DNA of 64,000 nt, taken from contig CP002098.1 in assembly GCA_000145985.1 (NCBI GenBank), forward strand, positions 1,654,501-1,718,500, given 5' to 3'. This document shows positions 1 to 64,000 of the stretch, one piece after another. This stretch comes from Ignisphaera aggregans DSM 17230. GTDB taxonomy: Archaea > Thermoproteota > Thermoprotei_A > Sulfolobales > Ignisphaeraceae. The notes under the pieces were generated by a model, which ran no database searches, had not been told where the DNA came from, and saw nothing but the letters and a program-made list of their open reading frames with translations. Both the position numbers and the translations under genes were made by a program. Position 1 is the stretch's first letter, and each line of letters opens with the position of its first letter.

Positions 1-1030
1 TATCTATAATCCCCCTCCTAAGTGCCTCTAGATAGATTTTTCTTGATGCTGGAGAAACAATACATCTAATACCCTCTCTAACCTTTCTCCCCTTCATAAT
101 CCTTGCAGCTATTTCAAGATCCTCAAGTCTTCCATTTGTACAAGAACCTATGAATACCTGGTCTATCTCTATACCTTCAACCTCTGCAACACTCTTAACA
201 TTATCTACATCGGGTGGTGCAGATACTACAGGCCCTATTTTCTGTACCTCTACATCCATTTCATCAACAAAATCCTTACTACTTGGACTATAATCTACAT
301 ATCTATAGATACTATATCCATTAGATTCTAACCACTGTATAGCTCTCTCATCAAGAGGTATAATAGCAGATTCTGCACTCATCTCTGTACACATATTTGT
401 AAGAGTCATTCTAGCATCTATACTCAGCTCCTTAATTGTATCACCATGGAATTCTACAGCTCTTCCTATCATACCATCACTTCCAACAGTTCCAATAATA
501 CTCAAAATTATATCCTTACTCATAACACCTCTAGGAACTTTACCAATCAATCTAATTCTAAAGGTCTCTGGAACCTTGATCCATGTCTTTCCATAGACAA
601 TGCCTATAGCAGCATCAGTACTCCCAACACCTAATGCATATATACCTAGAGCTCCTATTGTTGGTGTATGGCTATCAGCTCCAATAACTATCATACCCGG
701 TCTAACTATACCATCCTCTACAACAACTTGGTGACTTATGCCATAACCAACATCAAAGAGCTTTATATTGAACTTTCTACAGAATCTTCTCATCTCTCTA
801 TGCACAGTTGCTGCAGCGACGTGTGGTGCTGGAGATGAGTGGTCTATGAAGAAATAGGTTCTATTCCATGCCTCTAGTCTATCTGCATTAAGTTCTTTCT
901 CTATGACATTAATCACTAGTGGAGCTGTTCCATCCTGGGCATATATAGCATCAATCTCTGTTACAACTATTTCTCCAGGTGTTACATCTCTTCCTATAGC
1001 CTTAGATATAATCCTATCTATCAGCCCCAT
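1..1030 (-). CDS. Aconitase/3-isopropylmalate dehydratase family large subunit, partial
   Basis: The reading frame starts with ATG at 1028-1030 and runs off the left edge, so about the first 343 residues are visible. The protein has the LeuC-type core: an IDHSSPAP segment, a VGYGISHQ segment, GADSHT, the GVGSTDAA motif and the first cluster cysteine in GSCTNGR. The later pair of Fe-S cysteines would lie outside the window. The family isomerises 2-isopropylmalate, homocitrate/homoaconitate or citrate by dehydration and rehydration with a [4Fe-4S] cluster and needs a separate small subunit, not visible here. It lies 53 bp downstream of the HMGL-type synthase on the same strand, so the two probably act consecutively; a TATA-like CTTATAAA near 1058-1065 could also give it its own promoter. 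Substrate is undecided: isopropylmalate, homocitrate and citrate are all possible. Confidence 0.85.
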   Translation of the reverse strand, partial: MGLIDRIISKAIGRDVTPGEIVVTEIDAIYAQDGTAPLVINVIEKELNADRLEAWNRTYFFIDHSSPAPHVAAATVHREMRRFCRKFNIKLFDVGYGISHQVVVEDGIVRPGMIVIGADSHTPTIGALGIYALGVGSTDAAIGIVYGKTWIKVPETFRIRLIGKVPRGVMSKDIILSIIGTVGSDGMIGRAVEFHGDTIKELSIDARMTLTNMCTEMSAESAIIPLDERAIQWLESNGYSIYRYVDYSPSSKDFVDEMDVEVQKIGPVVSAPPDVDNVKSVAEVEGIEIDQVFIGSCTNGRLEDLEIAARIMKGRKVREGIRCIVSPASRKIYLEALRRGIID

Positions 1031-1083
1031 AAAAATCACTTTCACAACTAGAAAATTGTAGAGGGTTTATAAGTAGATAACCA

Positions 1084-2382
1084 TTATCTAGCTACATCAG
1101 GAAAATACTTACGTACAATCTCCATCATCTCTTCATTTGTCAAAGGCTCTGTTCTATTCGTCCTATGGAATAGCTCTATAATCTCATTATATATAGATAC
1201 AACCCTTGGATCATCCTTTGAGATTCCATCATAACCTAGATAGTTTCTTATCCAGATCACAATTGCTGATCTACCAGAGTATGGCGTTATAGCTACAGAG
1301 TATGGTAATCCTAATACCTCCATAGGATCAAAAGGTAGGTATACCTCTGGATTCTTTAATAAACCATCCGCATGTATTCCTGCCTTAGTTCTAAAAGCAT
1401 TCTTTCCTATAATTGGATAATGTTCAAGAGTCTTCATACCCATTTTCTCAAAGAGCTCTGGTATTCTTGATAATGCCTTTAGATTTATTCCATTCCTCCC
1501 CCTTATCCCTGCATAGTGTATAGCCATAACCTCTAGAGGACAGTTGCCAGCTCTCTCACCAATACCGAGGAGAGTACAGTTAGATGCTGCTGCTCCATAT
1601 AGCCATGCAGCTATATGATTTGCTACCACCATACCAAAGTCGTTATGGCCGTGAAACTCTATGTATTCCTGAGGTAAACCTGTTTCCCTTCTAATTATTC
1701 TTACTATTGATGGTATTCCTCTTGGTAGAGGAACCTCTGGAAAAGGTAGCCCAAGGCCTAGAGTATCTGGCAATTTTATTCTTACTGGAACTCTATACTT
1801 TTCACTAAGCTCTATCAACCTTCTTACAAATGGAACAGCTACACCATATATATCAGCTCTAGTTATATCTTCTAAAGAACATCTTACAATAATACCATTA
1901 CTCATAGCCTTCTCAACAACACTTAGATACTTCTCCAAAACCTCTCTCCTAGATAAACCAAACTTATATCTAATGTGGTAGTCAGATATAGAAGTTAGAA
2001 TAACAGTTTCATCAAGACCCATATCTAGGACAAGCTGAAGATCAGAGAAGGTAGCTCGAATCCACCCAATAACCTTTGGATACTTGTATCCATATGAGAG
2101 AAGAGTTCGTGCAATCTCTCTATCCTTCTCAGTATATAGGAAAACCTCAGTACTTTGAATAGCACCAGCACCACCAATATCAGCTAATAGCTCATATATC
2201 TTAACAGCTTCATCTAATGTAAAAACCCTCCAACCCTGTTGACCGTCCCGCAATGTTGTATCTGTTAAATAGATTTTCTGTAGATTTTCCTCAAGTTCAC
2301 TACTATCAACAATGAACCTAGGTACATCTCTAAACGGATATATATCTCTATAGTATATACCACCATTATTATCTAGAGACAT
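1084..2382 (-). CDS. HMGL-like acyltransferase, Re-citrate synthase/homocitrate synthase type
   Basis: A 432-residue TIM-barrel condensing enzyme of the isopropylmalate/homocitrate synthase family. It carries the acetyl-CoA/oxoacid site motif DTTLRDGQQ (about residues 41-49), EDITRAD in the middle and the metal-binding HGHNDF, followed by AWLYGAAASN and GIGERAGNCPLE. The length and lack of the long LeuA C-terminal regulatory domain argue against a standard 2-isopropylmalate synthase. The combination of RDGQQ, a VFLYTEKDRE segment, EDITRAD and AWLYG resembles, from memory, the Re-face citrate synthases of Clostridium kluyveri type; that is an inference. The start ATG at 2380-2382 is well placed. 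It precedes the aconitase-family gene in the same direction, consistent with citrate or homocitrate formation followed by isomerisation. Homocitrate synthase remains a good alternative. Confidence 0.75.
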   Translation of the reverse strand: MSLDNNGGIYYRDIYPFRDVPRFIVDSSELEENLQKIYLTDTTLRDGQQGWRVFTLDEAVKIYELLADIGGAGAIQSTEVFLYTEKDREIARTLLSYGYKYPKVIGWIRATFSDLQLVLDMGLDETVILTSISDYHIRYKFGLSRREVLEKYLSVVEKAMSNGIIVRCSLEDITRADIYGVAVPFVRRLIELSEKYRVPVRIKLPDTLGLGLPFPEVPLPRGIPSIVRIIRRETGLPQEYIEFHGHNDFGMVVANHIAAWLYGAAASNCTLLGIGERAGNCPLEVMAIHYAGIRGRNGINLKALSRIPELFEKMGMKTLEHYPIIGKNAFRTKAGIHADGLLKNPEVYLPFDPMEVLGLPYSVAITPYSGRSAIVIWIRNYLGYDGISKDDPRVVSIYNEIIELFHRTNRTEPLTNEEMMEIVRKYFPDVAR

Positions 2383-2616
2383 CCTATCAACACCTACTAG
2401 CTAATCTAATGGTATTAAACTAGGACAAATCTTATATCTATACCCTGCAATATTCATGAACATCTTATTAACATTTAATGGTGCTACCCCGAAACTAGCT
2501 TGCCATTGCTATGTATTCTAAGAGCACTAGAATCAGACTGCAATATAGTTTTGAAGTTATTCCTATAGTGATATGGTAATTATAGTATTAACTAGTTTAA
2601 ACACTATTTACACATT

Positions 2617-2628
2617 AAATTTATATAC
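2617..2628 (+). promoter_or_regulatory. TATA-type promoter of the serA operon
   Basis: AAATTTATATAC is a good archaeal TATA box. Initiation about 25 bases downstream would fall near 2650, just before a GGTGGT ribosome site at 2656-2661 and the unusual serA start region. Confidence 0.5.
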
Positions 2629-2678
2629 CCGAGCTCTACAATCTTTAGCATGTTTGGTGGTGTATTTTTGTCGGAAGG

Positions 2679-3596
2679 ATTAAGATCCTTATAATAGATA
2701 GAGTCTCAGAGAAGTTTGTTAAACAGCTAGCTGATAAAGGTTTTGATATAGATTATAGACCTGGTATAAATAGAGAAGAATTAGAGAATATCATCAGCAA
2801 TTATAATATCCTCGTATTTAGGAGTAGAATGAAGATTGATAGAGATCTTATAGATAAAGGCCATAACCTTAGGATCCTTGCAAGATATGGCATAGGTCTT
2901 GATAATGTTGATATAGACTATGCTATTAAGAAGGGTATAGCTGTTGTTAATGCTCCAAATGCTTCAACAATAAGTGTTGCTGAACTAACCCTAGGCTTAA
3001 TTATAATGATCTTCAGAAATCTGTATAACTATATAGAACATGTTAAAAGGGGTTTATGGCCCAAGGGAAAATTTATTGGAAGAGAGCTTTATGGCAAAAA
3101 CCTTGGAATTGTAGGTTATGGTAGAATCGGTAGTAGGGTTGCACACTATGGTAGAGCCCTAGGAATGAATGTCTATGTCTATGATATTAGAGATGTCAGA
3201 AATGATGTGGAGAAGATTGGTGGGAAACAGGTAGAATTTGATGAGCTTTTAGAGGTAAGCGATGTTATATCACTTCATGTACCATTAACACCATTAACAT
3301 ATCATATGATTAACGATAATGTTTTGAATAAGGTTAGGGATGGATGTGTGATAGTAAATACTAGTAGGGGTGAGGTTATAGATACTTATGCACTGATAAA
3401 ACATTTAGATAGACTTGGTGGTGTAGCTCTTGATGTTCTTGAACAAGAGCCTCCTAGAGATGAAATACTATTCCAGTTAATCCACCATCCAAAGGTTATA
3501 GTAACACCACATATAGGTGCAGAGACTGTCGAAGCTATGGATAGAATTGCAGATGAGCTATACAACTCAATTATGGAGGTGATAGATTGGCTATGA
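2679..3596 (+). CDS. serA: D-3-phosphoglycerate dehydrogenase-like 2-hydroxyacid dehydrogenase, 5' end irregular
   Basis: NAD-dependent 2-hydroxyacid dehydrogenase. Homology-quality sequence extends upstream of the first in-frame ATG (2829) and reads KILIIDRVSEKF onwards, the usual N-terminal substrate-domain strand. The Rossmann motif GIVGYGRIGSRV, the catalytic Arg in NTSRGEVID, the Glu in ALDVLEQEP and the His in VTPHIGAET are all present. The frame is open back to 2649 but has no ATG, GTG or TTG; 2679 is an ATT used here as a nominal start. A GGTGGT ribosome site at 2656-2661 precedes TTG at 2668, whose frame joins the gene only by a -1 shift near 2676. The 3' end overlaps the aminotransferase gene. 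It most likely oxidises 3-phosphoglycerate for serine synthesis; glyoxylate or hydroxypyruvate reduction is the alternative. Confidence 0.8.
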   Translation: MKILIIDRVSEKFVKQLADKGFDIDYRPGINREELENIISNYNILVFRSRMKIDRDLIDKGHNLRILARYGIGLDNVDIDYAIKKGIAVVNAPNASTISVAELTLGLIIMIFRNLYNYIEHVKRGLWPKGKFIGRELYGKNLGIVGYGRIGSRVAHYGRALGMNVYVYDIRDVRNDVEKIGGKQVEFDELLEVSDVISLHVPLTPLTYHMINDNVLNKVRDGCVIVNTSRGEVIDTYALIKHLDRLGGVALDVLEQEPPRDEILFQLIHHPKVIVTPHIGAETVEAMDRIADELYNSIMEVIDWL

Positions 3597-4627
3597 AGTA
3601 CTTAACCCCAGGACCCGTTCAATTACCTAAAATGGTTATAGATGCTATTGCTAGACAGCCACAGTTTCATAGAACAGATGAATTTAGAGCTACTATGAGA
3701 ATGGTGTTAGAGAAGCTTTCAAAGGTATATCCATATGGACAACCCATAGTTATGCCCGGAACAGGGACCTTTGCTGTTGATGTAATGGTATATAACTATA
3801 TTGAGCCAGGAGATAATGTATTGGTTATATCTATGGGAGAGTTTGGAGAGAGACTTTCAGATTCTATAGAATCTAGAGGAGCTAAAGTAATTAAACTTGA
3901 GTATGAAATAGGTGGTGCACCATCCCTAGATGTTGTTGAAGATACTGCCAAGAAATATGACAATATTAGTGCAATAGCAGTTGTACATAATGAGACAAGT
4001 GCTGGTGTTACATATAGATATATCGAGAAGCTTCAAGATGTTGCCTATTCAGTTGGAGCTATACTACTTGTCGATAGTGTTTCAGCACTTCCAGCAGAGC
4101 CAATAAAAAGTAGAGTTGATGTAATTGCAACAGCCTCCCAAAAAGCTTTCCTTGCACCACCTGGTGCAGCAATTCTATACGTATCTAGAGAGCCTAGAGC
4201 AAAGACCCGTATCCCTCCCTCAATGGATTTAACCAGATATTTAAAAGGAATTCATATAGGTGATACCCCATATACACCTCCAATCAATGTCGTCTACGGA
4301 CTTGATGCCTCCCTTGACTATATATTGGGTATGGGTATAGATCAATACCATGCTGTACACAGAGAAAGAGCATATATATTATATACAGGTTTGAAGTTAA
4401 AACCTGTACCGAGAGATCCATATCTATGGAGCTATACAGTTACAGCATTCTATACAGAGAAAGGGGCTGGATATATAGTTAGAGAGCTGAAAAAACATGG
4501 ATATGTAATTGCCAGTGGTATGGGGAGATATAAGGATTCCATTATCAGGATAGGTGTTATGGGTGATATAGCTAGGGAGGATCTCGAAAAGGTTGTTGAG
4601 GTTGTGAATAGTCTTGTGGATCAATAA
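3593..4627 (+). CDS. Class V aminotransferase (phosphoserine/serine-pyruvate/alanine-glyoxylate type)
   Basis: PLP-dependent fold type I aminotransferase of about 344 residues. It opens with YLTPGPVQLP, typical of the alanine-glyoxylate/serine-pyruvate group, has the PLP-contacting Asp in LLVDSVSALP and the Schiff-base lysine in TASQKAF. A strong ribosome site GGAGGTGAT at 3575-3583 points to ATG 3593, although TTG 3587 is also in frame. The gene overlaps the end of serA, so the two are translationally coupled. Class V enzymes of this type serve as phosphoserine aminotransferase in some archaea (Methanocaldococcus MJ0959), so conversion of phosphohydroxypyruvate to O-phosphoserine is the best reading. 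A glyoxylate aminotransferase role cannot be excluded. Confidence 0.85.
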   Translation: MKYLTPGPVQLPKMVIDAIARQPQFHRTDEFRATMRMVLEKLSKVYPYGQPIVMPGTGTFAVDVMVYNYIEPGDNVLVISMGEFGERLSDSIESRGAKVIKLEYEIGGAPSLDVVEDTAKKYDNISAIAVVHNETSAGVTYRYIEKLQDVAYSVGAILLVDSVSALPAEPIKSRVDVIATASQKAFLAPPGAAILYVSREPRAKTRIPPSMDLTRYLKGIHIGDTPYTPPINVVYGLDASLDYILGMGIDQYHAVHRERAYILYTGLKLKPVPRDPYLWSYTVTAFYTEKGAGYIVRELKKHGYVIASGMGRYKDSIIRIGVMGDIAREDLEKVVEVVNSLVDQ

Positions 4628-5429
4628 AGGGTTATGTAAACTCTGTTTGATATACTCTAGAGTAAAAGATCTAATCAACTTTGGTAAGGAGGATGAAATA
4701 CCGAATATGTTGAGAAAATTAGCAGAAATTACAGAGGATTATCATAGTAGGACTCTCTCCTTTGTAGAAGCATTTGAATATGTAAAGAAGATAGTGGGTG
4801 TTCCAGATCCATACTATAAATTAAAGCTAGAGCTAAAGGCGATAGGAAGAAGTCTTGTTACCGAAGTAGAGAGATATCTATCATCAGTAAACTGGGATAT
4901 GAGGGAGGCTCTTAGAATATCTGCAGCTGCAAATATCCTTGACACTAGTGTCCTAGGCTTTGAGCCTAAAGATCTTAGAGAAGCTATATGGGATAAACCA
5001 GCTATAGAGGAGTCCATCAATATCCCAAGGGATTCAACAATATATCTAGTACTAGATAATGCTGGTGAAGCAGAGATAGACATGCTACTTGCAAAAACTC
5101 TTAAGATGCATGGATATAGAGTTGTTATTGCTGTTAGAAGGAATAGCTATGAGATAGATGTTACTAGAGATGATATCGATAGAGAATTTGAGATTCTTGA
5201 AACACCCTCTAGCATATCTCCAATAATGTATCTAGACGGCGGATTTATAATTGCTAAGGGTATAGCAAATGCAGAAGCATATATAGAGTTTGGAAAACAA
5301 CCCTCTATCCATCTATTAAGAGCTAAATGTGATGTTATAGCAAATCTCTTCAATGTTAAAAAGAATTCCATATTAATAGTTTCTGGAGATACTATTAAAA
5401 ACAAGTTTAGACAATACAATGGTTTATAG
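4614..5429 (+). CDS. DUF89 (ARMT1-like) metal-dependent phosphatase
   Basis: A 271-residue DUF89 family protein. Visible marks are the N-terminal CxxC (Cys8, Cys11) of the archaeal/plant subgroup, an AAANILD segment near residue 105, the metal-binding motif VLDNAGEAEID (Asp148, Asn149) and a GIANAEA segment near the C terminus. Family members are Mn/Ni/Co-dependent phosphatases acting on small phosphorylated metabolites. The TTG start lies inside the preceding aminotransferase gene (14-base overlap), so it is the third gene of the serA operon. This suggests a phosphatase job linked to serine or phosphoserine, which is inference only. Its stop overlaps the convergent gapN stop by six bases. 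Confidence 0.8.
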   Translation: MWINKGLCKLCLIYSRVKDLINFGKEDEIPNMLRKLAEITEDYHSRTLSFVEAFEYVKKIVGVPDPYYKLKLELKAIGRSLVTEVERYLSSVNWDMREALRISAAANILDTSVLGFEPKDLREAIWDKPAIEESINIPRDSTIYLVLDNAGEAEIDMLLAKTLKMHGYRVVIAVRRNSYEIDVTRDDIDREFEILETPSSISPIMYLDGGFIIAKGIANAEAYIEFGKQPSIHLLRAKCDVIANLFNVKKNSILIVSGDTIKNKFRQYNGL

Positions 5430-6947
5430 GAGATAGCGCCATACGCCTCTCCCCCTATAGTTGAATATTACAGTTTTATATGTGGAGACTTGTTCTATAG
5501 AGTATCCTATTCCCTCTCTACCAATACCAGATTCCTTTCTACCACCAAATGGGTAGTAACCAACACCATGTCTCGGCATATCATTTATATATACTGCACC
5601 AAATTCTAGATATCTCACAAGTCTTCTAATTCTCTCAAGATCTCTGCCAAATATTGCTACATCTAAACCATATCTCCTTCCATTTGCGATAGAGATAGCT
5701 TCATCAAGATCCTTGAAAGGTGTTATTATTGCTACAGGTGCAAATACTTCATCACGATAGAGCTTTAGCTGTTTTAATACATCCTTATCCAGTACTTCTA
5801 ACAATGTAGGTTCAACATATGTTGCCCCCAGTCTTCTACCACCATAGAGAATCTTTGCACCTTTTTCAACAGCTTCTCTTACCGCTTCAAGCATAGTGTC
5901 TACAGCTTTAGTATCTATTAATGGTCCCATCTGTACATCTTCATTCCTAGGATCTCCGACCTTAACCTTAGAAAGTTCTTCGATAATCTTAGCTTTGAAC
6001 TCGTCATATATAGGCTCCTCAACCAGTATCAATTTTATTGCATCACATCTTTGACCTGCATAACTGTATATTCCTGCAGCAACCTTCTTAGCAGCATCAT
6101 CTATAGCAGCATCTCTAAGTACTATTGCAGGATCTCCACCGCCAAGCTCCATAATATATTGTTTTATACCCCCAATTTGAAGTATATGTTTACCCGTATC
6201 GCTATTTCCTGTAAAGCTTATGACACTAATTCTCCTATCAGAAACAAGTCTATCGCTCTCCTTTCCAGGGACTGTAAGTACTGCCAATGATTCCTTTGGA
6301 AAACCAGCTTCTTGAGCTATTCTAGCAAATAGTATTACTGGTATGGGATCTGCTGAAGGAGGTTTAATTACAACAGCATTTCCTGCAACTACACTATAAG
6401 TAAATTTGGAGACTGTATCAAATAGTGGATAGTTAAACGGAATTATAGCTAGAACTATGCCATAAGGCTCTCTTTCAACAATACCCTCAGTCTCAATTGT
6501 TGTTGGATCCCAGTCACCTGGAATATATTCACCAAATATTTTTCTTGCATCTAGATCCGCTCTCCTCAACCTATCAATACTAGCATTTAGTTCGCCCACA
6601 GCCTGCTGCCTTGTTTTACCAGTATTCGCTATAAGAACCTCTATGAAATCCTCAGAATATTTTTGAAGTAGATCAGCAATCTTATTAAGTATCTCAACCC
6701 TCTTCCAACCAGGAATATCCCTAATGCTCCACCTACCAATATTATAGACAATATCTAAAGCCTTATCGATTTCATCCCAAGAAAGTTTGGGTACTCTAGC
6801 AATTATGCTTCCATCAATCGGAGTTTTTACCTCTATATACTCCTTACTATCAATCCACTCGCCAACTACATATGTCTTAAAGTTGTATACACCATCTGTA
6901 GCTACATAGATATTGTTGAATATATCTCCCCTAAGTTTAAACAACAT
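5424..6947 (-). CDS. gapN: NADP-dependent non-phosphorylating glyceraldehyde-3-phosphate dehydrogenase
   Basis: A 507-residue aldehyde dehydrogenase family protein. The active site is complete: Asn171 in IIPFNYP, Glu267 in MELGGGDPAIV and the nucleophile Cys301 in YAGQRCDAIK, the form typical of crenarchaeal GapN. The enzyme oxidises glyceraldehyde-3-phosphate to 3-phosphoglycerate without making ATP and is the catabolic route in the modified Embden-Meyerhof pathway of Thermoproteus and Sulfolobus relatives. Its product is the substrate of the neighbouring SerA-type enzyme. ATG 6947 follows a GAGGTG ribosome site. Another aldehyde dehydrogenase specificity is possible, but the full-length resemblance is to GapN. 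Confidence 0.85.
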   Translation of the reverse strand: MLFKLRGDIFNNIYVATDGVYNFKTYVVGEWIDSKEYIEVKTPIDGSIIARVPKLSWDEIDKALDIVYNIGRWSIRDIPGWKRVEILNKIADLLQKYSEDFIEVLIANTGKTRQQAVGELNASIDRLRRADLDARKIFGEYIPGDWDPTTIETEGIVEREPYGIVLAIIPFNYPLFDTVSKFTYSVVAGNAVVIKPPSADPIPVILFARIAQEAGFPKESLAVLTVPGKESDRLVSDRRISVISFTGNSDTGKHILQIGGIKQYIMELGGGDPAIVLRDAAIDDAAKKVAAGIYSYAGQRCDAIKLILVEEPIYDEFKAKIIEELSKVKVGDPRNEDVQMGPLIDTKAVDTMLEAVREAVEKGAKILYGGRRLGATYVEPTLLEVLDKDVLKQLKLYRDEVFAPVAIITPFKDLDEAISIANGRRYGLDVAIFGRDLERIRRLVRYLEFGAVYINDMPRHGVGYYPFGGRKESGIGREGIGYSIEQVSTYKTVIFNYRGRGVWRYLL

Positions 6948-7055
6948 CTCACACCTCTAACAACTATATAGAGGTATAATCTAATAAAGATATCTGTAGT
7001 GACGCACTAGTATAATTCTAACTATATAGTATAGCTAAACTGTACAGTGTTACAA

Positions 7056-8309
7056 TTATATACCTAATTCTTTCAATATCCAATCAATAGCATCTACAAA
7101 TCTATCTATATCACTATAATCGTTATAGATATAGAAACTTATTCTATCACTACCTTTATTCAAACCTAGATACCGATGAAGTGGTTGTGCACAGTGAAAT
7201 CCTGCTCTAATTGCTATATTCTTTGTAGATAGCATATATGCTAAAACCTGTGGATCTAGTCCTTGTAGTACAAATGAAATTATTCCAGATTTCTTTGCAA
7301 TATCTTTAGATCCTAATATAGTAATTTTTTCGTTGTATTCCTCTAGTCTTTTAATGGTGTATCTAGCTAATTCTTTTTCATGGAGATCTATATTATTTAG
7401 ATCTATCCTAATTAGATATCTAATAGCTTCTACAAGACCTACAGCATCGGCGACATTTGCAGTTCCAGGCTCGAATTTCCATGGAAGATCATTGAGAACT
7501 ATATTCTTCTTAACAATATTGCTATCCCTAATTGCTATATCTACAGATTTCACCATATCTCCGCCATAAAATGGGGGATCCATATCCATTAAAATATCTT
7601 TTCTACCCCATAGAACCCCTATACCCATGGGACCGAGCATCTTATGACCACTAAATACTAGAAAGTCTATGTCTAAAGCTTTCACATCTATTGGTATATG
7701 TGGTACTGATTGAGCACCATCAACAACTACTATTGCGCCGACTCTATGAGCTATAGAGGCTATTTTCTTAACATCATTTATAACTCCAAGTACATTTGAG
7801 ACGTGTGTAATACTTACAACTTTTGTCTTCTCATTTACAATATTCTCAAGCTCTCTATAATCCATCTCTCCATTCTCATCAACTCTAACTATTCTTATAG
7901 AAGCATTTCTCAACTCTGCTATTCTCATCCATGGAAGCATATTACTATGGTGTTCAGCTATAGAAATCACAATTTCATCCCCTGGCTGTAGATAGTTTAA
8001 TCCTATGGAATATGCCAATAGATTTAGAGATTCTGTAGAATTTCTTGTAAATATGACCTCCTCCCAGCTATAGGCATTAATAAACTTTGCAACTACTTCA
8101 TGAGCATCCTCATATATTTCTGTTGCTTTTTGACTTAAATCATATAGACCTCTATGGATATTTGCATTAAAATTCTCATAGAAATTCCTTATAGCTTCAA
8201 TAACCACCCTAGGTTTGTGTGTTGTAGCAGCATTATCTAGATATACAAGATCTGGATACCTCCTAAATATAGGGAAATCCTCCCTAATACTACTAACATC
8301 TAAAACCAA
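7056..8309 (-). CDS. sufS: Cysteine desulfurase, SufS/group II
   Basis: PLP enzyme of 417 residues. It has YLDNAATTHKP at the N terminus, the HHSN segment that stacks on PLP near residue 120, the PLP lysine Lys223 in FSGHKMLGP and the persulfide cysteine Cys373 in RAGFHCAQPLH, arranged as in SufS rather than IscS. It removes sulfur from cysteine to give alanine and a protein persulfide for Fe-S clusters and thio-cofactors. The start is TTG, preceded by a GGTG ribosome site seven bases upstream. It is divergent from serK and the cysteine synthase across a 175-base intergenic region, so cysteine supply and use are encoded side by side. Confidence 0.9.
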   Translation of the reverse strand: MVLDVSSIREDFPIFRRYPDLVYLDNAATTHKPRVVIEAIRNFYENFNANIHRGLYDLSQKATEIYEDAHEVVAKFINAYSWEEVIFTRNSTESLNLLAYSIGLNYLQPGDEIVISIAEHHSNMLPWMRIAELRNASIRIVRVDENGEMDYRELENIVNEKTKVVSITHVSNVLGVINDVKKIASIAHRVGAIVVVDGAQSVPHIPIDVKALDIDFLVFSGHKMLGPMGIGVLWGRKDILMDMDPPFYGGDMVKSVDIAIRDSNIVKKNIVLNDLPWKFEPGTANVADAVGLVEAIRYLIRIDLNNIDLHEKELARYTIKRLEEYNEKITILGSKDIAKKSGIISFVLQGLDPQVLAYMLSTKNIAIRAGFHCAQPLHRYLGLNKGSDRISFYIYNDYSDIDRFVDAIDWILKELGI

Positions 8310-8437
8310 ATGAATACACCATCTAGTAGAACTATATTTTAAACACTGGTTTTATATTTAGATACAGAAAGATACACAGTTCAATACTATAGTACTACAG
8401 AAATATGTTCACTAATGGTAATGAGTATCTAGAGAAA

Positions 8438-8449
8438 AGCTTATTAATC
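8438..8449 (+). promoter_or_regulatory. TATA-type promoter of serK
   Basis: AGCTTATTAATC, about 36-47 bases upstream of the serK start, is a reasonable TATA box, with a GGTGGT ribosome site at 8471-8476. A second TATA-like element on the minus strand around 8350-8360 would serve sufS. Confidence 0.4.
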
Positions 8450-8484
8450 TGATTATAACGGTGTTATAGTGGTGGTCAAAATTT

Positions 8485-8898
8485 GTGTTGTCAAATCTTC
8501 GAAATAGTTTTTGGCAGATAGATGTAGTTGATATAAGTGAACTGAAGCCTCATGAAGAAACATACATAGAACATGTATATAGACTTCTAAGAGATATACT
8601 AGATAAAGGATATATAGAGAGACCTATACTAGTAGATATAAATTCTATGACTATTCTTGATGGGCATCACAGAGTTGTTGCTCTTAAATATCTTAATAGA
8701 AGGAGAATACCTGTAGTCCTTATAGACTATCTAGATGATAATGTAGTTAAGGTCTATAGCTGGAGGAGTGGATATATGGTTACAAAATATGATGTTTTAT
8801 ATAGAGCTAAAAGAGGGTTGCTATATCCTCCAAAAACATCTAGACATGTAACATCTTTTGAGATCCCTAGAATAGATATAGATATATCGCTACTATAG
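8485..8898 (+). CDS. serK: Free-serine kinase SerK-like protein (ParB/Srx fold)
   Basis: A 137-residue ParB-like domain protein. It shows the hallmark DISELKPHEET with the glutamate used by SerK, and the LDGHHRVVALKYL loop with the Asp-Gly-His-His-Arg signature of the kinase branch. SerK of Thermococcus kodakarensis phosphorylates free serine with ADP to give O-phosphoserine and AMP. The protein is shorter than the Thermococcus enzyme (about 240 residues), retaining the ParB core and little else. GTG 8485 (or TTG 8488) follows GGTGGT. It lies 10 bases upstream of the O-phosphoserine sulfhydrylase start, so it very probably makes the substrate of the next enzyme. Confidence 0.85.
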   Translation: MLSNLRNSFWQIDVVDISELKPHEETYIEHVYRLLRDILDKGYIERPILVDINSMTILDGHHRVVALKYLNRRRIPVVLIDYLDDNVVKVYSWRSGYMVTKYDVLYRAKRGLLYPPKTSRHVTSFEIPRIDIDISLL

Positions 8899-8908
8899 GG
8901 TGTTGTAT

Positions 8909-10087
8909 ATGAGGTTGATTCCAATAGACTCTATTGTTATTGATGAAGATATAGATCTAGACACATTTATCTCCTTATCAGGTGAGATACTTAGGAAGGG
9001 AGGTGTGGATAGAAGTGTGGTTGTTGACCATAATCTTAGGGTTGTAGATGAAAAACCTCTGGCTATAACTCTAAAGAAGCTTGGTGTAAAATATATACCT
9101 GTATCAGAAGATTATAGTGAAAACACTTTTGTTTCACTAGAATCCCTAGGGTTTTTCGATGATGTAAAACCAAGTGTCATGAGGGTATTTAGAGATACAG
9201 AGGAGCTCCTCTATAGAAATTGGCCTACACCTCTAGTTATGCTAAAGAGCCTCTCCACTAAGGATATAAGGGTTTGGGCTAAGCTCGAAGGCTTTAATCC
9301 ATATAGTATGAGCGTAAAGGATCGTATTGGCTGGTATATGTATAGAAAAGCTATTGATAGAAATGGTAGTAGACCTTTAAAACTACTTGTAGAGTCTACA
9401 TCTACAAATACAGGTTTAGCTATAGCAGCTATGTGTGCTATCCATGGATCAAAACTAAGGGCATATATACCATCAACAGTTTCAAAAACAGGTGAGCTAT
9501 TGCTAAAGATTTTCGGTGTAGATGTTATAAGATCACAAAAAGCATTGACTGTAGAGCTTATCGATGATGTCGATAAAATTGCTAGAGAGGAAAATGCTGT
9601 CCACCTAAATCAGTTCCACAACGATGCAAACTTCGAGGTCCACCTAAGATATACTGCAAAGGAGTTAGAGCTCCAAATTAGAGAAGCAGGAATAAGATTG
9701 AGAGGCATTGTTGGTGGTCTCGGTACCTCTGGCCACATGTCGGCAATCTCACACTATTTCAAGAATAGATTTAGCAATGTTAAGATCTATGGAGTTGTTC
9801 CCAAAGAGGGTACTTCTATCCAAGGTATTAGAAGAGTTGAAAGTGGTATGAAATGGATACATAAAGTGGTATTCGATAGAATCGTCGATGTAGATCCCGA
9901 TGATGCTGCAAAAACTGTTATCGATATAGCTAGAAGAGAAGGTATACTCATAGGTCTTAGTAGTGGGGCTGTAGCCTATGGATTCAAAACTCTTCTCATA
10001 GAGGGATACATAGATGAAGGTGACTATATACTGATATTCCCAGACCATGGATTTAAATATGTTGAACAGCTACAGAGATATATCTAG
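8909..10087 (+). CDS. O-phosphoserine sulfhydrylase (cysteine synthase) with N-terminal ParB/SerK-like domain
   Basis: Fold type II PLP enzyme of 392 residues in the Aeropyrum pernix OPSS architecture: an N-terminal extra domain (1-70), a linker, then the catalytic core. The PLP lysine is Lys137 in SMSVKDR, followed by the STSTNTGLAIA loop and the glycine-rich GGLGTSGHM phosphate site. Within the core, IQGIRRVESG near the C-terminal third is where OPSS uses arginine to bind the substrate phosphate. The N-terminal domain aligns end to end with the neighbouring SerK, but the DGHHR motif is replaced by DEKPL. ATG 8909 is preferred after GGGTG; GTG 8900 is in frame. The enzyme makes cysteine from O-phosphoserine and sulfide. 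Confidence 0.88.
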   Translation: MRLIPIDSIVIDEDIDLDTFISLSGEILRKGGVDRSVVVDHNLRVVDEKPLAITLKKLGVKYIPVSEDYSENTFVSLESLGFFDDVKPSVMRVFRDTEELLYRNWPTPLVMLKSLSTKDIRVWAKLEGFNPYSMSVKDRIGWYMYRKAIDRNGSRPLKLLVESTSTNTGLAIAAMCAIHGSKLRAYIPSTVSKTGELLLKIFGVDVIRSQKALTVELIDDVDKIAREENAVHLNQFHNDANFEVHLRYTAKELELQIREAGIRLRGIVGGLGTSGHMSAISHYFKNRFSNVKIYGVVPKEGTSIQGIRRVESGMKWIHKVVFDRIVDVDPDDAAKTVIDIARREGILIGLSSGAVAYGFKTLLIEGYIDEGDYILIFPDHGFKYVEQLQRYI

Positions 10088-10088
10088 G

Positions 10089-10799
10089 TCAAGTCTGTTC
10101 TGATCTTGTGTTTCTACAATATTTCTTGACAATATCTATTAATTCATCTTTACTTCTAATCCTTGCCAATATATTTTTAATTCCTTCAACTCTTGCAGCC
10201 TCTATCAAAGCTATAGTTGTATTACATCCACTTTGTTCCAATACCTTGAGTCTAGACAATAAAACATTCTGGATATACTCACCAAATTTTGCATCTATAG
10301 AATCCGCGAGATGCATCACAAGACCCTCTATAGTTGTTATAGGAGCTATACCATGAACCTCACTAACAACTCTTATTATATCATCTCTAGCTCCTCTTTT
10401 AGCTAATTCAGCTACAATAGCATAGTCATGACTTAGATACCAATCCTCTCTAGGTTTATATCCACCTCCAACAACATCTCTTTCATATTGATAATACTTA
10501 TATATATCGTGGAGAATAGCTGCTGCTAATACTAAATCTCTATCAGCCTTAACATTATAAATACTTTCAAAGATATCTACCAATGCTTCAGCTATCCTAG
10601 CAACAGCTAGGGTATGTATCACCAGCCCCCCAGAAAACATATGGTGTTTTCTAGGAGCTGCAGGAGACTCCTCAATACTTATAGAGGGTTCTACAGATGA
10701 TATTGACAATCTAGGATTCCTCAATATATCAATAACTAATTGCTTCAAATCATTCCTATTAATCCTATTAGCTAACTCTATAAGCATATCGAGACTCAT
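10089..10799 (-). CDS. HD-domain metal-dependent phosphohydrolase
   Basis: About 236 residues. It has the HD superfamily pattern: His62 in VIHTLAVA, the His97-Asp98 pair in AAAILHDIYKYY, then further histidines in LSHDYAIV and SEVHGI, giving an H...HD...H...H metal site. Such proteins hydrolyse phosphate esters of nucleotides or nucleic acids; no accessory domain identifies the substrate. ATG 10799 sits behind an AGGTGAT ribosome site, better than the in-frame GTG 10808. Convergent with the cysteine synthase gene, one base between stops. Confidence 0.75.
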   Translation of the reverse strand: MSLDMLIELANRINRNDLKQLVIDILRNPRLSISSVEPSISIEESPAAPRKHHMFSGGLVIHTLAVARIAEALVDIFESIYNVKADRDLVLAAAILHDIYKYYQYERDVVGGGYKPREDWYLSHDYAIVAELAKRGARDDIIRVVSEVHGIAPITTIEGLVMHLADSIDAKFGEYIQNVLLSRLKVLEQSGCNTTIALIEAARVEGIKNILARIRSKDELIDIVKKYCRNTRSEQT

Positions 10800-11075
10800 A
10801 ATAATCACCTCTGTACACTAATCTATTATCACCCCATAAATATATCTCTCATGAATCTAACAATCCTCATCAGATCCTAAAACCTTCCTAACACCAATAT
10901 TATCATAAAAGTAGAAACAAGCTCTCTTCCATAGAGATTATGTGTTGCCAACACAGTACTTAAAATAATATATTTCTGTAATGAAGAAGCTGTTATTCAC
11001 GGATCATATACTACTCCTATTCTGTGGTCATATATATTTATCAGTTTTGAAAACGATATATTCTTAGGGATTTCT

Positions 11076-11342
11076 ATGAATATTAGGATTTTGGAGAGGA
11101 AACAGGTTGGAGAGCTATTTGGTGTTAAGCTATGTATAGAGCTTGGGGATAAAGAGTTCTATATAGATATAGATAATTTATCTAGAGTTGTTAAGGATGT
11201 TAGAGGTTATGAGAAGGATAATAGCATAGTTATTGAGTTGATAGATGAAAATGGAAATGGTTTTGGATGTTGTATTATAGATAAAAGTCATTTTGAGAGA
11301 GGATGTATGGAATGTAAAAGTTTGTTGTTACCAAAGAGTTGA
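11076..11342 (+). CDS. Hypothetical protein, 88 residues
   Basis: Not recognised. A small, acidic, probably mixed alpha/beta protein beginning MNIRILERK. Its C-terminal third holds four cysteines: a Cys-Cys pair in GFGCCII and a CxxC-like pair in GCMECKS, which could bind a metal. A TATA-like stretch (TATATATTTAT) around 11030-11041 and the absence of a strong ribosome site suggest a short leader. The M50 protease follows 37 bases downstream in the same direction and the two may be cotranscribed. Coding status rests on codon use and a well-placed start. Confidence 0.55.
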   Translation: MNIRILERKQVGELFGVKLCIELGDKEFYIDIDNLSRVVKDVRGYEKDNSIVIELIDENGNGFGCCIIDKSHFERGCMECKSLLLPKS

Positions 11343-11379
11343 TAAGTTGATCGCAATACTTATTTGGTGCATAGAATGA

Positions 11380-12030
11380 TTGAGATGTATAAAATTTTTA
11401 TTAGTTAAAGTAGCATTAGTTTTACAAATACTTGGTGATATAGTTTTGTGGGAATATAGATATAGCTATTCAGCTAGAGAGTTTCTAGATATAACTATTT
11501 CGTGGCTTATTGCAACAATAGCATTCTCATTTAGATATATACTAGTAGGAGATCTCTATAGGCTTTTTATCAATTCTATAGCTGTATTCCTCGGTTTTGT
11601 ACTTCACGAACTTGCACATAGATGGACTGCTAGAAGATATGGGTGTATAGCTTTTTATAGAGCTTGGTATCTAGGACTCCTCATAGCATTGATAGTAGCT
11701 ATAGCAAGCAGAGGAGTATTTGTGTTTATAGCTCCTGGAGCTGTAATGATATATTCTCCATGGCTCAGCCCATCACTTGAAGCATCAATAGCTCTAAGTG
11801 GACCTTATGCAAATATAGCTATAGCCTTAATATCTATGATATTAGTTGTCATTACTAATAGAATTGAGATGAAAATAATAACTGATATCAATATCTGGTT
11901 AGCACTCTTTAATCTACTTCCTATTCCACCTCTAGATGGATATAAAGCTCTTAGAGGCTCTATAATCCGATGGATAATAGCCTTTGCTATAGCTATAGCT
12001 TTAATGATAATAAGTACGAGATTCTTCTAA
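11380..12030 (+). CDS. Site-2-protease-like membrane metalloprotease, family M50
   Basis: A 216-residue polytopic membrane protein with about six hydrophobic segments. The zinc ligands are His76 and His80 in VLHELAH, with Glu77 as the catalytic base, and the third ligand aspartate lies in LLPIPPLDGYKAL near the C terminus, the pattern of M50 intramembrane proteases. There are no PDZ or CBS domains, so it is a minimal archaeal form. It would cleave transmembrane substrates within the membrane, for instance anti-regulator or signal proteins. The start is TTG at 11380; the ATG at 11376 is in another frame and closes quickly. Confidence 0.8.
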   Translation: MRCIKFLLVKVALVLQILGDIVLWEYRYSYSAREFLDITISWLIATIAFSFRYILVGDLYRLFINSIAVFLGFVLHELAHRWTARRYGCIAFYRAWYLGLLIALIVAIASRGVFVFIAPGAVMIYSPWLSPSLEASIALSGPYANIAIALISMILVVITNRIEMKIITDINIWLALFNLLPIPPLDGYKALRGSIIRWIIAFAIAIALMIISTRFF

Positions 12031-12210
12031 TGTGAAAGAGATGAACATCTAAACGAGAATTCTTCCATGGGATTAGAATGAAATTAAAGAATATCATAGC
12101 TCCATTATAATTAACACAAATTCTTACCTCAATATAGGGTCTCTGACAAAGGCTAGATATAGGTTCTCAGAAATGTGGTTTTGAGCTAAGACCGCCGCAT
12201 TATGGATATA

Positions 12211-12454
12211 ATGCTAAACATTTGTAACTTCTTGTTAAACAATAATCCTTGGGATATGGTTCAGAGAGTTTTGGAGTATTCCCTCCGGTATTCTTAGGTG
12301 TGAGCTTAATCATGATGATCTTGATAAACTTGATTTAGATGATAATATTATTGATGGTTTTCCTAGGTCATCAATTGAACGACCTCCACATGCAACTATA
12401 TATAGAGTTGGACAAGACAATGCACTACTTCACCTGATAATGTATTATGACTAA
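12211..12454 (+). pseudogene. Frameshifted or decayed small gene
   Basis: Two overlapping open stretches read as one small protein with a single frame change. From ATG 12211 the frame gives MLNICNFLLNNNPWDMVQR and stops soon after. One base over, from about 12266, the frame reads FWSIPSGILRCELNHDD, continues with protein-like composition (a GFPRSSIERPPHATIYRVGQ stretch) and ends at TAA 12452-12454. The second frame alone has no start codon until its last residues. A single extra base near 12262-12268 would explain this. The family is not recognised. The rest of 12031-12527 holds no other gene I can support. Confidence 0.4.
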
Positions 12455-12527
12455 AAATAGTATCAGTGTGTAAGACACCTTTATACACCTAAAAATATTG
12501 TTTTCAGCTATGTGAATACAAATTACT

Positions 12528-13403
12528 CTATTTGGTTATATAGTCTAAAATCTGATTGAGATTTTTGTCAATGACAGATTCATGGATGTCTTCTCTAGGT
12601 TCAATACTAATTACATTATCAGGCTGTAGTTCATTTACAATATACATTGACTTATATCCTCTACTACCATACTTCTCAAATACCTTTCTAAAAAGACTGT
12701 AAATCTTATTGACATCTCTATATATCATTACAGCTCCAGGAGATGCGATAACAATTCCATCGACATTCTCCAGAAGAGATGCATATGGAGTTATTGCATC
12801 ATTAAATGACTCTATGATAACAATATCACTATTCTTAGCTATAGTGTCTAGACATATATTAAGGTCTTTCTCAATACTAGTATCTGTAATCCTATTAATA
12901 AAGCTGTATAGATCTAATCTCTTTGCATTTAAGGTTTGTGAAAGCTCTATTATCTTACTCCTTAGACTTAAGGTTATTCTATCTAGATTTTCCCAAAATA
13001 GATAATGTATACTTTCTCCAGATAAACAACTACTTATTCTTCCAAGAATCATTTGTTTATACTGATCCTCTAGATCCATTAAATATTCTTCTATCTTCAA
13101 ATCTCTTATATAGCTTGCTACTTCTGGAGGTGCTAATAAGATGTCTATAGGATTCATAAAAGGAATTATCTCCTTGCCCATTCCTAGAATACTTATATAG
13201 TTAAAAACATCCTCCCCTACAAGTATTCCAAGCTTTTTGCTAATCACAACAGTTTTATATTGTGTCCATGCATTGTGACCAGCAATAGGTTTATATATAC
13301 CTACCCTATGGCCATATCCTTTTAGTCTTTTTGCTAGAGATATAGCTAACCATGTCTTACCCGAGTCATATACTAATAAACCTGATATTAGTATCTTCAC
13401 CAT
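12528..13403 (-). CDS. Predicted P-loop ATPase, dethiobiotin synthetase/CobB-like fold
   Basis: A 291-residue protein beginning MVKILISGLLVYDSGKTWLA. Its Walker A is the deviant SGLLVYDSGKTW form seen in the BioD/CobQ amidoligase-like group. A YKPIAGHN segment follows near residue 37 (compare YKPV in BioD) and an aspartate-ended strand NSDIVIIESFND near residue 200 acts as Walker B. These enzymes typically couple ATP to carboxylate activation, but a specific substrate cannot be named, and no cobamide or biotin genes adjoin. ATG 13403 is the only plausible start. It is divergent from the ATP-cone gene. Confidence 0.65.
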   Translation of the reverse strand: MVKILISGLLVYDSGKTWLAISLAKRLKGYGHRVGIYKPIAGHNAWTQYKTVVISKKLGILVGEDVFNYISILGMGKEIIPFMNPIDILLAPPEVASYIRDLKIEEYLMDLEDQYKQMILGRISSCLSGESIHYLFWENLDRITLSLRSKIIELSQTLNAKRLDLYSFINRITDTSIEKDLNICLDTIAKNSDIVIIESFNDAITPYASLLENVDGIVIASPGAVMIYRDVNKIYSLFRKVFEKYGSRGYKSMYIVNELQPDNVISIEPREDIHESVIDKNLNQILDYITK

Positions 13404-13485
13404 ATTATCACATAATCAGATTTATTTTGTGTTTCCAAAAATCTTTATTTACTCTCTAGAGAAAATCTATTTCTGGGGTTAGGAT

Positions 13486-13776
13486 ATGAGTATAGTTGTT
13501 ATTAAAAGGGATGGATCAAAAGAAGAATTTATACCTGAAAAGATAGTTGTTAGTTGTCTTAAGGCAGGAGCCCCTGTAGATGTTGCACGAAAAATTGCAA
13601 AGATTGTTGAGGCTAAACTACTTGAACAAAATGTTAAGGAAGTTTCTGCTAGAGAGCTTACAAGAATGATTTTAAACCTTCTGAAGAAGGAGAATGAGGA
13701 ATGGTATAAAAATTGGATAATATTTGATAGAGCAATAAAAAGGAGGAAGACTGAAGAAGAACTCTCACAACAATAA
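13486..13776 (+). CDS. Stand-alone ATP-cone domain protein
   Basis: A 96-residue protein consisting almost entirely of an ATP-cone: VVIKRDGSKEEF at the N terminus, then ALREL-like helices (VSARELTRMILNLLKK) and a charged tail. ATP-cones are allosteric nucleotide sensors normally fused to ribonucleotide reductases or NrdR. Here it is free-standing with no zinc ribbon and no reductase domain. It lies 58 bases upstream of a radical SAM gene on the same strand. A regulatory or partner role is inferred; the nucleotide and target are unknown. Confidence 0.75.
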   Translation: MSIVVIKRDGSKEEFIPEKIVVSCLKAGAPVDVARKIAKIVEAKLLEQNVKEVSARELTRMILNLLKKENEEWYKNWIIFDRAIKRRKTEEELSQQ

Positions 13777-13834
13777 ATCATTCCATAATTTTTTATCTTG
13801 CAAAATAAATATTTTATCTCAGAAAATCTGTTCT

Positions 13835-14641
13835 ATGACATCTCTAGTGTGGGAAATGACCTTAAGAGGATATAATCCTATAGAACTAGGAGAGAAAGTT
13901 AGTAGGATTGTTTGCAGAGATATTGATGGTATTGAGTATAGGAAGTATTATAGATTTCGTGGAGGAAGATGGTATGGAGGTATAGCAACAGCAGATTGTG
14001 TAGGATGTAATCTTAGATGCGGCTTCTGTTGGTCATGGAGAAGTGGAAGCCATGTTATAGATGTTGGAAAATTTTATAGCTCTCAAGAGGTTTCAACAAT
14101 TCTCATCTCTATCGCTAGGGAGAAGGGCTATAACTATGTTAGAATAAGTGGAGGAGAACCAACACTCTGTTTTAATCATTTAATTGATGTTATAAGCAAT
14201 ATTCCACAGAGAATAACATTTATTCTTGAAACAAACGGTATACTTCTAGGATATGATAAGAACCTTGTATATAGATTAGCTGAATATAGAAATATAGTTA
14301 TAAGAGTTTCTCTAAAAGGAACAACACCTGAGGAATTTCATATGCTTACAAAAGCAGATCCAATATTCTTTGAATATCAATTAAATGCCCTAAGTAATTT
14401 ACTAGATGCAGGTCTTGAACCTGGAAGAGATTTCTATCCTGCAATAATGCTTAGTTTTAGCTCTGAAGAGAATATAAGATTATTGTTAAAGAGATTAGAA
14501 GAGATACACCCAGAACTTACAAGATCTATAGATCCTGAATATGTAATACTCTATCCACATGTAAAAGAACTTTTAAGAAGAACAGGTTTAAAACCTAGAA
14601 AAGCTTTTGATCCTAACAATATTCCTGAATATATGATATAG
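13835..14641 (+). CDS. Radical SAM protein, function unassigned
   Basis: 268 residues with the [4Fe-4S]/SAM motif CNLRCGFC about residues 60-67, preceded by two more cysteines (CVGC overlaps it), GGEPT for SAM binding and an ETNG strand. It has no SPASM or TRAM domain. The family resembles archaeal radical SAM proteins related to pyruvate-formate-lyase activating enzymes, but the substrate is not evident. ATG 13835 sits about 25-30 bases downstream of an AAATAAATATTTTAT promoter-like stretch, so the message may be leaderless. Because it follows an ATP-cone gene, an activase-like role in nucleotide metabolism is possible but speculative. Confidence 0.8.
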   Translation: MTSLVWEMTLRGYNPIELGEKVSRIVCRDIDGIEYRKYYRFRGGRWYGGIATADCVGCNLRCGFCWSWRSGSHVIDVGKFYSSQEVSTILISIAREKGYNYVRISGGEPTLCFNHLIDVISNIPQRITFILETNGILLGYDKNLVYRLAEYRNIVIRVSLKGTTPEEFHMLTKADPIFFEYQLNALSNLLDAGLEPGRDFYPAIMLSFSSEENIRLLLKRLEEIHPELTRSIDPEYVILYPHVKELLRRTGLKPRKAFDPNNIPEYMI

Positions 14642-14827
14642 ATGATGAAGAAGAGCCGAATGTGAATAGATGATCTAATTATCCTCGACTGAAAATATAA
14701 ATTCTGTACCCTATTTTATAGTACAAGGGATTCTATGATGAGTTCGCCAGTGTCTGAATAGTGATGAATACTCACCCTCCTGATTAGGATATGAATTTTT
14801 AAGTTTGATATTCAATATCACTATGTC

Positions 14828-15688
14828 ATGAAAAGGCTATTATATGCTGATGGCCATCTACACACAAATCCTGTGTATGGCCTTGGAGCAGAGAAGATAT
14901 TGAGTAGGTTTAGGGAAAGGGGAGGCTGGTTCGCGGTTCTAGTGTCACTAGGTCCTCATCACTATGGGCTTGAGGAGAATTATGATGGGTTTATTAAATC
15001 TATAGAGATTTTAGTTAATGAATGTAGAATTGCTAGAAGTATCGGTATTAAAACAATATGTATAGCTGGTATACATCCAGCAGATATTGATAAACTTATT
15101 GGTAGAGATAGACATAGAGGAAGAGAGATACTAGAACTTATAATGAAGGTTGTAGACTATATAGCTAAGCTCATTAAGGAAGACATACTTGATGGTTTTG
15201 GAGAAATCGGTCGACCACACTATAAATCATTACCAGAGGCTTTTACCCTAAATAATATTGTCATGAGGTATATACTAAATCTTGCAAGAGATCTACATGC
15301 ATATGTACATCTTCATCTAGAGACAGCTGGTTTTATCACTGTAAGAGATATATATGAAGTTATAGATATGATAGGAGTGGATAAAACAAAGGTATTTCTC
15401 CATCACTTAGATGTAGCTACAGGTATAGAAGCTGAAAAAATGGATTTACCATTTACGCTACCCGGAAAATATGCACTTTTGAGAGAAGCTGTTAGGAGGA
15501 TAAAGCCTGTGTATATTATAGAAAGTGACTTTATTGACGATCCTAAAAGACCTGGTGTTTCGTCATATCCATGGGAAATCATAGATAATCAGGAAAAACT
15601 TATTTCTGAGGGTCTAGCTGATGAAGAATATATTGCTAAGATAAACATAGACAACGTTGTTAAATTTTATGGAGTGTCAAGCCCTTAA
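14828..15688 (+). CDS. TatD-like TIM-barrel metal-dependent hydrolase
   Basis: 286 residues. The N-terminal strand has the metal ligands in YADGHLHTNP (HxH), then AGIHPAD near residue 80, a catalytic/metal Glu in GFGEIGRPH, histidines in HLHLETAG and HHLD, and a terminal Asp in IIESDFIDDP. This is the amidohydrolase-like layout of the archaeal COG1099/TatD group, predicted to be metal-dependent nucleases or esterases. ATG 14828 is chosen; ATG 14823 is in another frame and stops at once. The last bases overlap the convergent MFS gene stop. Confidence 0.8.
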   Translation: MKRLLYADGHLHTNPVYGLGAEKILSRFRERGGWFAVLVSLGPHHYGLEENYDGFIKSIEILVNECRIARSIGIKTICIAGIHPADIDKLIGRDRHRGREILELIMKVVDYIAKLIKEDILDGFGEIGRPHYKSLPEAFTLNNIVMRYILNLARDLHAYVHLHLETAGFITVRDIYEVIDMIGVDKTKVFLHHLDVATGIEAEKMDLPFTLPGKYALLREAVRRIKPVYIIESDFIDDPKRPGVSSYPWEIIDNQEKLISEGLADEEYIAKINIDNVVKFYGVSSP

Positions 15689-16851
15689 ATCAGAAGTATT
15701 ATTGGCACTATACCAATAACTAAAGAAACTAATAGATAGGTATTAGTTCCAAAACCTATGAATATCCCGCCCAATATAGATCCTACTATCGAGCCAATTT
15801 CTCTAGAGATAAAGTATAGAGATGTATTAAAACCTGCTGAACCCTCTATAAAGTAATTATATAGAGTTACATCTATTAATAAAAATAGTAGTGACGATAC
15901 AACTATATAGAGTGTTAAAGTCGTTTCATTTCTAACATAATTAAAACCTATAATTAAAATTAACATTCTTGACATAATTAATCCTAGTGCCAACGACTTA
16001 CTACTCCACTCAGCATTAACCACAATTAATAATATCAGTGCAGAAAGTATAGCTGCTATACCATATGCTATCCACATACCTTGTAAACTAACTATGTTTC
16101 TAAGTACATAGGGAATTACTGTAAATATGTAGTCTCCTAAAGCTGTTACCATTAACACAGCTATTATTATCCTTGGAATAGAGATTGTTTGACCATAATT
16201 CCAATACTTCTCAAAGATACTTATAGCGACCTTTGGTCTATCAATAAACATTAATGATGATGAGGCCTTAAGATATAGACTTAAAGATCTTAGATTTCTA
16301 TAGAATCTAAACATGTTTCTCTCAAAGGTAAATAATATCGATGGCATAGCTAATAATGATAATACTGAAAATATTATTGCAATTATTATCATATTCTCAA
16401 TGGTTAGCACACTTCTAAAGAATGCAGCTATCAATAACATCATACCCCGTGTAATATTACTTAGTGCTTTCTGAAGAGATGTAATGTTTTTCCACATCTC
16501 ACTATCTATATACTCAAGTAGTGTTACAGATAGTGAGAGATTCATAGATGCCATAGATATTGAATGTAACACATATGCTATAACACCATTCAAAAGATTA
16601 AGATTGCTGAGCATAGGCATGGATATAGATATAGATAGTATTGAAATTGCTAATAACAACTTGTTATGACCACTATCAGCAAAATTATTTAGAAGTCTAT
16701 TAGATACGATATAACTGATGCTCCATAAGGCATTAAGTATACCTAGATATAGTCCTGAGACACTAAGGTTGTATGCTATGTATGTAAATAGAAATGGATC
16801 TAGAAATGCAAGTATTCCATATGCTAATGATGCTATTATTATCCATAACAA
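15685..16851 (-). CDS. Major facilitator superfamily-like transporter
   Basis: 388 residues with about twelve hydrophobic segments and a longer polar loop in the middle (near residues 175-210), the two-times-six layout of MFS carriers. No signature permits a substrate. The start is a TTG at 16851 preceded by AGGA. It lies 71 bases downstream of another MFS-like gene on the same strand; the two proteins have the same length class and topology but low obvious identity, suggesting an old duplication or a pair of related carriers. Confidence 0.65.
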   Translation of the reverse strand: MLWIIIASLAYGILAFLDPFLFTYIAYNLSVSGLYLGILNALWSISYIVSNRLLNNFADSGHNKLLLAISILSISISMPMLSNLNLLNGVIAYVLHSISMASMNLSLSVTLLEYIDSEMWKNITSLQKALSNITRGMMLLIAAFFRSVLTIENMIIIAIIFSVLSLLAMPSILFTFERNMFRFYRNLRSLSLYLKASSSLMFIDRPKVAISIFEKYWNYGQTISIPRIIIAVLMVTALGDYIFTVIPYVLRNIVSLQGMWIAYGIAAILSALILLIVVNAEWSSKSLALGLIMSRMLILIIGFNYVRNETTLTLYIVVSSLLFLLIDVTLYNYFIEGSAGFNTSLYFISREIGSIVGSILGGIFIGFGTNTYLLVSLVIGIVPIILLI

Positions 16852-16922
16852 TTCCTATCACTAAACTAAACTGTTGTTGATCTAAATACCTTATAAGAAG
16901 TTATTTAGATTGCCTATGGAAA

Positions 16923-18143
16923 TTATAGTGATGGAAGCCTCTTTCTACCATAGATAAATGCTAACAGTCTTCCAACACCGGATACTATAAATATTAACTG
17001 CATTAGCAGTATATTTATTGATGCTATATATGCCCCCAGTTTAGATGCTGATGCTGCTGCTAGATTATTTACTATTCCTAGTAATGATAATAGATATATT
17101 CTATCACTTTCCTTAGGTAGATATAGATTATATATACCTGCAACTAGATTAAATGCTGCCCAGCTAAATCCGGAATAGAAATTGAGTAGTGCTTGGTGAA
17201 TAACCGTTGGGGATAATAAGAAGAATATTGGTATAAACGATATTGGTATAATGCTATAGATAAGAACATTTCTTGGCTTTAGTCTATGATATATTCTACT
17301 AAATGTGTAGTTACCAAGAACAGTAGCTAAAGTGCTAGATATATTGTTTATTGATATCCATGTTTCTGATCCATTGAATATTTTAAGGATATAGTAATTC
17401 CATATAGCTGCAGGAATATTTGTAAATACTGTTAATATTAGGAAGAATATTATGTATCCTCTCATACCATCATCATTAACTATCTTTAAATAACTAGTAA
17501 TAATATCCCTCATCTTCTGTTTTATTGAATTTCTAATATTTTTCTCCCAAAGAATCGATAAGAATATTATTGAAATTATTGCAGCAGTTAATGCCATCGT
17601 ATAGCAAATTCTGTAGCTAGAGATATTCGATCCCAACAACCAGAAGATCAATGTGCTTGTAGTTAATGCTATAAAGGAAGATGCTGTTACATATGTATTT
17701 ACTTTGCTAAAAATACCCAATGATTTCTCCTTAGGTATAATATCAGCAATAGTATCAGAATATGCTAATCCACCAACAGCTCCAGAAAATTGTGCTATAG
17801 CTACTAAACCATATAATAGCGATCTAATTTTTAATACATCCACAAATCCTGTTAAGCTCCAAGAAATTAGATTCATTGAGGTGAAGAACTTCCATATCAA
17901 TACTCTTACATTTCTATATCTATACAATATAGGCAGCCCTATAAAGTTTCCTAATGCTATCATAGCAATATTTATAAAGGTTAGTGTACCCAGTTCATCA
18001 ATACTGTAATTCAATACTCTAATGGCATATGCTTGATAAAAAACTGAAGCTATAATCACAGAAAAGTTATAGAATATGGAGTGAAAAATCCATCTCTTAA
18101 TCCATGTATCCTTAAATATCTCCTCCGAGGACAAAGTAGACAA
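16923..18143 (-). CDS. Major facilitator superfamily-like transporter
   Basis: 406 residues with about twelve hydrophobic segments, a central cytoplasmic loop around residues 200-220 and few charged residues inside the membrane parts. The N-terminal half carries IADIIPKEKSLGIFSK, resembling the loop 2-3 region of MFS drug/sugar carriers. The substrate cannot be called. The start is TTG at 18143 (MSTLSSEEIF); a GGAGGAG stretch lies within the first codons, so a slightly later start is conceivable. It is the upstream member of a same-strand pair with the carrier that follows. Confidence 0.65.
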   Translation of the reverse strand: MSTLSSEEIFKDTWIKRWIFHSIFYNFSVIIASVFYQAYAIRVLNYSIDELGTLTFINIAMIALGNFIGLPILYRYRNVRVLIWKFFTSMNLISWSLTGFVDVLKIRSLLYGLVAIAQFSGAVGGLAYSDTIADIIPKEKSLGIFSKVNTYVTASSFIALTTSTLIFWLLGSNISSYRICYTMALTAAIISIIFLSILWEKNIRNSIKQKMRDIITSYLKIVNDDGMRGYIIFFLILTVFTNIPAAIWNYYILKIFNGSETWISINNISSTLATVLGNYTFSRIYHRLKPRNVLIYSIIPISFIPIFFLLSPTVIHQALLNFYSGFSWAAFNLVAGIYNLYLPKESDRIYLLSLLGIVNNLAAASASKLGAYIASINILLMQLIFIVSGVGRLLAFIYGRKRLPSL

Positions 18144-18180
18144 ATTTCTATCACTCTAGAATGTTGTCTAGATAAATAGT

Positions 18181-18945
18181 CTATGTCTTCATGATTGCAT
18201 CGGGTAGTAGCTCCATTATAGATTTATTTAGCTCCTCAACAATTTTATTTACCTTTCTATAGTTCCATATATGCATATCTATAACGAAGTTTAATTTATC
18301 CTCTTTAGTTCCTATATAGGTTATATCAGGCTCTGTTGCAAGATCTTCTTTAATCTTTTCAACAGCTTTATATAGAGAGTTACGAACCATCTCTATACTA
18401 TAGCTAGTTGGTACTAAAACATATACCCTTAGAGCTAGTCCGAGAGGTGTAGTTCTATTAATTACAATGTTGTTTATAATTCTTGAATATGGAACAAAAA
18501 CTCTCTCTAATCTAGGTGTCTCACCAATTATACCTATTGAACCTAGTTCTAAAACTCTAATTGAAATACCTTCTATCTCTATCCAGTCTCCCTTTTTAAT
18601 AATACCTCTAGTTCTTATAAAAAACTCTGAACCCAGGTTTCTTATAGCATCAGCAAACATTACTATTAGAGCTAACCCCATTAAGAATATAATTACTGTA
18701 AATACCTGTACCTCAGGGGCAATAATTGCTGCTATAATAATTGCAGCAAGTATATATATAGCTATCTTTGTTGTTTCAACTATTCTAGCTAGATATTCTG
18801 CCTCTGCGCCTCTTAAAAAGTATGTAACTATCTTTGATAGCGCCTTAACTATTATATATGTTGCTATTGCTACAATTGCAACCGCTATTAATCTGAATAA
18901 CAATGTTTGCAGTGCTGGTGCTATTATATCCCATATACCATCCAT
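18181..18945 (-). CDS. MscS-family small-conductance mechanosensitive channel
   Basis: 254 residues: three N-terminal hydrophobic segments (to about residue 100), then the MscS beta domain with IKKGDWIEIEGI and a C-terminal alpha/beta domain. The pore-lining third helix includes MFADAIRNLGSEFFIRTRG, matching the MscS TM3b/beta junction. Such channels open under membrane tension and release solutes on osmotic downshock. ATG 18945 starts four bases after the stop of the RCK-domain gene, which in turn overlaps the gene upstream, so all three form one operon. Confidence 0.85.
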   Translation of the reverse strand: MDGIWDIIAPALQTLLFRLIAVAIVAIATYIIVKALSKIVTYFLRGAEAEYLARIVETTKIAIYILAAIIIAAIIAPEVQVFTVIIFLMGLALIVMFADAIRNLGSEFFIRTRGIIKKGDWIEIEGISIRVLELGSIGIIGETPRLERVFVPYSRIINNIVINRTTPLGLALRVYVLVPTSYSIEMVRNSLYKAVEKIKEDLATEPDITYIGTKEDKLNFVIDMHIWNYRKVNKIVEELNKSIMELLPDAIMKT

Positions 18946-18949
18946 AGTA

Positions 18950-19681
18950 CTACCCTATGGGTCTTGTTGAAATTCTAAATGTCTCAGTATATCTTCTAGC
19001 TAATATTTCTTCGTGTTTTCTAAATATCCTCTCTATATCGTTAACACCTCTATATAGTTCATCACCTATTCCTATAACTATAATTGTATCTCCCTGTTCT
19101 ATCTCATAATTTTCATCCTCAACTATCTTACCAATTTTATTTAACACTATCAATCCTATGTTTCTCTCTCTAGCTACCTCCCTAAGCTCTTTTAGGAATA
19201 CTCCTATAGTACCTCTTCTAGCAACCCTATGTACAGCTATTCCAAGATTTAAATAGTTTAAAACATTCATGAATATCCATGTATCTAGAGCTATAAATGA
19301 TGCTATATTGCCGAGAACATAATTATCTATACCAACAATATATTTGATACCTTCTCTCTCCGGTATATCTCTATTAATCGATTCATTTAGTATGAGCATT
19401 ATTGTTGGTATTCCCATAGTTTTTAAAGCTCTTGCAGCATTAATGCCATCATAATCCTCATCCATAGCTATAATAGCCATATCAAAATTCTCAAGCTCTT
19501 CATGAACATATATATCGTCTATGCTTCTAATCTTTGTAAATTTAGCTGAGATTTTCTCGGCTATGGCTCTAATCTCCTCATCTACACTAAATATATGTAT
19601 ATATGGTTTAAACCTTAAGGAGGATATAATTTCTATCGCTGTTCTAATAAACCTCTTACCAGTGATGATAGCTATTCTCAT
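18950..19681 (-). CDS. RCK/TrkA-like regulatory protein with degenerate nucleotide-binding motif
   Basis: 243 residues. Residues 1-130 look like an RCK_N/TrkA-N Rossmann domain (alternating strands, an AIIAMDEDYDGINAA segment), and 150-225 like TrkA-C, with GDTIIVIGIGDELY near the end. The Gly-x-Gly-xx-Gly loop of TrkA-N is not intact: the first strand reads IAIITGKRFIRTA. RCK proteins gate K+ channels and transporters in response to NAD(H), nucleotides or ions. No K+ channel is present; the partner in the operon is an MscS channel four bases downstream. Start ATG 19681 overlaps the upstream stop in an ATGA-type junction. Confidence 0.7.
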   Translation of the reverse strand: MRIAIITGKRFIRTAIEIISSLRFKPYIHIFSVDEEIRAIAEKISAKFTKIRSIDDIYVHEELENFDMAIIAMDEDYDGINAARALKTMGIPTIMLILNESINRDIPEREGIKYIVGIDNYVLGNIASFIALDTWIFMNVLNYLNLGIAVHRVARRGTIGVFLKELREVARERNIGLIVLNKIGKIVEDENYEIEQGDTIIVIGIGDELYRGVNDIERIFRKHEEILARRYTETFRISTRPIG

Positions 19682-20418
19682 ACTTTCACACCTAGTTTAT
19701 CTAAATAGGTATCCACTCTATCTCTCTCCACAATATTTAATGTAGATGCATATACTATAAGCTTCTTAATTAAGTCTCTAACAACATATTCTTCATATCC
19801 TCTTATAGAATCTATATTGTCAATACATTTATTATCGATTGCTATACCTCTAGAGCTTTGACTAGATATTCTAAGAAAAGCAAAATGCTCAATATTCCAG
19901 TAGCTATGTGGTACATCTACTAAGAATTTCTTTAATGCTACTATAAATGAATATGATGGATATAGAAGTTCTGTTATCATGGGTACTAATGTTGATATAT
20001 CGTGAAGATACTTTCTATAGATTTCTGAAAGTCTTTCGTTTGTTAATGGAGATGAGATATTCAGCAATGCTTCACCATTTAATATCTTTTCAAGAGATCT
20101 CTCTATTATATCTAACGAGAAACATTTAGAGTCTAGATTTATAAGTGCAATTATATTACTTAGAGAAATCCTTATTCCAGCTAGAAGTGCTTCCCCTCTA
20201 CTAAAGGGTGTTTTAACAACATATAGCGGTATAGATGATATAGCTTTAGGTTTCTCTAAACCATAGTATAATACATATGTTTCTGCTATTTCAATTCTCT
20301 TCCTAATATTATCACTAATCTTTTTAGATTTTTCAATATTCTTTGCATTCGAAGTATAGAATATTAATGATAGTAACACCTTTCTCCTATCATGCCATCT
20401 GCTAAGTAGATCAACCAT
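19678..20418 (-). CDS. Divergent glycosyltransferase-like (GT2 fold) protein
   Basis: About 246 residues, no firm family. The central part, with PFSRGEALLAGIRISLSNIIA followed by LINLDSKCFSLDII, matches the pattern of GT2 enzymes such as glucosyl-3-phosphoglycerate synthase, where a G-K/R-G-E loop precedes a strand ending in the metal-binding DxD. Here that motif reads LDSKC, so the classical Asp-x-Asp is not preserved and activity is doubtful. It is the first gene of an operon with the RCK protein and the MscS channel (4-base overlap). A link to osmotic response would suit a compatible-solute ancestry, but that is inference. ATG 20418 is preferred to GTG 20421. Confidence 0.5.
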   Translation of the reverse strand: MVDLLSRWHDRRKVLLSLIFYTSNAKNIEKSKKISDNIRKRIEIAETYVLYYGLEKPKAISSIPLYVVKTPFSRGEALLAGIRISLSNIIALINLDSKCFSLDIIERSLEKILNGEALLNISSPLTNERLSEIYRKYLHDISTLVPMITELLYPSYSFIVALKKFLVDVPHSYWNIEHFAFLRISSQSSRGIAIDNKCIDNIDSIRGYEEYVVRDLIKKLIVYASTLNIVERDRVDTYLDKLGVKV

Positions 20419-20524
20419 CACTATAACCTAAGGATAATTATTAAGCCAGCTAATCTATATATAGTTATAGCAGTAGTTCTAAATTATAACTATTAATAAT
20501 CATAGATACCTATAGTGATTACAA

Positions 20525-21892
20525 ATGAGCTATATAACGATAACAGCAAGAGATATTGAAGCATTGGTAAAGGCTATAAAGCTTGGTGAGGAAGTTAAAC
20601 CTAGTCAACAAGCTAAACGTGATGTGTTTAGAGAATATGGGATTAGTGGTACAGTTAATGATAGGATTTTGACAGCTATATACTATGATATATGGAAGAG
20701 AATTGGAATAATAGATAGAATTATCTGTGAACTAACAGGGGTTAGCAATGTAGCTGTTCTCGATCCTTGGCTTCGTGCTGCTCTGAGAGTTGCTATAGAG
20801 ATTCTATTATTTGAAAGATTCTTAAAGGAAAGCCGATATAGAGATGCAAAGAATATCTTCATAAAATATCTTAAGGGTAGGATAGCCGGCTTTCTCTCAA
20901 GGGTTACTCATCCATATGTCGGTATGTATTTCTGGGAAATGGTAGATAAGATCTCTACATATAGACTTGAGATAAAGGATCTATATGGAGATCTTGAGGT
21001 TAGATACATGGTATCAAGGTTTATAATAGATAAGATTATAAAGCTTGTTGGAATTGATGAAGCTAAGAGTATTCTTAGAGAGTTCAACTCTAGATATCCT
21101 ATCTCAATACGTGTAAATATTCTGAAGTGTAGTGTTGATGAGGTTTTAAATGTACTTAGAAGTGAAGGTATTAATGCTGAGATCGGTAAATATGTTAAGA
21201 CCGTTATAAAGTTTAAAGGGCCATATGATTTTGATAGATCTTCTCTATATAGAGAGGGGAAGATAGTGATTCAAGATGAAGCTTCAGCACTTGCATCAAT
21301 ATTGCTAGATCCAAAACCTGGAGAAGTTGTTATCGATCTATGTGCTGCTCCTGGTGGAAAGACTGAGCATATGGGTGAGCTTATGAATAATACTGGCATT
21401 ATCTATGCTTTTGATATAGATAAGACTAGGATTAAGCGTATGCAAGAGATATTGAATAGATGTGGAATCAGCATTGTAAAGATATTTAATGAAGATGCGA
21501 GAAAAGCTACAGAGATCTTAGGTAGGAATATAGCTGATAAGGTATTGGTAGATGCTCCATGTACCTCTAGTGGTACAATAATGAAGAATCAGGAGCTTAG
21601 ATGGCGAATAACAGAGGATGAAGTAAATAAGGCAGCAAAACTCCAATATGAGCTTTTGGAAACAGCGATAGAACTTGTTAAACCTGGTGGAAAGATTCTT
21701 TATACAACATGTTCATTATTTAGAGAAGAGAATGAAGATGTTATTGAGAAGGTACTTAGAAACCATAGCAATGTTAAGATAGTGCCAATAAATGGCCCAC
21801 TAGATCCAGGGTTTATCGCAGGGACTATGAGAGCTTGGCCACATAGACATAAACTTATAGGATTCTTTTACGCACTACTTCAAAAGATTTAG
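20525..21892 (+). CDS. NOL1/NOP2/Sun-family RNA cytosine-5 methyltransferase
   Basis: 455 residues. An N-terminal NusB-like helical domain (1-150) as in RsmB is followed by a class I methyltransferase domain: LCAAPGGKTEHM at 272-283 for SAM, FDID at 296 for ribose contact, the motif IV DAPCTSSG with Cys346 and motif VI TTCS with Cys396. The two cysteines are the release and nucleophilic residues of m5C RNA methyltransferases. Archaeal members modify tRNA or rRNA; the NusB-like domain favours an RsmB-like or similar target, but this is not certain. Start ATG 20525. Confidence 0.9.
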   Translation: MSYITITARDIEALVKAIKLGEEVKPSQQAKRDVFREYGISGTVNDRILTAIYYDIWKRIGIIDRIICELTGVSNVAVLDPWLRAALRVAIEILLFERFLKESRYRDAKNIFIKYLKGRIAGFLSRVTHPYVGMYFWEMVDKISTYRLEIKDLYGDLEVRYMVSRFIIDKIIKLVGIDEAKSILREFNSRYPISIRVNILKCSVDEVLNVLRSEGINAEIGKYVKTVIKFKGPYDFDRSSLYREGKIVIQDEASALASILLDPKPGEVVIDLCAAPGGKTEHMGELMNNTGIIYAFDIDKTRIKRMQEILNRCGISIVKIFNEDARKATEILGRNIADKVLVDAPCTSSGTIMKNQELRWRITEDEVNKAAKLQYELLETAIELVKPGGKILYTTCSLFREENEDVIEKVLRNHSNVKIVPINGPLDPGFIAGTMRAWPHRHKLIGFFYALLQKI

Positions 21893-21963
21893 ACGAATTT
21901 TCATCTATATAACAAAGCTTATATTCTGTTTACACAAAATATTATTCCATAGTGGTGATTATA

Positions 21964-22515
21964 ATGTCTTCAGAAGTTTCATCACAAATTGTGACATCTA
22001 AGAGTAGCGTATGGGAGGAGGCAACAATAGAGGAGATAGTCTATGCAATAGCACATTTGGCCCACGCTGAACAGCATCTCTTAGAGATAGATACAGCCCA
22101 AGGAAAGCCTATACTGACACCTCTTATAAATAGTCTTAGAATGAATAGAAAAATCATTGGAGAAACACTATTTACTCTAATAGGAATAAATGAAAAAAGC
22201 AGTGGAGCACAATTTCGACAAAAAGCTGAAAGCCTTTGGTGCACCCTAAAACATCTATCTATGGCAATGATACATTGTGATGAGGTTGCAGAGAAAATTA
22301 TAAAGAGATTATTAGATGAGATAAAGATGAATAATGCTAGTGATTCTGCAAAGACTTTGGCTCTACATATAACGAATATATATAATGTTAGAAACGAAAT
22401 TAGAAACACCATAATTAAGTTATTAACGGAGGTTCCAAAGAATATAGACCTTGTAGACACGGTTCGCTGTAGAGAAGATCTATGTATAGAAACGGAACCA
22501 AATTTAAATAAATAA
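21964..22515 (+). CDS. Hypothetical helical protein
   Basis: Not recognised. 183 residues, predicted almost all helical, beginning MSSEVSSQIVT and containing repeated amphipathic heptads and histidines in IAHLAHAEQHL that might form a metal site. Four cysteines are scattered (WCTLK, IHCDE, VRCREDLC). It follows the RNA methyltransferase by 71 bases with its own GGTGAT ribosome site in front of ATG 21964. The arrangement of a four-helix bundle with AEQHLLEID is reminiscent of small crenarchaeal DUF proteins, but I cannot name one. Confidence 0.6.
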   Translation: MSSEVSSQIVTSKSSVWEEATIEEIVYAIAHLAHAEQHLLEIDTAQGKPILTPLINSLRMNRKIIGETLFTLIGINEKSSGAQFRQKAESLWCTLKHLSMAMIHCDEVAEKIIKRLLDEIKMNNASDSAKTLALHITNIYNVRNEIRNTIIKLLTEVPKNIDLVDTVRCREDLCIETEPNLNK

Positions 22516-22731
22516 AAATGTATTTCCATCAATTAGTGTTCAGCTAACTATATAACATTGTTTTCTAAATGTTAATTATATCTAATTCAAAGATAAAATA
22601 AGAATAAAAATTATATACTCTATAAATAAACATAAAATTCTCTTCACAAGAATTAGATTATCTCAAAAACTCTATACATCATAATTTAAATACCTCCTAA
22701 TATTCTAAAATATTGCTTTGTATTGCATACT

Positions 22732-24063
22732 TCACCTTATAGGATATTTCCCATATTCATAAGCGGTTTTGAATGTTAAGACTATGTTTTCCGGTGGTGT
22801 GGGTGGCTGTATATTATGTGTTGTAGCAAATATGAATCCTCCATTGGGTGCAAATATCTTTATTAGATTCTTTACATGTTGAATAACTTCATCAGATTTA
22901 GCAAAAGGTAGAACACGTTGAACATCTGCACCACCACCCCAGAATGTTATTTGTTCACCATATTCCTTCTTAAGTCTTTCTGGATCCATGCCCTTTGCAG
23001 ATAGCTGTATAGGGTTGATGATATCTAGTCCAATATCTATAAACTCTTTTATTAATGGAAATATAGCTCCATCACTATGTAGGAATATGTACATCTTTGA
23101 GTGTTTCTTTATATAGCTAAAAATCTCTTCATATCTATGTTTATACATATCTCTAAACACTTGAACAGATATCTGAGGACCTTCCTCTGTACCAAGATCA
23201 TCAGCAAACCCTATAACCTGTACATATTCTCCAAATGCATCTATATACTTCTTTACATTATACATAAGTACATCCACTATATTATCAAGTACAGCTTCAG
23301 CCAAAGTCTTCTTAAGTCTTAAATCGGAGAGCCATCTTGTCCATCCCCTTAGAGCTTGTGCCCATGCATGCATTCGTCCAGCTAACGAAAATACCAATGC
23401 GTAATCCGTATTCCTATACAGATACTCAGCTTTTTCTCTAAGAAATTGTACATATCTATCACTAACCTTAAAAACATCCCAATCAAATCTCTTAACATCT
23501 TCAACACTTTGTGCATTAGCCAAAGGATTTATTCCATGAGCATCAGGTGGAGAAAATGTTGTTCCAGATACAGATCCTTTACCAAGTAAAACAGTTTTAT
23601 AGAGGTATATAGCTATATTATTTCCTTCTACATTGATATCTATACATGCAGGTATCTCTTCTAAGAAACCAAAATAACTATGAGTCCATATCTTCCATAT
23701 AGGTTCATATACCTCTGCCTTACCCGATACATTATCTCTATATATACATGACATACATTGATAAAAGACATCACGATAATAGACTTCTGTATTTGTCGGA
23801 GGTAGATGTCTATTAACATCAATTAGATCGACATGGAATAAATTAATCAATTCCACATCTATCTCTGTAAGCTGTGCCACAACATCCTTTACCCTAGCAG
23901 GTCTCTCAGATAATCCAAGATATTTCCTTAGATCTCTATAACACAAAGGATTCAATGTTGAGACATGTGTAGAACCTAAATCTATTGGAATTCTATCAGG
24001 CTCCTCATGCCTTAACGATATTAAGACTCTATCCCTAGGTTTCATCTCATCGACATAGTACAT
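22732..24063 (-). CDS. Uroporphyrinogen decarboxylase (URO-D) superfamily protein
   Basis: About 443 residues with the URO-D family fold: an N-terminal RHEEPDRIPIDLGST, a long insertion relative to HemE, HSDGAIFPLI in place of the HemE HxCG-type strand, and a C-terminal FWGGGADVQRVLPF followed by GGFIFATTHNIQPPTP, which is close to the methylcobamide:CoM methyltransferase (MtaA/MtbA) branch. HemE itself is shorter and has a different N terminus, so heme synthesis is unlikely. These relatives transfer methyl groups from corrinoid proteins or demethylate methoxylated compounds; no corrinoid protein gene adjoins. ATG 24063 is favoured after GGTAGTG. Confidence 0.75.
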   Translation of the reverse strand: MYYVDEMKPRDRVLISLRHEEPDRIPIDLGSTHVSTLNPLCYRDLRKYLGLSERPARVKDVVAQLTEIDVELINLFHVDLIDVNRHLPPTNTEVYYRDVFYQCMSCIYRDNVSGKAEVYEPIWKIWTHSYFGFLEEIPACIDINVEGNNIAIYLYKTVLLGKGSVSGTTFSPPDAHGINPLANAQSVEDVKRFDWDVFKVSDRYVQFLREKAEYLYRNTDYALVFSLAGRMHAWAQALRGWTRWLSDLRLKKTLAEAVLDNIVDVLMYNVKKYIDAFGEYVQVIGFADDLGTEEGPQISVQVFRDMYKHRYEEIFSYIKKHSKMYIFLHSDGAIFPLIKEFIDIGLDIINPIQLSAKGMDPERLKKEYGEQITFWGGGADVQRVLPFAKSDEVIQHVKNLIKIFAPNGGFIFATTHNIQPPTPPENIVLTFKTAYEYGKYPIR

Positions 24064-24278
24064 AGACACTACCTACTCTAATTCAAAGAAGCATAACTAA
24101 TAAATTTATGTAAAACTAAAAGATTTGTCCCAGTTTAGAGAAACAGAGATTTAATTCGATGATGTTTTACATTTACATAAGCTTTACATATAATGATAAA
24201 GTTTATTTTGATTACTATTAAGGTAAAATTTTATAATAACTATTATTGCAACAGATTCAATAAAAAAGGTGTAACTTA

Positions 24279-24968
24279 GTGAATACATATATTATGATTG
24301 ATCTTGATCATACACTTGTCATCTCACCTATAACTAAAGTACTTAACAATATTCGTAAAGATTTAGCTAAACTTGCAGGGGTATCAGAAGAATATGTACA
24401 TAGGGTGTGGCTTGAAATTGAAGCTAGATATGTGGCTATATCCTCTCCAAAAGCTTTTGACTGGAACTATATTTTGGAGGAGGTTTGTAAGGCGCTTAAT
24501 GTGAAATACTATGTTGATATAATTGAACTATTTTATGATAATTGTAAAGATGTTGAAGTTCTTGATAATGCATATACTGTGCTAGAGATGCTTAGATCGA
24601 TGGGCTATATTCTTGTTCTCTCAACAAATGGTCTATCTAAATATCAGCTATGTGTAATTAAGGAAGTGCAACTCGATAAATACTTCGATTATATGGTCTT
24701 CCCCGATACTATTGGATGTCTTAAGAACTGTAGAAGGTTTTATGAAGAGTTTGCAAGTAGGGGTAAGGTGATTACTGTTGGCGATAGCTATTTCTTTGAT
24801 GTCTATTATCCTAAGTTATTTGGATTCAAATCTATTTTTGTGTATAGAGGATATATGGAGGATATATTTACAAGAATCTTCAGGATAGATACATCAATAG
24901 AACCTGATGCAACAATAAATAATCTACAGAATCTTCCAAGGATTCTACCAAATATTGAAAGTAGCTAA
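24279..24968 (+). CDS. HAD-superfamily hydrolase
   Basis: 229 residues. Motif I is IDLDHTLV with nucleophile Asp8 and Asp10; motif II is LVLSTNG near residue 110; the motif III lysine lies near VIKEVQLDKYF; and motif IV reads VGDSYFFDVYYPKLFG. A helical cap follows motif I, as in subclass I phosphatases. The substrate is not identifiable. The GTG start at 24279 is preceded by an AAGGTG site. A GH3 beta-glucosidase follows 48 bases downstream on the same strand, so a sugar-phosphate phosphatase would fit the context, but this is only suggestive. Confidence 0.75.
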   Translation: MNTYIMIDLDHTLVISPITKVLNNIRKDLAKLAGVSEEYVHRVWLEIEARYVAISSPKAFDWNYILEEVCKALNVKYYVDIIELFYDNCKDVEVLDNAYTVLEMLRSMGYILVLSTNGLSKYQLCVIKEVQLDKYFDYMVFPDTIGCLKNCRRFYEEFASRGKVITVGDSYFFDVYYPKLFGFKSIFVYRGYMEDIFTRIFRIDTSIEPDATINNLQNLPRILPNIESS

Positions 24969-25016
24969 ATTTTTATTCTTTTCACCATAGCTAAGCTATG
25001 TTTTGGTGAATCCTAT

Positions 25017-27218
25017 ATGGATATAGATGAAATTTTAAAGAACATGACTATAGAAGAGAAAATATCTTTAATTGTAGGTGCTGGTCTCTCTAAGAGAGTT
25101 CCTAGTGCTGCTGGTGAGACTAGATCTATTGATCGTCTTGGTATACCATCTATAGTTCTATCCGATGGCCCTGCAGGTGTAAGGATTTCACCAATAAGAA
25201 TAGGCGAAGTAGGAACATACTATGCTACAGCTTTTCCAAATGAAATTGTACTTGCATCTACATGGAATAGAGATATCGTTGAAGCTGTTGGTAGAGCTAT
25301 AGGTGAGGAAGCAAGGGACTATGGTATTGATGTTATACTTGCACCGGGGCTCAATATGCATAGAATACCATTATGTGGTAGAAACTTTGAGTATTTCTCA
25401 GAAGACCCTCTACTAGCTGGAGAACTTGCAGCTGCTTATGTTAGAGGGGTGCAATCTGTAGGTGTGGGTGCTACACTTAAGCACCTCGTTGCAAATGAGC
25501 AGGAGGTGAATAGATTTACAATCAATGTTATTGTATCTGAAAGAACCTTGAGAGAAATATATCTAAGAGCCTTTGAAATAGCTATTGAAAAATCAAAGCC
25601 TTGGGCAATAATGGCTGCCTATAATAAGTTGAATGGCAAGTATTGTACTCAAAATGAATGGCTCTTAACAAAGGTTTTAAGAGAGGAATGGGAATATAAT
25701 GGACTTGTTATGACAGATTGGGGTGCTGGTGATAATCCTATTGAGCAGATTAAAGCTGGTATAGATCTTATTATGCCTGGAGATGAAAAGATTCTACAGA
25801 GTCTCTTGGAAGCATATAAAAAAGGTTTAATAGATGAAAAAATAATTGATGAAAGAGCTAGAAGAGTTCTAGAGTTAATTCTAAAATCCCCTACATATAA
25901 AGGTCATAGACCTTCAAATAAACCCGATTTAGATGTACATGCAAAGATAGCTTATGAAGCTGCTGTAGAAGGGTTTGTACTTCTTAAGAATAATGGTGTT
26001 TTACCGATATCTAAGGATGCAAAGATTGCTCTATTTGGTAAGGGCTCATATCTAACTATTAAAGGTGGTTTAGGTAGTGGTGATACTCATCCAAGATATG
26101 TTGTATCTATAGCTAATGGTCTTAAGGAAAGAGGTATTAGGATTGATGAGGATTTGGAGAAAATCTATACAAGTTTGCCTCAGTTCTGGATGCTTAGATT
26201 CTATGAATGGATTGTAAATGAGGTTGTTAAGGGTGGAGATATTAAACCATTATGTTCATCTATTATTGAACATTTTGACTCTTTTGTTAGATCCAGTGGA
26301 ATTAATGTGGATGAGTATCTAGATGATATGGTTATAGAGAAGGCGGCTAGGGAGGATGATGTTGCTATTATAACAGTATCTAGGGTATCTGGTGAGGGCT
26401 GGGATAGAAGTGGTGGTAAGGGTGACTTTTATCTATCTGATAGTGAGCTAAACCTAATTAAGAAGGTTTCAGATGCATTTCATAAACACGGTAAGAAGGT
26501 TATAGTCTTACTCAATATACCCAGTCCTATAGAGATTGTTAGCTGGAGAGACTATGTAGATGCTATACTTGTTATATGGACCCCTGGACAGGAAGCTGGT
26601 AGAGCTGTTGCAGATATCCTCCTAGGCATAGTTTCACCAAGTGGTAAACTACCTCTTACATGGCCTAAGGATCTCTATGAAACACCTGCTATGAGAACAT
26701 ATCCAGGTGTTCCTAAATATAATCCTCAGTATGTTGTTTATGAAGAGGATATTTATATGGGTTATAGATTCTACGATACATTTGCAGTAGAACCTGCATA
26801 TGAATTTGGATATGGTCTTAGCTATACAAAATTTGAGTATAGTAATCTAGTTATAACTAGAGAGGATAACATAATTAAGATTAGGTTAAAGGTAAAGAAC
26901 TGTGGGCAATACCCTGGGAAAGAGGTTGTCCAGGTATATATAAGATCTCCTAGAGGTAAGTTAAATAAGCCATTCCAAGAACTAAAAGGATTCTACAAGA
27001 CTAGATCTTTGAAGTCTGACGAAGAAGAGGATGTATATATAGAAATACCAATAAAATATCTAGCAAGTTTTAATGGAGCTCTATGGATTGTTGAAAGAGG
27101 AGAGTATGAGATAAGAGTTGGTTCATCGTCAAGGGATATAAGACTTGTAGGAAAGCTATCGATAGATAATGATATATGTTTTAATAAAAGATGGAATATT
27201 GTTCCGTGCATGGACTAG
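25017..27218 (+). CDS. Beta-glucosidase, glycoside hydrolase family 3
   Basis: 733 residues with the full GH3 layout: N-terminal barrel (1-290), alpha/beta sandwich (310-560) and a C-terminal fibronectin III-like domain (630-720). The nucleophile is Asp234 in VMTDWGAG; the KHLVANEQE segment and SDGPAGVR for substrate binding are present. There is no signal peptide, so it acts inside the cell. Family enzymes remove terminal beta-linked glucose or xylose from oligosaccharides, fitting the cello-oligosaccharide import genes 5-15 kb downstream. Start ATG 25017 follows GGTGA. Confidence 0.9.
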   Translation: MDIDEILKNMTIEEKISLIVGAGLSKRVPSAAGETRSIDRLGIPSIVLSDGPAGVRISPIRIGEVGTYYATAFPNEIVLASTWNRDIVEAVGRAIGEEARDYGIDVILAPGLNMHRIPLCGRNFEYFSEDPLLAGELAAAYVRGVQSVGVGATLKHLVANEQEVNRFTINVIVSERTLREIYLRAFEIAIEKSKPWAIMAAYNKLNGKYCTQNEWLLTKVLREEWEYNGLVMTDWGAGDNPIEQIKAGIDLIMPGDEKILQSLLEAYKKGLIDEKIIDERARRVLELILKSPTYKGHRPSNKPDLDVHAKIAYEAAVEGFVLLKNNGVLPISKDAKIALFGKGSYLTIKGGLGSGDTHPRYVVSIANGLKERGIRIDEDLEKIYTSLPQFWMLRFYEWIVNEVVKGGDIKPLCSSIIEHFDSFVRSSGINVDEYLDDMVIEKAAREDDVAIITVSRVSGEGWDRSGGKGDFYLSDSELNLIKKVSDAFHKHGKKVIVLLNIPSPIEIVSWRDYVDAILVIWTPGQEAGRAVADILLGIVSPSGKLPLTWPKDLYETPAMRTYPGVPKYNPQYVVYEEDIYMGYRFYDTFAVEPAYEFGYGLSYTKFEYSNLVITREDNIIKIRLKVKNCGQYPGKEVVQVYIRSPRGKLNKPFQELKGFYKTRSLKSDEEEDVYIEIPIKYLASFNGALWIVERGEYEIRVGSSSRDIRLVGKLSIDNDICFNKRWNIVPCMD

Positions 27219-27265
27219 AACATAGTATTAAATAAACCTTCTTCTAAATTCACTCTACCATTCTA

Positions 27266-29323
27266 TTAGTTTTTACTTAATCTCCAACCACATATATCGT
27301 TTGCACATATTATTCCTGAGATTACTACAGCTTCTATTCCACCGCCTGGGAATGTGGATGCACTTGCTAGGTATAGACCCTTTATAGGTGTCTTAAAGTA
27401 TGGTCTTTTTGTATGTATTGATTGGTCAAATGCATATATTGCTCCTTCAGGCATAGATGTATATCTCTCAAATGTTCTAGGTGTTGCTATATCTATTACA
27501 ACTATATGTCTACTTATGTCTGGAATTATCTTCTCAACTTTTCTAATCAGCATCTCTGCTAGTTCTCTCTTCTTCTCTAAATATTCTCTTGTACCTCTCT
27601 CAGGAAATTCATGATAATTTGCAATAGTTAGAATTGTAATACTTGCTTTTCCTCTTGGTGCTAGACTTGGATCAGCATTTGAGTTTATAACAATACTATA
27701 ACCTTCATCTAGATTATTAATTATTGTTGGATAACTAGATAGATCCATATCAATACCTAGGAAAACCATGAATGCTGAGGGTGACATCTTCAAATTCTTA
27801 ATGTATTCGGCATAGTCTTTGGGTAGATGTTTCTCACCTACAAGTTCTAGTAGAGCTGTTTTTGCATTTGTATTAGCAACAACTATTCTACTCCTAAAAA
27901 TCTTATTACCAACCTTCACACCTCTAACTTCCCTATTCTCAATAATTATTTTGTCAACCCTATGCCTTATAAGAACCTTACCGCCATGGGACTCTATATA
28001 GTTTTTCAATGTATCTGCAAATCTCTGTGCACCTCCCTTAGGAAAGTATCCTCCATAGAGATAGTATGAAACAACTGCTGTAAGAGCACTACTAGCAGGT
28101 GTCTCTTCAGGTTTTGTCCCAAGATATCCAAGTAGTGCACAAAGCAATGTTTTTAGATCATCATTAGAGAAAAACTCATCTAACTTCTCTTTGTATGTCT
28201 TATTCATCCAGTCATAGAAATGTGGATGCTCCTTAGGATAATCGAGAAGCTTCTTAGATCCAAAAACCTTTGCTATAAGCTCTGCTGGTAGTGGGACACC
28301 GTAGATAAGATCCTTATAACATTCATCATATGCTTTCATAGCCTCATCAAAAAATGCATAGATATCATCTCTCTCCTCAGGAAACATCTCTGAGAGAATC
28401 CTTATAAATCCCTCTAGATTATCAACATCTATCTCCCTACCCCTAAAGATAAATCTAACTCTATTCCTCACAAACAGCTCATCCCTACTAAGCCCAAGCT
28501 CATTAAGAAGATAGCTAACAGGCCCCCTCTCCCATAATCCACTAACATCCTCAACCCCGGTATTAAAGATAAAACCCCTCCTCATAAACGACGAACAATA
28601 ACCACCAACCTGGTAATGCTGCTCTAGGACTAGAACCTTATATCCTCTCTTCGAAAGCAGAGCACCACAGGTTAAACCACCAATACCAGAGCCAACAATA
28701 ATAACATCATACTCATCTTCACCCTTAGGTCTCTTAGGATCTACACCAACACTCCAGTCATATCTCTTAAAATTTCTTGAAATGAAATATGCAGGAGCTT
28801 TCAAAGGAAATACAATTGAAAATACCATACCGAAAGCTATTAAGATATTTGAAGATATTATATTGAGTGGAGCTTTAAGTAATAGAAAGATTAATGCATT
28901 AGTTATAAAGATCATTGTCCAGACAATAGTAATTATATTATTGATCTTTATAAACATTCTATCCCTCCAATAAACCTCAGGATAATCTCTCTTTGAAACT
29001 TGAAGAGTATAAGGCTGCTTAATAATCAAAGAGAATAACGCCATTAAAAATAGTGCAAAATAGCCAAGAAAACCACTCTCCTCAACAAAGATGTTTAGTC
29101 CAAAGATAAATGTGCCTATAAATGCTATACAGAAATAGATTATGGAGACAATGTCCATAAAATTAAAATACCTTCTATAAATTTGAGAAACTATAAGAAT
29201 TAATGAAATTAGAAAGGATATTGCTATCCCTAGCCCAAAGCCAATACCACATAAGACCCAATATATAATCCATGGAATAAAAGAGATAAATATATAGAGC
29301 ATACCCGGTATCTTTCTAACCAT
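27266..29323 (-). CDS. CrtI/carotenoid-isomerase-type FAD oxidoreductase with N-terminal membrane domain
   Basis: About 685 residues. The first 190 form five to six hydrophobic segments. A phytoene-desaturase-like domain follows: the FAD motif IIVGSGIGGLTCGALLS, then LEQHYQVGGYCSSF, and near the C terminus the LYLASASTFPGGGIE flavin contact. Family members saturate, desaturate or isomerise polyprenyl chains; in archaea related flavoproteins include geranylgeranyl-lipid and carotenoid enzymes. ATG 29323 is chosen because GGAGGAGGT lies just upstream; TTG 29347 is in frame but falls before that site. The membrane domain would hold the enzyme next to a lipid substrate. Which lipid is unknown, and no other carotenoid genes adjoin. 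Confidence 0.75.
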   Translation of the reverse strand: MVRKIPGMLYIFISFIPWIIYWVLCGIGFGLGIAISFLISLILIVSQIYRRYFNFMDIVSIIYFCIAFIGTFIFGLNIFVEESGFLGYFALFLMALFSLIIKQPYTLQVSKRDYPEVYWRDRMFIKINNIITIVWTMIFITNALIFLLLKAPLNIISSNILIAFGMVFSIVFPLKAPAYFISRNFKRYDWSVGVDPKRPKGEDEYDVIIVGSGIGGLTCGALLSKRGYKVLVLEQHYQVGGYCSSFMRRGFIFNTGVEDVSGLWERGPVSYLLNELGLSRDELFVRNRVRFIFRGREIDVDNLEGFIRILSEMFPEERDDIYAFFDEAMKAYDECYKDLIYGVPLPAELIAKVFGSKKLLDYPKEHPHFYDWMNKTYKEKLDEFFSNDDLKTLLCALLGYLGTKPEETPASSALTAVVSYYLYGGYFPKGGAQRFADTLKNYIESHGGKVLIRHRVDKIIIENREVRGVKVGNKIFRSRIVVANTNAKTALLELVGEKHLPKDYAEYIKNLKMSPSAFMVFLGIDMDLSSYPTIINNLDEGYSIVINSNADPSLAPRGKASITILTIANYHEFPERGTREYLEKKRELAEMLIRKVEKIIPDISRHIVVIDIATPRTFERYTSMPEGAIYAFDQSIHTKRPYFKTPIKGLYLASASTFPGGGIEAVVISGIICANDICGWRLSKN

Positions 29324-29442
29324 TCTACATACCTCCTCCAATACCAAAAACTTTAGATAATGAATATTAGGTATTCTCTAAAAATATTTATATCTCTTTA
29401 TTAACTCAATGCAAAGATCATAGAAATGTATATATCATGAGG

Positions 29443-29518
29443 TGCGGCGGCCGGGATTTGAACCCGGGATCTCCGGCTTGGGAGGCCGGCGTCCTAGACC
29501 AGGCTAGACGACCGCCGC
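29443..29518 (-). tRNA. tRNA-Gly (anticodon CCC)
   Basis: A 76-base cloverleaf on the minus strand. The acceptor stem pairs GCGGCGG with CCGCCGC, the anticodon stem pairs CCGGC with GCCGG around loop CTCCCAA, and the T arm is CCGGGTTCAAATCCCGG. Anticodon CCC reads GGG glycine codons. There is no intron, and CCA is not encoded (the discriminator A is followed by CCT). The stems are almost all GC in an AT-rich genome, as expected for a hyperthermophile. A TATA-like CTTAAAAATCC lies about 45 bases upstream. Confidence 0.95.
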
Positions 29519-29765
29519 ACTTCAGATATTTGGCTGTTACAGTTATTTGCTATTTTCCTAGGATTTTTAAGTTTATATTTGTGTTAAACGCTATGTTGAT
29601 TATCTATATAATAATTATTTCTTCATAGGTTTTATTAGGGGTTTAGCTATATATTGAGATAAGAATGCAATGAAGGACAAGTGTGATGGACAAAATAGTG
29701 ATAAGCTAAGACAAATCTATTCTTTCAGCAATTAATTATTTAAAAAGGATAAAAAATGTTTTATG

Positions 29766-31025
29766 TTATTTGGGTTTCTTAATCATATAGCCTATTCCTA
29801 TGCCTACAAGGAGTAGAACTACAGCTACAATACCTACAATTGCCCAGTTTGTTTCTGTGACTGTAGTAGTTAACGTGGTAGTAACTGTTGCTAAGGCTGT
29901 TGTTGTGGTACGTACTGTTGTTGTTTCAATAGATGTTTTTGTAATTGTTGTTGGAATGGTTTCTACCGATGTGGTAGTAACTGTCTGTACTACTGTCTTC
30001 TCCATTGTTGTTGTAATAGTATTTGTTGAAACTATAGTTGTTGGTATAACACTGGTTACAGTGCTTGTAATTGTTGTAGGGACGGTTGTTGTTACTGTAT
30101 TCAATACAACATTGGCTCCTACAAGAAATGATACTTCATAGAGTGACCATTTAAATGTTCCTGCTCCCTGTGGATTTGAATACCATTCAAAGACAAAGTC
30201 TATCATCTGTAGGGTATTTCCTAAAACATCGCTTGGTGTCCAAAGATCTGGTCTTAGCTGTGGCAATATGTTTGCTGCAAGAGATATAAATTCAGGTATA
30301 GGTATACCTACTCTACCACTTTTAATTGGTGCTAGAAGTTCAAAGGTTATTGTTGTATGTGTATCAGCACTTCTATCCAGGTTACCGACATAGACACCAA
30401 ATTCTGCATAGACAAGATTATTATCCACTATGATAGGTGCTGTAACATTTAGTTGAGGTGGTGATGTTAGAGGTACTCCTGGATGTCTATATGGTCTTAC
30501 AATAATCAGTACATCTCCAGCTTTAGTACCACCATCACGTACAGATTTAACAGTCCAGAGGAATAATGTGACAGTTATAGGTAGTGTAGATTCCTCTTCA
30601 TATACAGTGTAATTAGCAAAGAATACAGCATAAGGCAAGTCTGTTACCTTCTTAGGAATTCTATATAGGGGGTGTGCAGGTGGATTGCCACCCCAAATAT
30701 TCTTACCATATCTAATACCCGGCCCTCCCTGAATTCTAACTTCTGTTGGTAGATTAGACCAGCTTCCATAGATATCTGCTCCCATAGGTGTGATCTTCAT
30801 ATCCATGGTTCCCTGCGCTCCTCCGGCCAAGTTCCAGAGATTTGCCATGAACGATGCATAAGGAAGATCAACACTTACCCACCTATTATCGGGGCTAGCA
30901 GTTCTTGTAGCACTAACATCTACGGGAAAGATTTTAGCAAGACCTTGTTCAGAGTTTACAACTGTTATTATTGGTATTAGCAGCAGTGATAGTAATACTA
31001 GAGTCAAGATCCTATATCTTCTCAT
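29766..31025 (-). CDS. Surface-anchored GH12-fold protein lacking the catalytic nucleophile
   Basis: About 419 residues: a signal peptide (1-27), a beta-sandwich domain to about 300, a Thr/Val-rich stalk (about 300-385) and a C-terminal membrane anchor ending in KKPK. The globular domain aligns with the GH12 endoglucanase at 42567-43523: KAGDVLIIVRPYR matches SKGDVELMIWLYR, and a VFEWYSN segment sits where the GH12 acid/base glutamate lies. The nucleophile Glu is replaced by Leu, so normal retaining hydrolysis should be lost. A glucan-binding surface protein working with the importer is the best guess. ATG 31025 follows AGGTGGTG. The gene ends the ABC transporter cluster, 147 bases after dppC-like. 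Confidence 0.7.
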   Translation of the reverse strand: MRRYRILTLVLLSLLLIPIITVVNSEQGLAKIFPVDVSATRTASPDNRWVSVDLPYASFMANLWNLAGGAQGTMDMKITPMGADIYGSWSNLPTEVRIQGGPGIRYGKNIWGGNPPAHPLYRIPKKVTDLPYAVFFANYTVYEEESTLPITVTLFLWTVKSVRDGGTKAGDVLIIVRPYRHPGVPLTSPPQLNVTAPIIVDNNLVYAEFGVYVGNLDRSADTHTTITFELLAPIKSGRVGIPIPEFISLAANILPQLRPDLWTPSDVLGNTLQMIDFVFEWYSNPQGAGTFKWSLYEVSFLVGANVVLNTVTTTVPTTITSTVTSVIPTTIVSTNTITTTMEKTVVQTVTTTSVETIPTTITKTSIETTTVRTTTTALATVTTTLTTTVTETNWAIVGIVAVVLLLVGIGIGYMIKKPK

Positions 31026-31171
31026 CAAGTACACCACCTAACATATAAATGATAGACAGGCTAGGATTTATAAATTTATTGTATAATTAATTCTGATATT
31101 TTGGATCAACAATATGATGAAGTATAAAGAATAAGGCTCTGTATCTAAATAAAAAATAAATTGTTTTAGAT

Positions 31172-32047
31172 CTATCCCCCTCTGAGTCTCGGATTAAACA
31201 GCTCTTCAAGTCCTATAGCTATTAGAGCTAATGATGTTGTTAGTGCTACTAACATTATTCCTGGAGGTAGGAATAGCCACCAAGCACCTGTTACATATGC
31301 TAAGAAGTATTGAGCCCAATACAACATCATTCCTAAAGAGATGTGTTTAACCATACCCTCTGTCGATAGAAGCATTGCTAGCCCGGCTTCACCAGCAATT
31401 CCTGCTGCCATAAATGATGCAAATGCTCCTACAACATAGGGGCCTATACTTGGTAATAGATCCTCAAATACTAAACGAATATCTCCATATCCAGCTATTC
31501 TTGATAGATATACAAAGTCTCTTTCCTTAAGGCTTAATAGCTGTGCTCTAACAGCTCTTGCAAACCATGGCCATGTGAAAGCACCTATGATTATAGCTAT
31601 TAGGTGTGGTCCTCTTAGCTCTACTGGCACATATGATGCTACTAATATAGCTATAAGCCAGTTAGGAATGGAAAGAAATATATTTGTTATACCCATAAGT
31701 ATATCATCGATAAGTCCTCCTTTTAATGCAGCTATAGAACCTATGGTTAGACCTATGCTAAATGCTATTACAGCTGTTATAAATCCTACAAATAACGATA
31801 CTCTTATACTATGTAAAAACTGTGCAAAAACATCTCTACCAAAACCATCAGTACCTAGTGGATGTTCTAATGATGGTGGTAAATTCCGTTCACCTCTTTC
31901 AAATGGATCTTTAGGATATATTAGTGGTCCCACTAAACCCATAAATAATATTACTAAAAATACTGTAAACCCTAGTAGGAAACGTTTATTTGTAAAAATA
32001 GCGTATACAACAGGGCTCTGAAATATACGTTGTATGCTGAAAGCCAT
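31172..32047 (-). CDS. Peptide/oligosaccharide ABC transporter permease, DppC/OppC type
   Basis: 291 residues with six hydrophobic segments. It begins with the short cytoplasmic N terminus and YPKDPFERG/HPLGTDGFGRDVFAQ motif that marks DppC/OppC proteins, and the EAA-type coupling loop appears in LSRIAGYGDIRLVFEDLLP. It forms the heterodimeric membrane pore with the DppB-type protein encoded two bases upstream. In archaea such systems carry di- and oligosaccharides as often as peptides; the beta-glucan enzymes nearby favour cello-oligosaccharides. ATG 32047. Confidence 0.9.
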   Translation of the reverse strand: MAFSIQRIFQSPVVYAIFTNKRFLLGFTVFLVILFMGLVGPLIYPKDPFERGERNLPPSLEHPLGTDGFGRDVFAQFLHSIRVSLFVGFITAVIAFSIGLTIGSIAALKGGLIDDILMGITNIFLSIPNWLIAILVASYVPVELRGPHLIAIIIGAFTWPWFARAVRAQLLSLKERDFVYLSRIAGYGDIRLVFEDLLPSIGPYVVGAFASFMAAGIAGEAGLAMLLSTEGMVKHISLGMMLYWAQYFLAYVTGAWWLFLPPGIMLVALTTSLALIAIGLEELFNPRLRGG

Positions 32048-32049
32048 GG

Positions 32050-33078
32050 CTAACCCCTACCTCCAATTCTCACTCTTGGATCTATAAGAACATATACAAA
32101 GTCTACTAAAAAGTTTGCTAGGAATATTGTAGCTACTGTTATTAAGAATATACCTTGTATCAATGGATAGTCTAGACCACCTATTGCTCTAGATAACATA
32201 TATCCCATACCTGGATAGTTAAATACTACTTCTACTATGAATACTCCGACTATGGAAAATCCTAGCTGTAGAGCTAATCCTGTTACTTGTGGTAGTAATG
32301 AGTTTCTATATGCATATCTAAATAATGTTCTATCTTTGACCCCTATTGTTTCTGCATATAAGAGGTAATCTGATGCTAACTCACTACTAACAAGTATTCT
32401 CATGGATCCCATCCACCCAGCAACATCTACAATATATATAGAGAGAAATGGTAATGCATAATGCCATAGGTAATCAATGATAAATTCTGCTGATAACGAT
32501 GGAGTAACATAGGGTGAATGAATTCCTCCTGTAGGGAACCATCTAAGTCTAAATGCAAATGCAAATAGTAGTAGTATTGCTAACCAAAAATAGGGAATTC
32601 TTGATACAATAAATGAATAGCCAACAACAAATTTCTCAAATAGGCCTCCTCTCTTATATCCAGCATATGCACCTATAATATTACCAGTAAACCATGCAGC
32701 CATAGTAGCAGGTACAACTAGAGCCAATGTCCATGGTAGACTCATCGCTATTACATCTGTAACCTTCCTAGGATACATCTCTGTAGAGATCCCTAGATCT
32801 CCTCTAAAAGCTCTACTCAAAAAGTTTATGTACTGAATATACCAAGGTTTATCAAACTGAAATATATTAATAAGCTCTCTATATACTTGCCCTACCATTT
32901 CAGGTCTATATATATACATAGATATTATTTGTTGCATCTTTGTAGCTAAGGGATTTCCTGGGATAATTCTAGGCAACAGAAATACTATAGTTATAGCAAT
33001 GAAATACGCTACTACAAGTAAAACAATCCTTTTTGCTAGATATATCGCTAATGTTCTATCTATTTTTGGCAATCCCAT
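32050..33078 (-). CDS. Peptide/oligosaccharide ABC transporter permease, DppB/OppB type
   Basis: 342 residues with six hydrophobic segments, an N-terminal TM followed by a large extracytoplasmic loop holding FLPRIIPGNPLA, and the coupling loop with RILVSSELASDYLLYAETIGVKDRTLF, diagnostic of DppB/OppB. It pairs with the DppC-like permease two bases downstream. A clear TATA box 50-60 bases upstream of ATG 33078 indicates its own promoter, so the permease genes may be transcribed separately from the binding-protein gene before them. Confidence 0.9.
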   Translation of the reverse strand: MGLPKIDRTLAIYLAKRIVLLVVAYFIAITIVFLLPRIIPGNPLATKMQQIISMYIYRPEMVGQVYRELINIFQFDKPWYIQYINFLSRAFRGDLGISTEMYPRKVTDVIAMSLPWTLALVVPATMAAWFTGNIIGAYAGYKRGGLFEKFVVGYSFIVSRIPYFWLAILLLFAFAFRLRWFPTGGIHSPYVTPSLSAEFIIDYLWHYALPFLSIYIVDVAGWMGSMRILVSSELASDYLLYAETIGVKDRTLFRYAYRNSLLPQVTGLALQLGFSIVGVFIVEVVFNYPGMGYMLSRAIGGLDYPLIQGIFLITVATIFLANFLVDFVYVLIDPRVRIGGRG

Positions 33079-33126
33079 AGGCTAAACCCCAATATCTCAA
33101 AGCCTAGATTAAAATTACCCTAGTTA

Positions 33127-33140
33127 GGCTTTATATATCT
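33127..33140 (-). promoter_or_regulatory. TATA-type promoter upstream of the dppB-like permease
   Basis: On the minus strand this reads AGATATATAAAGCC, a near-consensus archaeal TATA box, about 50-60 bases before the ATG at 33078. Elsewhere, 33141-33320 shows only AT-rich DNA with no gene. Confidence 0.5.
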
Positions 33141-33320
33141 TCATCAGTTTATTACATCACTACTTACTAATCAACATATACACAATCTCTACAATACAAT
33201 ATCATAAATTCCATTAAACCTACAATAACCATTTAATTCTTAGACACTAAACATTTAAAATGATACAATATATTATAAAAAAGTGTTTTGTTTTTGGTTA
33301 AAAAATGTTTTGGAGTATAT

Positions 33321-35543
33321 TTATCTTCTTTTTATGAAGTATCCTATTGCGAATCCTATTATTAGTAGTACTACTGCTAGTATTATTGTTGTTGTCCATT
33401 CTGTTACTGTTACTGTTGTTGATGTTGTAACTGTTGTTGGAACTGTAACAGTTGTTGCCATAGTTGATGTAGATACAACAGTAGTTGTTATAGTAATGGT
33501 GGTAGCACCGGGAACAGGTGTTGGTGAAGGAGATGGACTTGGACTTGGGCTAGGTGAAGGACTTGGAGATGGAGATGGACTTGGCGAAGGAGATGGACTA
33601 GGAGTAGGTGTGGGTGAAGGACTTGGAGATGTGGTAGGTGTTGGTGGAACCCCCGATTTTATAGATGTTGATACAGCATCATATATACATTTTCTTAAGT
33701 ATTCATTGTATTTAAGCATTGAGAGTAGTGCACCACCCTCTTCAACAGGTGCGTACCACCATGGTTTTTGAATAGGCTCTCCACTTCTAACTATGAAGAA
33801 GAATATTGGTAGAGTGCCCCACCAGGATGGTATCCACCAAGGTCTTTCAGCATTTGGCCATCCATCCCAGTACTTGGGATTATAAACTTGGATATATGGT
33901 GAGTAGTATAGTGGTATTGCTGGTAGATCTTCAAATAGTATCTCCTGTATTCTGAATACAAGTTCTTTCTCATAGTCAGGGAATATCGTAGCTCTCATTA
34001 CTTCTCCAAATATAGCATTTAGAGCATCGTTTGAATATCCCATCCACTTTGCCATATTGCCCCATCCAGAATATAATGCATTTCCATACGAATTCCTTAC
34101 ATGTCCTACTTCATAAGCTCCAGCACTCCAACATATAGTTGCATCAAACTGACCATTTCGAAAACTATCCCACCAAACCCTATAGTCAACAGCTTGAACA
34201 GCTACAGCCATACCTATTTTCTTTAACTCATCAGCGATAAGCGATGCAACTGTGTTTTCTATAACTGACCCTGCTGGGACTAGAATTGTGAACTTTAGTT
34301 TCGTTCCATCAGGTAGCTCCCTAATACCATCACCATCTACATCAATAATACCAGCTCCATCGAGTAATTGCTTAGCCTTATTAAGATCTTGTGTCAGTAG
34401 ACAGTCGGGATTGCCCCAATACTTTTCACATGCTTCTCTATTCACATAGTCTTTATAGACTCCTTCTGCAACAAATCCAACAACTGGTGCTTGTTGTACA
34501 TAGTTCATCAAGCCATACTTTGTTATATCAGACCAAGGTATTGCCCATGCAATAGCCTTTCTAACCTCCACCCTCTGGAATACTGGGTTATTCTGATTTA
34601 GATACAGCCAGAATATAGCTCCTGGTATGAAATATGGTGGTTGGTCTCTCCATAACTTCAAACCATACTTATCCTTTAGTACATCAGCATTAGGTATAAA
34701 TACGCCTCCCAGAGATACATCTACATCACCATTTACTAGAGCTTGTACAGCAACTGTTGGATCCTTATAATACATAAGTACAATGTATCTAGGTTTAGGT
34801 AAACCAAATATGTCTTTACCCCACCAATCATCTATTCTCTCATATATTACCTGTGTCGTATCAGCATAGAATAACTTATATGGACCTGCAACAACCTGTT
34901 TCTTAGGATCGTCATTCAGCCACTCAACCCTCATTCTCTCTCCAAGCTCATCGATGATAGGTTTAAATATGTGTACAGGTACTGGTCTAACAAATAGTAT
35001 ACAGCCTATAGGTCCTCCTATCCAATCCAACATTATTTCCTCTCTTGGAGGTAATTCCTCGCCAGGTGCTCTAGCTATATAGTATTTAACTGTTTTATCA
35101 TCTATTTTTTCATAGTTATATACACACCAATCACCCCATAGACCAGCTCCTACCTGCCTACTCAGCTGATAACCAACAATCAGATCATCAGCTGTTATTG
35201 GTTTACCATCACTCCACTTAGCTTCATCTCTTATGTGAAATGTTATGGTTGCTTCATCTCCATTAAACTCTATCCTATCTATAAGGAATAGAAGCCAATC
35301 CTGTGTTAAGGTATTTTGCAGAGCTGTTGGTGGATATAGTATTTGCCATGCTCCCCACTCCATATTACCACCAACAGCAAAGGGATTCCAGCTCAATGTT
35401 GGTGTACCTATATTGGCTATAACCACTGCCTCTTCTCTTCTATATGCCTGTGCATTTATACTATAGCTAGATACGCTTAGTACTGTTAATAGTACTAATA
35501 GAAGGAATTGTATAGCTAAGATCTTTGATTTAATACCATTCAC
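33321..35543 (-). CDS. Family 5 extracellular solute-binding protein, stalked and membrane-anchored
   Basis: 740 residues. A signal peptide ends near AQA at 33, followed by a DppA/OppA-type SBP_bac_5 domain (about 40-620; note WSDGKPITADD and the lobe motif RKAIAWAIP), a (Pro-Ser)n and Thr-rich stalk (about 635-710) and a C-terminal TM helix ending in KRR. Archaeal family-5 proteins with this stalk bind cellobiose and longer oligosaccharides or peptides. Here the neighbours argue for beta-gluco-oligosaccharides delivered to the DppBC-OppDF complex. GTG 35543 follows GGGTGAA. The stalk shares its terminal design with the GH12-like surface protein. Confidence 0.88.
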   Translation of the reverse strand: MNGIKSKILAIQFLLLVLLTVLSVSSYSINAQAYRREEAVVIANIGTPTLSWNPFAVGGNMEWGAWQILYPPTALQNTLTQDWLLFLIDRIEFNGDEATITFHIRDEAKWSDGKPITADDLIVGYQLSRQVGAGLWGDWCVYNYEKIDDKTVKYYIARAPGEELPPREEIMLDWIGGPIGCILFVRPVPVHIFKPIIDELGERMRVEWLNDDPKKQVVAGPYKLFYADTTQVIYERIDDWWGKDIFGLPKPRYIVLMYYKDPTVAVQALVNGDVDVSLGGVFIPNADVLKDKYGLKLWRDQPPYFIPGAIFWLYLNQNNPVFQRVEVRKAIAWAIPWSDITKYGLMNYVQQAPVVGFVAEGVYKDYVNREACEKYWGNPDCLLTQDLNKAKQLLDGAGIIDVDGDGIRELPDGTKLKFTILVPAGSVIENTVASLIADELKKIGMAVAVQAVDYRVWWDSFRNGQFDATICWSAGAYEVGHVRNSYGNALYSGWGNMAKWMGYSNDALNAIFGEVMRATIFPDYEKELVFRIQEILFEDLPAIPLYYSPYIQVYNPKYWDGWPNAERPWWIPSWWGTLPIFFFIVRSGEPIQKPWWYAPVEEGGALLSMLKYNEYLRKCIYDAVSTSIKSGVPPTPTTSPSPSPTPTPSPSPSPSPSPSPSPSPSPSPSPSPSPTPVPGATTITITTTVVSTSTMATTVTVPTTVTTSTTVTVTEWTTTIILAVVLLIIGFAIGYFIKRR
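33513..33652. repeat. Low-complexity Pro-Ser repeat inside the solute-binding protein gene
   Basis: About 140 bases of hexamer-like GGWGAW/GGACTT units, encoding a Pro-Ser-Pro-Thr stalk on the minus strand. Such stretches recombine easily, so length variation between strains is expected. It is coding, not a CRISPR or non-coding satellite. Confidence 0.85.
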
Positions 35544-35582
35544 ACAAATTCACCCTATTCACAAACTATAATCCTTTAGAAG

Positions 35583-35596
35583 AGTTTAAAAATTTT
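35583..35596 (-). promoter_or_regulatory. TATA-type promoter of the family 5 solute-binding protein gene
   Basis: The minus strand reads AAAATTTTTAAACTC-like sequence 40-50 bases before GTG 35543, in a very AT-rich gap. Binding-protein genes are often the most strongly expressed of such clusters, which would suit a separate promoter. Confidence 0.45.
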
Positions 35597-35627
35597 TATT
35601 TTAATTTATTATATAGATAATGGCTAT

Positions 35628-37076
35628 CTAGCCTATATCTTCACTTAGGTTTCTTAGCTTCTCTAATAATGCTTGTTTTAACTCGGCCCCAAGAGAATCT
35701 GAGGTTATTTCTCCTCTTCTTAGCTTTAGACCTAGTTCACGTGCTTTATCTAATGTAAAGGTAGCTGTTGTTTTTGTTGATGGATCTATAAACTCTAGAG
35801 GTTCACCAAGCTTTCTAAGATAACTATAGTATTCATCTAAATCTATCTTTCCATCTAGATATAGTTTTACAACCTTTTGAACATATCCTCCAATAAGTTC
35901 TCTAACCTCTTTATCTGCAACAAGTAGATCTGCATATAACTGGATAACTGGTCCTGCTTCTCCAAGGGCAAGCTCCATATCTAATGAGGGTAGATAAGCA
36001 TTTTGCTCCGCTATCCTCTTATACATCATCCTTGGACTTGTATTGTTAAATCCTAGTACAGGCATATTAAGCCATCCTGATCTATTGAGTAACATCATAT
36101 CCTGAGCATCGGTTAACCACCATCTTATCAATCTATACATACCATCAACACCATCGCTATCCGCATTTGCTGCAATAGCAATAGGTGTTAGCCATAGACC
36201 TGTCTCATTCTTTGGAAATACTATTCTAAGGTTCTGAGAATCCATGGAATATCCAACATATGCATCCTCAAATGTTAGAACAGTTAATAGAGCATTCCCA
36301 AGAAATACTGTTGACCTTGCCGCTGAACTACTTGTATCTAGTTTAGAGGCTCCACCCATTACTGTAGCAATTATGGTCCATCCCATCTCCCAGCCATATT
36401 TTGACAAGATAACGTTAACTGTTGTAACCATCTGCGCCCTGTTTGATATAGGATATACAGCTACAAGTTTTGCTCCTTTTAGTATTAATGCAAGATATTC
36501 AGGCTTCATTAGATCTGCCCAAGTTTCTGGTATCTGAATATTATATTTCTCAGCATACTTAGCACTTACAAGCCATGGATAGGGTGCCCAGTAGATAGCA
36601 ATCCAGCACAGTTTGCCGTCCTTTGTATAACCCTTAAAAACTTCTTGGATCTGTTCAGCAAGTTTAAGTATCTCAGGATCTTCTATAGGCTTTAAAGCTC
36701 CAACATTACAAAGATATGTTATATTATATCTATTCTGACCAATGAAGCCATCTACAGTGCCATTCAATCCTGCTTTAACCCACTCATTTATATCTATGCT
36801 ATAGACAAAACTTATATTTGTAATGTTGAGCTTCATAGAAGCTGACGGTAATACAACACCAGCCCTAGGCATACCACTCTCAGCAAAGAAATAACGCTTA
36901 AAGTCGTCCCGACCCCACTGACTCCAATCAGTCATAACCGTTATACTAACAGGTTTAAGCTTTTCTTCAGTCTTAACGCCATGCTCAGATGGTTTGATAA
37001 AAATACTATATATAGCATAGCCTGCAATAGCAATAACAATGAGGAGTACAAGTACTATAATAATGCTTCTTTTCAT
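35628..37076 (-). CDS. Family 1-like extracellular solute-binding protein with N-terminal anchor
   Basis: 482 residues. An N-terminal hydrophobic helix (4-26) without a clear cleavage site tethers an extracytoplasmic binding domain. The pattern VSITVMTDWSQWG at the start, PETWADLMKPEYL in the hinge and a late WWLTDAQDMM segment fit the family 1 / Fe(III)- and sugar-binding group, not family 5. It lies within a cluster whose permeases are DppBC-type, and no family-1 permease is visible, so it is an orphan component. It may supply an additional ligand to this importer or serve as a sensor. ATG 37076. Confidence 0.7.
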   Translation of the reverse strand: MKRSIIIVLVLLIVIAIAGYAIYSIFIKPSEHGVKTEEKLKPVSITVMTDWSQWGRDDFKRYFFAESGMPRAGVVLPSASMKLNITNISFVYSIDINEWVKAGLNGTVDGFIGQNRYNITYLCNVGALKPIEDPEILKLAEQIQEVFKGYTKDGKLCWIAIYWAPYPWLVSAKYAEKYNIQIPETWADLMKPEYLALILKGAKLVAVYPISNRAQMVTTVNVILSKYGWEMGWTIIATVMGGASKLDTSSSAARSTVFLGNALLTVLTFEDAYVGYSMDSQNLRIVFPKNETGLWLTPIAIAANADSDGVDGMYRLIRWWLTDAQDMMLLNRSGWLNMPVLGFNNTSPRMMYKRIAEQNAYLPSLDMELALGEAGPVIQLYADLLVADKEVRELIGGYVQKVVKLYLDGKIDLDEYYSYLRKLGEPLEFIDPSTKTTATFTLDKARELGLKLRRGEITSDSLGAELKQALLEKLRNLSEDIG

Positions 37077-37215
37077 ACTGATTCACACAAATTATAGACA
37101 TACCACTGCAATGTTAAAAATTTATATGACGCTTCAGCATTACAATTAACTTATATAACTCTTCATGAAATTAATTCGCTTCATGATGATTCTAATAGCT
37201 TATAATTGTTACAGC

Positions 37216-37944
37216 TTATTGTTTCTGTATACTGGTAATCATATAGATCATGAGGGGGATAATTATCATTGCAAATCCTAACAACATAGTGACCATTGCT
37301 ATCTGCAGACCCCTAAAATCTATTCTATCAATGTAATATAGCACATGGTGCTGAAACTCTTCCGGCCTAAGCTCTAGTGACATGATTGTATATGGAATAT
37401 CCTTGTAATACATTCCTCGAACTACTATGCGTTTCACAAATATATTGGTATTTGATAATGCCTCTAGTTTATAATTGCCTTGGGGTAGCTGACTAAATAC
37501 TAAGATATTTTCGCTCTCTATAGCATTAGAATTATTAATATATTGTGCCCCACCTACCTTTGTACCATTCACATCACTTAGATATAAAACCATATTGATA
37601 GGGCTGACAGATGATGTACCTTCAACTCTAGCTGTTACAAAGAAATATGTTTTATTAGTATTAAAATTAGCAATAGTTTTAAGTATGCCTCCCTCGATAG
37701 TTATATTGTATATCTCTAGAATGTTCTCTGAAACTAGTCTCTGTCCCCCCTCTGGCGATAACACAATCTCCCCATAGTATTTTCTAGGTATGCTTACTAG
37801 ATACTCCTTCTTTATCACATCTACAACATTAGGTGAAAAAGCTATGTAGAGACCACCTATCAGGATTAGAGCTAGACCTATTATCATAAAGACATAGATT
37901 GTTGCAAATATCTTTCTACGATGATGATCCCTTCTTTTAGACAT
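37216..37944 (-). CDS. Hypothetical bitopic membrane protein with extracytoplasmic domain
   Basis: 242 residues, no family recognised. There is a basic N terminus (MSKRRDHHRRK), a TM helix at about 14-35, a beta-rich extracytoplasmic domain with several N-glycosylation-type Asn-x-Ser/Thr sites (about 45-205) and a second TM helix at about 212-236 ending inside. The domain has the feel of a small jelly-roll. It lies between the ATPase genes and the binding-protein genes of the oligosaccharide cluster, on the same strand, with a TATA-like TTTTTAAG in the 66-base gap before it. An accessory role in the transporter is an inference from place only. Confidence 0.6.
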   Translation of the reverse strand: MSKRRDHHRRKIFATIYVFMIIGLALILIGGLYIAFSPNVVDVIKKEYLVSIPRKYYGEIVLSPEGGQRLVSENILEIYNITIEGGILKTIANFNTNKTYFFVTARVEGTSSVSPINMVLYLSDVNGTKVGGAQYINNSNAIESENILVFSQLPQGNYKLEALSNTNIFVKRIVVRGMYYKDIPYTIMSLELRPEEFQHHVLYYIDRIDFRGLQIAMVTMLLGFAMIIIPLMIYMITSIQKQ

Positions 37945-38010
37945 TCAGCATCATCTAATTTAGTGATAACAATAAAGTTTGTTCTGAAGAAAACTTAAAA
38001 ATCTTTTAAT

Positions 38011-38817
38011 CTAGAAAGTCCACCTTCTATATAGAGTTGGTACACTTTCTAAAAGTTGCTTTGTATATTCATGTTTAGGACTCTTTAATAACTCATCTGG
38101 TGTACCTTCATCAACTATCTTACCTCTATACATAACTAGAATTCTATCGGATGCATAGTATGCTAACCCAAGATCATGTGTGATAAACATAACTGAAGTT
38201 TTGTAGTAGTCTCTCATACGTATAAATAGATCTATGATGGCTCCACGTAGCGATGCATCAACCATTGATACTGGTTCGTCAGCTAAAACAAGTTTTGGTT
38301 TTAAGAGCCAGCAACGGGCAATCATTATCCTCTGTCTCTGTCCTCCTGATAGCTGATGCGGATATTTACCCAGTACCTCACCTGGCTGTAAACCTACATA
38401 GGATAGTGCCTCATTAATAAGACTTTTCCCCTCAGATGTATTAGGATCTATATTGAGTAGTTTTAATGCTTGTTTTAACACTCTATCTATTGGATAGAAT
38501 GGATTATAACTTGCGTAGGGATCTTGGAATACTGCATGAACCTCCCTCCAATAATTCTTTACCTCATCAAATTTCCTTATATCCCTCCATATATCTTTGC
38601 CTTCAAATATTATTTTACCAGATGTTGGAGGAAGTATTCTAAGTATCATTTTAGCTGTTGTAGTTTTACCTGAACCAGACTCTCCAACAAGGGATACAAT
38701 TTCACCCTCATTAATATTAAAAGTCACATTATCAACAGCCACTATTCTTCTCCTCCGTACAATCCCTGATTCAAATACCTTAGTTAGATTTTCAACACTT
38801 AATAAGGGCATGGGCAT
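38011..38817 (-). CDS. Oligosaccharide/peptide ABC transporter ATPase, OppF type
   Basis: About 268 residues. Walker A GESGSGKTT, Q-loop VFQDPYASYNP, ABC signature LSGGQRQR, Walker B LVLADEP and the H-loop ITHDLG are intact. QDPYASYNP is the usual OppF/DppF mark. It ends soon after VPTLYRRW, lacking the long C-terminal OppF extension. ATG 38817 is used; GTG 38823 and 38820 and ATG 38811 are in frame, with the AGGTGG ribosome site overlapping the upstream stop, so it is coupled to the OppD gene. It powers import together with OppD. Confidence 0.9.
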   Translation of the reverse strand: MPMPLLSVENLTKVFESGIVRRRRIVAVDNVTFNINEGEIVSLVGESGSGKTTTAKMILRILPPTSGKIIFEGKDIWRDIRKFDEVKNYWREVHAVFQDPYASYNPFYPIDRVLKQALKLLNIDPNTSEGKSLINEALSYVGLQPGEVLGKYPHQLSGGQRQRIMIARCWLLKPKLVLADEPVSMVDASLRGAIIDLFIRMRDYYKTSVMFITHDLGLAYYASDRILVMYRGKIVDEGTPDELLKSPKHEYTKQLLESVPTLYRRWTF

Positions 38818-38823
38818 CACCAC

Positions 38824-39831
38824 CTATTTCTTCATATACAGCCAACATGAAACAAATCTACCTGATTCTACTTGGATTAAGGGAGGTTCCTCTCTTCTGC
38901 ATATATCCATTGCAAAGGGGCATCTAGGATGAAATCTGCAACCTGGTGGAGGGTTGGATAGATCTGGAGGTTGTCCTGGTATATATTTAATACCTCTCTT
39001 CTTAACCTCTTCCTCTGGTGTGAGTACAGATCCTATTAATCCTTCTGAATAGGGATGTAGGGGCTTATTTATTATATCGTCTACTGGGCTATCCTCAACT
39101 ATTTTACCTGCATACATAACTATAATTCTAGTGGCTATCTGTCTAACTGTAGCAATATCATGTGTTATAAATACTAGGCTTTTTATGATCTCTCTATCAA
39201 ATACATCTTTAAATGTCTTGATAACAGCTTTCTGTGTAACTACATCTAAAGCTGATGTAGGCTCATCAACAACTAGAAGTCTGGGATTAAGCAATGTTGA
39301 TATAGCTATTACTGCTCTCTGTCTCATTCCTCCAGAAAGCTCAAATGGATACATATCGATTGCAATCTCAGGAAGTCCTAGTTCTCTAAATCTGTTTCTT
39401 ATAAGCTCTACAACCTTTTCCATCTTTATATCGGGTATATGGCTTCGGACTGCATCATAAACAATCTGTTTGATCTTTAATGTGGGCATCAACGCATTTA
39501 AAGCTGATTGAGGAACCATTGCGATCTCTTTACCCCATATACTACTCTTTATATAGCTTCTATCATATTTCTCAAGATTTACAATACCTTTAGATGTATA
39601 TAACTTGATAGATCCTCCAATAAGCATAAGAGGAGGTCTTATATTCATCATCATAACATTAGCAAGAGTTGATTTCCCACAACCAGACTCACCAACAATA
39701 CCAACAATTTCTCTCTCATAAATCTTTAGTGAAACCCCATCAACAGCTCTTACAATTCTTTTCCAAGGACCTATAACCTGTCTATAATATGCTTTTACAT
39801 CTTCGAGCTCTAATAAGGGTCTAGAGCTCAT
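38824..39831 (-). CDS. Oligosaccharide/peptide ABC transporter ATPase, OppD type
   Basis: About 335 residues from ATG 39831. Walker A GESGCGKST, signature LSGGMRQR, Walker B LLVVDEPTSALD and ITHDIA are intact. The C terminus has the OppD/DppD extension with PGCRFHPRCPFAMDIC, where four cysteines in related proteins bind a [4Fe-4S] cluster. The frame stays open to ATG 39921, giving 30 extra residues that do not resemble family sequence; a GAGTGAT site before 39831 supports the shorter form. It is the first gene of the leftward transport cluster and divergent from the cellobiose phosphorylase gene. Confidence 0.88.
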   Translation of the reverse strand: MSSRPLLELEDVKAYYRQVIGPWKRIVRAVDGVSLKIYEREIVGIVGESGCGKSTLANVMMMNIRPPLMLIGGSIKLYTSKGIVNLEKYDRSYIKSSIWGKEIAMVPQSALNALMPTLKIKQIVYDAVRSHIPDIKMEKVVELIRNRFRELGLPEIAIDMYPFELSGGMRQRAVIAISTLLNPRLLVVDEPTSALDVVTQKAVIKTFKDVFDREIIKSLVFITHDIATVRQIATRIIVMYAGKIVEDSPVDDIINKPLHPYSEGLIGSVLTPEEEVKKRGIKYIPGQPPDLSNPPPGCRFHPRCPFAMDICRREEPPLIQVESGRFVSCWLYMKK

Positions 39832-39986
39832 AAACCTATCACTCTTGCTGACACCTGGATTGCTAAACCTACTTTTCCCTTTACAACTAGAATTAAAAAC
39901 CTTTTTGTATACAAATATCATTGAAGCCTAAAACTTAGGTTATACATCATCTAAACATTATAGAGAGCTGTGTTGGTTGTTATGAT

Positions 39987-40005
39987 CTTTAAACCTTATT
40001 AAACC
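39987..40005 (+). promoter_or_regulatory. TATA-type promoter of the GH94 phosphorylase gene
   Basis: CTTTAAACCTTATTAAACC, 42-60 bases before ATG 40047, holds two overlapping TATA-like boxes in the divergent gap between the importer cluster and the phosphorylase. This gap is the natural place for shared sugar control; I see no clear inverted repeat in it. Confidence 0.4.
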
Positions 40006-40046
40006 CTAATATAGATTTAGGTATTGTAAACCCATGGTCGATATTC

Positions 40047-42527
40047 ATGGACTCGCAATATAGAAGATCCTCCTATGGCTATTTTGATGATAATGCACGG
40101 GAATATGTGATAACAAGACCTGATACACCTACACCGTGGATAAACTATATTGGTCAAGAAGAATATTTTGGTATTGTGTCTAATACTGGTGGAGGATATA
40201 GTTTCTATAGAGATCCTAGGTATAGGCGTATAACAAGGTATAGATATCATAGTATTCCCATTGATCAGCCCGGAAGATATATATACATTAGAGATGCTGA
40301 GACAGGTGAGTACTGGAGTGCAACTTGGCAACCTGTGAAAAAGCCTTTGGACTTCTATGAGTGTAGACATGGTCTTGGCTATACAAAGATAAGGTCTAGG
40401 TATAGGGATATAGAGACAGAGGTAACATACTTTGTACCTCTCAAACAGACCTTTGAAGTTTGGTGGTTTAAGATAAGGAATTTGAGGGATAGAGAAACAG
40501 ATCTACAGTTATTCACATATGTAGAGTTCTGTTTCTGGGATGCTCTAGACGATATGACGAATTTCCAGAGGAATCTAAATATAGCTGAGGTAGAGGTAGA
40601 AGACAATGTTATCTACCACAAAACAGGGTATAGAGAAAGAAGAAACCACTTTGCGTTTTTCGCATCTTCAGAACCTATAGTTGGTTTCGATACAGATAAA
40701 GAGGTCTTCATAGGTCTCTATAGAGGCTACGAAAATCCGATAGTAGTTGAAGAAGGTGTATCGAGGAACAGCATAGTCTATGGAGGACATCCAATAGGTT
40801 CTCACCAGATTAGGCTCAGGTTAAAGCCTGGGGAAGAGAAGGAGATAGTATTCATATTGGGCTATGCAGAAAATCCGCCAGAAGAGAAATTTATAGCTCC
40901 AAATATTATCAATAAGACAAGAGTTAAACAACTACTTAGAGAATGGCTCAACCCCGATAGAGTTAAACAGGCATTTGAAGAACTTAAGAAGTTCTGGGAT
41001 GATACGCTATCATATCTACATGTAGAGACCCCTGATGAGGATATCAATAGAATTGTAAATATATGGAACCAATACCAGATATTCATAACATTCCACTTAG
41101 CTAGAAGTGCCTCTGGCTATGAAACTGGTATAGCTAGGGGCATAGGGTTTAGAGACTCCAACCAAGATATTCTTGGAGCTGTCCATCTACAGCCTCTGTG
41201 GAGCAAAATAAGGGAGAGGATAATAGATTTAGCATCTATCCAGTTCCCAGATGGTGGTACATATCACCAGTTTCAACCTATAACAAAGAGAGGTAACAGA
41301 GAGATTGGCGGTGGATTTAACGACGATCCACTATGGCTAGTAGCATCAACTATAGCATATATAAAGGAAACAGGAGACTTCTCTATACTCTTTGAAAAAG
41401 CTCCCTACGACAATACACCCGGCACAGAGGAGCCACTATATGAACATCTAAAGAAGGCTGTCATGTATATAGATAGAAATCGTGGTCCACATGGACTGCC
41501 ACTTATAGGGCATGCTGATTGGAATGATTGCTTAAACCTAAATGTAATGTCGACAAATCCTGACGAATCTTTTCAAACTGCTCCGGATAGAACAGATGGA
41601 AGAACAGCTGAATCTATATTTATAGCATGTCAATTTGTCTGGGCTGTGAAGGAACTAGCGGAGGTTGCTGAGAGAATTGGTCGTAAAGAGGATGCTGAAT
41701 ACTTTAGGAAGCTGGTCAATGACATGATTGAAAGGGTGAAGAAATATGGATGGGATGGTGAATGGTTCCTAAGAGCATATGATGCCTTTGGACGTAAGAT
41801 TGGTTCTAAGGAGAATGAAGAGGGGAGAATATATATAGAGCCACAGGGAATGTGTATAATGGCTGGTATAGGCTTAGATGATGGAAAAGCTATAAAGGCT
41901 TTAGACTCCGTCAAAAAGTATCTAGCTACAGAACATGGAATAATACTTCACTGGCCACCATACACAAAATACTATGTACATCTCGGTGAGATATCAAGCT
42001 ATCCACCAGGACACAAAGAAAATGCAAGTATATTCTGTCATCCCAATGCATGGATAATCATTGCAGAGGCTATTGCTGGAAGATCTGAACAAGCTTTAGA
42101 TTACTACAAGAGACTTAACCCATCGGCTAGAGAGGCTATTAGCCATATCCATCGAACAGAGCCATATGTATATGCACAAACAATTGCAGGTCCAGCATCA
42201 CCAAGGTTTGGCATGGCTAGAAACTCATGGCTTACAGGAACAGCGTCATGGATGTTTGTAGCTATAACACAGTGGATATTAGGGGTCAGACCAGCATATG
42301 ATGGACTTATGATAGATCCTCGCATACCCAAGGAGTGGTCTGGGTTCAAAATGGTTAGAAGGTTTAGGAATGCTACATATGTTATAGAGGTTAAGAATGA
42401 GGAGCATGTTAATATGGGTGTAAAGCAAATAATAGTTGATGGACAGCCGATAGAGGGGAATATAGTGCCTGCTTTCAATGATGGAAAAGTACATCATGTA
42501 GTAGTTATAATGGGTAAAAAAGAATAG
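40047..42527 (+). CDS. Cellobiose/cello-oligosaccharide phosphorylase, GH94
   Basis: 826 residues with the GH94 arrangement: N-terminal beta-sandwich (1-290), helical linker, (alpha/alpha)6 barrel (330-740) and C-terminal jelly roll. The catalytic acid is Asp494 in HADWNDCLN. Typical GH94 segments are also seen: [10 protein letters not shown] and [11 protein letters not shown] in the N-terminal and barrel regions, and a GQP-containing C-terminal strand. The enzyme splits cellobiose with phosphate to glucose-1-phosphate and glucose, saving ATP. There is no signal peptide. Cellodextrin or laminaribiose phosphorylase activity is possible within the family. Confidence 0.9.
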
Positions 42528-42566
42528 TGATCATCATATCAAAATCATTTACCGAGACACTATAGT

Positions 42567-43523
42567 TTATACCTTGAAAATTTGTACTGGATCTAAAATA
42601 ATCTTGAATGCTTTTTCTATATCCATTTTAACTGGGAATACAGCTAGATAAAACTCGTTGAGATCCCACTCCACATTTATTGTTGAACCAAAGAAAACTT
42701 CTGTCCCCAGCTCTATAGACCTTATATAGAGCTCATCAAACTTCTCTCTGCTCCACATATCTGGTGTATGTTTTGCTAAAACCTCTCTCACTATCTGCAT
42801 TATCTCGGTGAGGTTTAGGGCTACAACACCCTTTGTAACAGGTCTAACAAACTTTAGTGCTATATATGTCCAACCACCCACTGTGCCAGGGGGTAGTAAC
42901 ATTGTAGGTTGTAAATATATGTCAACAGAGGTTGTCGTAATTTTGTTATCCAGTATTATTGGCATATCTATGGTTTCCACAACTTCGCCAGCTGGGTTCA
43001 GATCCTGTGATCTGTATAACCATATCATGAGCTCTACATCGCCTTTGGAACAAGTCATATCTTTAGCATCTCTTGTTAGCCATATATCATAAGCAAGATT
43101 TATCCATGTGTTATGCCTCTTTATATCATGATTGGTATATGAGATTATGACTGAATCGTAAATGTTTCTAACCTTCATTGGAAGCTCAAGGATTTTTGGG
43201 GTATGCGGATGCCCTTCGAAATACTCCCAAGGCTTATAGCCATAGATAACCTCGTGATATGCAGCAACATTATATGGCTCAACAGGTATACCACCCATAT
43301 CAATTTCCGTATGGAAGAGAACACCCTTACCCTTGACAGCTCTAGCAATAGCTTTGCCAACAATACCTCCTACCCCTTTATATCTTCTTAAACCCCATAG
43401 ATTTGGATCAACACTAGCAAGACCAATATTTATCCAGAGATTTATATTGTTTATATCTGTCTCAGCCACACCATCTAACAAAGGTGGAACCAATTGAATT
43501 AAACCAAAATGCTTTAGAGACAT
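42567..43523 (-). CDS. Endo-beta-glucanase, GH12, apparently intracellular
   Basis: 318 residues of GH12 fold. Marks are HEVIYGYKPWE at 90-100 (the GH12 EI-YGxKPW motif), the nucleophile Glu164 in GDVELMIWLY and the acid/base Glu275 in ELGTEVFFGS. The length matches archaeal GH12 enzymes such as the Pyrococcus endoglucanase minus a signal peptide: the N terminus (MSLKHFGLIQ) is not a secretion signal. It would cleave internal beta-1,4 bonds of imported glucans. It lies between the GH94 and GT35 genes with its own TATA box. The active site is complete, unlike its relative at 29766-31025. Confidence 0.88.
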   Translation of the reverse strand: MSLKHFGLIQLVPPLLDGVAETDINNINLWINIGLASVDPNLWGLRRYKGVGGIVGKAIARAVKGKGVLFHTEIDMGGIPVEPYNVAAYHEVIYGYKPWEYFEGHPHTPKILELPMKVRNIYDSVIISYTNHDIKRHNTWINLAYDIWLTRDAKDMTCSKGDVELMIWLYRSQDLNPAGEVVETIDMPIILDNKITTTSVDIYLQPTMLLPPGTVGGWTYIALKFVRPVTKGVVALNLTEIMQIVREVLAKHTPDMWSREKFDELYIRSIELGTEVFFGSTINVEWDLNEFYLAVFPVKMDIEKAFKIILDPVQIFKV

Positions 43524-43560
43524 AGACTGTATACCTAGGCAACAACATAATCTAGGGTTA

Positions 43561-43572
43561 GGATATATAAAT
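43561..43572 (-). promoter_or_regulatory. TATA-type promoter of the GH12 endoglucanase gene
   Basis: The minus strand reads ATTTATATATCC, a strong archaeal TATA box about 40-50 bases upstream of ATG 43523. Confidence 0.5.
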
Positions 43573-43605
43573 GTTTCACTTTTTATTCAAACCATACTAA
43601 ATTAT

Positions 43606-45162
43606 CTAGACTATTGGGAGCCTTATGAGATCTGGATAATACTCCTTTAACACCCTTACCATACTTGCTCTTGCTATAAATGATCGTAGAGCTGAGAGAG
43701 ATATTGTGTAATATCTCTCTGGATCTTCCCTAAATATTCTGTATATTGATAGGAATTTTTCTTTGAATTCCGCATATTCTTTTTCATTTACTTCACTAGC
43801 TCTCTGGCTTTGTAGCTCTACAGGTTCTCTAATATCTTCGCCGAAGAGCCAACCGTTTACTCCATCTACTATGAATTCTAGTGTGGCTCCATCTCTAGAT
43901 GCAAGTGTTGGTATAGCATTTATAGCTGTTTTCATGTAGCTTGTTCCACATGATTCCCATCCAGAGAATGGTGTAAAGAGTAGTAAATCTATAGATGAGA
44001 GTATAACCTTAGCTTTAGGTACATCATAGTCGTGGATATATACAACATTTGGAAGTTCATTATGTAGTCTTCTAAAGAGTTTCATATACTCAAGCCCTAT
44101 TGGATCATATGGATGTGCCTTACCACCAAGTACAAATACTATTGGCATATTCTTTAACTCCTTAGCAAGTCTAATCACCATCCAAGGCCTTTTATATTCA
44201 ACTATTCTCCTAGGCCAAGCAACAACAAATTTATCATCTAGTACTATATCCTTTTTATATTGCTGTAAAAATTTTTCAAGCTCCTTCTTTGCATTCTCCT
44301 TTACACGAGCTATATCACCAATACTCAGTCTAAAGGATTCATAGATACTCTGAAGATCATCCCTCATCCATCTATCTACATTAACACCATTTGTAACATA
44401 GGTTAGTTTTTCACTAAAGTGTGGAAATATCTTTAGCATAACATCATAGTGTTTAGCAGATACAGTAAAAGCCTGTTTAGATACAGCTAAACCTATCTCT
44501 GTTAACAGAACCTCAGGTTCTATAAATCTATAGCCATATTCAAGTGCTAATAAATCTCTTGGAAATGATGGATGTCCCCAGATTCCTGCGGTATGTATAA
44601 CAAGTCTATATTTTCCAGGAATTTTTAGCTGAAGTGGTAGAAGAGCTGTATATGCCTCCTGAAGATCTATATACTCAACATCTTCTAACCTAATATTCCT
44701 CCTTATATATTCAGCTGAAGCTTTTGCAAATAGTGTATATTTATAGAACTTTTCTTCAACACTATTCTCTATATATATCCTCTCCATAAGTTTTGATGCC
44801 CATTCCGGTGAAAGAACATTAAAGAATACAGCTTTGGCACTACCCCTCTTATAGACAAGAGCTTCTACATCTACATCAATACCCCTAATACTTATCTTAA
44901 ACCTATCCTCACTTACAAGACTATCTATAAATTCTTTAGGTTGTTGCTGAGGCCTTGGAATAGGAGTTCCATCGCTATTAAAATCATAGTCAACATATCC
45001 ATATCTATAAAAGATAGTTAAAACAATATAGTTTATCCCAAGCTTTTCTGCAGCATAAAACTTATCCCCCTCTAAAACACCTAGACCACCAGCATATGTA
45101 TAGCCTATATCTAAAGCAAAATCAGGAGTTATACTAATTGCTATAGGATCGTCTTTCACCAT
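43606..45162 (-). CDS. Short alpha-glucan (glycogen) phosphorylase, GT35
   Basis: 518 residues. It opens with the GT35 glycine loop TYAGGLGVLEGDKFYAA, has RRIVEYKRP (phosphate/PLP-phosphate contacts), LGGKAHPYD and, near residue 411, the PLP lysine in GTSYMKTAINA followed by ASRDGATLEF. Canonical phosphorylases are 700-850 residues; this one lacks the usual large N-terminal and inserted regulatory parts, so it is a minimal form. It releases glucose-1-phosphate from glycogen or maltodextrin. ATG 45162 follows GGAGTG; GTG 45168 is in frame. A glycogen-synthase-like gene lies at 51.7 kb. Confidence 0.8.
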   Translation of the reverse strand: MVKDDPIAISITPDFALDIGYTYAGGLGVLEGDKFYAAEKLGINYIVLTIFYRYGYVDYDFNSDGTPIPRPQQQPKEFIDSLVSEDRFKISIRGIDVDVEALVYKRGSAKAVFFNVLSPEWASKLMERIYIENSVEEKFYKYTLFAKASAEYIRRNIRLEDVEYIDLQEAYTALLPLQLKIPGKYRLVIHTAGIWGHPSFPRDLLALEYGYRFIEPEVLLTEIGLAVSKQAFTVSAKHYDVMLKIFPHFSEKLTYVTNGVNVDRWMRDDLQSIYESFRLSIGDIARVKENAKKELEKFLQQYKKDIVLDDKFVVAWPRRIVEYKRPWMVIRLAKELKNMPIVFVLGGKAHPYDPIGLEYMKLFRRLHNELPNVVYIHDYDVPKAKVILSSIDLLLFTPFSGWESCGTSYMKTAINAIPTLASRDGATLEFIVDGVNGWLFGEDIREPVELQSQRASEVNEKEYAEFKEKFLSIYRIFREDPERYYTISLSALRSFIARASMVRVLKEYYPDLIRLPIV

Positions 45163-45293
45163 AAACACTCCTCTCTATAAATAAAGTATTCTAGTTCTAG
45201 GTTAATAAGCAAAGCTCTTTATTGCTACTAAAACTTATTCTCAAGAATGAGAATTGTATTATTTCATTTAGGTATAATGTATAGATATATTCG

Positions 45294-45947
45294 TTAATCA
45301 GATTTAACATCTATATTTACCTTCCTTAGGAGGGGGGAGTGCCTTAATATCTCAGCAATATTCTTTGGAGTTCTATTGAAGAGTATATCATATATACTTC
45401 TATGCTTAGAAAGTACAAGCATACTACAACTAGCTATATGTAGTATATTTTTGACCTCAAATGGATTTTGAATAAATTCCTCAAGACATTTACCGAAGTA
45501 TGGATTCTCATTAATTGCCATTCTTAGCAATGTTACTATATTAATCTTAAGAATGATTCTATTACTATATCTACCCTCTAAATATACACGCAAAATATGT
45601 GATCTCGGTACAGGTTTACAGTTTAGAGATTCACAGTCAAGTGCATCAACATATATATTAGTATTTTCAATCCTAAATATTTCATCTATACTATGATCTA
45701 AAACTATCTTAAACTCTCCAAACCTCCCACGATATATAATAGAATTATTATATCTGCCAATAAAAATATCTATATTCTTCCAAAAGCTATTCTTTGAAGA
45801 AAAACTCTTTATACCATAGAAATCCAACATACCTGAAGTTAGAGAAGGAGGATCTAAACAGTGAAGATCATAAGTTATACAATTCATTGTCTGATCATAG
45901 ATACCTCGAATAATTATTTGAACAATATTCTTTATGTTCATCTCCAT
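45294..45947 (-). CDS. Hypothetical protein, 217 residues
   Basis: Not recognised. Mixed alpha/beta with no TM segments or signal. It holds seven cysteines, including a cluster around residues 107-113 (LDCESLNC), and a leucine-rich C-terminal helix region. Base composition is slightly more AT-rich than neighbours and codon use is ordinary. It stands alone between the GT35 gene and the SPASM radical SAM gene, on the minus strand, with ATG 45947 as the only good start. Possibly lineage-specific. Confidence 0.5.
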   Translation of the reverse strand: MEMNIKNIVQIIIRGIYDQTMNCITYDLHCLDPPSLTSGMLDFYGIKSFSSKNSFWKNIDIFIGRYNNSIIYRGRFGEFKIVLDHSIDEIFRIENTNIYVDALDCESLNCKPVPRSHILRVYLEGRYSNRIILKINIVTLLRMAINENPYFGKCLEEFIQNPFEVKNILHIASCSMLVLSKHRSIYDILFNRTPKNIAEILRHSPLLRKVNIDVKSD

Positions 45948-46170
45948 CGCTTCCTAAAACTTCTTTTCAGTGCACAAATTAAGGTATGTTGCATAGCCAT
46001 TTATATATCTTTTGTACAATATAAAAGTAATCTCATTGAATACTCCAATAAAACTATACATAAATCTGTAGATAACTCTCTAAAGAGGTCTTATAGAAGG
46101 GCTCTTTTGAGATTTATTTAGAGTTTCCTTATATATTGCTACTAGGGATATATAACTATAGTGAATTGTA

Positions 46171-47631
46171 ATGCCTGAAAGAGGAGGAACCTCATCATTC
46201 TTAGCTGTAATTAGGATACTATTTAATAATTCTATTACAAGAGCATTTTTATATAGATTAACAAGAATTGAACGATGCATATATAGAGGTAAGATATATG
46301 AGAGAAGCGTTATATACCATGCACTATCTATATATAGTGGCGAAGATGTTTCTTGTCCTATAATGACAAGATTCTCAATAGAAATTATTAATAACATTAT
46401 AAAGATGTCTATCAAATTGCTAAAGGGTGATGAAAATGAGCTTAAAGAAACATTAAAAGATCCCGCATTAAGGAGAGGTGTTGAGACGGTTTTAAAGGGG
46501 ATAGCATTGTATGGTGTAACCATTCCGCAGGCTCTACCAGCTCCATTTCTAATAGTATGGAACTTTACAAATATGTGTAATCTTAGATGTCTACATTGTT
46601 ATCAGAGAGCTGATAGACCTCTACCTGATGAGCTTTCTCTTAGTGAGAAACTTTCTCTTGTAGATGAGCTAGATAAAATTGGTGTTGCTGCTGTTGCCTT
46701 AAGCGGTGGAGAGCCTACTATACATCCAGACTATTTTACCATAGTTAAAGCGCTTAGTTCTAGGGGGATATATGTTGCTACAGCTACAAATGGATGGAGA
46801 TTTGCAGATTTAGATGAATTGAAGAAAGCTGTTGAAGCAGGTCTTAGATATATTGAAGTATCTATAGATTCTGCAAAGCCTTCAAAACATGACTGGTTTA
46901 GGGGTGTTGATGGTTCTTGGAAAAGAGCTGTAAAAGCTCTTGAAAATGCTGTTAAAATTGGTTTAAGTCATGCGATGGCTGTTACAATAACGAAGTATAA
47001 TCTCGATGAAGTTGATGATATTCTAGATCTAGCTGAAGAAATTGGAGTAAAACGTGTTGTATTCTTTAACTTTATCCCTGTTGGTAGAGGTACAGATATT
47101 GTAGATTCTGATCTCAGTCCTATCGAAAGAGAAGAGTTTTTGAGGAAGATATATATGGAGATGAAGAGAAGAAAGATTGAAATATATTCAACAGCTCCTC
47201 AATATGGCAGAATAGTTCTTCAGCTTAGTGGTGGTAGTGAGGCAGCACCATCGCATTTTGCTGTTAGAGGAGATCCAATAACTAGGGCTATAGCTGAATT
47301 CATAGGTGGGTGTGGTGCTGGGAGGATCTACGCAGCTATACAGCCAAATGGAGTTGTTTCTCCATGTGTATTTCTGCCGATAGATGTTGGATCTATTAGA
47401 CATAGCTCATTTAGAGAGCTCTGGGAGACAAATCCTATTCTTAAGAAGCTCAGAAATAAGAATTTGTTGGAGGCTAACTGTGGTAGATGTCAATATAGAT
47501 TTGTATGTGGCGGCTGTAGAGCTAGAGCATATACATATACAGGCAATATAATGGGACCGGATCCTGGATGTATATACAATTCTAGTGTATGGAACAATAT
47601 AATAGTGCCAGTGAGAAGAGTTATACATTGA
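46171..47631 (+). CDS. Radical SAM/SPASM-domain protein
   Basis: 486 residues. After an N-terminal helical region of about 125 residues comes the radical SAM core with CNLRCLHC (Cys136, Cys140, Cys143), SGGEPT and SIDSAKPSKHD. The C-terminal SPASM domain binds extra Fe-S clusters: GGCGAGRIYAAI, VSPCVFLP, then CGRCQYRFVCGGCRARA and a final Cys. Relatives modify peptides (AnSME, PqqE-like), mature tungsten enzymes or act in heme synthesis (NirJ/AhbC/AhbD). The Cx2Cx5CGGC arrangement is closest to the heme/peptide-maturase group, but no precursor peptide or heme genes adjoin, so the substrate is open. ATG 46171. Confidence 0.82.
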   Translation: MPERGGTSSFLAVIRILFNNSITRAFLYRLTRIERCIYRGKIYERSVIYHALSIYSGEDVSCPIMTRFSIEIINNIIKMSIKLLKGDENELKETLKDPALRRGVETVLKGIALYGVTIPQALPAPFLIVWNFTNMCNLRCLHCYQRADRPLPDELSLSEKLSLVDELDKIGVAAVALSGGEPTIHPDYFTIVKALSSRGIYVATATNGWRFADLDELKKAVEAGLRYIEVSIDSAKPSKHDWFRGVDGSWKRAVKALENAVKIGLSHAMAVTITKYNLDEVDDILDLAEEIGVKRVVFFNFIPVGRGTDIVDSDLSPIEREEFLRKIYMEMKRRKIEIYSTAPQYGRIVLQLSGGSEAAPSHFAVRGDPITRAIAEFIGGCGAGRIYAAIQPNGVVSPCVFLPIDVGSIRHSSFRELWETNPILKKLRNKNLLEANCGRCQYRFVCGGCRARAYTYTGNIMGPDPGCIYNSSVWNNIIVPVRRVIH

Positions 47632-47763
47632 TAATACTAGGTATAGCTTTAGAACCTTATAATTCTCTATACTAAACATAGTATTCACAAAGATATAAAA
47701 GATGGGAGAAATTATCCGGTTAACTATCTCATACATATTATTAAGTCCTATATAGTGAATATC

Positions 47764-48192
47764 ATGAGATATTCGCTGTTAAACATCTTGGCATGCCCTA
47801 TCTGTAAATATTTTCCATTAAAACTCTATATATTTAATGAACAAAAACTTCCAGCGCCTCAAAGTAGTATAGTAAGACCGCTATGCGATATATTTTGTGG
47901 ATTACATAGAAAGTATATTAATGAACTTGATACAATACCTAATTGTATTGCTTGTATACAGAGAGATATAGTATGGGGTATTCTATTCTGTGAGAAATGT
48001 GGTAGATGGTATCCCATTATTAGCGGTGTACCACTTTTATATCCTGATGACATTAGGTTGAAGACTAGGATAAGATTTATTGAGAAAGCTTTTATCAAAA
48101 GATTCAAAGGTTATATCCCTGATGAAATTGTCCATAGAGACCCATTAAAACTTATCCATAGATATAGCTCTGATGTTCATGAGAATAGATAA
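47764..48192 (+). CDS. Trm112-like methyltransferase activator
   Basis: About 142 residues. It has LLNILACPICK with Cys11 and Cys14, a central insert of about 55 residues, then GILFCEKCGRWYPIISGVPLLYPDD with Cys76 and Cys79. This is the Trm112 split zinc-site pattern, with a central helical part as in the eukaryotic and some archaeal proteins, and a short tail. Trm112 stabilises and activates several methyltransferases including Trm9, which makes mcm5U in tRNA wobble positions. It lies 33 bases upstream of elp3 and within 3 kb of a Trm9-like gene. ATG 47764 is preferred to GTG 47755. A second CxxC (Cys61, Cys64) in the insert is unusual. Confidence 0.78.
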   Translation: MRYSLLNILACPICKYFPLKLYIFNEQKLPAPQSSIVRPLCDIFCGLHRKYINELDTIPNCIACIQRDIVWGILFCEKCGRWYPIISGVPLLYPDDIRLKTRIRFIEKAFIKRFKGYIPDEIVHRDPLKLIHRYSSDVHENR

Positions 48193-48225
48193 CCGAGATT
48201 TATAGATACACATTATAGCGAAACT

Positions 48226-49668
48226 ATGATGCTAACAATTAGAAGTATTAAGAGAGTTACAAGAGCTCTCTCTGGAGTAACAGTTGTAGCTGTTATGACA
48301 AAACCTTATCCATGTCCACATGGAAAGTGTATCTACTGTCCTGGTGGTCCAGAGTTTGGTACTCCGCAAAGCTATATAGGTAGAGAACCAGCTCTTATGA
48401 GGGGTCTCCAAACAAATTTTGATCCCTATGAACAGACACAGCTTAGATTGAGACAATATGAGGTTAATGGACATATACCTAGTAAGGTTGAGGTCATTGT
48501 TATGGGCGGAACTTTTACAGCTATGCCTAGAGACTATCAGGAGTGGTTCATTACAAATATATTTGAGGCTGTAAATAGATATCCTGAGCCAAAACCATCT
48601 GTACTTCCATCATTAGAGGAGGCTCATTTAAGAAATGAAACTGCTAGAATTAGAGTTGTTGGACTAACAATTGAGACTAGACCTGATTGGGCAAAAGAGA
48701 AACAGATAGATTTCATGCTTTATCTTGGTGCAACAAAAGTTGAAATAGGTGTTCAGAGTATCTATGACGATGTACTTAAATATATCAATAGAGGGCATAC
48801 AGTAAAGGATGTTATTGAAGCTACAAGACTATTGAAAGATGCAGGATTTAAGGTTGTTTATCATATTATGCCTAGGCTACCGAAATCTGATCGTGATAGA
48901 GATATAGCGATGATAAGAGAGATTTTTGAAAATCCTGATTTTAGACCCGATATGCTTAAGATATATCCAACTCTAGTTATAGAAGGTACAAAACTCTATG
49001 AACTATGGAGACAGGGTCTCTATAAACCTTTAACAGATGAAGAAGCTATTGAGCTCTTATCAGAATTCTATAGATATATACCAAGGTGGGTTAGGATTAT
49101 GAGGATACAGAGAGATATTCCTGCAGAACTCATAGTTGCTGGCCCTAGAAAAGCAAATCTACGTGAACTTGTTGAGAAAAGAGCTTTAGAGAAGGGTATT
49201 GTTATTAACGAGATTAGGTTTAGAGAGGTGGGTAGACAGTATCTATATAGGGGTAGAAGAGCTCATAAAATAACAATAACTAGGGAATACTATGAGGCGA
49301 GTATGGGTACAGAGATATTTTTAGCAGCTGAAGACATAGAGAATAATATAATTGTTGGTCTTCTCAGATTAAGAATACCGTCAGAGAAAGCCCATAGACC
49401 AGAGATAAATCCTAGGACAGCAATAGTAAGAGAACTACATGTATATGGGTTACAGGTTCCTATAGGAAGCTATATAGATGATGCATGGCAGCACAAGGGC
49501 TGGGGCAGAGAGTTGCTAAGAACAGCAGAGACTATTGCGAGAGAGGAGTTTAGCTGTACCAAGATATATGTGCTATCTGGTGTAGGCGCACGTGAATACT
49601 ATAGGAAGCATGGATATAGAAGAGCTCCAAACTCTATCTACATGGTCAAAGATCTTAAAGATATCTAA
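48226..49668 (+). CDS. elp3: Elongator protein 3, tRNA uridine-34 acetyltransferase/carboxymethylase
   Basis: 480 residues: a radical SAM domain with the Elp3 motif CPHGKCIYCPGGP (Cys30, Cys35, Cys38), the MGGTFTA and GVQSIYDDVLKYINRGH segments, and a C-terminal GNAT acetyltransferase domain (about 330-480). Archaeal Elp3 makes cm5U at tRNA position 34 from acetyl-CoA and SAM. The part before the first cysteine is only about 29 residues, whereas many Elp3 proteins have about 80-90 residues of tRNA-binding sequence there, so the N terminus is short. A TATA-like TTTATAG about 27 bases upstream suggests a near-leaderless message. Confidence 0.9.
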   Translation: MMLTIRSIKRVTRALSGVTVVAVMTKPYPCPHGKCIYCPGGPEFGTPQSYIGREPALMRGLQTNFDPYEQTQLRLRQYEVNGHIPSKVEVIVMGGTFTAMPRDYQEWFITNIFEAVNRYPEPKPSVLPSLEEAHLRNETARIRVVGLTIETRPDWAKEKQIDFMLYLGATKVEIGVQSIYDDVLKYINRGHTVKDVIEATRLLKDAGFKVVYHIMPRLPKSDRDRDIAMIREIFENPDFRPDMLKIYPTLVIEGTKLYELWRQGLYKPLTDEEAIELLSEFYRYIPRWVRIMRIQRDIPAELIVAGPRKANLRELVEKRALEKGIVINEIRFREVGRQYLYRGRRAHKITITREYYEASMGTEIFLAAEDIENNIIVGLLRLRIPSEKAHRPEINPRTAIVRELHVYGLQVPIGSYIDDAWQHKGWGRELLRTAETIAREEFSCTKIYVLSGVGAREYYRKHGYRRAPNSIYMVKDLKDI

Positions 49669-49703
49669 GTCTGAAGATCATCCATATAGCTTTGCTCAAA
49701 TCA

Positions 49704-50798
49704 TTAACATTTAGCATTTCTAGCTACATATCTTAGGATAGGGTCTACTGCCCTATATACATTATCTTCTTTCTCAAGAAAGCCATTATCTATAAGATTT
49801 CTAAGCAATCTAGAGAGTTCTGAATCATAGATCTTTGTACCTAGTCTAATCTCTAAGAAATTCTTTATCTCACTCCATGTAGCACCCTCAGCAGCTACAG
49901 CTCTAAGAATATATACATATCTCTCAGACCCCATAACCTCAACAAATCTACAGAATTCATTAAGTACAATCCTAGATGCATCATTTAAAACCTCTTTAAT
50001 AATATCCTCATTAAGAACACCTCTCTCAACAGCCTTCAACCCTAGATAACTCAGCCACCCTATAATACCACCAAGCATATCTACAGCACTTTCAACAATA
50101 TTCTCTGAAACTCTTAGACCATATTCATTGAATCCACTCATAAGAAATTCTATAGCTTTCTCACGTGGCAAAGGCTTTAATTCTATTCTTCCCATATATC
50201 TTCCATACAATGGAGACTCTGGATCGTCAATCCTTAGAAATCTATAAAGAAGACCTATCTTAGAACCCGTAAATATGAATACAATATTCCTCAAATTATC
50301 ATATGCATATGCAATAATAGGTAGAATATCAAAACCCTTAAGCTTAATAAGCTCTTGAGCTTCATCAAATACTACAATAGTTCTACAACCCCTTCTACTA
50401 CTCCACTCATCTATTGCATCTAGCATTGAAGATAACAATGGTCTATTCCTACCCTCTTCAAACTCTATCTCTAATGGACCAATCCTAACACCTCTAACCT
50501 TCTTAAGAACTTCAACAAAATCTTTATATAAAGATCTAAGAGAATTGAAAGCATATCTAAATTCTGTTAATAGATCAGAATACCTTAGGTATTTAAAACC
50601 CTCAAACCTTCTAGCATCTATATATATCCTAGGAAGCCCATGAGTAGCCGCTTTCACAAGCGATGTCTTACCTATCCTTCTAGCACCAACAACAATCATT
50701 GAAGTTCCCATCGAAATAAATTTCCTAATAGCTTCAAACTCATTTTCACGATCAAAAAGCTCCTCAGGTCTTTCAATAGGTCTATCAATAAAAGGCAT
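49704..50798 (-). CDS. Archaeal ATPase (AAA+/STAND-like, PF01637)
   Basis: 364 residues. It begins with RPEELFDRENEFEAI, followed by Walker A VGARRIGKTSLVKA at about 37-50, Walker B TIVVFDEAQEL near 145, FTGSKIGLL (sensor-like) and a C-terminal winged-helix (about 280-360). These ATPases are abundant and variable in archaea; many are of mobile or defence origin and their function is mostly unknown. It is intact. No toxin, nuclease or transposase gene adjoins. Start ATG 50798. Confidence 0.85.
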   Translation of the reverse strand: MPFIDRPIERPEELFDRENEFEAIRKFISMGTSMIVVGARRIGKTSLVKAATHGLPRIYIDARRFEGFKYLRYSDLLTEFRYAFNSLRSLYKDFVEVLKKVRGVRIGPLEIEFEEGRNRPLLSSMLDAIDEWSSRRGCRTIVVFDEAQELIKLKGFDILPIIAYAYDNLRNIVFIFTGSKIGLLYRFLRIDDPESPLYGRYMGRIELKPLPREKAIEFLMSGFNEYGLRVSENIVESAVDMLGGIIGWLSYLGLKAVERGVLNEDIIKEVLNDASRIVLNEFCRFVEVMGSERYVYILRAVAAEGATWSEIKNFLEIRLGTKIYDSELSRLLRNLIDNGFLEKEDNVYRAVDPILRYVARNAKC

Positions 50799-50939
50799 AG
50801 CTACACACCTCTGTAGTAACTACATATCTCTGTAGCTTTCACAGCTTAATAATCCTTATAATATCATTGCATCTATACCCTATTTACAGAACGATATGGT
50901 TAGTACTCATCAGATTATATGAATACCCCTATAGATGCT

Positions 50940-51665
50940 TTAGCTTTGAAGCTGTTTTGTAGCTACGATATATATATTCTCACTTCTATTTTTCAGATAG
51001 CCTATAAACCCTCTGCTTAGAACTCTTAATCCTATCTCTCTAGAGAGTTTCTCTAGCCATTCTATTGAAGGTAGATAGTAGTATCTCCAATAAATCCTAT
51101 CTCTCTTTCTCCATGGGACAAAGTATTCATGAATATTACTAATAGCTCTAATTAGGAATAGCACTACATTAAATAATGTATATAGTAAAAATCTTATTTG
51201 TCTCCACGACCATATAGTAATAACTATAATGCCTAGAGGCTTAGATATTCTTTTAATCTCATTCAATACTATTGACAGATATTTTTTAGGTATGTGATGT
51301 AAGGATGCTATTGCTAAAATAGTATCTGCTACATCATCTCTTATTGGAAGAAATAACATATCTGCAGCTATAGAGTCTCCAAGAACTCTATTCTTTATTA
51401 TATTATCTCTGCTTATCATTGACATCGAAAAAGATATATCTAAACATATGAGATATCCCTCCCTCATTTTAGATACATATATACCATTGATACATGGACC
51501 TGAGCCTAAATCAATGATAAGACCGTGTTTAGCTATATCAGATATTCTCCATGGCCTAGTTCTAAATCTAGAGAAACCTATTGCAATTTCATCATAAACC
51601 TCTAAAACCCTTAAGATAATATTCCTAGGATTCTTCGCTAAGATCATTTGCATCAAATAATGCAT
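50940..51665 (-). CDS. Trm9/ABH8-like SAM-dependent tRNA methyltransferase
   Basis: 241 residues of class I methyltransferase. It has VYDEIAIGFSRFRTRPW, close to the Trm9 N-terminal signature, then IIDLGSGPCINGIYV for SAM, a motif IV ASLHHIPKKY and ITIWSWRQ, matching the Trm9 VWA-EQ strand. The C-terminal portion EYFVPWRKRDRIYWRYYYLPSIEWL corresponds to the VPW...RYYHLF region of Trm9. Trm9 methyl-esterifies cm5U34 to mcm5U34 and needs Trm112. Elp3 (which makes cm5U) and a Trm112-like protein are encoded 2-3 kb away. Another methylation target is possible, but all sequence marks favour Trm9. Confidence 0.72.
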   Translation of the reverse strand: MHYLMQMILAKNPRNIILRVLEVYDEIAIGFSRFRTRPWRISDIAKHGLIIDLGSGPCINGIYVSKMREGYLICLDISFSMSMISRDNIIKNRVLGDSIAADMLFLPIRDDVADTILAIASLHHIPKKYLSIVLNEIKRISKPLGIIVITIWSWRQIRFLLYTLFNVVLFLIRAISNIHEYFVPWRKRDRIYWRYYYLPSIEWLEKLSREIGLRVLSRGFIGYLKNRSENIYIVATKQLQS

Positions 51666-51707
51666 CTAGTATCCCAACTTCTAAAACAATATCCTATGGT
51701 GTTATAT

Positions 51708-53288
51708 CTATGGAGGTGTTAATGCTCTGTAATACGCAAATATTCTTGATTTTTCATAGCAGGAAGCTAATAGCTCTGCTATGTTATTCAATCTAAATTT
51801 TGAATCTATCCACCTAATACAATTGCTTCTCAAATCTATATTTGGATTTATCTGAAGAAGTTCTTTAGCCCAGCTACTCCTTATTCTTGATAATATACTA
51901 CCATCCTTTGTATCTATATACTCTGTCAATATCGCTATATCTTCAACTGTTTCTCCATATCTATACAAATCATCTATTGGCACTATAGCTCCTGTCCCAT
52001 TATATCTATCCCACCCAATATCTATAACTGTTTCTGGAAGACCACCAACATTAGCAACTATAACGGGTGTTCCAAGTGCTTGTGATTCTATTGATACCAT
52101 TCCAAATGGTTCGTATCTCGATGGAACAATAAAAGCATTTGAAGCATATATAAATAGCTTTAGAAGTTCTTGAGGAACAGGTTCTAGAAATAGAACTACA
52201 CGACCATATCTCTCATTAGCAAGTCTTATAAGATACTCCTCATATCCTGTATCCCCTATAGGTATACCGAGAACTGCTATGCATATATCGTTAGACATAT
52301 AGTCTAGAATTCTTATAGCTATATCAAGCCCCTTTGACGGTGTAATTCTACCTGCTACTGTCACTAAAAATCTACAGTTCCCCATACTACCAGTCTTTCT
52401 ATATGGTAAACCATTGATAAATTCTCTAAGTAGTTTCATTCTAACGATATTCCTTCTATACTCCCCAGTATATCTATAGGCTATATCCTTTGCTTCCTCA
52501 ATACTCCAATCAGTAACATTATGTATAACGAATGTCTTTGGCTCCAACCATCTACCAAAATAGTTTAGAATCTCATTAATATAGCTCCAACTATTCGATG
52601 CTAAAACATCTGATTCTAAAGAAACAAAGTTATCTATATTCCCCTTTACAGAATCCCAGACTACTCTTGGGTAATCAAGTTCATGTCTATTATATCGCCA
52701 AACCCTATGAAGAACATTAGGTATGCCACACCATTCACTTGATGCATAGTGCCATGGAAACGATTTCCATGATAAAAGATGTATTGAGTAAACAAATGGT
52801 ATTGCATATCCCCTTAACTCAAAAAATATCTTTAGGAGAGAGCCTGCAATTCCAGAAGTCCAATCATTTGCATGTATTATATCTGGAACTTCATTATAGT
52901 GCTCTACCCAGTGAAGTAATGCTCTTGAGAAGAGAGATGCTTTTTCTTCAGCCCATGAATATATATGCCAACTATCTATAATCCTACCCGTAGATATATC
53001 TAGACCCTTAAACAAGACAAGTTTTGCACCATCAATACTTCCAATCTCTGCCCCTAGACAATACCAATATCTATTACCATCCATACCAAGTCTATAGGAA
53101 CATATTCCAAAATCATCAACATTCTTAAGATTGAGCCTAGATCTATGTTCAGATGATAGATGTCTTCCATGAGAGGGCATAAATATTGTTACGTTGTATC
53201 CCTTCTTAACAAGTGCCTTTACATAGAGAGCAACGGCTCTACCCAAGCCTCCTAGTGAAGCAACACCATCATATTCAAAAGTAAGCAT
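51708..53288 (-). CDS. Glycogen synthase-like glycosyltransferase (GT5/GT4)
   Basis: 526 residues of GT-B fold. The N-terminal domain starts TFEYDGVASLGGLGRAVALYV, the GGLG donor-site loop of glycogen synthases, with HANDWTSG near 140. The C-terminal domain has GRITPSKGLD for nucleotide-sugar binding and VPSRYEPFGMVSIESQALGTPV with the catalytic Glu pair. In Sulfolobales and relatives such proteins make glycogen from UDP- or ADP-glucose. It pairs functionally with the GT35 phosphorylase at 43.6 kb. ATG 53288; the gene lies 42 bases upstream of the Trm9-like gene on the same strand. Confidence 0.8.
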   Translation of the reverse strand: MLTFEYDGVASLGGLGRAVALYVKALVKKGYNVTIFMPSHGRHLSSEHRSRLNLKNVDDFGICSYRLGMDGNRYWYCLGAEIGSIDGAKLVLFKGLDISTGRIIDSWHIYSWAEEKASLFSRALLHWVEHYNEVPDIIHANDWTSGIAGSLLKIFFELRGYAIPFVYSIHLLSWKSFPWHYASSEWCGIPNVLHRVWRYNRHELDYPRVVWDSVKGNIDNFVSLESDVLASNSWSYINEILNYFGRWLEPKTFVIHNVTDWSIEEAKDIAYRYTGEYRRNIVRMKLLREFINGLPYRKTGSMGNCRFLVTVAGRITPSKGLDIAIRILDYMSNDICIAVLGIPIGDTGYEEYLIRLANERYGRVVLFLEPVPQELLKLFIYASNAFIVPSRYEPFGMVSIESQALGTPVIVANVGGLPETVIDIGWDRYNGTGAIVPIDDLYRYGETVEDIAILTEYIDTKDGSILSRIRSSWAKELLQINPNIDLRSNCIRWIDSKFRLNNIAELLASCYEKSRIFAYYRALTPP

Positions 53289-53443
53289 CCATATGTTTCT
53301 TATAGTTTGTGGTGCTATAATTATTGTTCAACACCTACTTACAGAAAATAAGGGGTGTACCTTAAATACTATTCTAAAAATACCTAAGACAACAATGTTT
53401 ATAAATTCTTTCTACTAGTTAATAAGTAGTTAAGGCAGAAGAT

Positions 53444-54658
53444 ATGTATATAACTGGAGCCTCAGAACTACCATTGCATAGTGGACATGTGCCTCCATAT
53501 CTACTTCAGTATATGAAGAGACTGGGTAAAGCTATCGCTATGTATATTCTAGATGAATTTGGTCCTACAACTCTTGTCAAAAGGCTTTCTGATCCACTAT
53601 GGTTTCAAGCATTTAATAATGTTATAGGTATGGATTGGGATAGTAGTGGTTCTACAACAGTAGTTCTATATGTCTTAAAAGATTTTGCTAATGTCAATAC
53701 ATTTAAAGATATAGGTTTTGCTATTCTAGGTGGAAAAGGTATTGATTCTCGACAAATTAGTGAGGAGCTAAAAGCTCTAGAGAGATACTCTAACCTAGAT
53801 ATAGATAGACTTAGTTATTCAAGTAGACTTAGTGCGAAAATCGATGGGGTGGCACTTCAAGATGGATATACATTATATATTCATGGCATGGCAATATCGG
53901 AAGACAGTACTTGGACCATTATTCAACAGGGTATGAATATCAATATAAAACAAGCTAGAAGATACCATATATATTCATCAAATATAATTACAGCTGAAAA
54001 TGATCCTCATAGCGGTATAGCTTGCAATAATGTTGGAGTAGCACTTAATCTAATAGATAGAGAATCACATAGAGCTAGAAAAACCATTATCGATATTGTA
54101 AACGATGATGTACATAGTGTCATAAGGGAGATAGCAGAGATTAATAGAATGTTACGTAGGAATTCCACTCTTACAAAGTGGATAAACAAAGAACATAGTA
54201 TTTCAACTAATAAGAGATATATAGATCCTAACAAAAACCCTCTATTCTATAGACCAATAACAAATTTATCACGGATTGAAAATATCTTAAGACATATAGC
54301 ATCAATAGAACCTAAAAACTTCGATGAATTATTACTAATGAGAAATGTTGGACCTGAGACTATTCGAGCCTTAGCACTAGTTGCAGATATAATATATAGT
54401 GATACCCCATCGTTTAGAGATCCTGTTACCCATGCTATAGATCCCTTCATATATGCATATGCACATGGTGGTAAAGATGGAATACCATATCCAATTAAAA
54501 TAAATGTTATGAAAGAATCCATAGAATTTTTAGAGAGAGCAATTATAGAGGCAAAAATTGATGATAAAACCAAGAAAGACTCTCTTAAGAGACTACATAG
54601 ATTATGGAAAGACATACTTAATAGTATAATCCATGAAAAAGATTTTAAGGATCAATAA
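53444..54658 (+). CDS. DUF763 protein
   Basis: 404 residues. The start MYITGASELPLHSGHVPPYLLQYM is the DUF763 signature, followed by a conserved WxQAFxNVIGMDWDSSG region and a late helical NVGPETIRALALVADIIY segment with an HhH-like look. DUF763 proteins are common in thermophilic archaea and of unknown function; the GMDWDSSGxTT and HGGKDGIPYP parts are conserved across the family. Nothing in the neighbourhood assigns a role, though the HhH-like stretch would fit DNA contact. ATG 53444. Confidence 0.8.
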   Translation: MYITGASELPLHSGHVPPYLLQYMKRLGKAIAMYILDEFGPTTLVKRLSDPLWFQAFNNVIGMDWDSSGSTTVVLYVLKDFANVNTFKDIGFAILGGKGIDSRQISEELKALERYSNLDIDRLSYSSRLSAKIDGVALQDGYTLYIHGMAISEDSTWTIIQQGMNINIKQARRYHIYSSNIITAENDPHSGIACNNVGVALNLIDRESHRARKTIIDIVNDDVHSVIREIAEINRMLRRNSTLTKWINKEHSISTNKRYIDPNKNPLFYRPITNLSRIENILRHIASIEPKNFDELLLMRNVGPETIRALALVADIIYSDTPSFRDPVTHAIDPFIYAYAHGGKDGIPYPIKINVMKESIEFLERAIIEAKIDDKTKKDSLKRLHRLWKDILNSIIHEKDFKDQ

Positions 54659-54772
54659 CATTTTTACAAGAATGATATGTATTAAACATGTCGTATTATC
54701 TAAATACTAAATCAATATACATAGTACTATTAAATACAACTTGGTATTGGTTTCTATTGTTTTTAACGTCAT

Positions 54773-54783
54773 GTTTATATATC
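54773..54783 (+). promoter_or_regulatory. TATA-type promoter of cren7
   Basis: GTTTATATATC lies about 32-42 bases upstream of the cren7 ATG at 54815 and is close to the archaeal TATA consensus, as expected for an abundant chromatin protein. Confidence 0.55.
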
Positions 54784-54814
54784 TTTTTGTTTCTACTAGT
54801 TTTTGGGTGTGTGT

Positions 54815-55003
54815 ATGGCTGCATGTACAAAACCTGTAAGAGTAAAGACACCTGATGGAGCTGAGAAAGAGCTTGTGCCTAAGAAGGTCTGGGGGCTAGC
54901 TCCAAAGGGTAGAAAAGGAGTTAAGATAGGTCTATTCCAAGATCCAGCAACAGGAAAATACTTTAGAGGAAAAGTACCAGACGACTACCCAGAATGTGGA
55001 TAA
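54815..55003 (+). CDS. cren7: Chromatin protein Cren7
   Basis: 62 residues, nearly all of it Cren7: [20 protein letters not shown], then [16 protein letters not shown] and [14 protein letters not shown]. Cren7 is a conserved crenarchaeal protein that binds and bends double-stranded DNA; the SH3-like fold inserts into the minor groove. The window is therefore crenarchaeal. ATG 54815 is the proper start; the frame opens earlier at TTG 54803. A GGGTGTGTG site precedes it. Two cysteines (Cys4 in AACTK and the penultimate Cys) are not general in the family. Confidence 0.97.
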
Positions 55004-55019
55004 ACAAATAAAACAAACA

Positions 55020-55027
55020 TTTTTTTT
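55020..55027 (+). terminator. T-tract terminator after cren7
   Basis: Eight consecutive T bases 17 bases after the cren7 stop, the usual crenarchaeal termination signal. From here to 55263 I see no gene. Confidence 0.5.
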
Positions 55028-55263
55028 AAAAATATTACCCTTCACCCCAAGATTATCACTAAATAAACTGTTCAGTTCTCTAGGGATGAAAAGCTATTAT
55101 GTTTATCTAACTTTATCTCTGTTCTTCATGATAAATGAACGTGATTATTCTCAATAGATCTTTAATATTTTGATTGCTCCATAGATAATATGTTAGAGTT
55201 AAACGGTTAATAAGGTTCTACATCTACTAGTTGTGTTATAGGAGTGAGTAGATTGGGTTATAT

Positions 55264-55923
55264 ATGATGTTTATTGATACTATCTTGAAAATGAATAGAT
55301 CGTTAATTCTATCATATTTTATGGGATTTAATATTAAATTAGCAAAGAAGATAGTTGAGAGAGGTATAGAAAAAGGGTATAGGTTTTCTGTATATATAGA
55401 TGAAAGTTTAGCTCGTTTATCTTTTGAGAGGCTTTTAAGTGAAACTATTGAGAGAGAGATATGTATAATGCCAGATTGTAGGGATTATGATTATATAGTA
55501 GCTTTAATTTCTAATCCATATAATTTTGTATCTATATCTAATTATCAAAGGTTTATAGCTATTATGTCCCAGAAACCTAGAGGCTTATTAAGTAGAGGTG
55601 TATTTGATGAGGTTTGTAGTACTAAGAAGTCTAATATTTATATCAGTATGATATGTAGACATGGAAACTTCTATTTGTTTAGAGTTGAGGATAATGATAT
55701 TGTTGAAGAACATATCCCTAGAACAATGATATCTATATACAACGATCTAAAAGGTTATGTAACTATGTATGGATCCATAAAAGCTTCTGATTTCTCTAAG
55801 TATATAGCTAGAAAATATGGATATAGTAAGGAAGAGGCTATTAGGATAATTAGAGAGGCAATAAGTTTAGGTATCTTTAGATATAGCTATGGATACCTGT
55901 CTCCAGGAATTGAAATTGAATAG
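55264..55923 (+). CDS. Hypothetical protein with possible C-terminal winged helix
   Basis: 219 residues, no family recognised. The N-terminal two-thirds is mixed alpha/beta. The last 60 residues, with YGSIKASDFSKYIARKYGYSKEEAIRIIREAISLG, look like a winged-helix or MarR/RecX-like helical DNA-binding module. It lies 47 bases upstream of the GlmS gene on the same strand, so the two are probably in one transcript. A regulatory or partner role for amino-sugar synthesis is possible but only inferred. Starts: ATG 55264 or 55267. Confidence 0.55.
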   Translation: MMFIDTILKMNRSLILSYFMGFNIKLAKKIVERGIEKGYRFSVYIDESLARLSFERLLSETIEREICIMPDCRDYDYIVALISNPYNFVSISNYQRFIAIMSQKPRGLLSRGVFDEVCSTKKSNIYISMICRHGNFYLFRVEDNDIVEEHIPRTMISIYNDLKGYVTMYGSIKASDFSKYIARKYGYSKEEAIRIIREAISLGIFRYSYGYLSPGIEIE

Positions 55924-55970
55924 TAAACCTATTTAAGGGTTTATTACTAATTCAAGTATTGGGATAGATC

Positions 55971-57794
55971 TTGGGAGGAATTTTTGGTGCTTTATCTCCA
56001 AAAAAGAGTAATGTTATAGATGTTGTGATTAGCGGTTTAAAGAGATTGGAATATAGAGGCTTCAGTGGAAGTGGTATAGCATTTTTACAAGATAATGATT
56101 TAGTTATATATAAAGATGCTGTTAGAATTGATAAACTTATAGAGCTATATAGATTAGATGAAGTTTCGAGCTGGATTGCTATAGGCCAGACTAGATATGC
56201 TACCCATGGAAAGCCTCATAAGAATAATACTGAGCCTCATACCGATTGTAAGAATTCTCTAGCTATAGTCGGTGATGGAGCTATAGAAAACTATGAGTTT
56301 CTTAAGGATGCCACAATAATACGTGGACACAAAGTTGTATCGAAATGTGATTTTGAGATTATAGTTCATATGATTGAAGATGAATTAGGTAGATATAGAG
56401 ATATTGTTAGAAGTATTAATAGTGTTGTTAAAGATCTTGAAGGATTCTATACATTTGCGCTACTTCTTAGAGACTATAACTCTATTGTTTTATATACATC
56501 GCTTCAACCAATATTTATAGGTATTTCAAAGAATATATATCTATTTTCATCAAATAAAAGTTCTATGTATGGTATAGCAGATAGATATATCGAACTTGGT
56601 GCAAATGAACTTGGAATTATTTCTGAGAATGGAGTTGATGTATATAGTCTCTCTACACAGTCCAGGGTTGTAAAAGAGGAGAGGAATCTCGATGTTGATC
56701 CTAGATTTATAGATAGAGGTGGTTTTCCACATCATATGATTAGAGAGATCTATGAGATACCTTTCTCATTATTGAGAACTATATCATCTGTACAAGATAA
56801 ATATTTATCGCTTAGTGCTAGATTCATTATTGAAGCTAGAAATGTATTTATAATAGGTAATGGAACTAGTCTTCATGCAGGTCTTGTGGCATCATATTAT
56901 CTATCAGAGTTAGCAAATGTTAATCCAATAGTAGTTAGTGCTGCAGAATTTCCTCTCTACTACGTAGATAATATAGCACCGGGATCGCTGGTTATAGCAA
57001 TTTCACAATCTGGAGAGACAGGAGATGTTCTACAATCTGTTTATGAAGCTAAGCTAAGGGGTGCTACAATTCTTGGAATAACCAACTACATTGGTTCTCG
57101 CTTAGCCAATCTATCCAATATATATCTACCGATAGGAGCGGGTCCCGAAATTTCTATACCAGCAACAAAGACATTTACATCAACCTTAATGCTTCTCTAT
57201 ATGCTTGCACTAAAAGCCTCAAGATATAGAGGAAATATTGATGAATCTGAATATAAGGATGGAATTAAATATGCTAAGATCATGGCACAAAGTCTTAATG
57301 AGTATATGCATAGGATAGATAAAGATGTAGCAAAAGTAGTGAAATTCATATCACAGTGTAGAAGTGGCTATATAGTTTCACGAGGAATTACATATCCAAT
57401 AGCATTAGAAGGTGCTTTAAAATTTAAGGAGACAGCCTATGTTCATGCGGAGGGTGTTGAAGCTGGAGAATTTAAACATGGACCCCAATCACTTCTTGAC
57501 GAGAATATCTTTACCATATTCATTATACCTACAGAGAAGATAGCTATAGAACCTACATATAGCTTAATATCAATGGCAAAGGAATATAAAACTAAGACTA
57601 TAGTCATAGGTTATGAAGGAGATCAGAAACTAGATGAACTTGGCGATATACCTGTAATAAAATTACCAGCAGTAAAGAGACATCTAACACCGATAATTGC
57701 AACAATACCACTCCAATTCTTAGCATATAGACTTGGGATAGAGCTTGGAAGACCTATAGATACACCGAGATATCTATCAAAGACTGTTCACTAG
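55971..57794 (+). CDS. glmS: Glucosamine-6-phosphate synthase (GlmS) homologue without the catalytic Cys1
   Basis: 607 residues, full GlmS length: an N-terminal class II glutaminase-like domain (1-240) and two SIS isomerase domains (270-607). The isomerase half is well kept: GNGTSLHAG, AISQSGETGD, GPEISIPATKTFTS, ALEGALKFKETAYVHAEG and the DTPRYLSK tail. The glutaminase half is not: MCGIFG is MGGIFG, so the nucleophilic Cys1 is Gly, and the oxyanion Asn of HNGIIENY is Asp102 in GDGAIENY, while TRYATHG is kept. The TTG start at 55971 is fixed by an in-frame stop six bases before it. It probably uses free ammonia or acts as an isomerase/deaminase. Confidence 0.88.
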   Translation: MGGIFGALSPKKSNVIDVVISGLKRLEYRGFSGSGIAFLQDNDLVIYKDAVRIDKLIELYRLDEVSSWIAIGQTRYATHGKPHKNNTEPHTDCKNSLAIVGDGAIENYEFLKDATIIRGHKVVSKCDFEIIVHMIEDELGRYRDIVRSINSVVKDLEGFYTFALLLRDYNSIVLYTSLQPIFIGISKNIYLFSSNKSSMYGIADRYIELGANELGIISENGVDVYSLSTQSRVVKEERNLDVDPRFIDRGGFPHHMIREIYEIPFSLLRTISSVQDKYLSLSARFIIEARNVFIIGNGTSLHAGLVASYYLSELANVNPIVVSAAEFPLYYVDNIAPGSLVIAISQSGETGDVLQSVYEAKLRGATILGITNYIGSRLANLSNIYLPIGAGPEISIPATKTFTSTLMLLYMLALKASRYRGNIDESEYKDGIKYAKIMAQSLNEYMHRIDKDVAKVVKFISQCRSGYIVSRGITYPIALEGALKFKETAYVHAEGVEAGEFKHGPQSLLDENIFTIFIIPTEKIAIEPTYSLISMAKEYKTKTIVIGYEGDQKLDELGDIPVIKLPAVKRHLTPIIATIPLQFLAYRLGIELGRPIDTPRYLSKTVH

Positions 57795-57859
57795 AGACAT
57801 TACAACGTTTCTCAGGACATATAAATTATCACCAGTAGAAGAAACAATGGGATGAATCT

Positions 57860-58339
57860 ATGCCTGTTCTTTCACCAGAGACATTAATGAAACTATTCAA
57901 TGTTAAAGAAGAGGATCTAGATTGTGGAGGGCTTAAGCTACATTTAGATAAAGTCTTTGTACCTATGGGTATGGGTAAGATATCTAAGGAGTCTAAGACT
58001 CTGCCCACATACCAGGAGATTCAAACTAATGAGAATAATGAGTATATCCTAGGTCCAGGAGCATATAAGATTAGATATAGAGAACTTGTAAAAGTCCCTA
58101 ATAATGCTATAGCATTAGCATTACCAAGATCTACACTATTGCGTATGGGTGCAACAATATATACTGCTGTATGGGATCCTGGCTATGAGGGGAGAGGAGA
58201 GGGACTTATGGTCGTCTTTAATAAGGATGGAATTATTATTGAACGTGGAAGTCAAATAGCACAACTCATCTTTATAACCTTAGATAGACCTACATCTTTC
58301 ATCTATAGAGGGGCCTACTACAGAGAGAATATATATTAA
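57860..58339 (+). CDS. dUTPase/dCTP-deaminase family protein
   Basis: 159 residues with the trimeric dUTPase/DCD fold: GPGAYKIRYRELVKVPNNAIALALPRS, the STLLRMGATIYTAVWDPGYEG motif and a C-terminal GSQIAQLIF strand. The order PRS-TLLRMG-...DPGYEGxGEG corresponds to the archaeal dUTPase group (dCTP deaminase relatives usually carry a distinct ExxR/H deaminase site, not obvious here). It removes dUTP to keep uracil out of DNA. It follows GlmS by 65 bases and is convergent with a hypothetical gene, three bases between stops. Confidence 0.8.
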   Translation: MPVLSPETLMKLFNVKEEDLDCGGLKLHLDKVFVPMGMGKISKESKTLPTYQEIQTNENNEYILGPGAYKIRYRELVKVPNNAIALALPRSTLLRMGATIYTAVWDPGYEGRGEGLMVVFNKDGIIIERGSQIAQLIFITLDRPTSFIYRGAYYRENIY

Positions 58340-58342
58340 TTA

Positions 58343-58726
58343 TTATCTCTTATCTTTTTTCTTGATATCTAGTCCAAGTTCCTTAGCTATGGCATCAAGT
58401 AGATCTTTTTTAATTTCTTCACTATCTATAGAATTCAATAACCATATATATGCAAGAGTCCTAAGATTTTTCCTTAATGTGATAGAAAGATTATCTATAG
58501 AATCTCTTACCTCTCTAACACTCTGAATTACATGGATTAGTAGCTCTTGAATATGTGTTAATTGATGTGCTATCTCCCCCTGGATAATTCCAGAGGATTC
58601 TACTTCTCCCTCACTAGCGTGTTGTTCCTCTTCACTAGCTTCTGACATCTCTCTTGATATTCGCTCCGTTAATTCTCTCAAATCGTCCTCACTCTTAGGA
58701 ATGGTCATCCTCTCTATCTTCACCAT
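58343..58726 (-). CDS. Hypothetical charged, coiled-coil-like protein
   Basis: 127 residues, not recognised. An acidic N-terminal part rich in Glu and Ser (about 10-45), a long amphipathic helix around residues 52-85 (QLTHIQELLIHVIQSVREVR) likely to form a coiled coil, and a basic Lys-rich tail. An AAGGTG site precedes ATG 58726. No TM segment. It is convergent with the dUTPase-like gene. A structural or adaptor role is conceivable, nothing more can be said. Confidence 0.5.
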   Translation of the reverse strand: MVKIERMTIPKSEDDLRELTERISREMSEASEEEQHASEGEVESSGIIQGEIAHQLTHIQELLIHVIQSVREVRDSIDNLSITLRKNLRTLAYIWLLNSIDSEEIKKDLLDAIAKELGLDIKKKDKR

Positions 58727-58893
58727 TATATAAACACCTTATTCAGAAACTATTAGCAAGCTTTTATTCTTATTTCAACATAATCTTTTAAATAAATGAA
58801 GGTTATATTTTTAGGTATAAATAGAGTCATAGATTATTAAGAATGAGTAACATTAAATTTGTCTAATTAATAATAGTGTTATGAGAGATAATT

Positions 58894-59502
58894 ATGGATA
58901 TAGATGAATATAGTCTAGATAATATAGTTGAAAGGCTGAAGAAGGAAACAGTAAGATTAGATGAAATTGATATACCATTGAAAAAGTTAATAAGATTTGC
59001 AAAACAATACATTGCAATCAATTTATGTTATGCATATATCCCAGAAGGAGACTTTAGAAAAAGAATAGACAAAAATAAAATCTATCAAATTTTGAATAAG
59101 TCAATAGTTCTATATACTAACGAGACTATAGATATGGTAATAAGGAATATGTATAGTATTGCAAATAGCTTTAATATTTTAGAGCGAAAATGTCAATCAA
59201 TTATAAGAATAGAATATATGGATACAGCAATTAAATACCTTATAGTAATTACACCCAGTGATATTAAAATTCTTTCACCTATCTCACTAAATTCTTTTAA
59301 TAATATTGCTGATGCTGTTGACTATATGTTAAATGATATAATCTCTAATAGAAAGATTGATAAGATATCATCTATTAAAATGATCTATCCCATAAATGGA
59401 GAAGAGCTCAAGTTAAAGATTGTATGTAGGTTTAATAAGGAGATTCTATATGCTGTTCTCATTAATAGTATAGTACTATGTCTACTAATTAAAAATCTGT
59501 GA
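58894..59502 (+). CDS. Hypothetical protein, AT-rich
   Basis: 202 residues, not recognised. Predicted mostly helical with strands in the centre; high Ile, Lys and Asn content and a more AT-rich gene than neighbours. There are no cysteine motifs and no signal peptide, though the last 20 residues (AVLINSIVLCLLIKNL) are hydrophobic and could be a tail anchor. ATG 58894. Standing between two convergent or divergent units, it has no operon partner. The 122 bases after it hold no supported feature. Confidence 0.5.
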   Translation: MDIDEYSLDNIVERLKKETVRLDEIDIPLKKLIRFAKQYIAINLCYAYIPEGDFRKRIDKNKIYQILNKSIVLYTNETIDMVIRNMYSIANSFNILERKCQSIIRIEYMDTAIKYLIVITPSDIKILSPISLNSFNNIADAVDYMLNDIISNRKIDKISSIKMIYPINGEELKLKIVCRFNKEILYAVLINSIVLCLLIKNL

Positions 59503-59624
59503 TGAGAATATCTGTCTAGTATTCGCGAAGAGTTCTCCGCTATGGACAGTAAGATTAGATTGAATAGGGGTTACTGAGATATAAAGATGGAGAAGGTTAT
59601 TATGAGTATATAGAGATAATAATG

Positions 59625-60887
59625 TTAGCTTATATATCCCTCTAATCTAATTGTTGGAGCTTTTTCTGCTACAATGAATCCTTTCTCTATTGATATATTA
59701 AGTCCTAGATCTCTAGATATAGCATTTATTGATCTTAATGCAATAAATGGTATCTTTATTTCATGTGCTGCTACAGACTCCTTTAGTTCTCCATTTTCAA
59801 TTAGATATAGCATTTCTGGAATCAATCTTATGTATCCTTTCTCTAGGGTGGCCATACTAATTTCATTTACATAAAAACCATTTCTTGTCTCCTCAATAAT
59901 CTCCTTATCTTTCCAGTCACCTGGTTTCAATATTAATACACTATGAAATGGTATAGGTCTTGAGAATAATCCATATGCAGAGCCTGGTTCAGAGCCAAAG
60001 CTTTTAGCTGTGACTCTAGTGTGATGTAGATCTCTTACAACTCCTTCCTCTATTAGAGATCGTTTCCTTGTCCTTACACCCTCATCATCAAAAAATCTTA
60101 TGGAGGGAGCCTCATAGTCATGAGGATCATCATAAAGTTCAACATCTTTAGAAGCAAGTTGTGTTCCAATAACTTTAGCGCTATATATATGTGAAGCATC
60201 GAGTAGATGAGAAATTTCATGTATTAACATAGCAGTACTTTGTTTACTTAAAACTATAGATGTTTTACCATATAGATATGGTTTAAGACCCTTTACCCCA
60301 CTACTACTTCTTAATTTATCATGAGTCTCCCTAAATATACCATCTAAAATTTTTATAACATCTGTTTTTGACCAAGGTATTAAAGCTCTACGGCTTGCCG
60401 CAAGAAATGGAACACCATATACTGTTTTTCCAAGCATTGATATTTCAATATCTATAATCTTTCTATGCTCTACAGCTCTATCTCCATTTTCACGCTCAAT
60501 TACCTTGCTTGTATTCCTCATAGTAAGAACTGCTTCACAACGTACATCCTCTAAAGCTTTTGTTTCTAGACACAGATTCTTGATCTCACTATGTAATTCA
60601 TCTTCATCAGGAAACTCTCTCCCTATTTCAACATGACCTTTGAATAGTTCTGCCTCTGCAAATTCTCCACATATGTAGTCGTATCTTATCTTTCTATCCA
60701 ATTTTTCTCTTAGAATACTGGGGTCATCACCATTTTGCATAGATACTATATACCAACAGCCATTAACATTAGCTCTATAGCCTATAACCTTAGCACTAAG
60801 CTTATTAAGCTCCATAGAGCCGTCTCTATATGCCAATTCAACTATCTTTTCACTATATATCACAGTATCTCTATATATCTCTGTCAT
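59625..60887 (-). CDS. TldD/PmbA family metalloprotease
   Basis: 420 residues. The zinc-site motif is HEISH (His223, Glu224, His227) within MLIHEISHLLDA, followed by the family's conserved DDEGVRTRKRSLIEEGVVRDLHHTRVTA, which places this in the TldD rather than PmbA branch. TldD and TldE form a heterodimeric protease that degrades unfolded or modified peptides in bacteria; the archaeal role is not settled. No TldE-like partner gene adjoins in the window. ATG 60887. Confidence 0.85.
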   Translation of the reverse strand: MTEIYRDTVIYSEKIVELAYRDGSMELNKLSAKVIGYRANVNGCWYIVSMQNGDDPSILREKLDRKIRYDYICGEFAEAELFKGHVEIGREFPDEDELHSEIKNLCLETKALEDVRCEAVLTMRNTSKVIERENGDRAVEHRKIIDIEISMLGKTVYGVPFLAASRRALIPWSKTDVIKILDGIFRETHDKLRSSSGVKGLKPYLYGKTSIVLSKQSTAMLIHEISHLLDASHIYSAKVIGTQLASKDVELYDDPHDYEAPSIRFFDDEGVRTRKRSLIEEGVVRDLHHTRVTAKSFGSEPGSAYGLFSRPIPFHSVLILKPGDWKDKEIIEETRNGFYVNEISMATLEKGYIRLIPEMLYLIENGELKESVAAHEIKIPFIALRSINAISRDLGLNISIEKGFIVAEKAPTIRLEGYIS

Positions 60888-61083
60888 AGAATCACTAAAT
60901 AGATATAGTTATGTCTCTAAAAACCTTATATAGTTACAATACACTATATTATGATCTCGATAACATTATAGAATAGTATCAGATCACATAAATAACTTAA
61001 TGATGTAATTGTATAGGGTATAGTCTTATTGAAAATGTTTAAAAAATGTGATAGTAAAACGTTCTAAGGTAAAGGGATTTGTG

Positions 61084-61944
61084 ATGAAAACTAGTGTAGA
61101 TTTGAGAAAGTTGGAGAAGATAAAAGAGGCTATTAGAGAGAAGGAGAAGATTGTGGTGATGTTTTCTGGAGGAGTTGATAGTACACTTTTAGCTAAGTTG
61201 GCCTATGATGTACTTGGCAATAATGCTATAGCAGTAACTATAGATTCTCCTGTAATACCTAGATCTGAAATTAGAGATGCTATACAAATAGCTAAACTGA
61301 TAGGGATTCGCCATGAGGTTATAGAGATAGATGAATTGAGAAATAAATATTTGGTGGAGAATCCTCCAGATAGATGTTATTTATGTAGAAAGTTTAGAGA
61401 TGCGATAGTTAAGAACTGGGCTAAGAGAATAGGGTTTGATGTTGTAGCTGATGGGCTACACTATACTGATTTGGAAGACTATAGACCTGGTATAGCTGCA
61501 TCGACAGAAGATGGAATTTGGCACCCCTTTATTGAGTTCCAAGTCACAAAGGATGAAATTAGGGAGTATTCAAGGCTGCTAGGTCTTCCAACATGGAGTA
61601 AACCAAGTGTTGCATGTCTATGCTCTAGATTTCCATATGGATTTGGCTTAACTAGAGAGAGGGTAGAAATGGTAGAAAAAGCAGAAGAATTTCTAAAGAG
61701 TTTAGGCTTTAGAGAGGTCAGGGTTAGATACTTCCCATATAATATTGCCATAATAGAGGTGGATGATATTGAAAAAGCCATTAAAGAGAAAAATAGAATA
61801 ATTGAACAGTTAAAAGCTATAGGATTTTCATTTATATCTGTAGATCTAGAGGGGTTTAAAAGTGGAAAACTGAATAGAACGGTACTATGGTATTATCTAA
61901 AGGAAGAAAAACATGATCAATCAAAACACCTATCTATACAATGA
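61084..61944 (+). CDS. larE: LarE-like ATP-dependent sulfur transferase (PP-loop)
   Basis: About 286 residues from ATG 61084. The PP-loop MFSGGVDSTLLA at the N terminus adenylates the substrate; a DRCYLCRKF segment lies near residue 105 and the LarE cysteine region reads SVACLCSRFPYG, with a second Cys two positions after the sulfur-donor Cys of LarE. LarE thiolates the nickel-pincer precursor; in the Lactobacillus enzyme Cys176 is sacrificed. The extra cysteines here resemble LarE forms that bind a [4Fe-4S] cluster. No larA, larB or larC in the window. GTG 61048 and GTG 61081 are in-frame alternatives. Confidence 0.8.
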   Translation: MKTSVDLRKLEKIKEAIREKEKIVVMFSGGVDSTLLAKLAYDVLGNNAIAVTIDSPVIPRSEIRDAIQIAKLIGIRHEVIEIDELRNKYLVENPPDRCYLCRKFRDAIVKNWAKRIGFDVVADGLHYTDLEDYRPGIAASTEDGIWHPFIEFQVTKDEIREYSRLLGLPTWSKPSVACLCSRFPYGFGLTRERVEMVEKAEEFLKSLGFREVRVRYFPYNIAIIEVDDIEKAIKEKNRIIEQLKAIGFSFISVDLEGFKSGKLNRTVLWYYLKEEKHDQSKHLSIQ

Positions 61945-62108
61945 AGAGATTGTCATAATTAGCTATAAAGATTCTGTGATCAATAATATTTTAATCTTTA
62001 ACAATATTCCAAACAATATTTCAATTGCCCTTTCTAATCTTTCAGCTTTATTATCTTATTATTATCTTAGAAGAAACTAGATACCGCTAATTCATTAAAT
62101 ATTTTAAT

Positions 62109-63029
62109 CTATATAATATATGGATGGCGTAGGGCATTAATCTTAAAAAATGCTTCCCTAAGTCCATCTCTATTTATAGTAGGTCTTAGGAATGGTTTTA
62201 GGTCTATACCATTTCTAGCTAGTATACATGGTTTAAGAATTCCATCAGCTGAAAGTCTAATCCTATTGCAGTTTCTACAAAATTGTCTATTTCCTAACCA
62301 TCTGACAAGCTCTATTTCAATTCCGTTATATAGAACATATACAGGTCGTGCATGTATATCTCTTATATATTTCTTTACAGCTATAGACTCAATGTATTTC
62401 TCAATAGTTTCTAACGATATATAGTATTTACTAAAAATATTCCTTGGAATGGTTATAGGTTCTAATTCTATAAATCTAATCTTTATATTTCCATTAAATC
62501 TTGATGCAAATTTTATAAACTCTAGATATTCATCATCATTAATATTCTTCAAAACAACAATATTTATTGTTAATGGGGTTAAACCTACATCTAATGCTTT
62601 TTTGATACCATCTAAAACTATTTCAAGTGAGTCTATCCCTGTTATATATCTATACTTCTCTCTCGATAACGAGGGGATGCTAACATTAATCCTTTTAAGA
62701 CCTGCTTCAACAAGCTTCTCTGCTAAGATATGTAGAAAATATCCGTTTGTAGTCATCGATAAATCCTTTGGCTTTAACGAAGCTATTGATGATACTATCT
62801 CAATAATATCACGCCTTACTAATGGTTCACCACCTGTTATTTTAAACTCATTGATTCCAAGTTCCATGGCTATTTCTGCAATAGATCTAATTTCATTGGC
62901 ATTCAAAAACTCCTTATGTCGATACACCCCCCAGCCCTCCATATGACAGTAGACACAGTGATAATTACATTCATGGGTAACACTAATCCTTAGATTCCTT
63001 AAGATTCTTCCGAAGTTATCTATAAGCAA
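62109..63029 (-). CDS. moaA: GTP 3',8-cyclase, molybdenum/tungsten cofactor synthesis
   Basis: 306 residues. N-terminal Fe-S/SAM motif CNYHCVYC, KITGGEPLVRRD, and the C-terminal second cluster QFCRNCNRIRLSADG...LKPCIL, the two-cluster layout of MoaA. It rearranges GTP to the cyclic pyranopterin precursor of molybdopterin. Tungsto-pterin enzymes are common in hyperthermophiles, which would explain its need. The start is TTG at 63029 behind an AGGTTGA site. No other mo genes adjoin. Confidence 0.9.
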   Translation of the reverse strand: MLIDNFGRILRNLRISVTHECNYHCVYCHMEGWGVYRHKEFLNANEIRSIAEIAMELGINEFKITGGEPLVRRDIIEIVSSIASLKPKDLSMTTNGYFLHILAEKLVEAGLKRINVSIPSLSREKYRYITGIDSLEIVLDGIKKALDVGLTPLTINIVVLKNINDDEYLEFIKFASRFNGNIKIRFIELEPITIPRNIFSKYYISLETIEKYIESIAVKKYIRDIHARPVYVLYNGIEIELVRWLGNRQFCRNCNRIRLSADGILKPCILARNGIDLKPFLRPTINRDGLREAFFKINALRHPYII

Positions 63030-63142
63030 TAGATTTCAACCTTTATAGCATCATTCCTATGTTTAGCCTCATCTAGACATTAGCTAGGATAATAATCTGA
63101 AAATATAAATCTTCCTAAAATGACAAAATACTTATAACATTT

Positions 63143-63160
63143 GTTATCATTAGTGATAAC
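63143..63160 (+). promoter_or_regulatory. Perfect inverted repeat at a promoter, likely operator
   Basis: GTTATCA and TGATAAC flank TTAG, a perfect 7-bp inverted repeat with a 4-base centre, ending four bases before ATG 63165. A TATA-like AATACTTATAACAT lies at 63127-63140. A protein bound here would block initiation of a near-leaderless message. The factor is unknown. Confidence 0.5.
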
Positions 63161-63164
63161 TGTT

Positions 63165-64000
63165 ATGAAGATATGTCTAGCTCTGGTATATGCAAAGGAT
63201 AATAGATATACTGTAAATATTTTGAAAGCTGCAATAGAATACAAAGTACCTAATGTAGTAGTGTATACAGTTAGATGGGATGAGGACTATGATATTATTC
63301 AAAAAATTGCTATTCTAAATGAGAAATGTGAAAAGATGTTAATAGGATTTACATTTATGAGTACACAACTAATGTCTATAATTGACTATATAAAAATGAT
63401 AAGAAGGGTATTCCCAAATGCCATTCTAATAGCTGGTGGACCGCATGCCTCTGGAGACCCTCTTGGAACATTAACTAATCTTGGCTTTGATCTAGTAGTC
63501 TATGGCGAGGGTGAGGATACTATGATTGAGATACTTTCATCGATAATCAATGGTGGTGATCCATATGTCTGTGGAACAGCATATATAGATGGTGGTAAAA
63601 TGATAGTTAAGAAGAGATCTAGATATGTAGATCTAGATCAATATCCTCCCTTTCCATATTGGAGAAATACATTTAATCCTATAGAGATAATGCGTGGATG
63701 TTCAGCATCCTGCTATTTTTGCCAGGTTACATATCTCTATGGAGTTCCAAGATATAGAAGCATAGAGAGGATAGTATATTACAGTGAAATAATGTTGTCT
63801 TCAGGACTGAAAGATCTTAGATTTATAGCGCCAAACTCCCTCGGATATGGTAGTAGCAATGGTATTAAACCAGATAGTAAGGTCTTAGATCTTCTACATC
63901 AATTGAGGCTGTTAGCGAATAGATATGGGGGAAGAATATTTTTTGGTACGTTCCCTAGTGAGGTAAGACCTGATTCTGTTGAGGAAGATTTTATTAGGGA
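63165..64000 (+). CDS. B12-binding domain radical SAM protein, MJ1487-like, partial
   Basis: The first 278 residues are visible before the right edge. An N-terminal B12-binding-like Rossmann domain (residues 1-120, with LIAGGPHASGDP and VVYGEGEDT) precedes a radical SAM core with MRGCSASCYFCQVTY (three Cys) near 173-183. A segment ending with FIAPNSLGYG follows. This layout matches the MJ1487 family of cobalamin-dependent radical SAM proteins, of unknown reaction (methyl transfer or similar). The N-terminal domain lacks the DxHxxG cobalamin-binding motif in an obvious form, so B12 may not bind tightly. ATG 63165; preceded by the inverted repeat. Confidence 0.8.
   Translation, partial: MKICLALVYAKDNRYTVNILKAAIEYKVPNVVVYTVRWDEDYDIIQKIAILNEKCEKMLIGFTFMSTQLMSIIDYIKMIRRVFPNAILIAGGPHASGDPLGTLTNLGFDLVVYGEGEDTMIEILSSIINGGDPYVCGTAYIDGGKMIVKKRSRYVDLDQYPPFPYWRNTFNPIEIMRGCSASCYFCQVTYLYGVPRYRSIERIVYYSEIMLSSGLKDLRFIAPNSLGYGSSNGIKPDSKVLDLLHQLRLLANRYGGRIFFGTFPSEVRPDSVEEDFIR

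Follow-up and report, generated by a model that had tools for sequence, protein, structure and literature searches.

The genome of Ignisphaera aggregans holds only two full-length GlmS/GlmD-like candidates, a canonical GlmS with its catalytic Cys1, here called GlmS1, and a paralogue in which that residue is missing. We use the name GlmS2 for such Cys1-less paralogues, including the one encoded at 55971-57794 of the window, by which we mean the whole stretch of 64,000 nucleotides analysed (positions 1654501-1718500; the genome is a single contig of 1,875,953 bp, the size published for I. aggregans AQ1.S1; PMC3035270). Our principal conclusion, to which we attach a probability of roughly two in three, is that GlmS2 is a GlmS-derived, glutamine-independent GlcN-6-P deaminase of GlcNAc catabolism, for which we infer reaction, direction and substrate; it would be a GlmS by descent and a GlcN-6-P deaminase by predicted function. 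Without using glutamine, its SIS domain would convert GlcN-6-P to fructose-6-P and NH3, and so would follow NagA (GlcNAc-6-P deacetylase) in the pathway of genomes that have no NagB.

In GlmS, glutamine is hydrolysed at the N-terminal cysteine and the ammonia is channelled to where the sugar binds (PMC7000685). GlmS2 has lost the nucleophile but kept the sugar site, and glutamine should therefore no longer drive it. Its gene and the bases before it read TAG (55965-55967), ATC, then TTG (55971) GGA GGA ATT TTT GGT, with no in-frame start codon between the TAG and 55971; because this in-frame stop six bases upstream fixes the start, glycine stands in place of the nucleophile Cys1, as the initial annotation had proposed. 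The start codons of GlmS2 homologues also occupy the same alignment column as those of canonical GlmS. The accompanying claim, that the HNG segment had become GDG, is equally borne out (residues 101-103), and to these we add a third change, absent from that annotation, in the gate residue Trp74, which is tyrosine here (Table 1). Residues are numbered after mature E. coli GlmS (Cys1 = residue 1), through alignment to the closest solved sequence; in this alignment the I. aggregans protein keeps Arg73, Thr76, His77, Gly99 and Asp123.

Table 1. Features of the glmS2 gene, in window coordinates
Feature	Position	Strand	Basis
GlmS2, GlmS paralogue, 607 aa, glutaminase-like (Ntn) and SIS/isomerase halves	55971..57794	+	TIGR01135, Pfam, AF2
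In-frame TAG stop, sets the N terminus	55965..55967	+	sequence
TTG start codon	55971..55973	+	same column in homologues (ATG, GTG or TTG)
GGA, Gly in place of catalytic Cys1	55974..55976	+	alignment: Gly 61/61 GlmS2, Cys 22/22 GlmS1
Glutaminase-like domain, 240-residue, predicted catalytically dead	55971..56690	+	alignment, AF2
Q-loop motif RYATHG (GlmS: RWATHG), Trp74 to Tyr	56193..56210	+	alignment
GAT, Asp at oxyanion residue Asn98	56274..56276	+	alignment: Asp 60/61, Glu 1/61
Asp aligned with Asp123, which binds the glutamine amino group	56349..56351	+	kept 61/61
SIS/isomerase half	56691..57791	+	Pfam SIS; isomerase-domain structure matches, TMt about 0.9
SQSGET phosphosugar-binding motif	57003..57020	+	S347, Q348, S349, T352 invariant
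K485 ... E488 equivalents (KFKE)	57420..57431	+	invariant
His504 equivalent (ring opening)	57477..57479	+	invariant
Lys603 equivalent (Schiff base with ketose)	57780..57782	+	invariant

The loss of Cys1 is not peculiar to I. aggregans but common to a clade across Thermoproteota. Homologues were gathered from the family, order and phylum into an alignment of 61 GlmS2 rows, this gene included, and 22 canonical paralogues. In it the Cys1 column holds glycine in every GlmS2 row and cysteine in every canonical one; the Asn98 column is aspartate in 60 of the GlmS2 rows and glutamate in the other, and asparagine in all 22 canonical rows. Trp74 is replaced by tyrosine (54/61) or phenylalanine (7/61), and Thr76/His77 are replaced in about half of the GlmS2 rows, mostly as RYASRG, while Arg73, Gly99 and Asp123 are invariant. 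In the isomerase half S347, Q348, S349, T352, K485, E488, H504 and K603 are invariant in all 61 rows. The earlier prediction of a dead glutaminase domain joined to a complete isomerase half is therefore supported by the alignment, and that the oddity arose from a sequencing error, a wrong start or a decaying pseudogene has almost no chance of being right: nothing beyond the strangeness of the sequence speaks for it, and it is refuted by 61 agreeing sequences, conserved starts, intact reading frames and a strongly conserved SIS half.

The two halves of the protein have evolved at different rates. The log-distance ratio of the glutaminase half to the SIS half has a mean of 1.55 in GlmS2 (91 genome pairs) against 1.04 in canonical GlmS. 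The glutaminase half of GlmS2 has thus changed more quickly than its SIS half, so that constraint on it is relaxed. Gly1, Asp98, Arg73, Gly99 and Asp123 are nonetheless fixed, which argues against plain decay of the N-terminal domain. The AlphaFold2 model has an intact two-domain fold (pLDDT 92.6), and its SIS half matches isomerase-domain structures with a TMt of about 0.9. Over the full length the model reaches a TM of only 0.55 against solved GlmS; we read nothing from this about the orientation of the domains or the channel, because a canonical GlmS modelled in the same way is equally poor (0.54-0.55).

In a maximum-likelihood tree of 64 proteins a branch supported at 100/100 separates all 33 sampled GlmS2 rows from the others; the tree was built on all columns, the few catalytic ones included, and was rooted at the midpoint only. 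Profile scores across 398 genomes of the phylum separate the family, with GlmS2 above 750 bits and the rest at 621 and below, except for an early-branching group in family f31, which lies near 600 bits and also begins M-G-G. Its loci L213, L214, L216 and L224 encode GlmS2-like proteins that combine M-G-G with RSATHG and MDG, and there is no nagA in the stretches fetched around them. Among the genomes sampled GlmS2 is confined to Thermoproteota: no Gly1 protein from outside the phylum was seen among the loci examined, and the matches listed from a collection-wide scan are mostly bacterial canonical GlmS. The best explanation of these sequence patterns is that the glutaminase site was inactivated in the ancestor of this clade within Thermoproteota. 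One Omnitrophota contig (L164) encodes a GlmS-like protein that apparently starts MFGIIG, with phenylalanine at Cys1, and this is either real or an assembly error.

Assignment to a family depends on whether homology or catalytic residues are followed. GlmS2 scores 477.8 bits against TIGR01135 (glmS, equivalog, EC 2.6.1.16), above the cut-off of 418.05, its Pfam matches are SIS and GATase_6, and the closest solved sequence and structures are those of E. coli GlmS. It falls far below the cut-offs of the NagB-II model NF046059 (107.6 against 430 bits) and the GlmD model NF041128 (77.3 against 580 bits), both built on other lineages than that of GlmS2, while NagB-I (TIGR00502) has no match in the I. 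aggregans genome, nor in any of the 197 genomes of its order. With GlmS/GFAT it shares the full-length two-domain architecture and identical SIS catalytic residues, but it differs in Gly1, Asp98 and Tyr/Phe74, in forming a separate clade, and in having nagA rather than glmU as a neighbour. NagB-II and GlmD are SIS-fold relatives that deaminate GlcN-6-P, and GlmS2 shares with them a homologous SIS half, the same predicted reaction and the same genomic slot; they are, however, stand-alone SIS proteins, whereas GlmS2 retains the N-terminal glutaminase-like domain and is nearer to GlmS in sequence. NagB-I would serve the same step after NagA, but belongs to another family. Since the defining residues of a glutamine-dependent GlmS are absent (catalytic Cys1, the Asn98 oxyanion residue and the Trp74 gate), GlmS2 should not be filed as such; as its score exceeds the glmS equivalog cut-off, it probably is so annotated. 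A laboratory parallel is the C1A mutant of E. coli GlmS (PDB 3ooj), among the top fold matches of GlmS2, in which the nucleophile was lost by engineering and glutamate and Glc-6-P are bound; the loss in GlmS2, in contrast, is natural, fixed and joined by Asn98Asp and Trp74Tyr.

The sequence alone does not fix the direction of the reaction, which is suggested by gene neighbourhoods. These numbered 39 (38 and the window), a choice made when no function was yet suspected; 36 of them contain GlmS2, and the other three turned out to be canonical. An amino-sugar catabolic context, as expected of NagB-II or GlmD, is found among relatives and not within the window: nagA is present in 16 of the 36 GlmS2 neighbourhoods. 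In 14 it adjoins GlmS2; such pairs include same-strand, convergent and divergent ones, and the two genes are 3 to 278 bp apart unless their ORF calls overlap. Three examples of NagA from these loci pass the TIGR00221 cut-off. Other linked genes encode a NagK-like kinase (99 bits, below cut-off), AnmK, a PBP4B-like beta-lactamase-fold protein, a GH84 NAGidase, sugar isomerase-domain proteins and the PTS components EI, HPr (recognised by eye only), EIIB and EIIC/EIID. Because GlmS2 stands beside NagA in genomes without NagB, we infer that GlcN-6-P deamination is its simplest role. Two loci of family f4 (L219 and L222) carry an archaeal cluster of AnmK, PBP4B-like protein, GH84 NAGidase, an SIS protein, NagA and GlmS2, an arrangement suggestive of scavenging of bacterial cell-wall sugars.

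Co-occurrence points the same way. By profile matches across the 197 genomes of the order, 54 have both GlmS2 and NagA, 22 GlmS2 only, 13 NagA only and 108 neither, and nearly all of the NagA matches pass TIGR00221; by genus the figures are 22, 3, 4 and 45 (Fisher p 7e-12, a value which is only indicative because genera are not independent). NagA-bearing genera without GlmS2 mostly have a stand-alone SIS deaminase-like protein instead: such a protein, of 320-420 aa and with a weak GlmD match, occurs in 7 of the 13 NagA-only genomes (G020, G030, G040, G049, G062, G178 and G179), and the one in the Sulfolobaceae-like G062, only 3 bp away from nagA, reaches 153 bits against NagB-II. This exclusion is not strict, since such a protein is also present in some GlmS2 genomes. 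Several other genomes of the Ignisphaera family encode a stand-alone SIS protein as well, about 356 aa long (L029, L030 and L031).

Some observations count against the deaminase: the low scores with the NagB-II and GlmD models, although these were built on other lineages; three GlmS2-bearing genera (g16, g40 and g49) with no NagA match; and the distance between GlmS2 and nagA in I. aggregans itself. In its favour, this species does have a NagA (278 bits, cut-off 226), encoded at 359.6-360.7 kb and adjoining a GH20-domain gene, and one ROK kinase elsewhere in the genome, but neither NagB-I nor a stand-alone GlmD-like protein. It has no NagK-like kinase. The sole match resembling PTS EI, a 954-aa frame far below cut-off, was set aside as probably a PEP synthase.

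From the loss of Cys1 the initial annotation had predicted that amino sugars are made here with nitrogen from another source, and this part of it is not supported. A second, fully canonical GlmS (MCGIIG, RWATHG, HNG) is encoded at about 435.5-437.4 kb of the same genome, followed by a GlmU-like gene (TIGR03992, 176 bits, below the cut-off of 292), and with these two present no other supply of nitrogen is needed for making amino sugars. Most GlmS2 genomes likewise have a canonical GlmS. A GlmU-like neighbour was found at 8 of 17 canonical GlmS1 loci against 0 of 45 GlmS2 loci, a comparison in which the flanks were mostly longer in the GlmS2 loci and so favoured more matches on the GlmS2 side. 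Among the activities that had been listed, the deaminase is the one supported by the genomic context, through linkage and co-occurrence with nagA. That GlmS2 is an ammonia-dependent GlcN-6-P synthase, its SIS domain aminating fructose-6-P with free ammonium in peptide fermenters, strikes us as improbable. The isomerase residues are intact, free ammonium would be plausible in a fermenter, and the synthase reaction is chemically the reverse of deamination, so that a purified enzyme may show both; against this, the genome already has a canonical GlmS with its GlmU-like neighbour, and the genes around GlmS2 (nagA, NAGidase, AnmK) belong to catabolism.

The substrate is a separate matter. Ala400, near the sugar site, is replaced by proline in all 61 GlmS2 rows, a change specific to GlmS2, and together with those neighbourhoods that lack nagA and those in which a sorbose-family PTS EIIB is linked, this leaves a small chance that the SIS half uses a different amino sugar phosphate, for instance GalN-6-P, or some other phosphosugar, in the manner of AgaS-like or deglycase enzymes. 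The linkage to NagA and GH84/AnmK points instead to the GlcNAc series, and GlmS2 has kept the residues with which GlmS binds the phosphosugar and catalyses its reaction. We take ST2245 to be the GlcN-6-P/GalN-6-P epimerase of Sulfurisphaera tokodaii, and one genome in the comparison to be that of this species; there GlmS2 lies at 2.554 Mb and the canonical GlmS at 2.186 Mb, and judged by these positions GlmS2 is probably not ST2245.

The fixed residues of the N-terminal half, namely the invariant Arg73, Gly99 and Asp123 and a Gly1 and Asp98 that do not drift, might also suggest that GlmS2 is a regulatory pseudoenzyme, or a partner of canonical GlmS, with Arg73, Gly99 and Asp123 as its binding residues for glutamine or glutamate. 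We consider this very unlikely: catalytic residues as invariant as those of the SIS half imply that the protein works on sugar phosphates, roughly half of the family has lost Thr76 and His77, and no linkage of canonical glmS to GlmS2 was seen in the loci examined. For a deaminase, it is conceivable that the retained domain lets ammonia out or senses an amino acid. The fuller proposal is that it is no relic and has been re-purposed, either to lead ammonia away from the SIS site through the former GlmS channel, in reverse, with Asp98 receiving ammonium at the place of the former glutamine cleavage, or to bind an amino acid that adjusts deamination to the nitrogen status. This we regard as tentative and rather doubtful; if true, it would represent the glutamine amidotransferase architecture run backwards.

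GlmS2 is a likely filler of a missing GlcN-6-P deamination step in the catabolism of GlcNAc and cell-wall sugars in many Thermoproteota. The corresponding annotation error would be systematic, and metabolic models that rely on it would credit these organisms with two amino-sugar synthases and leave out the deaminase. The family would also provide a natural case of a glutamine amidotransferase without glutamine hydrolysis, in which a predicted dead domain is kept and specific residues in it are fixed. No earlier description of the subfamily was found in the open-access literature searched, which misses most subscription papers.

Within the window, a 219-aa ORF with no Pfam match lies directly upstream of GlmS2 (55264-55923). 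About 13-31 kb from GlmS2, at 25017-42527, are genes for a GH3 glycosidase, an ABC-type peptide/oligosaccharide transporter and a GH94 phosphorylase, possibly a region for oligosaccharide use.
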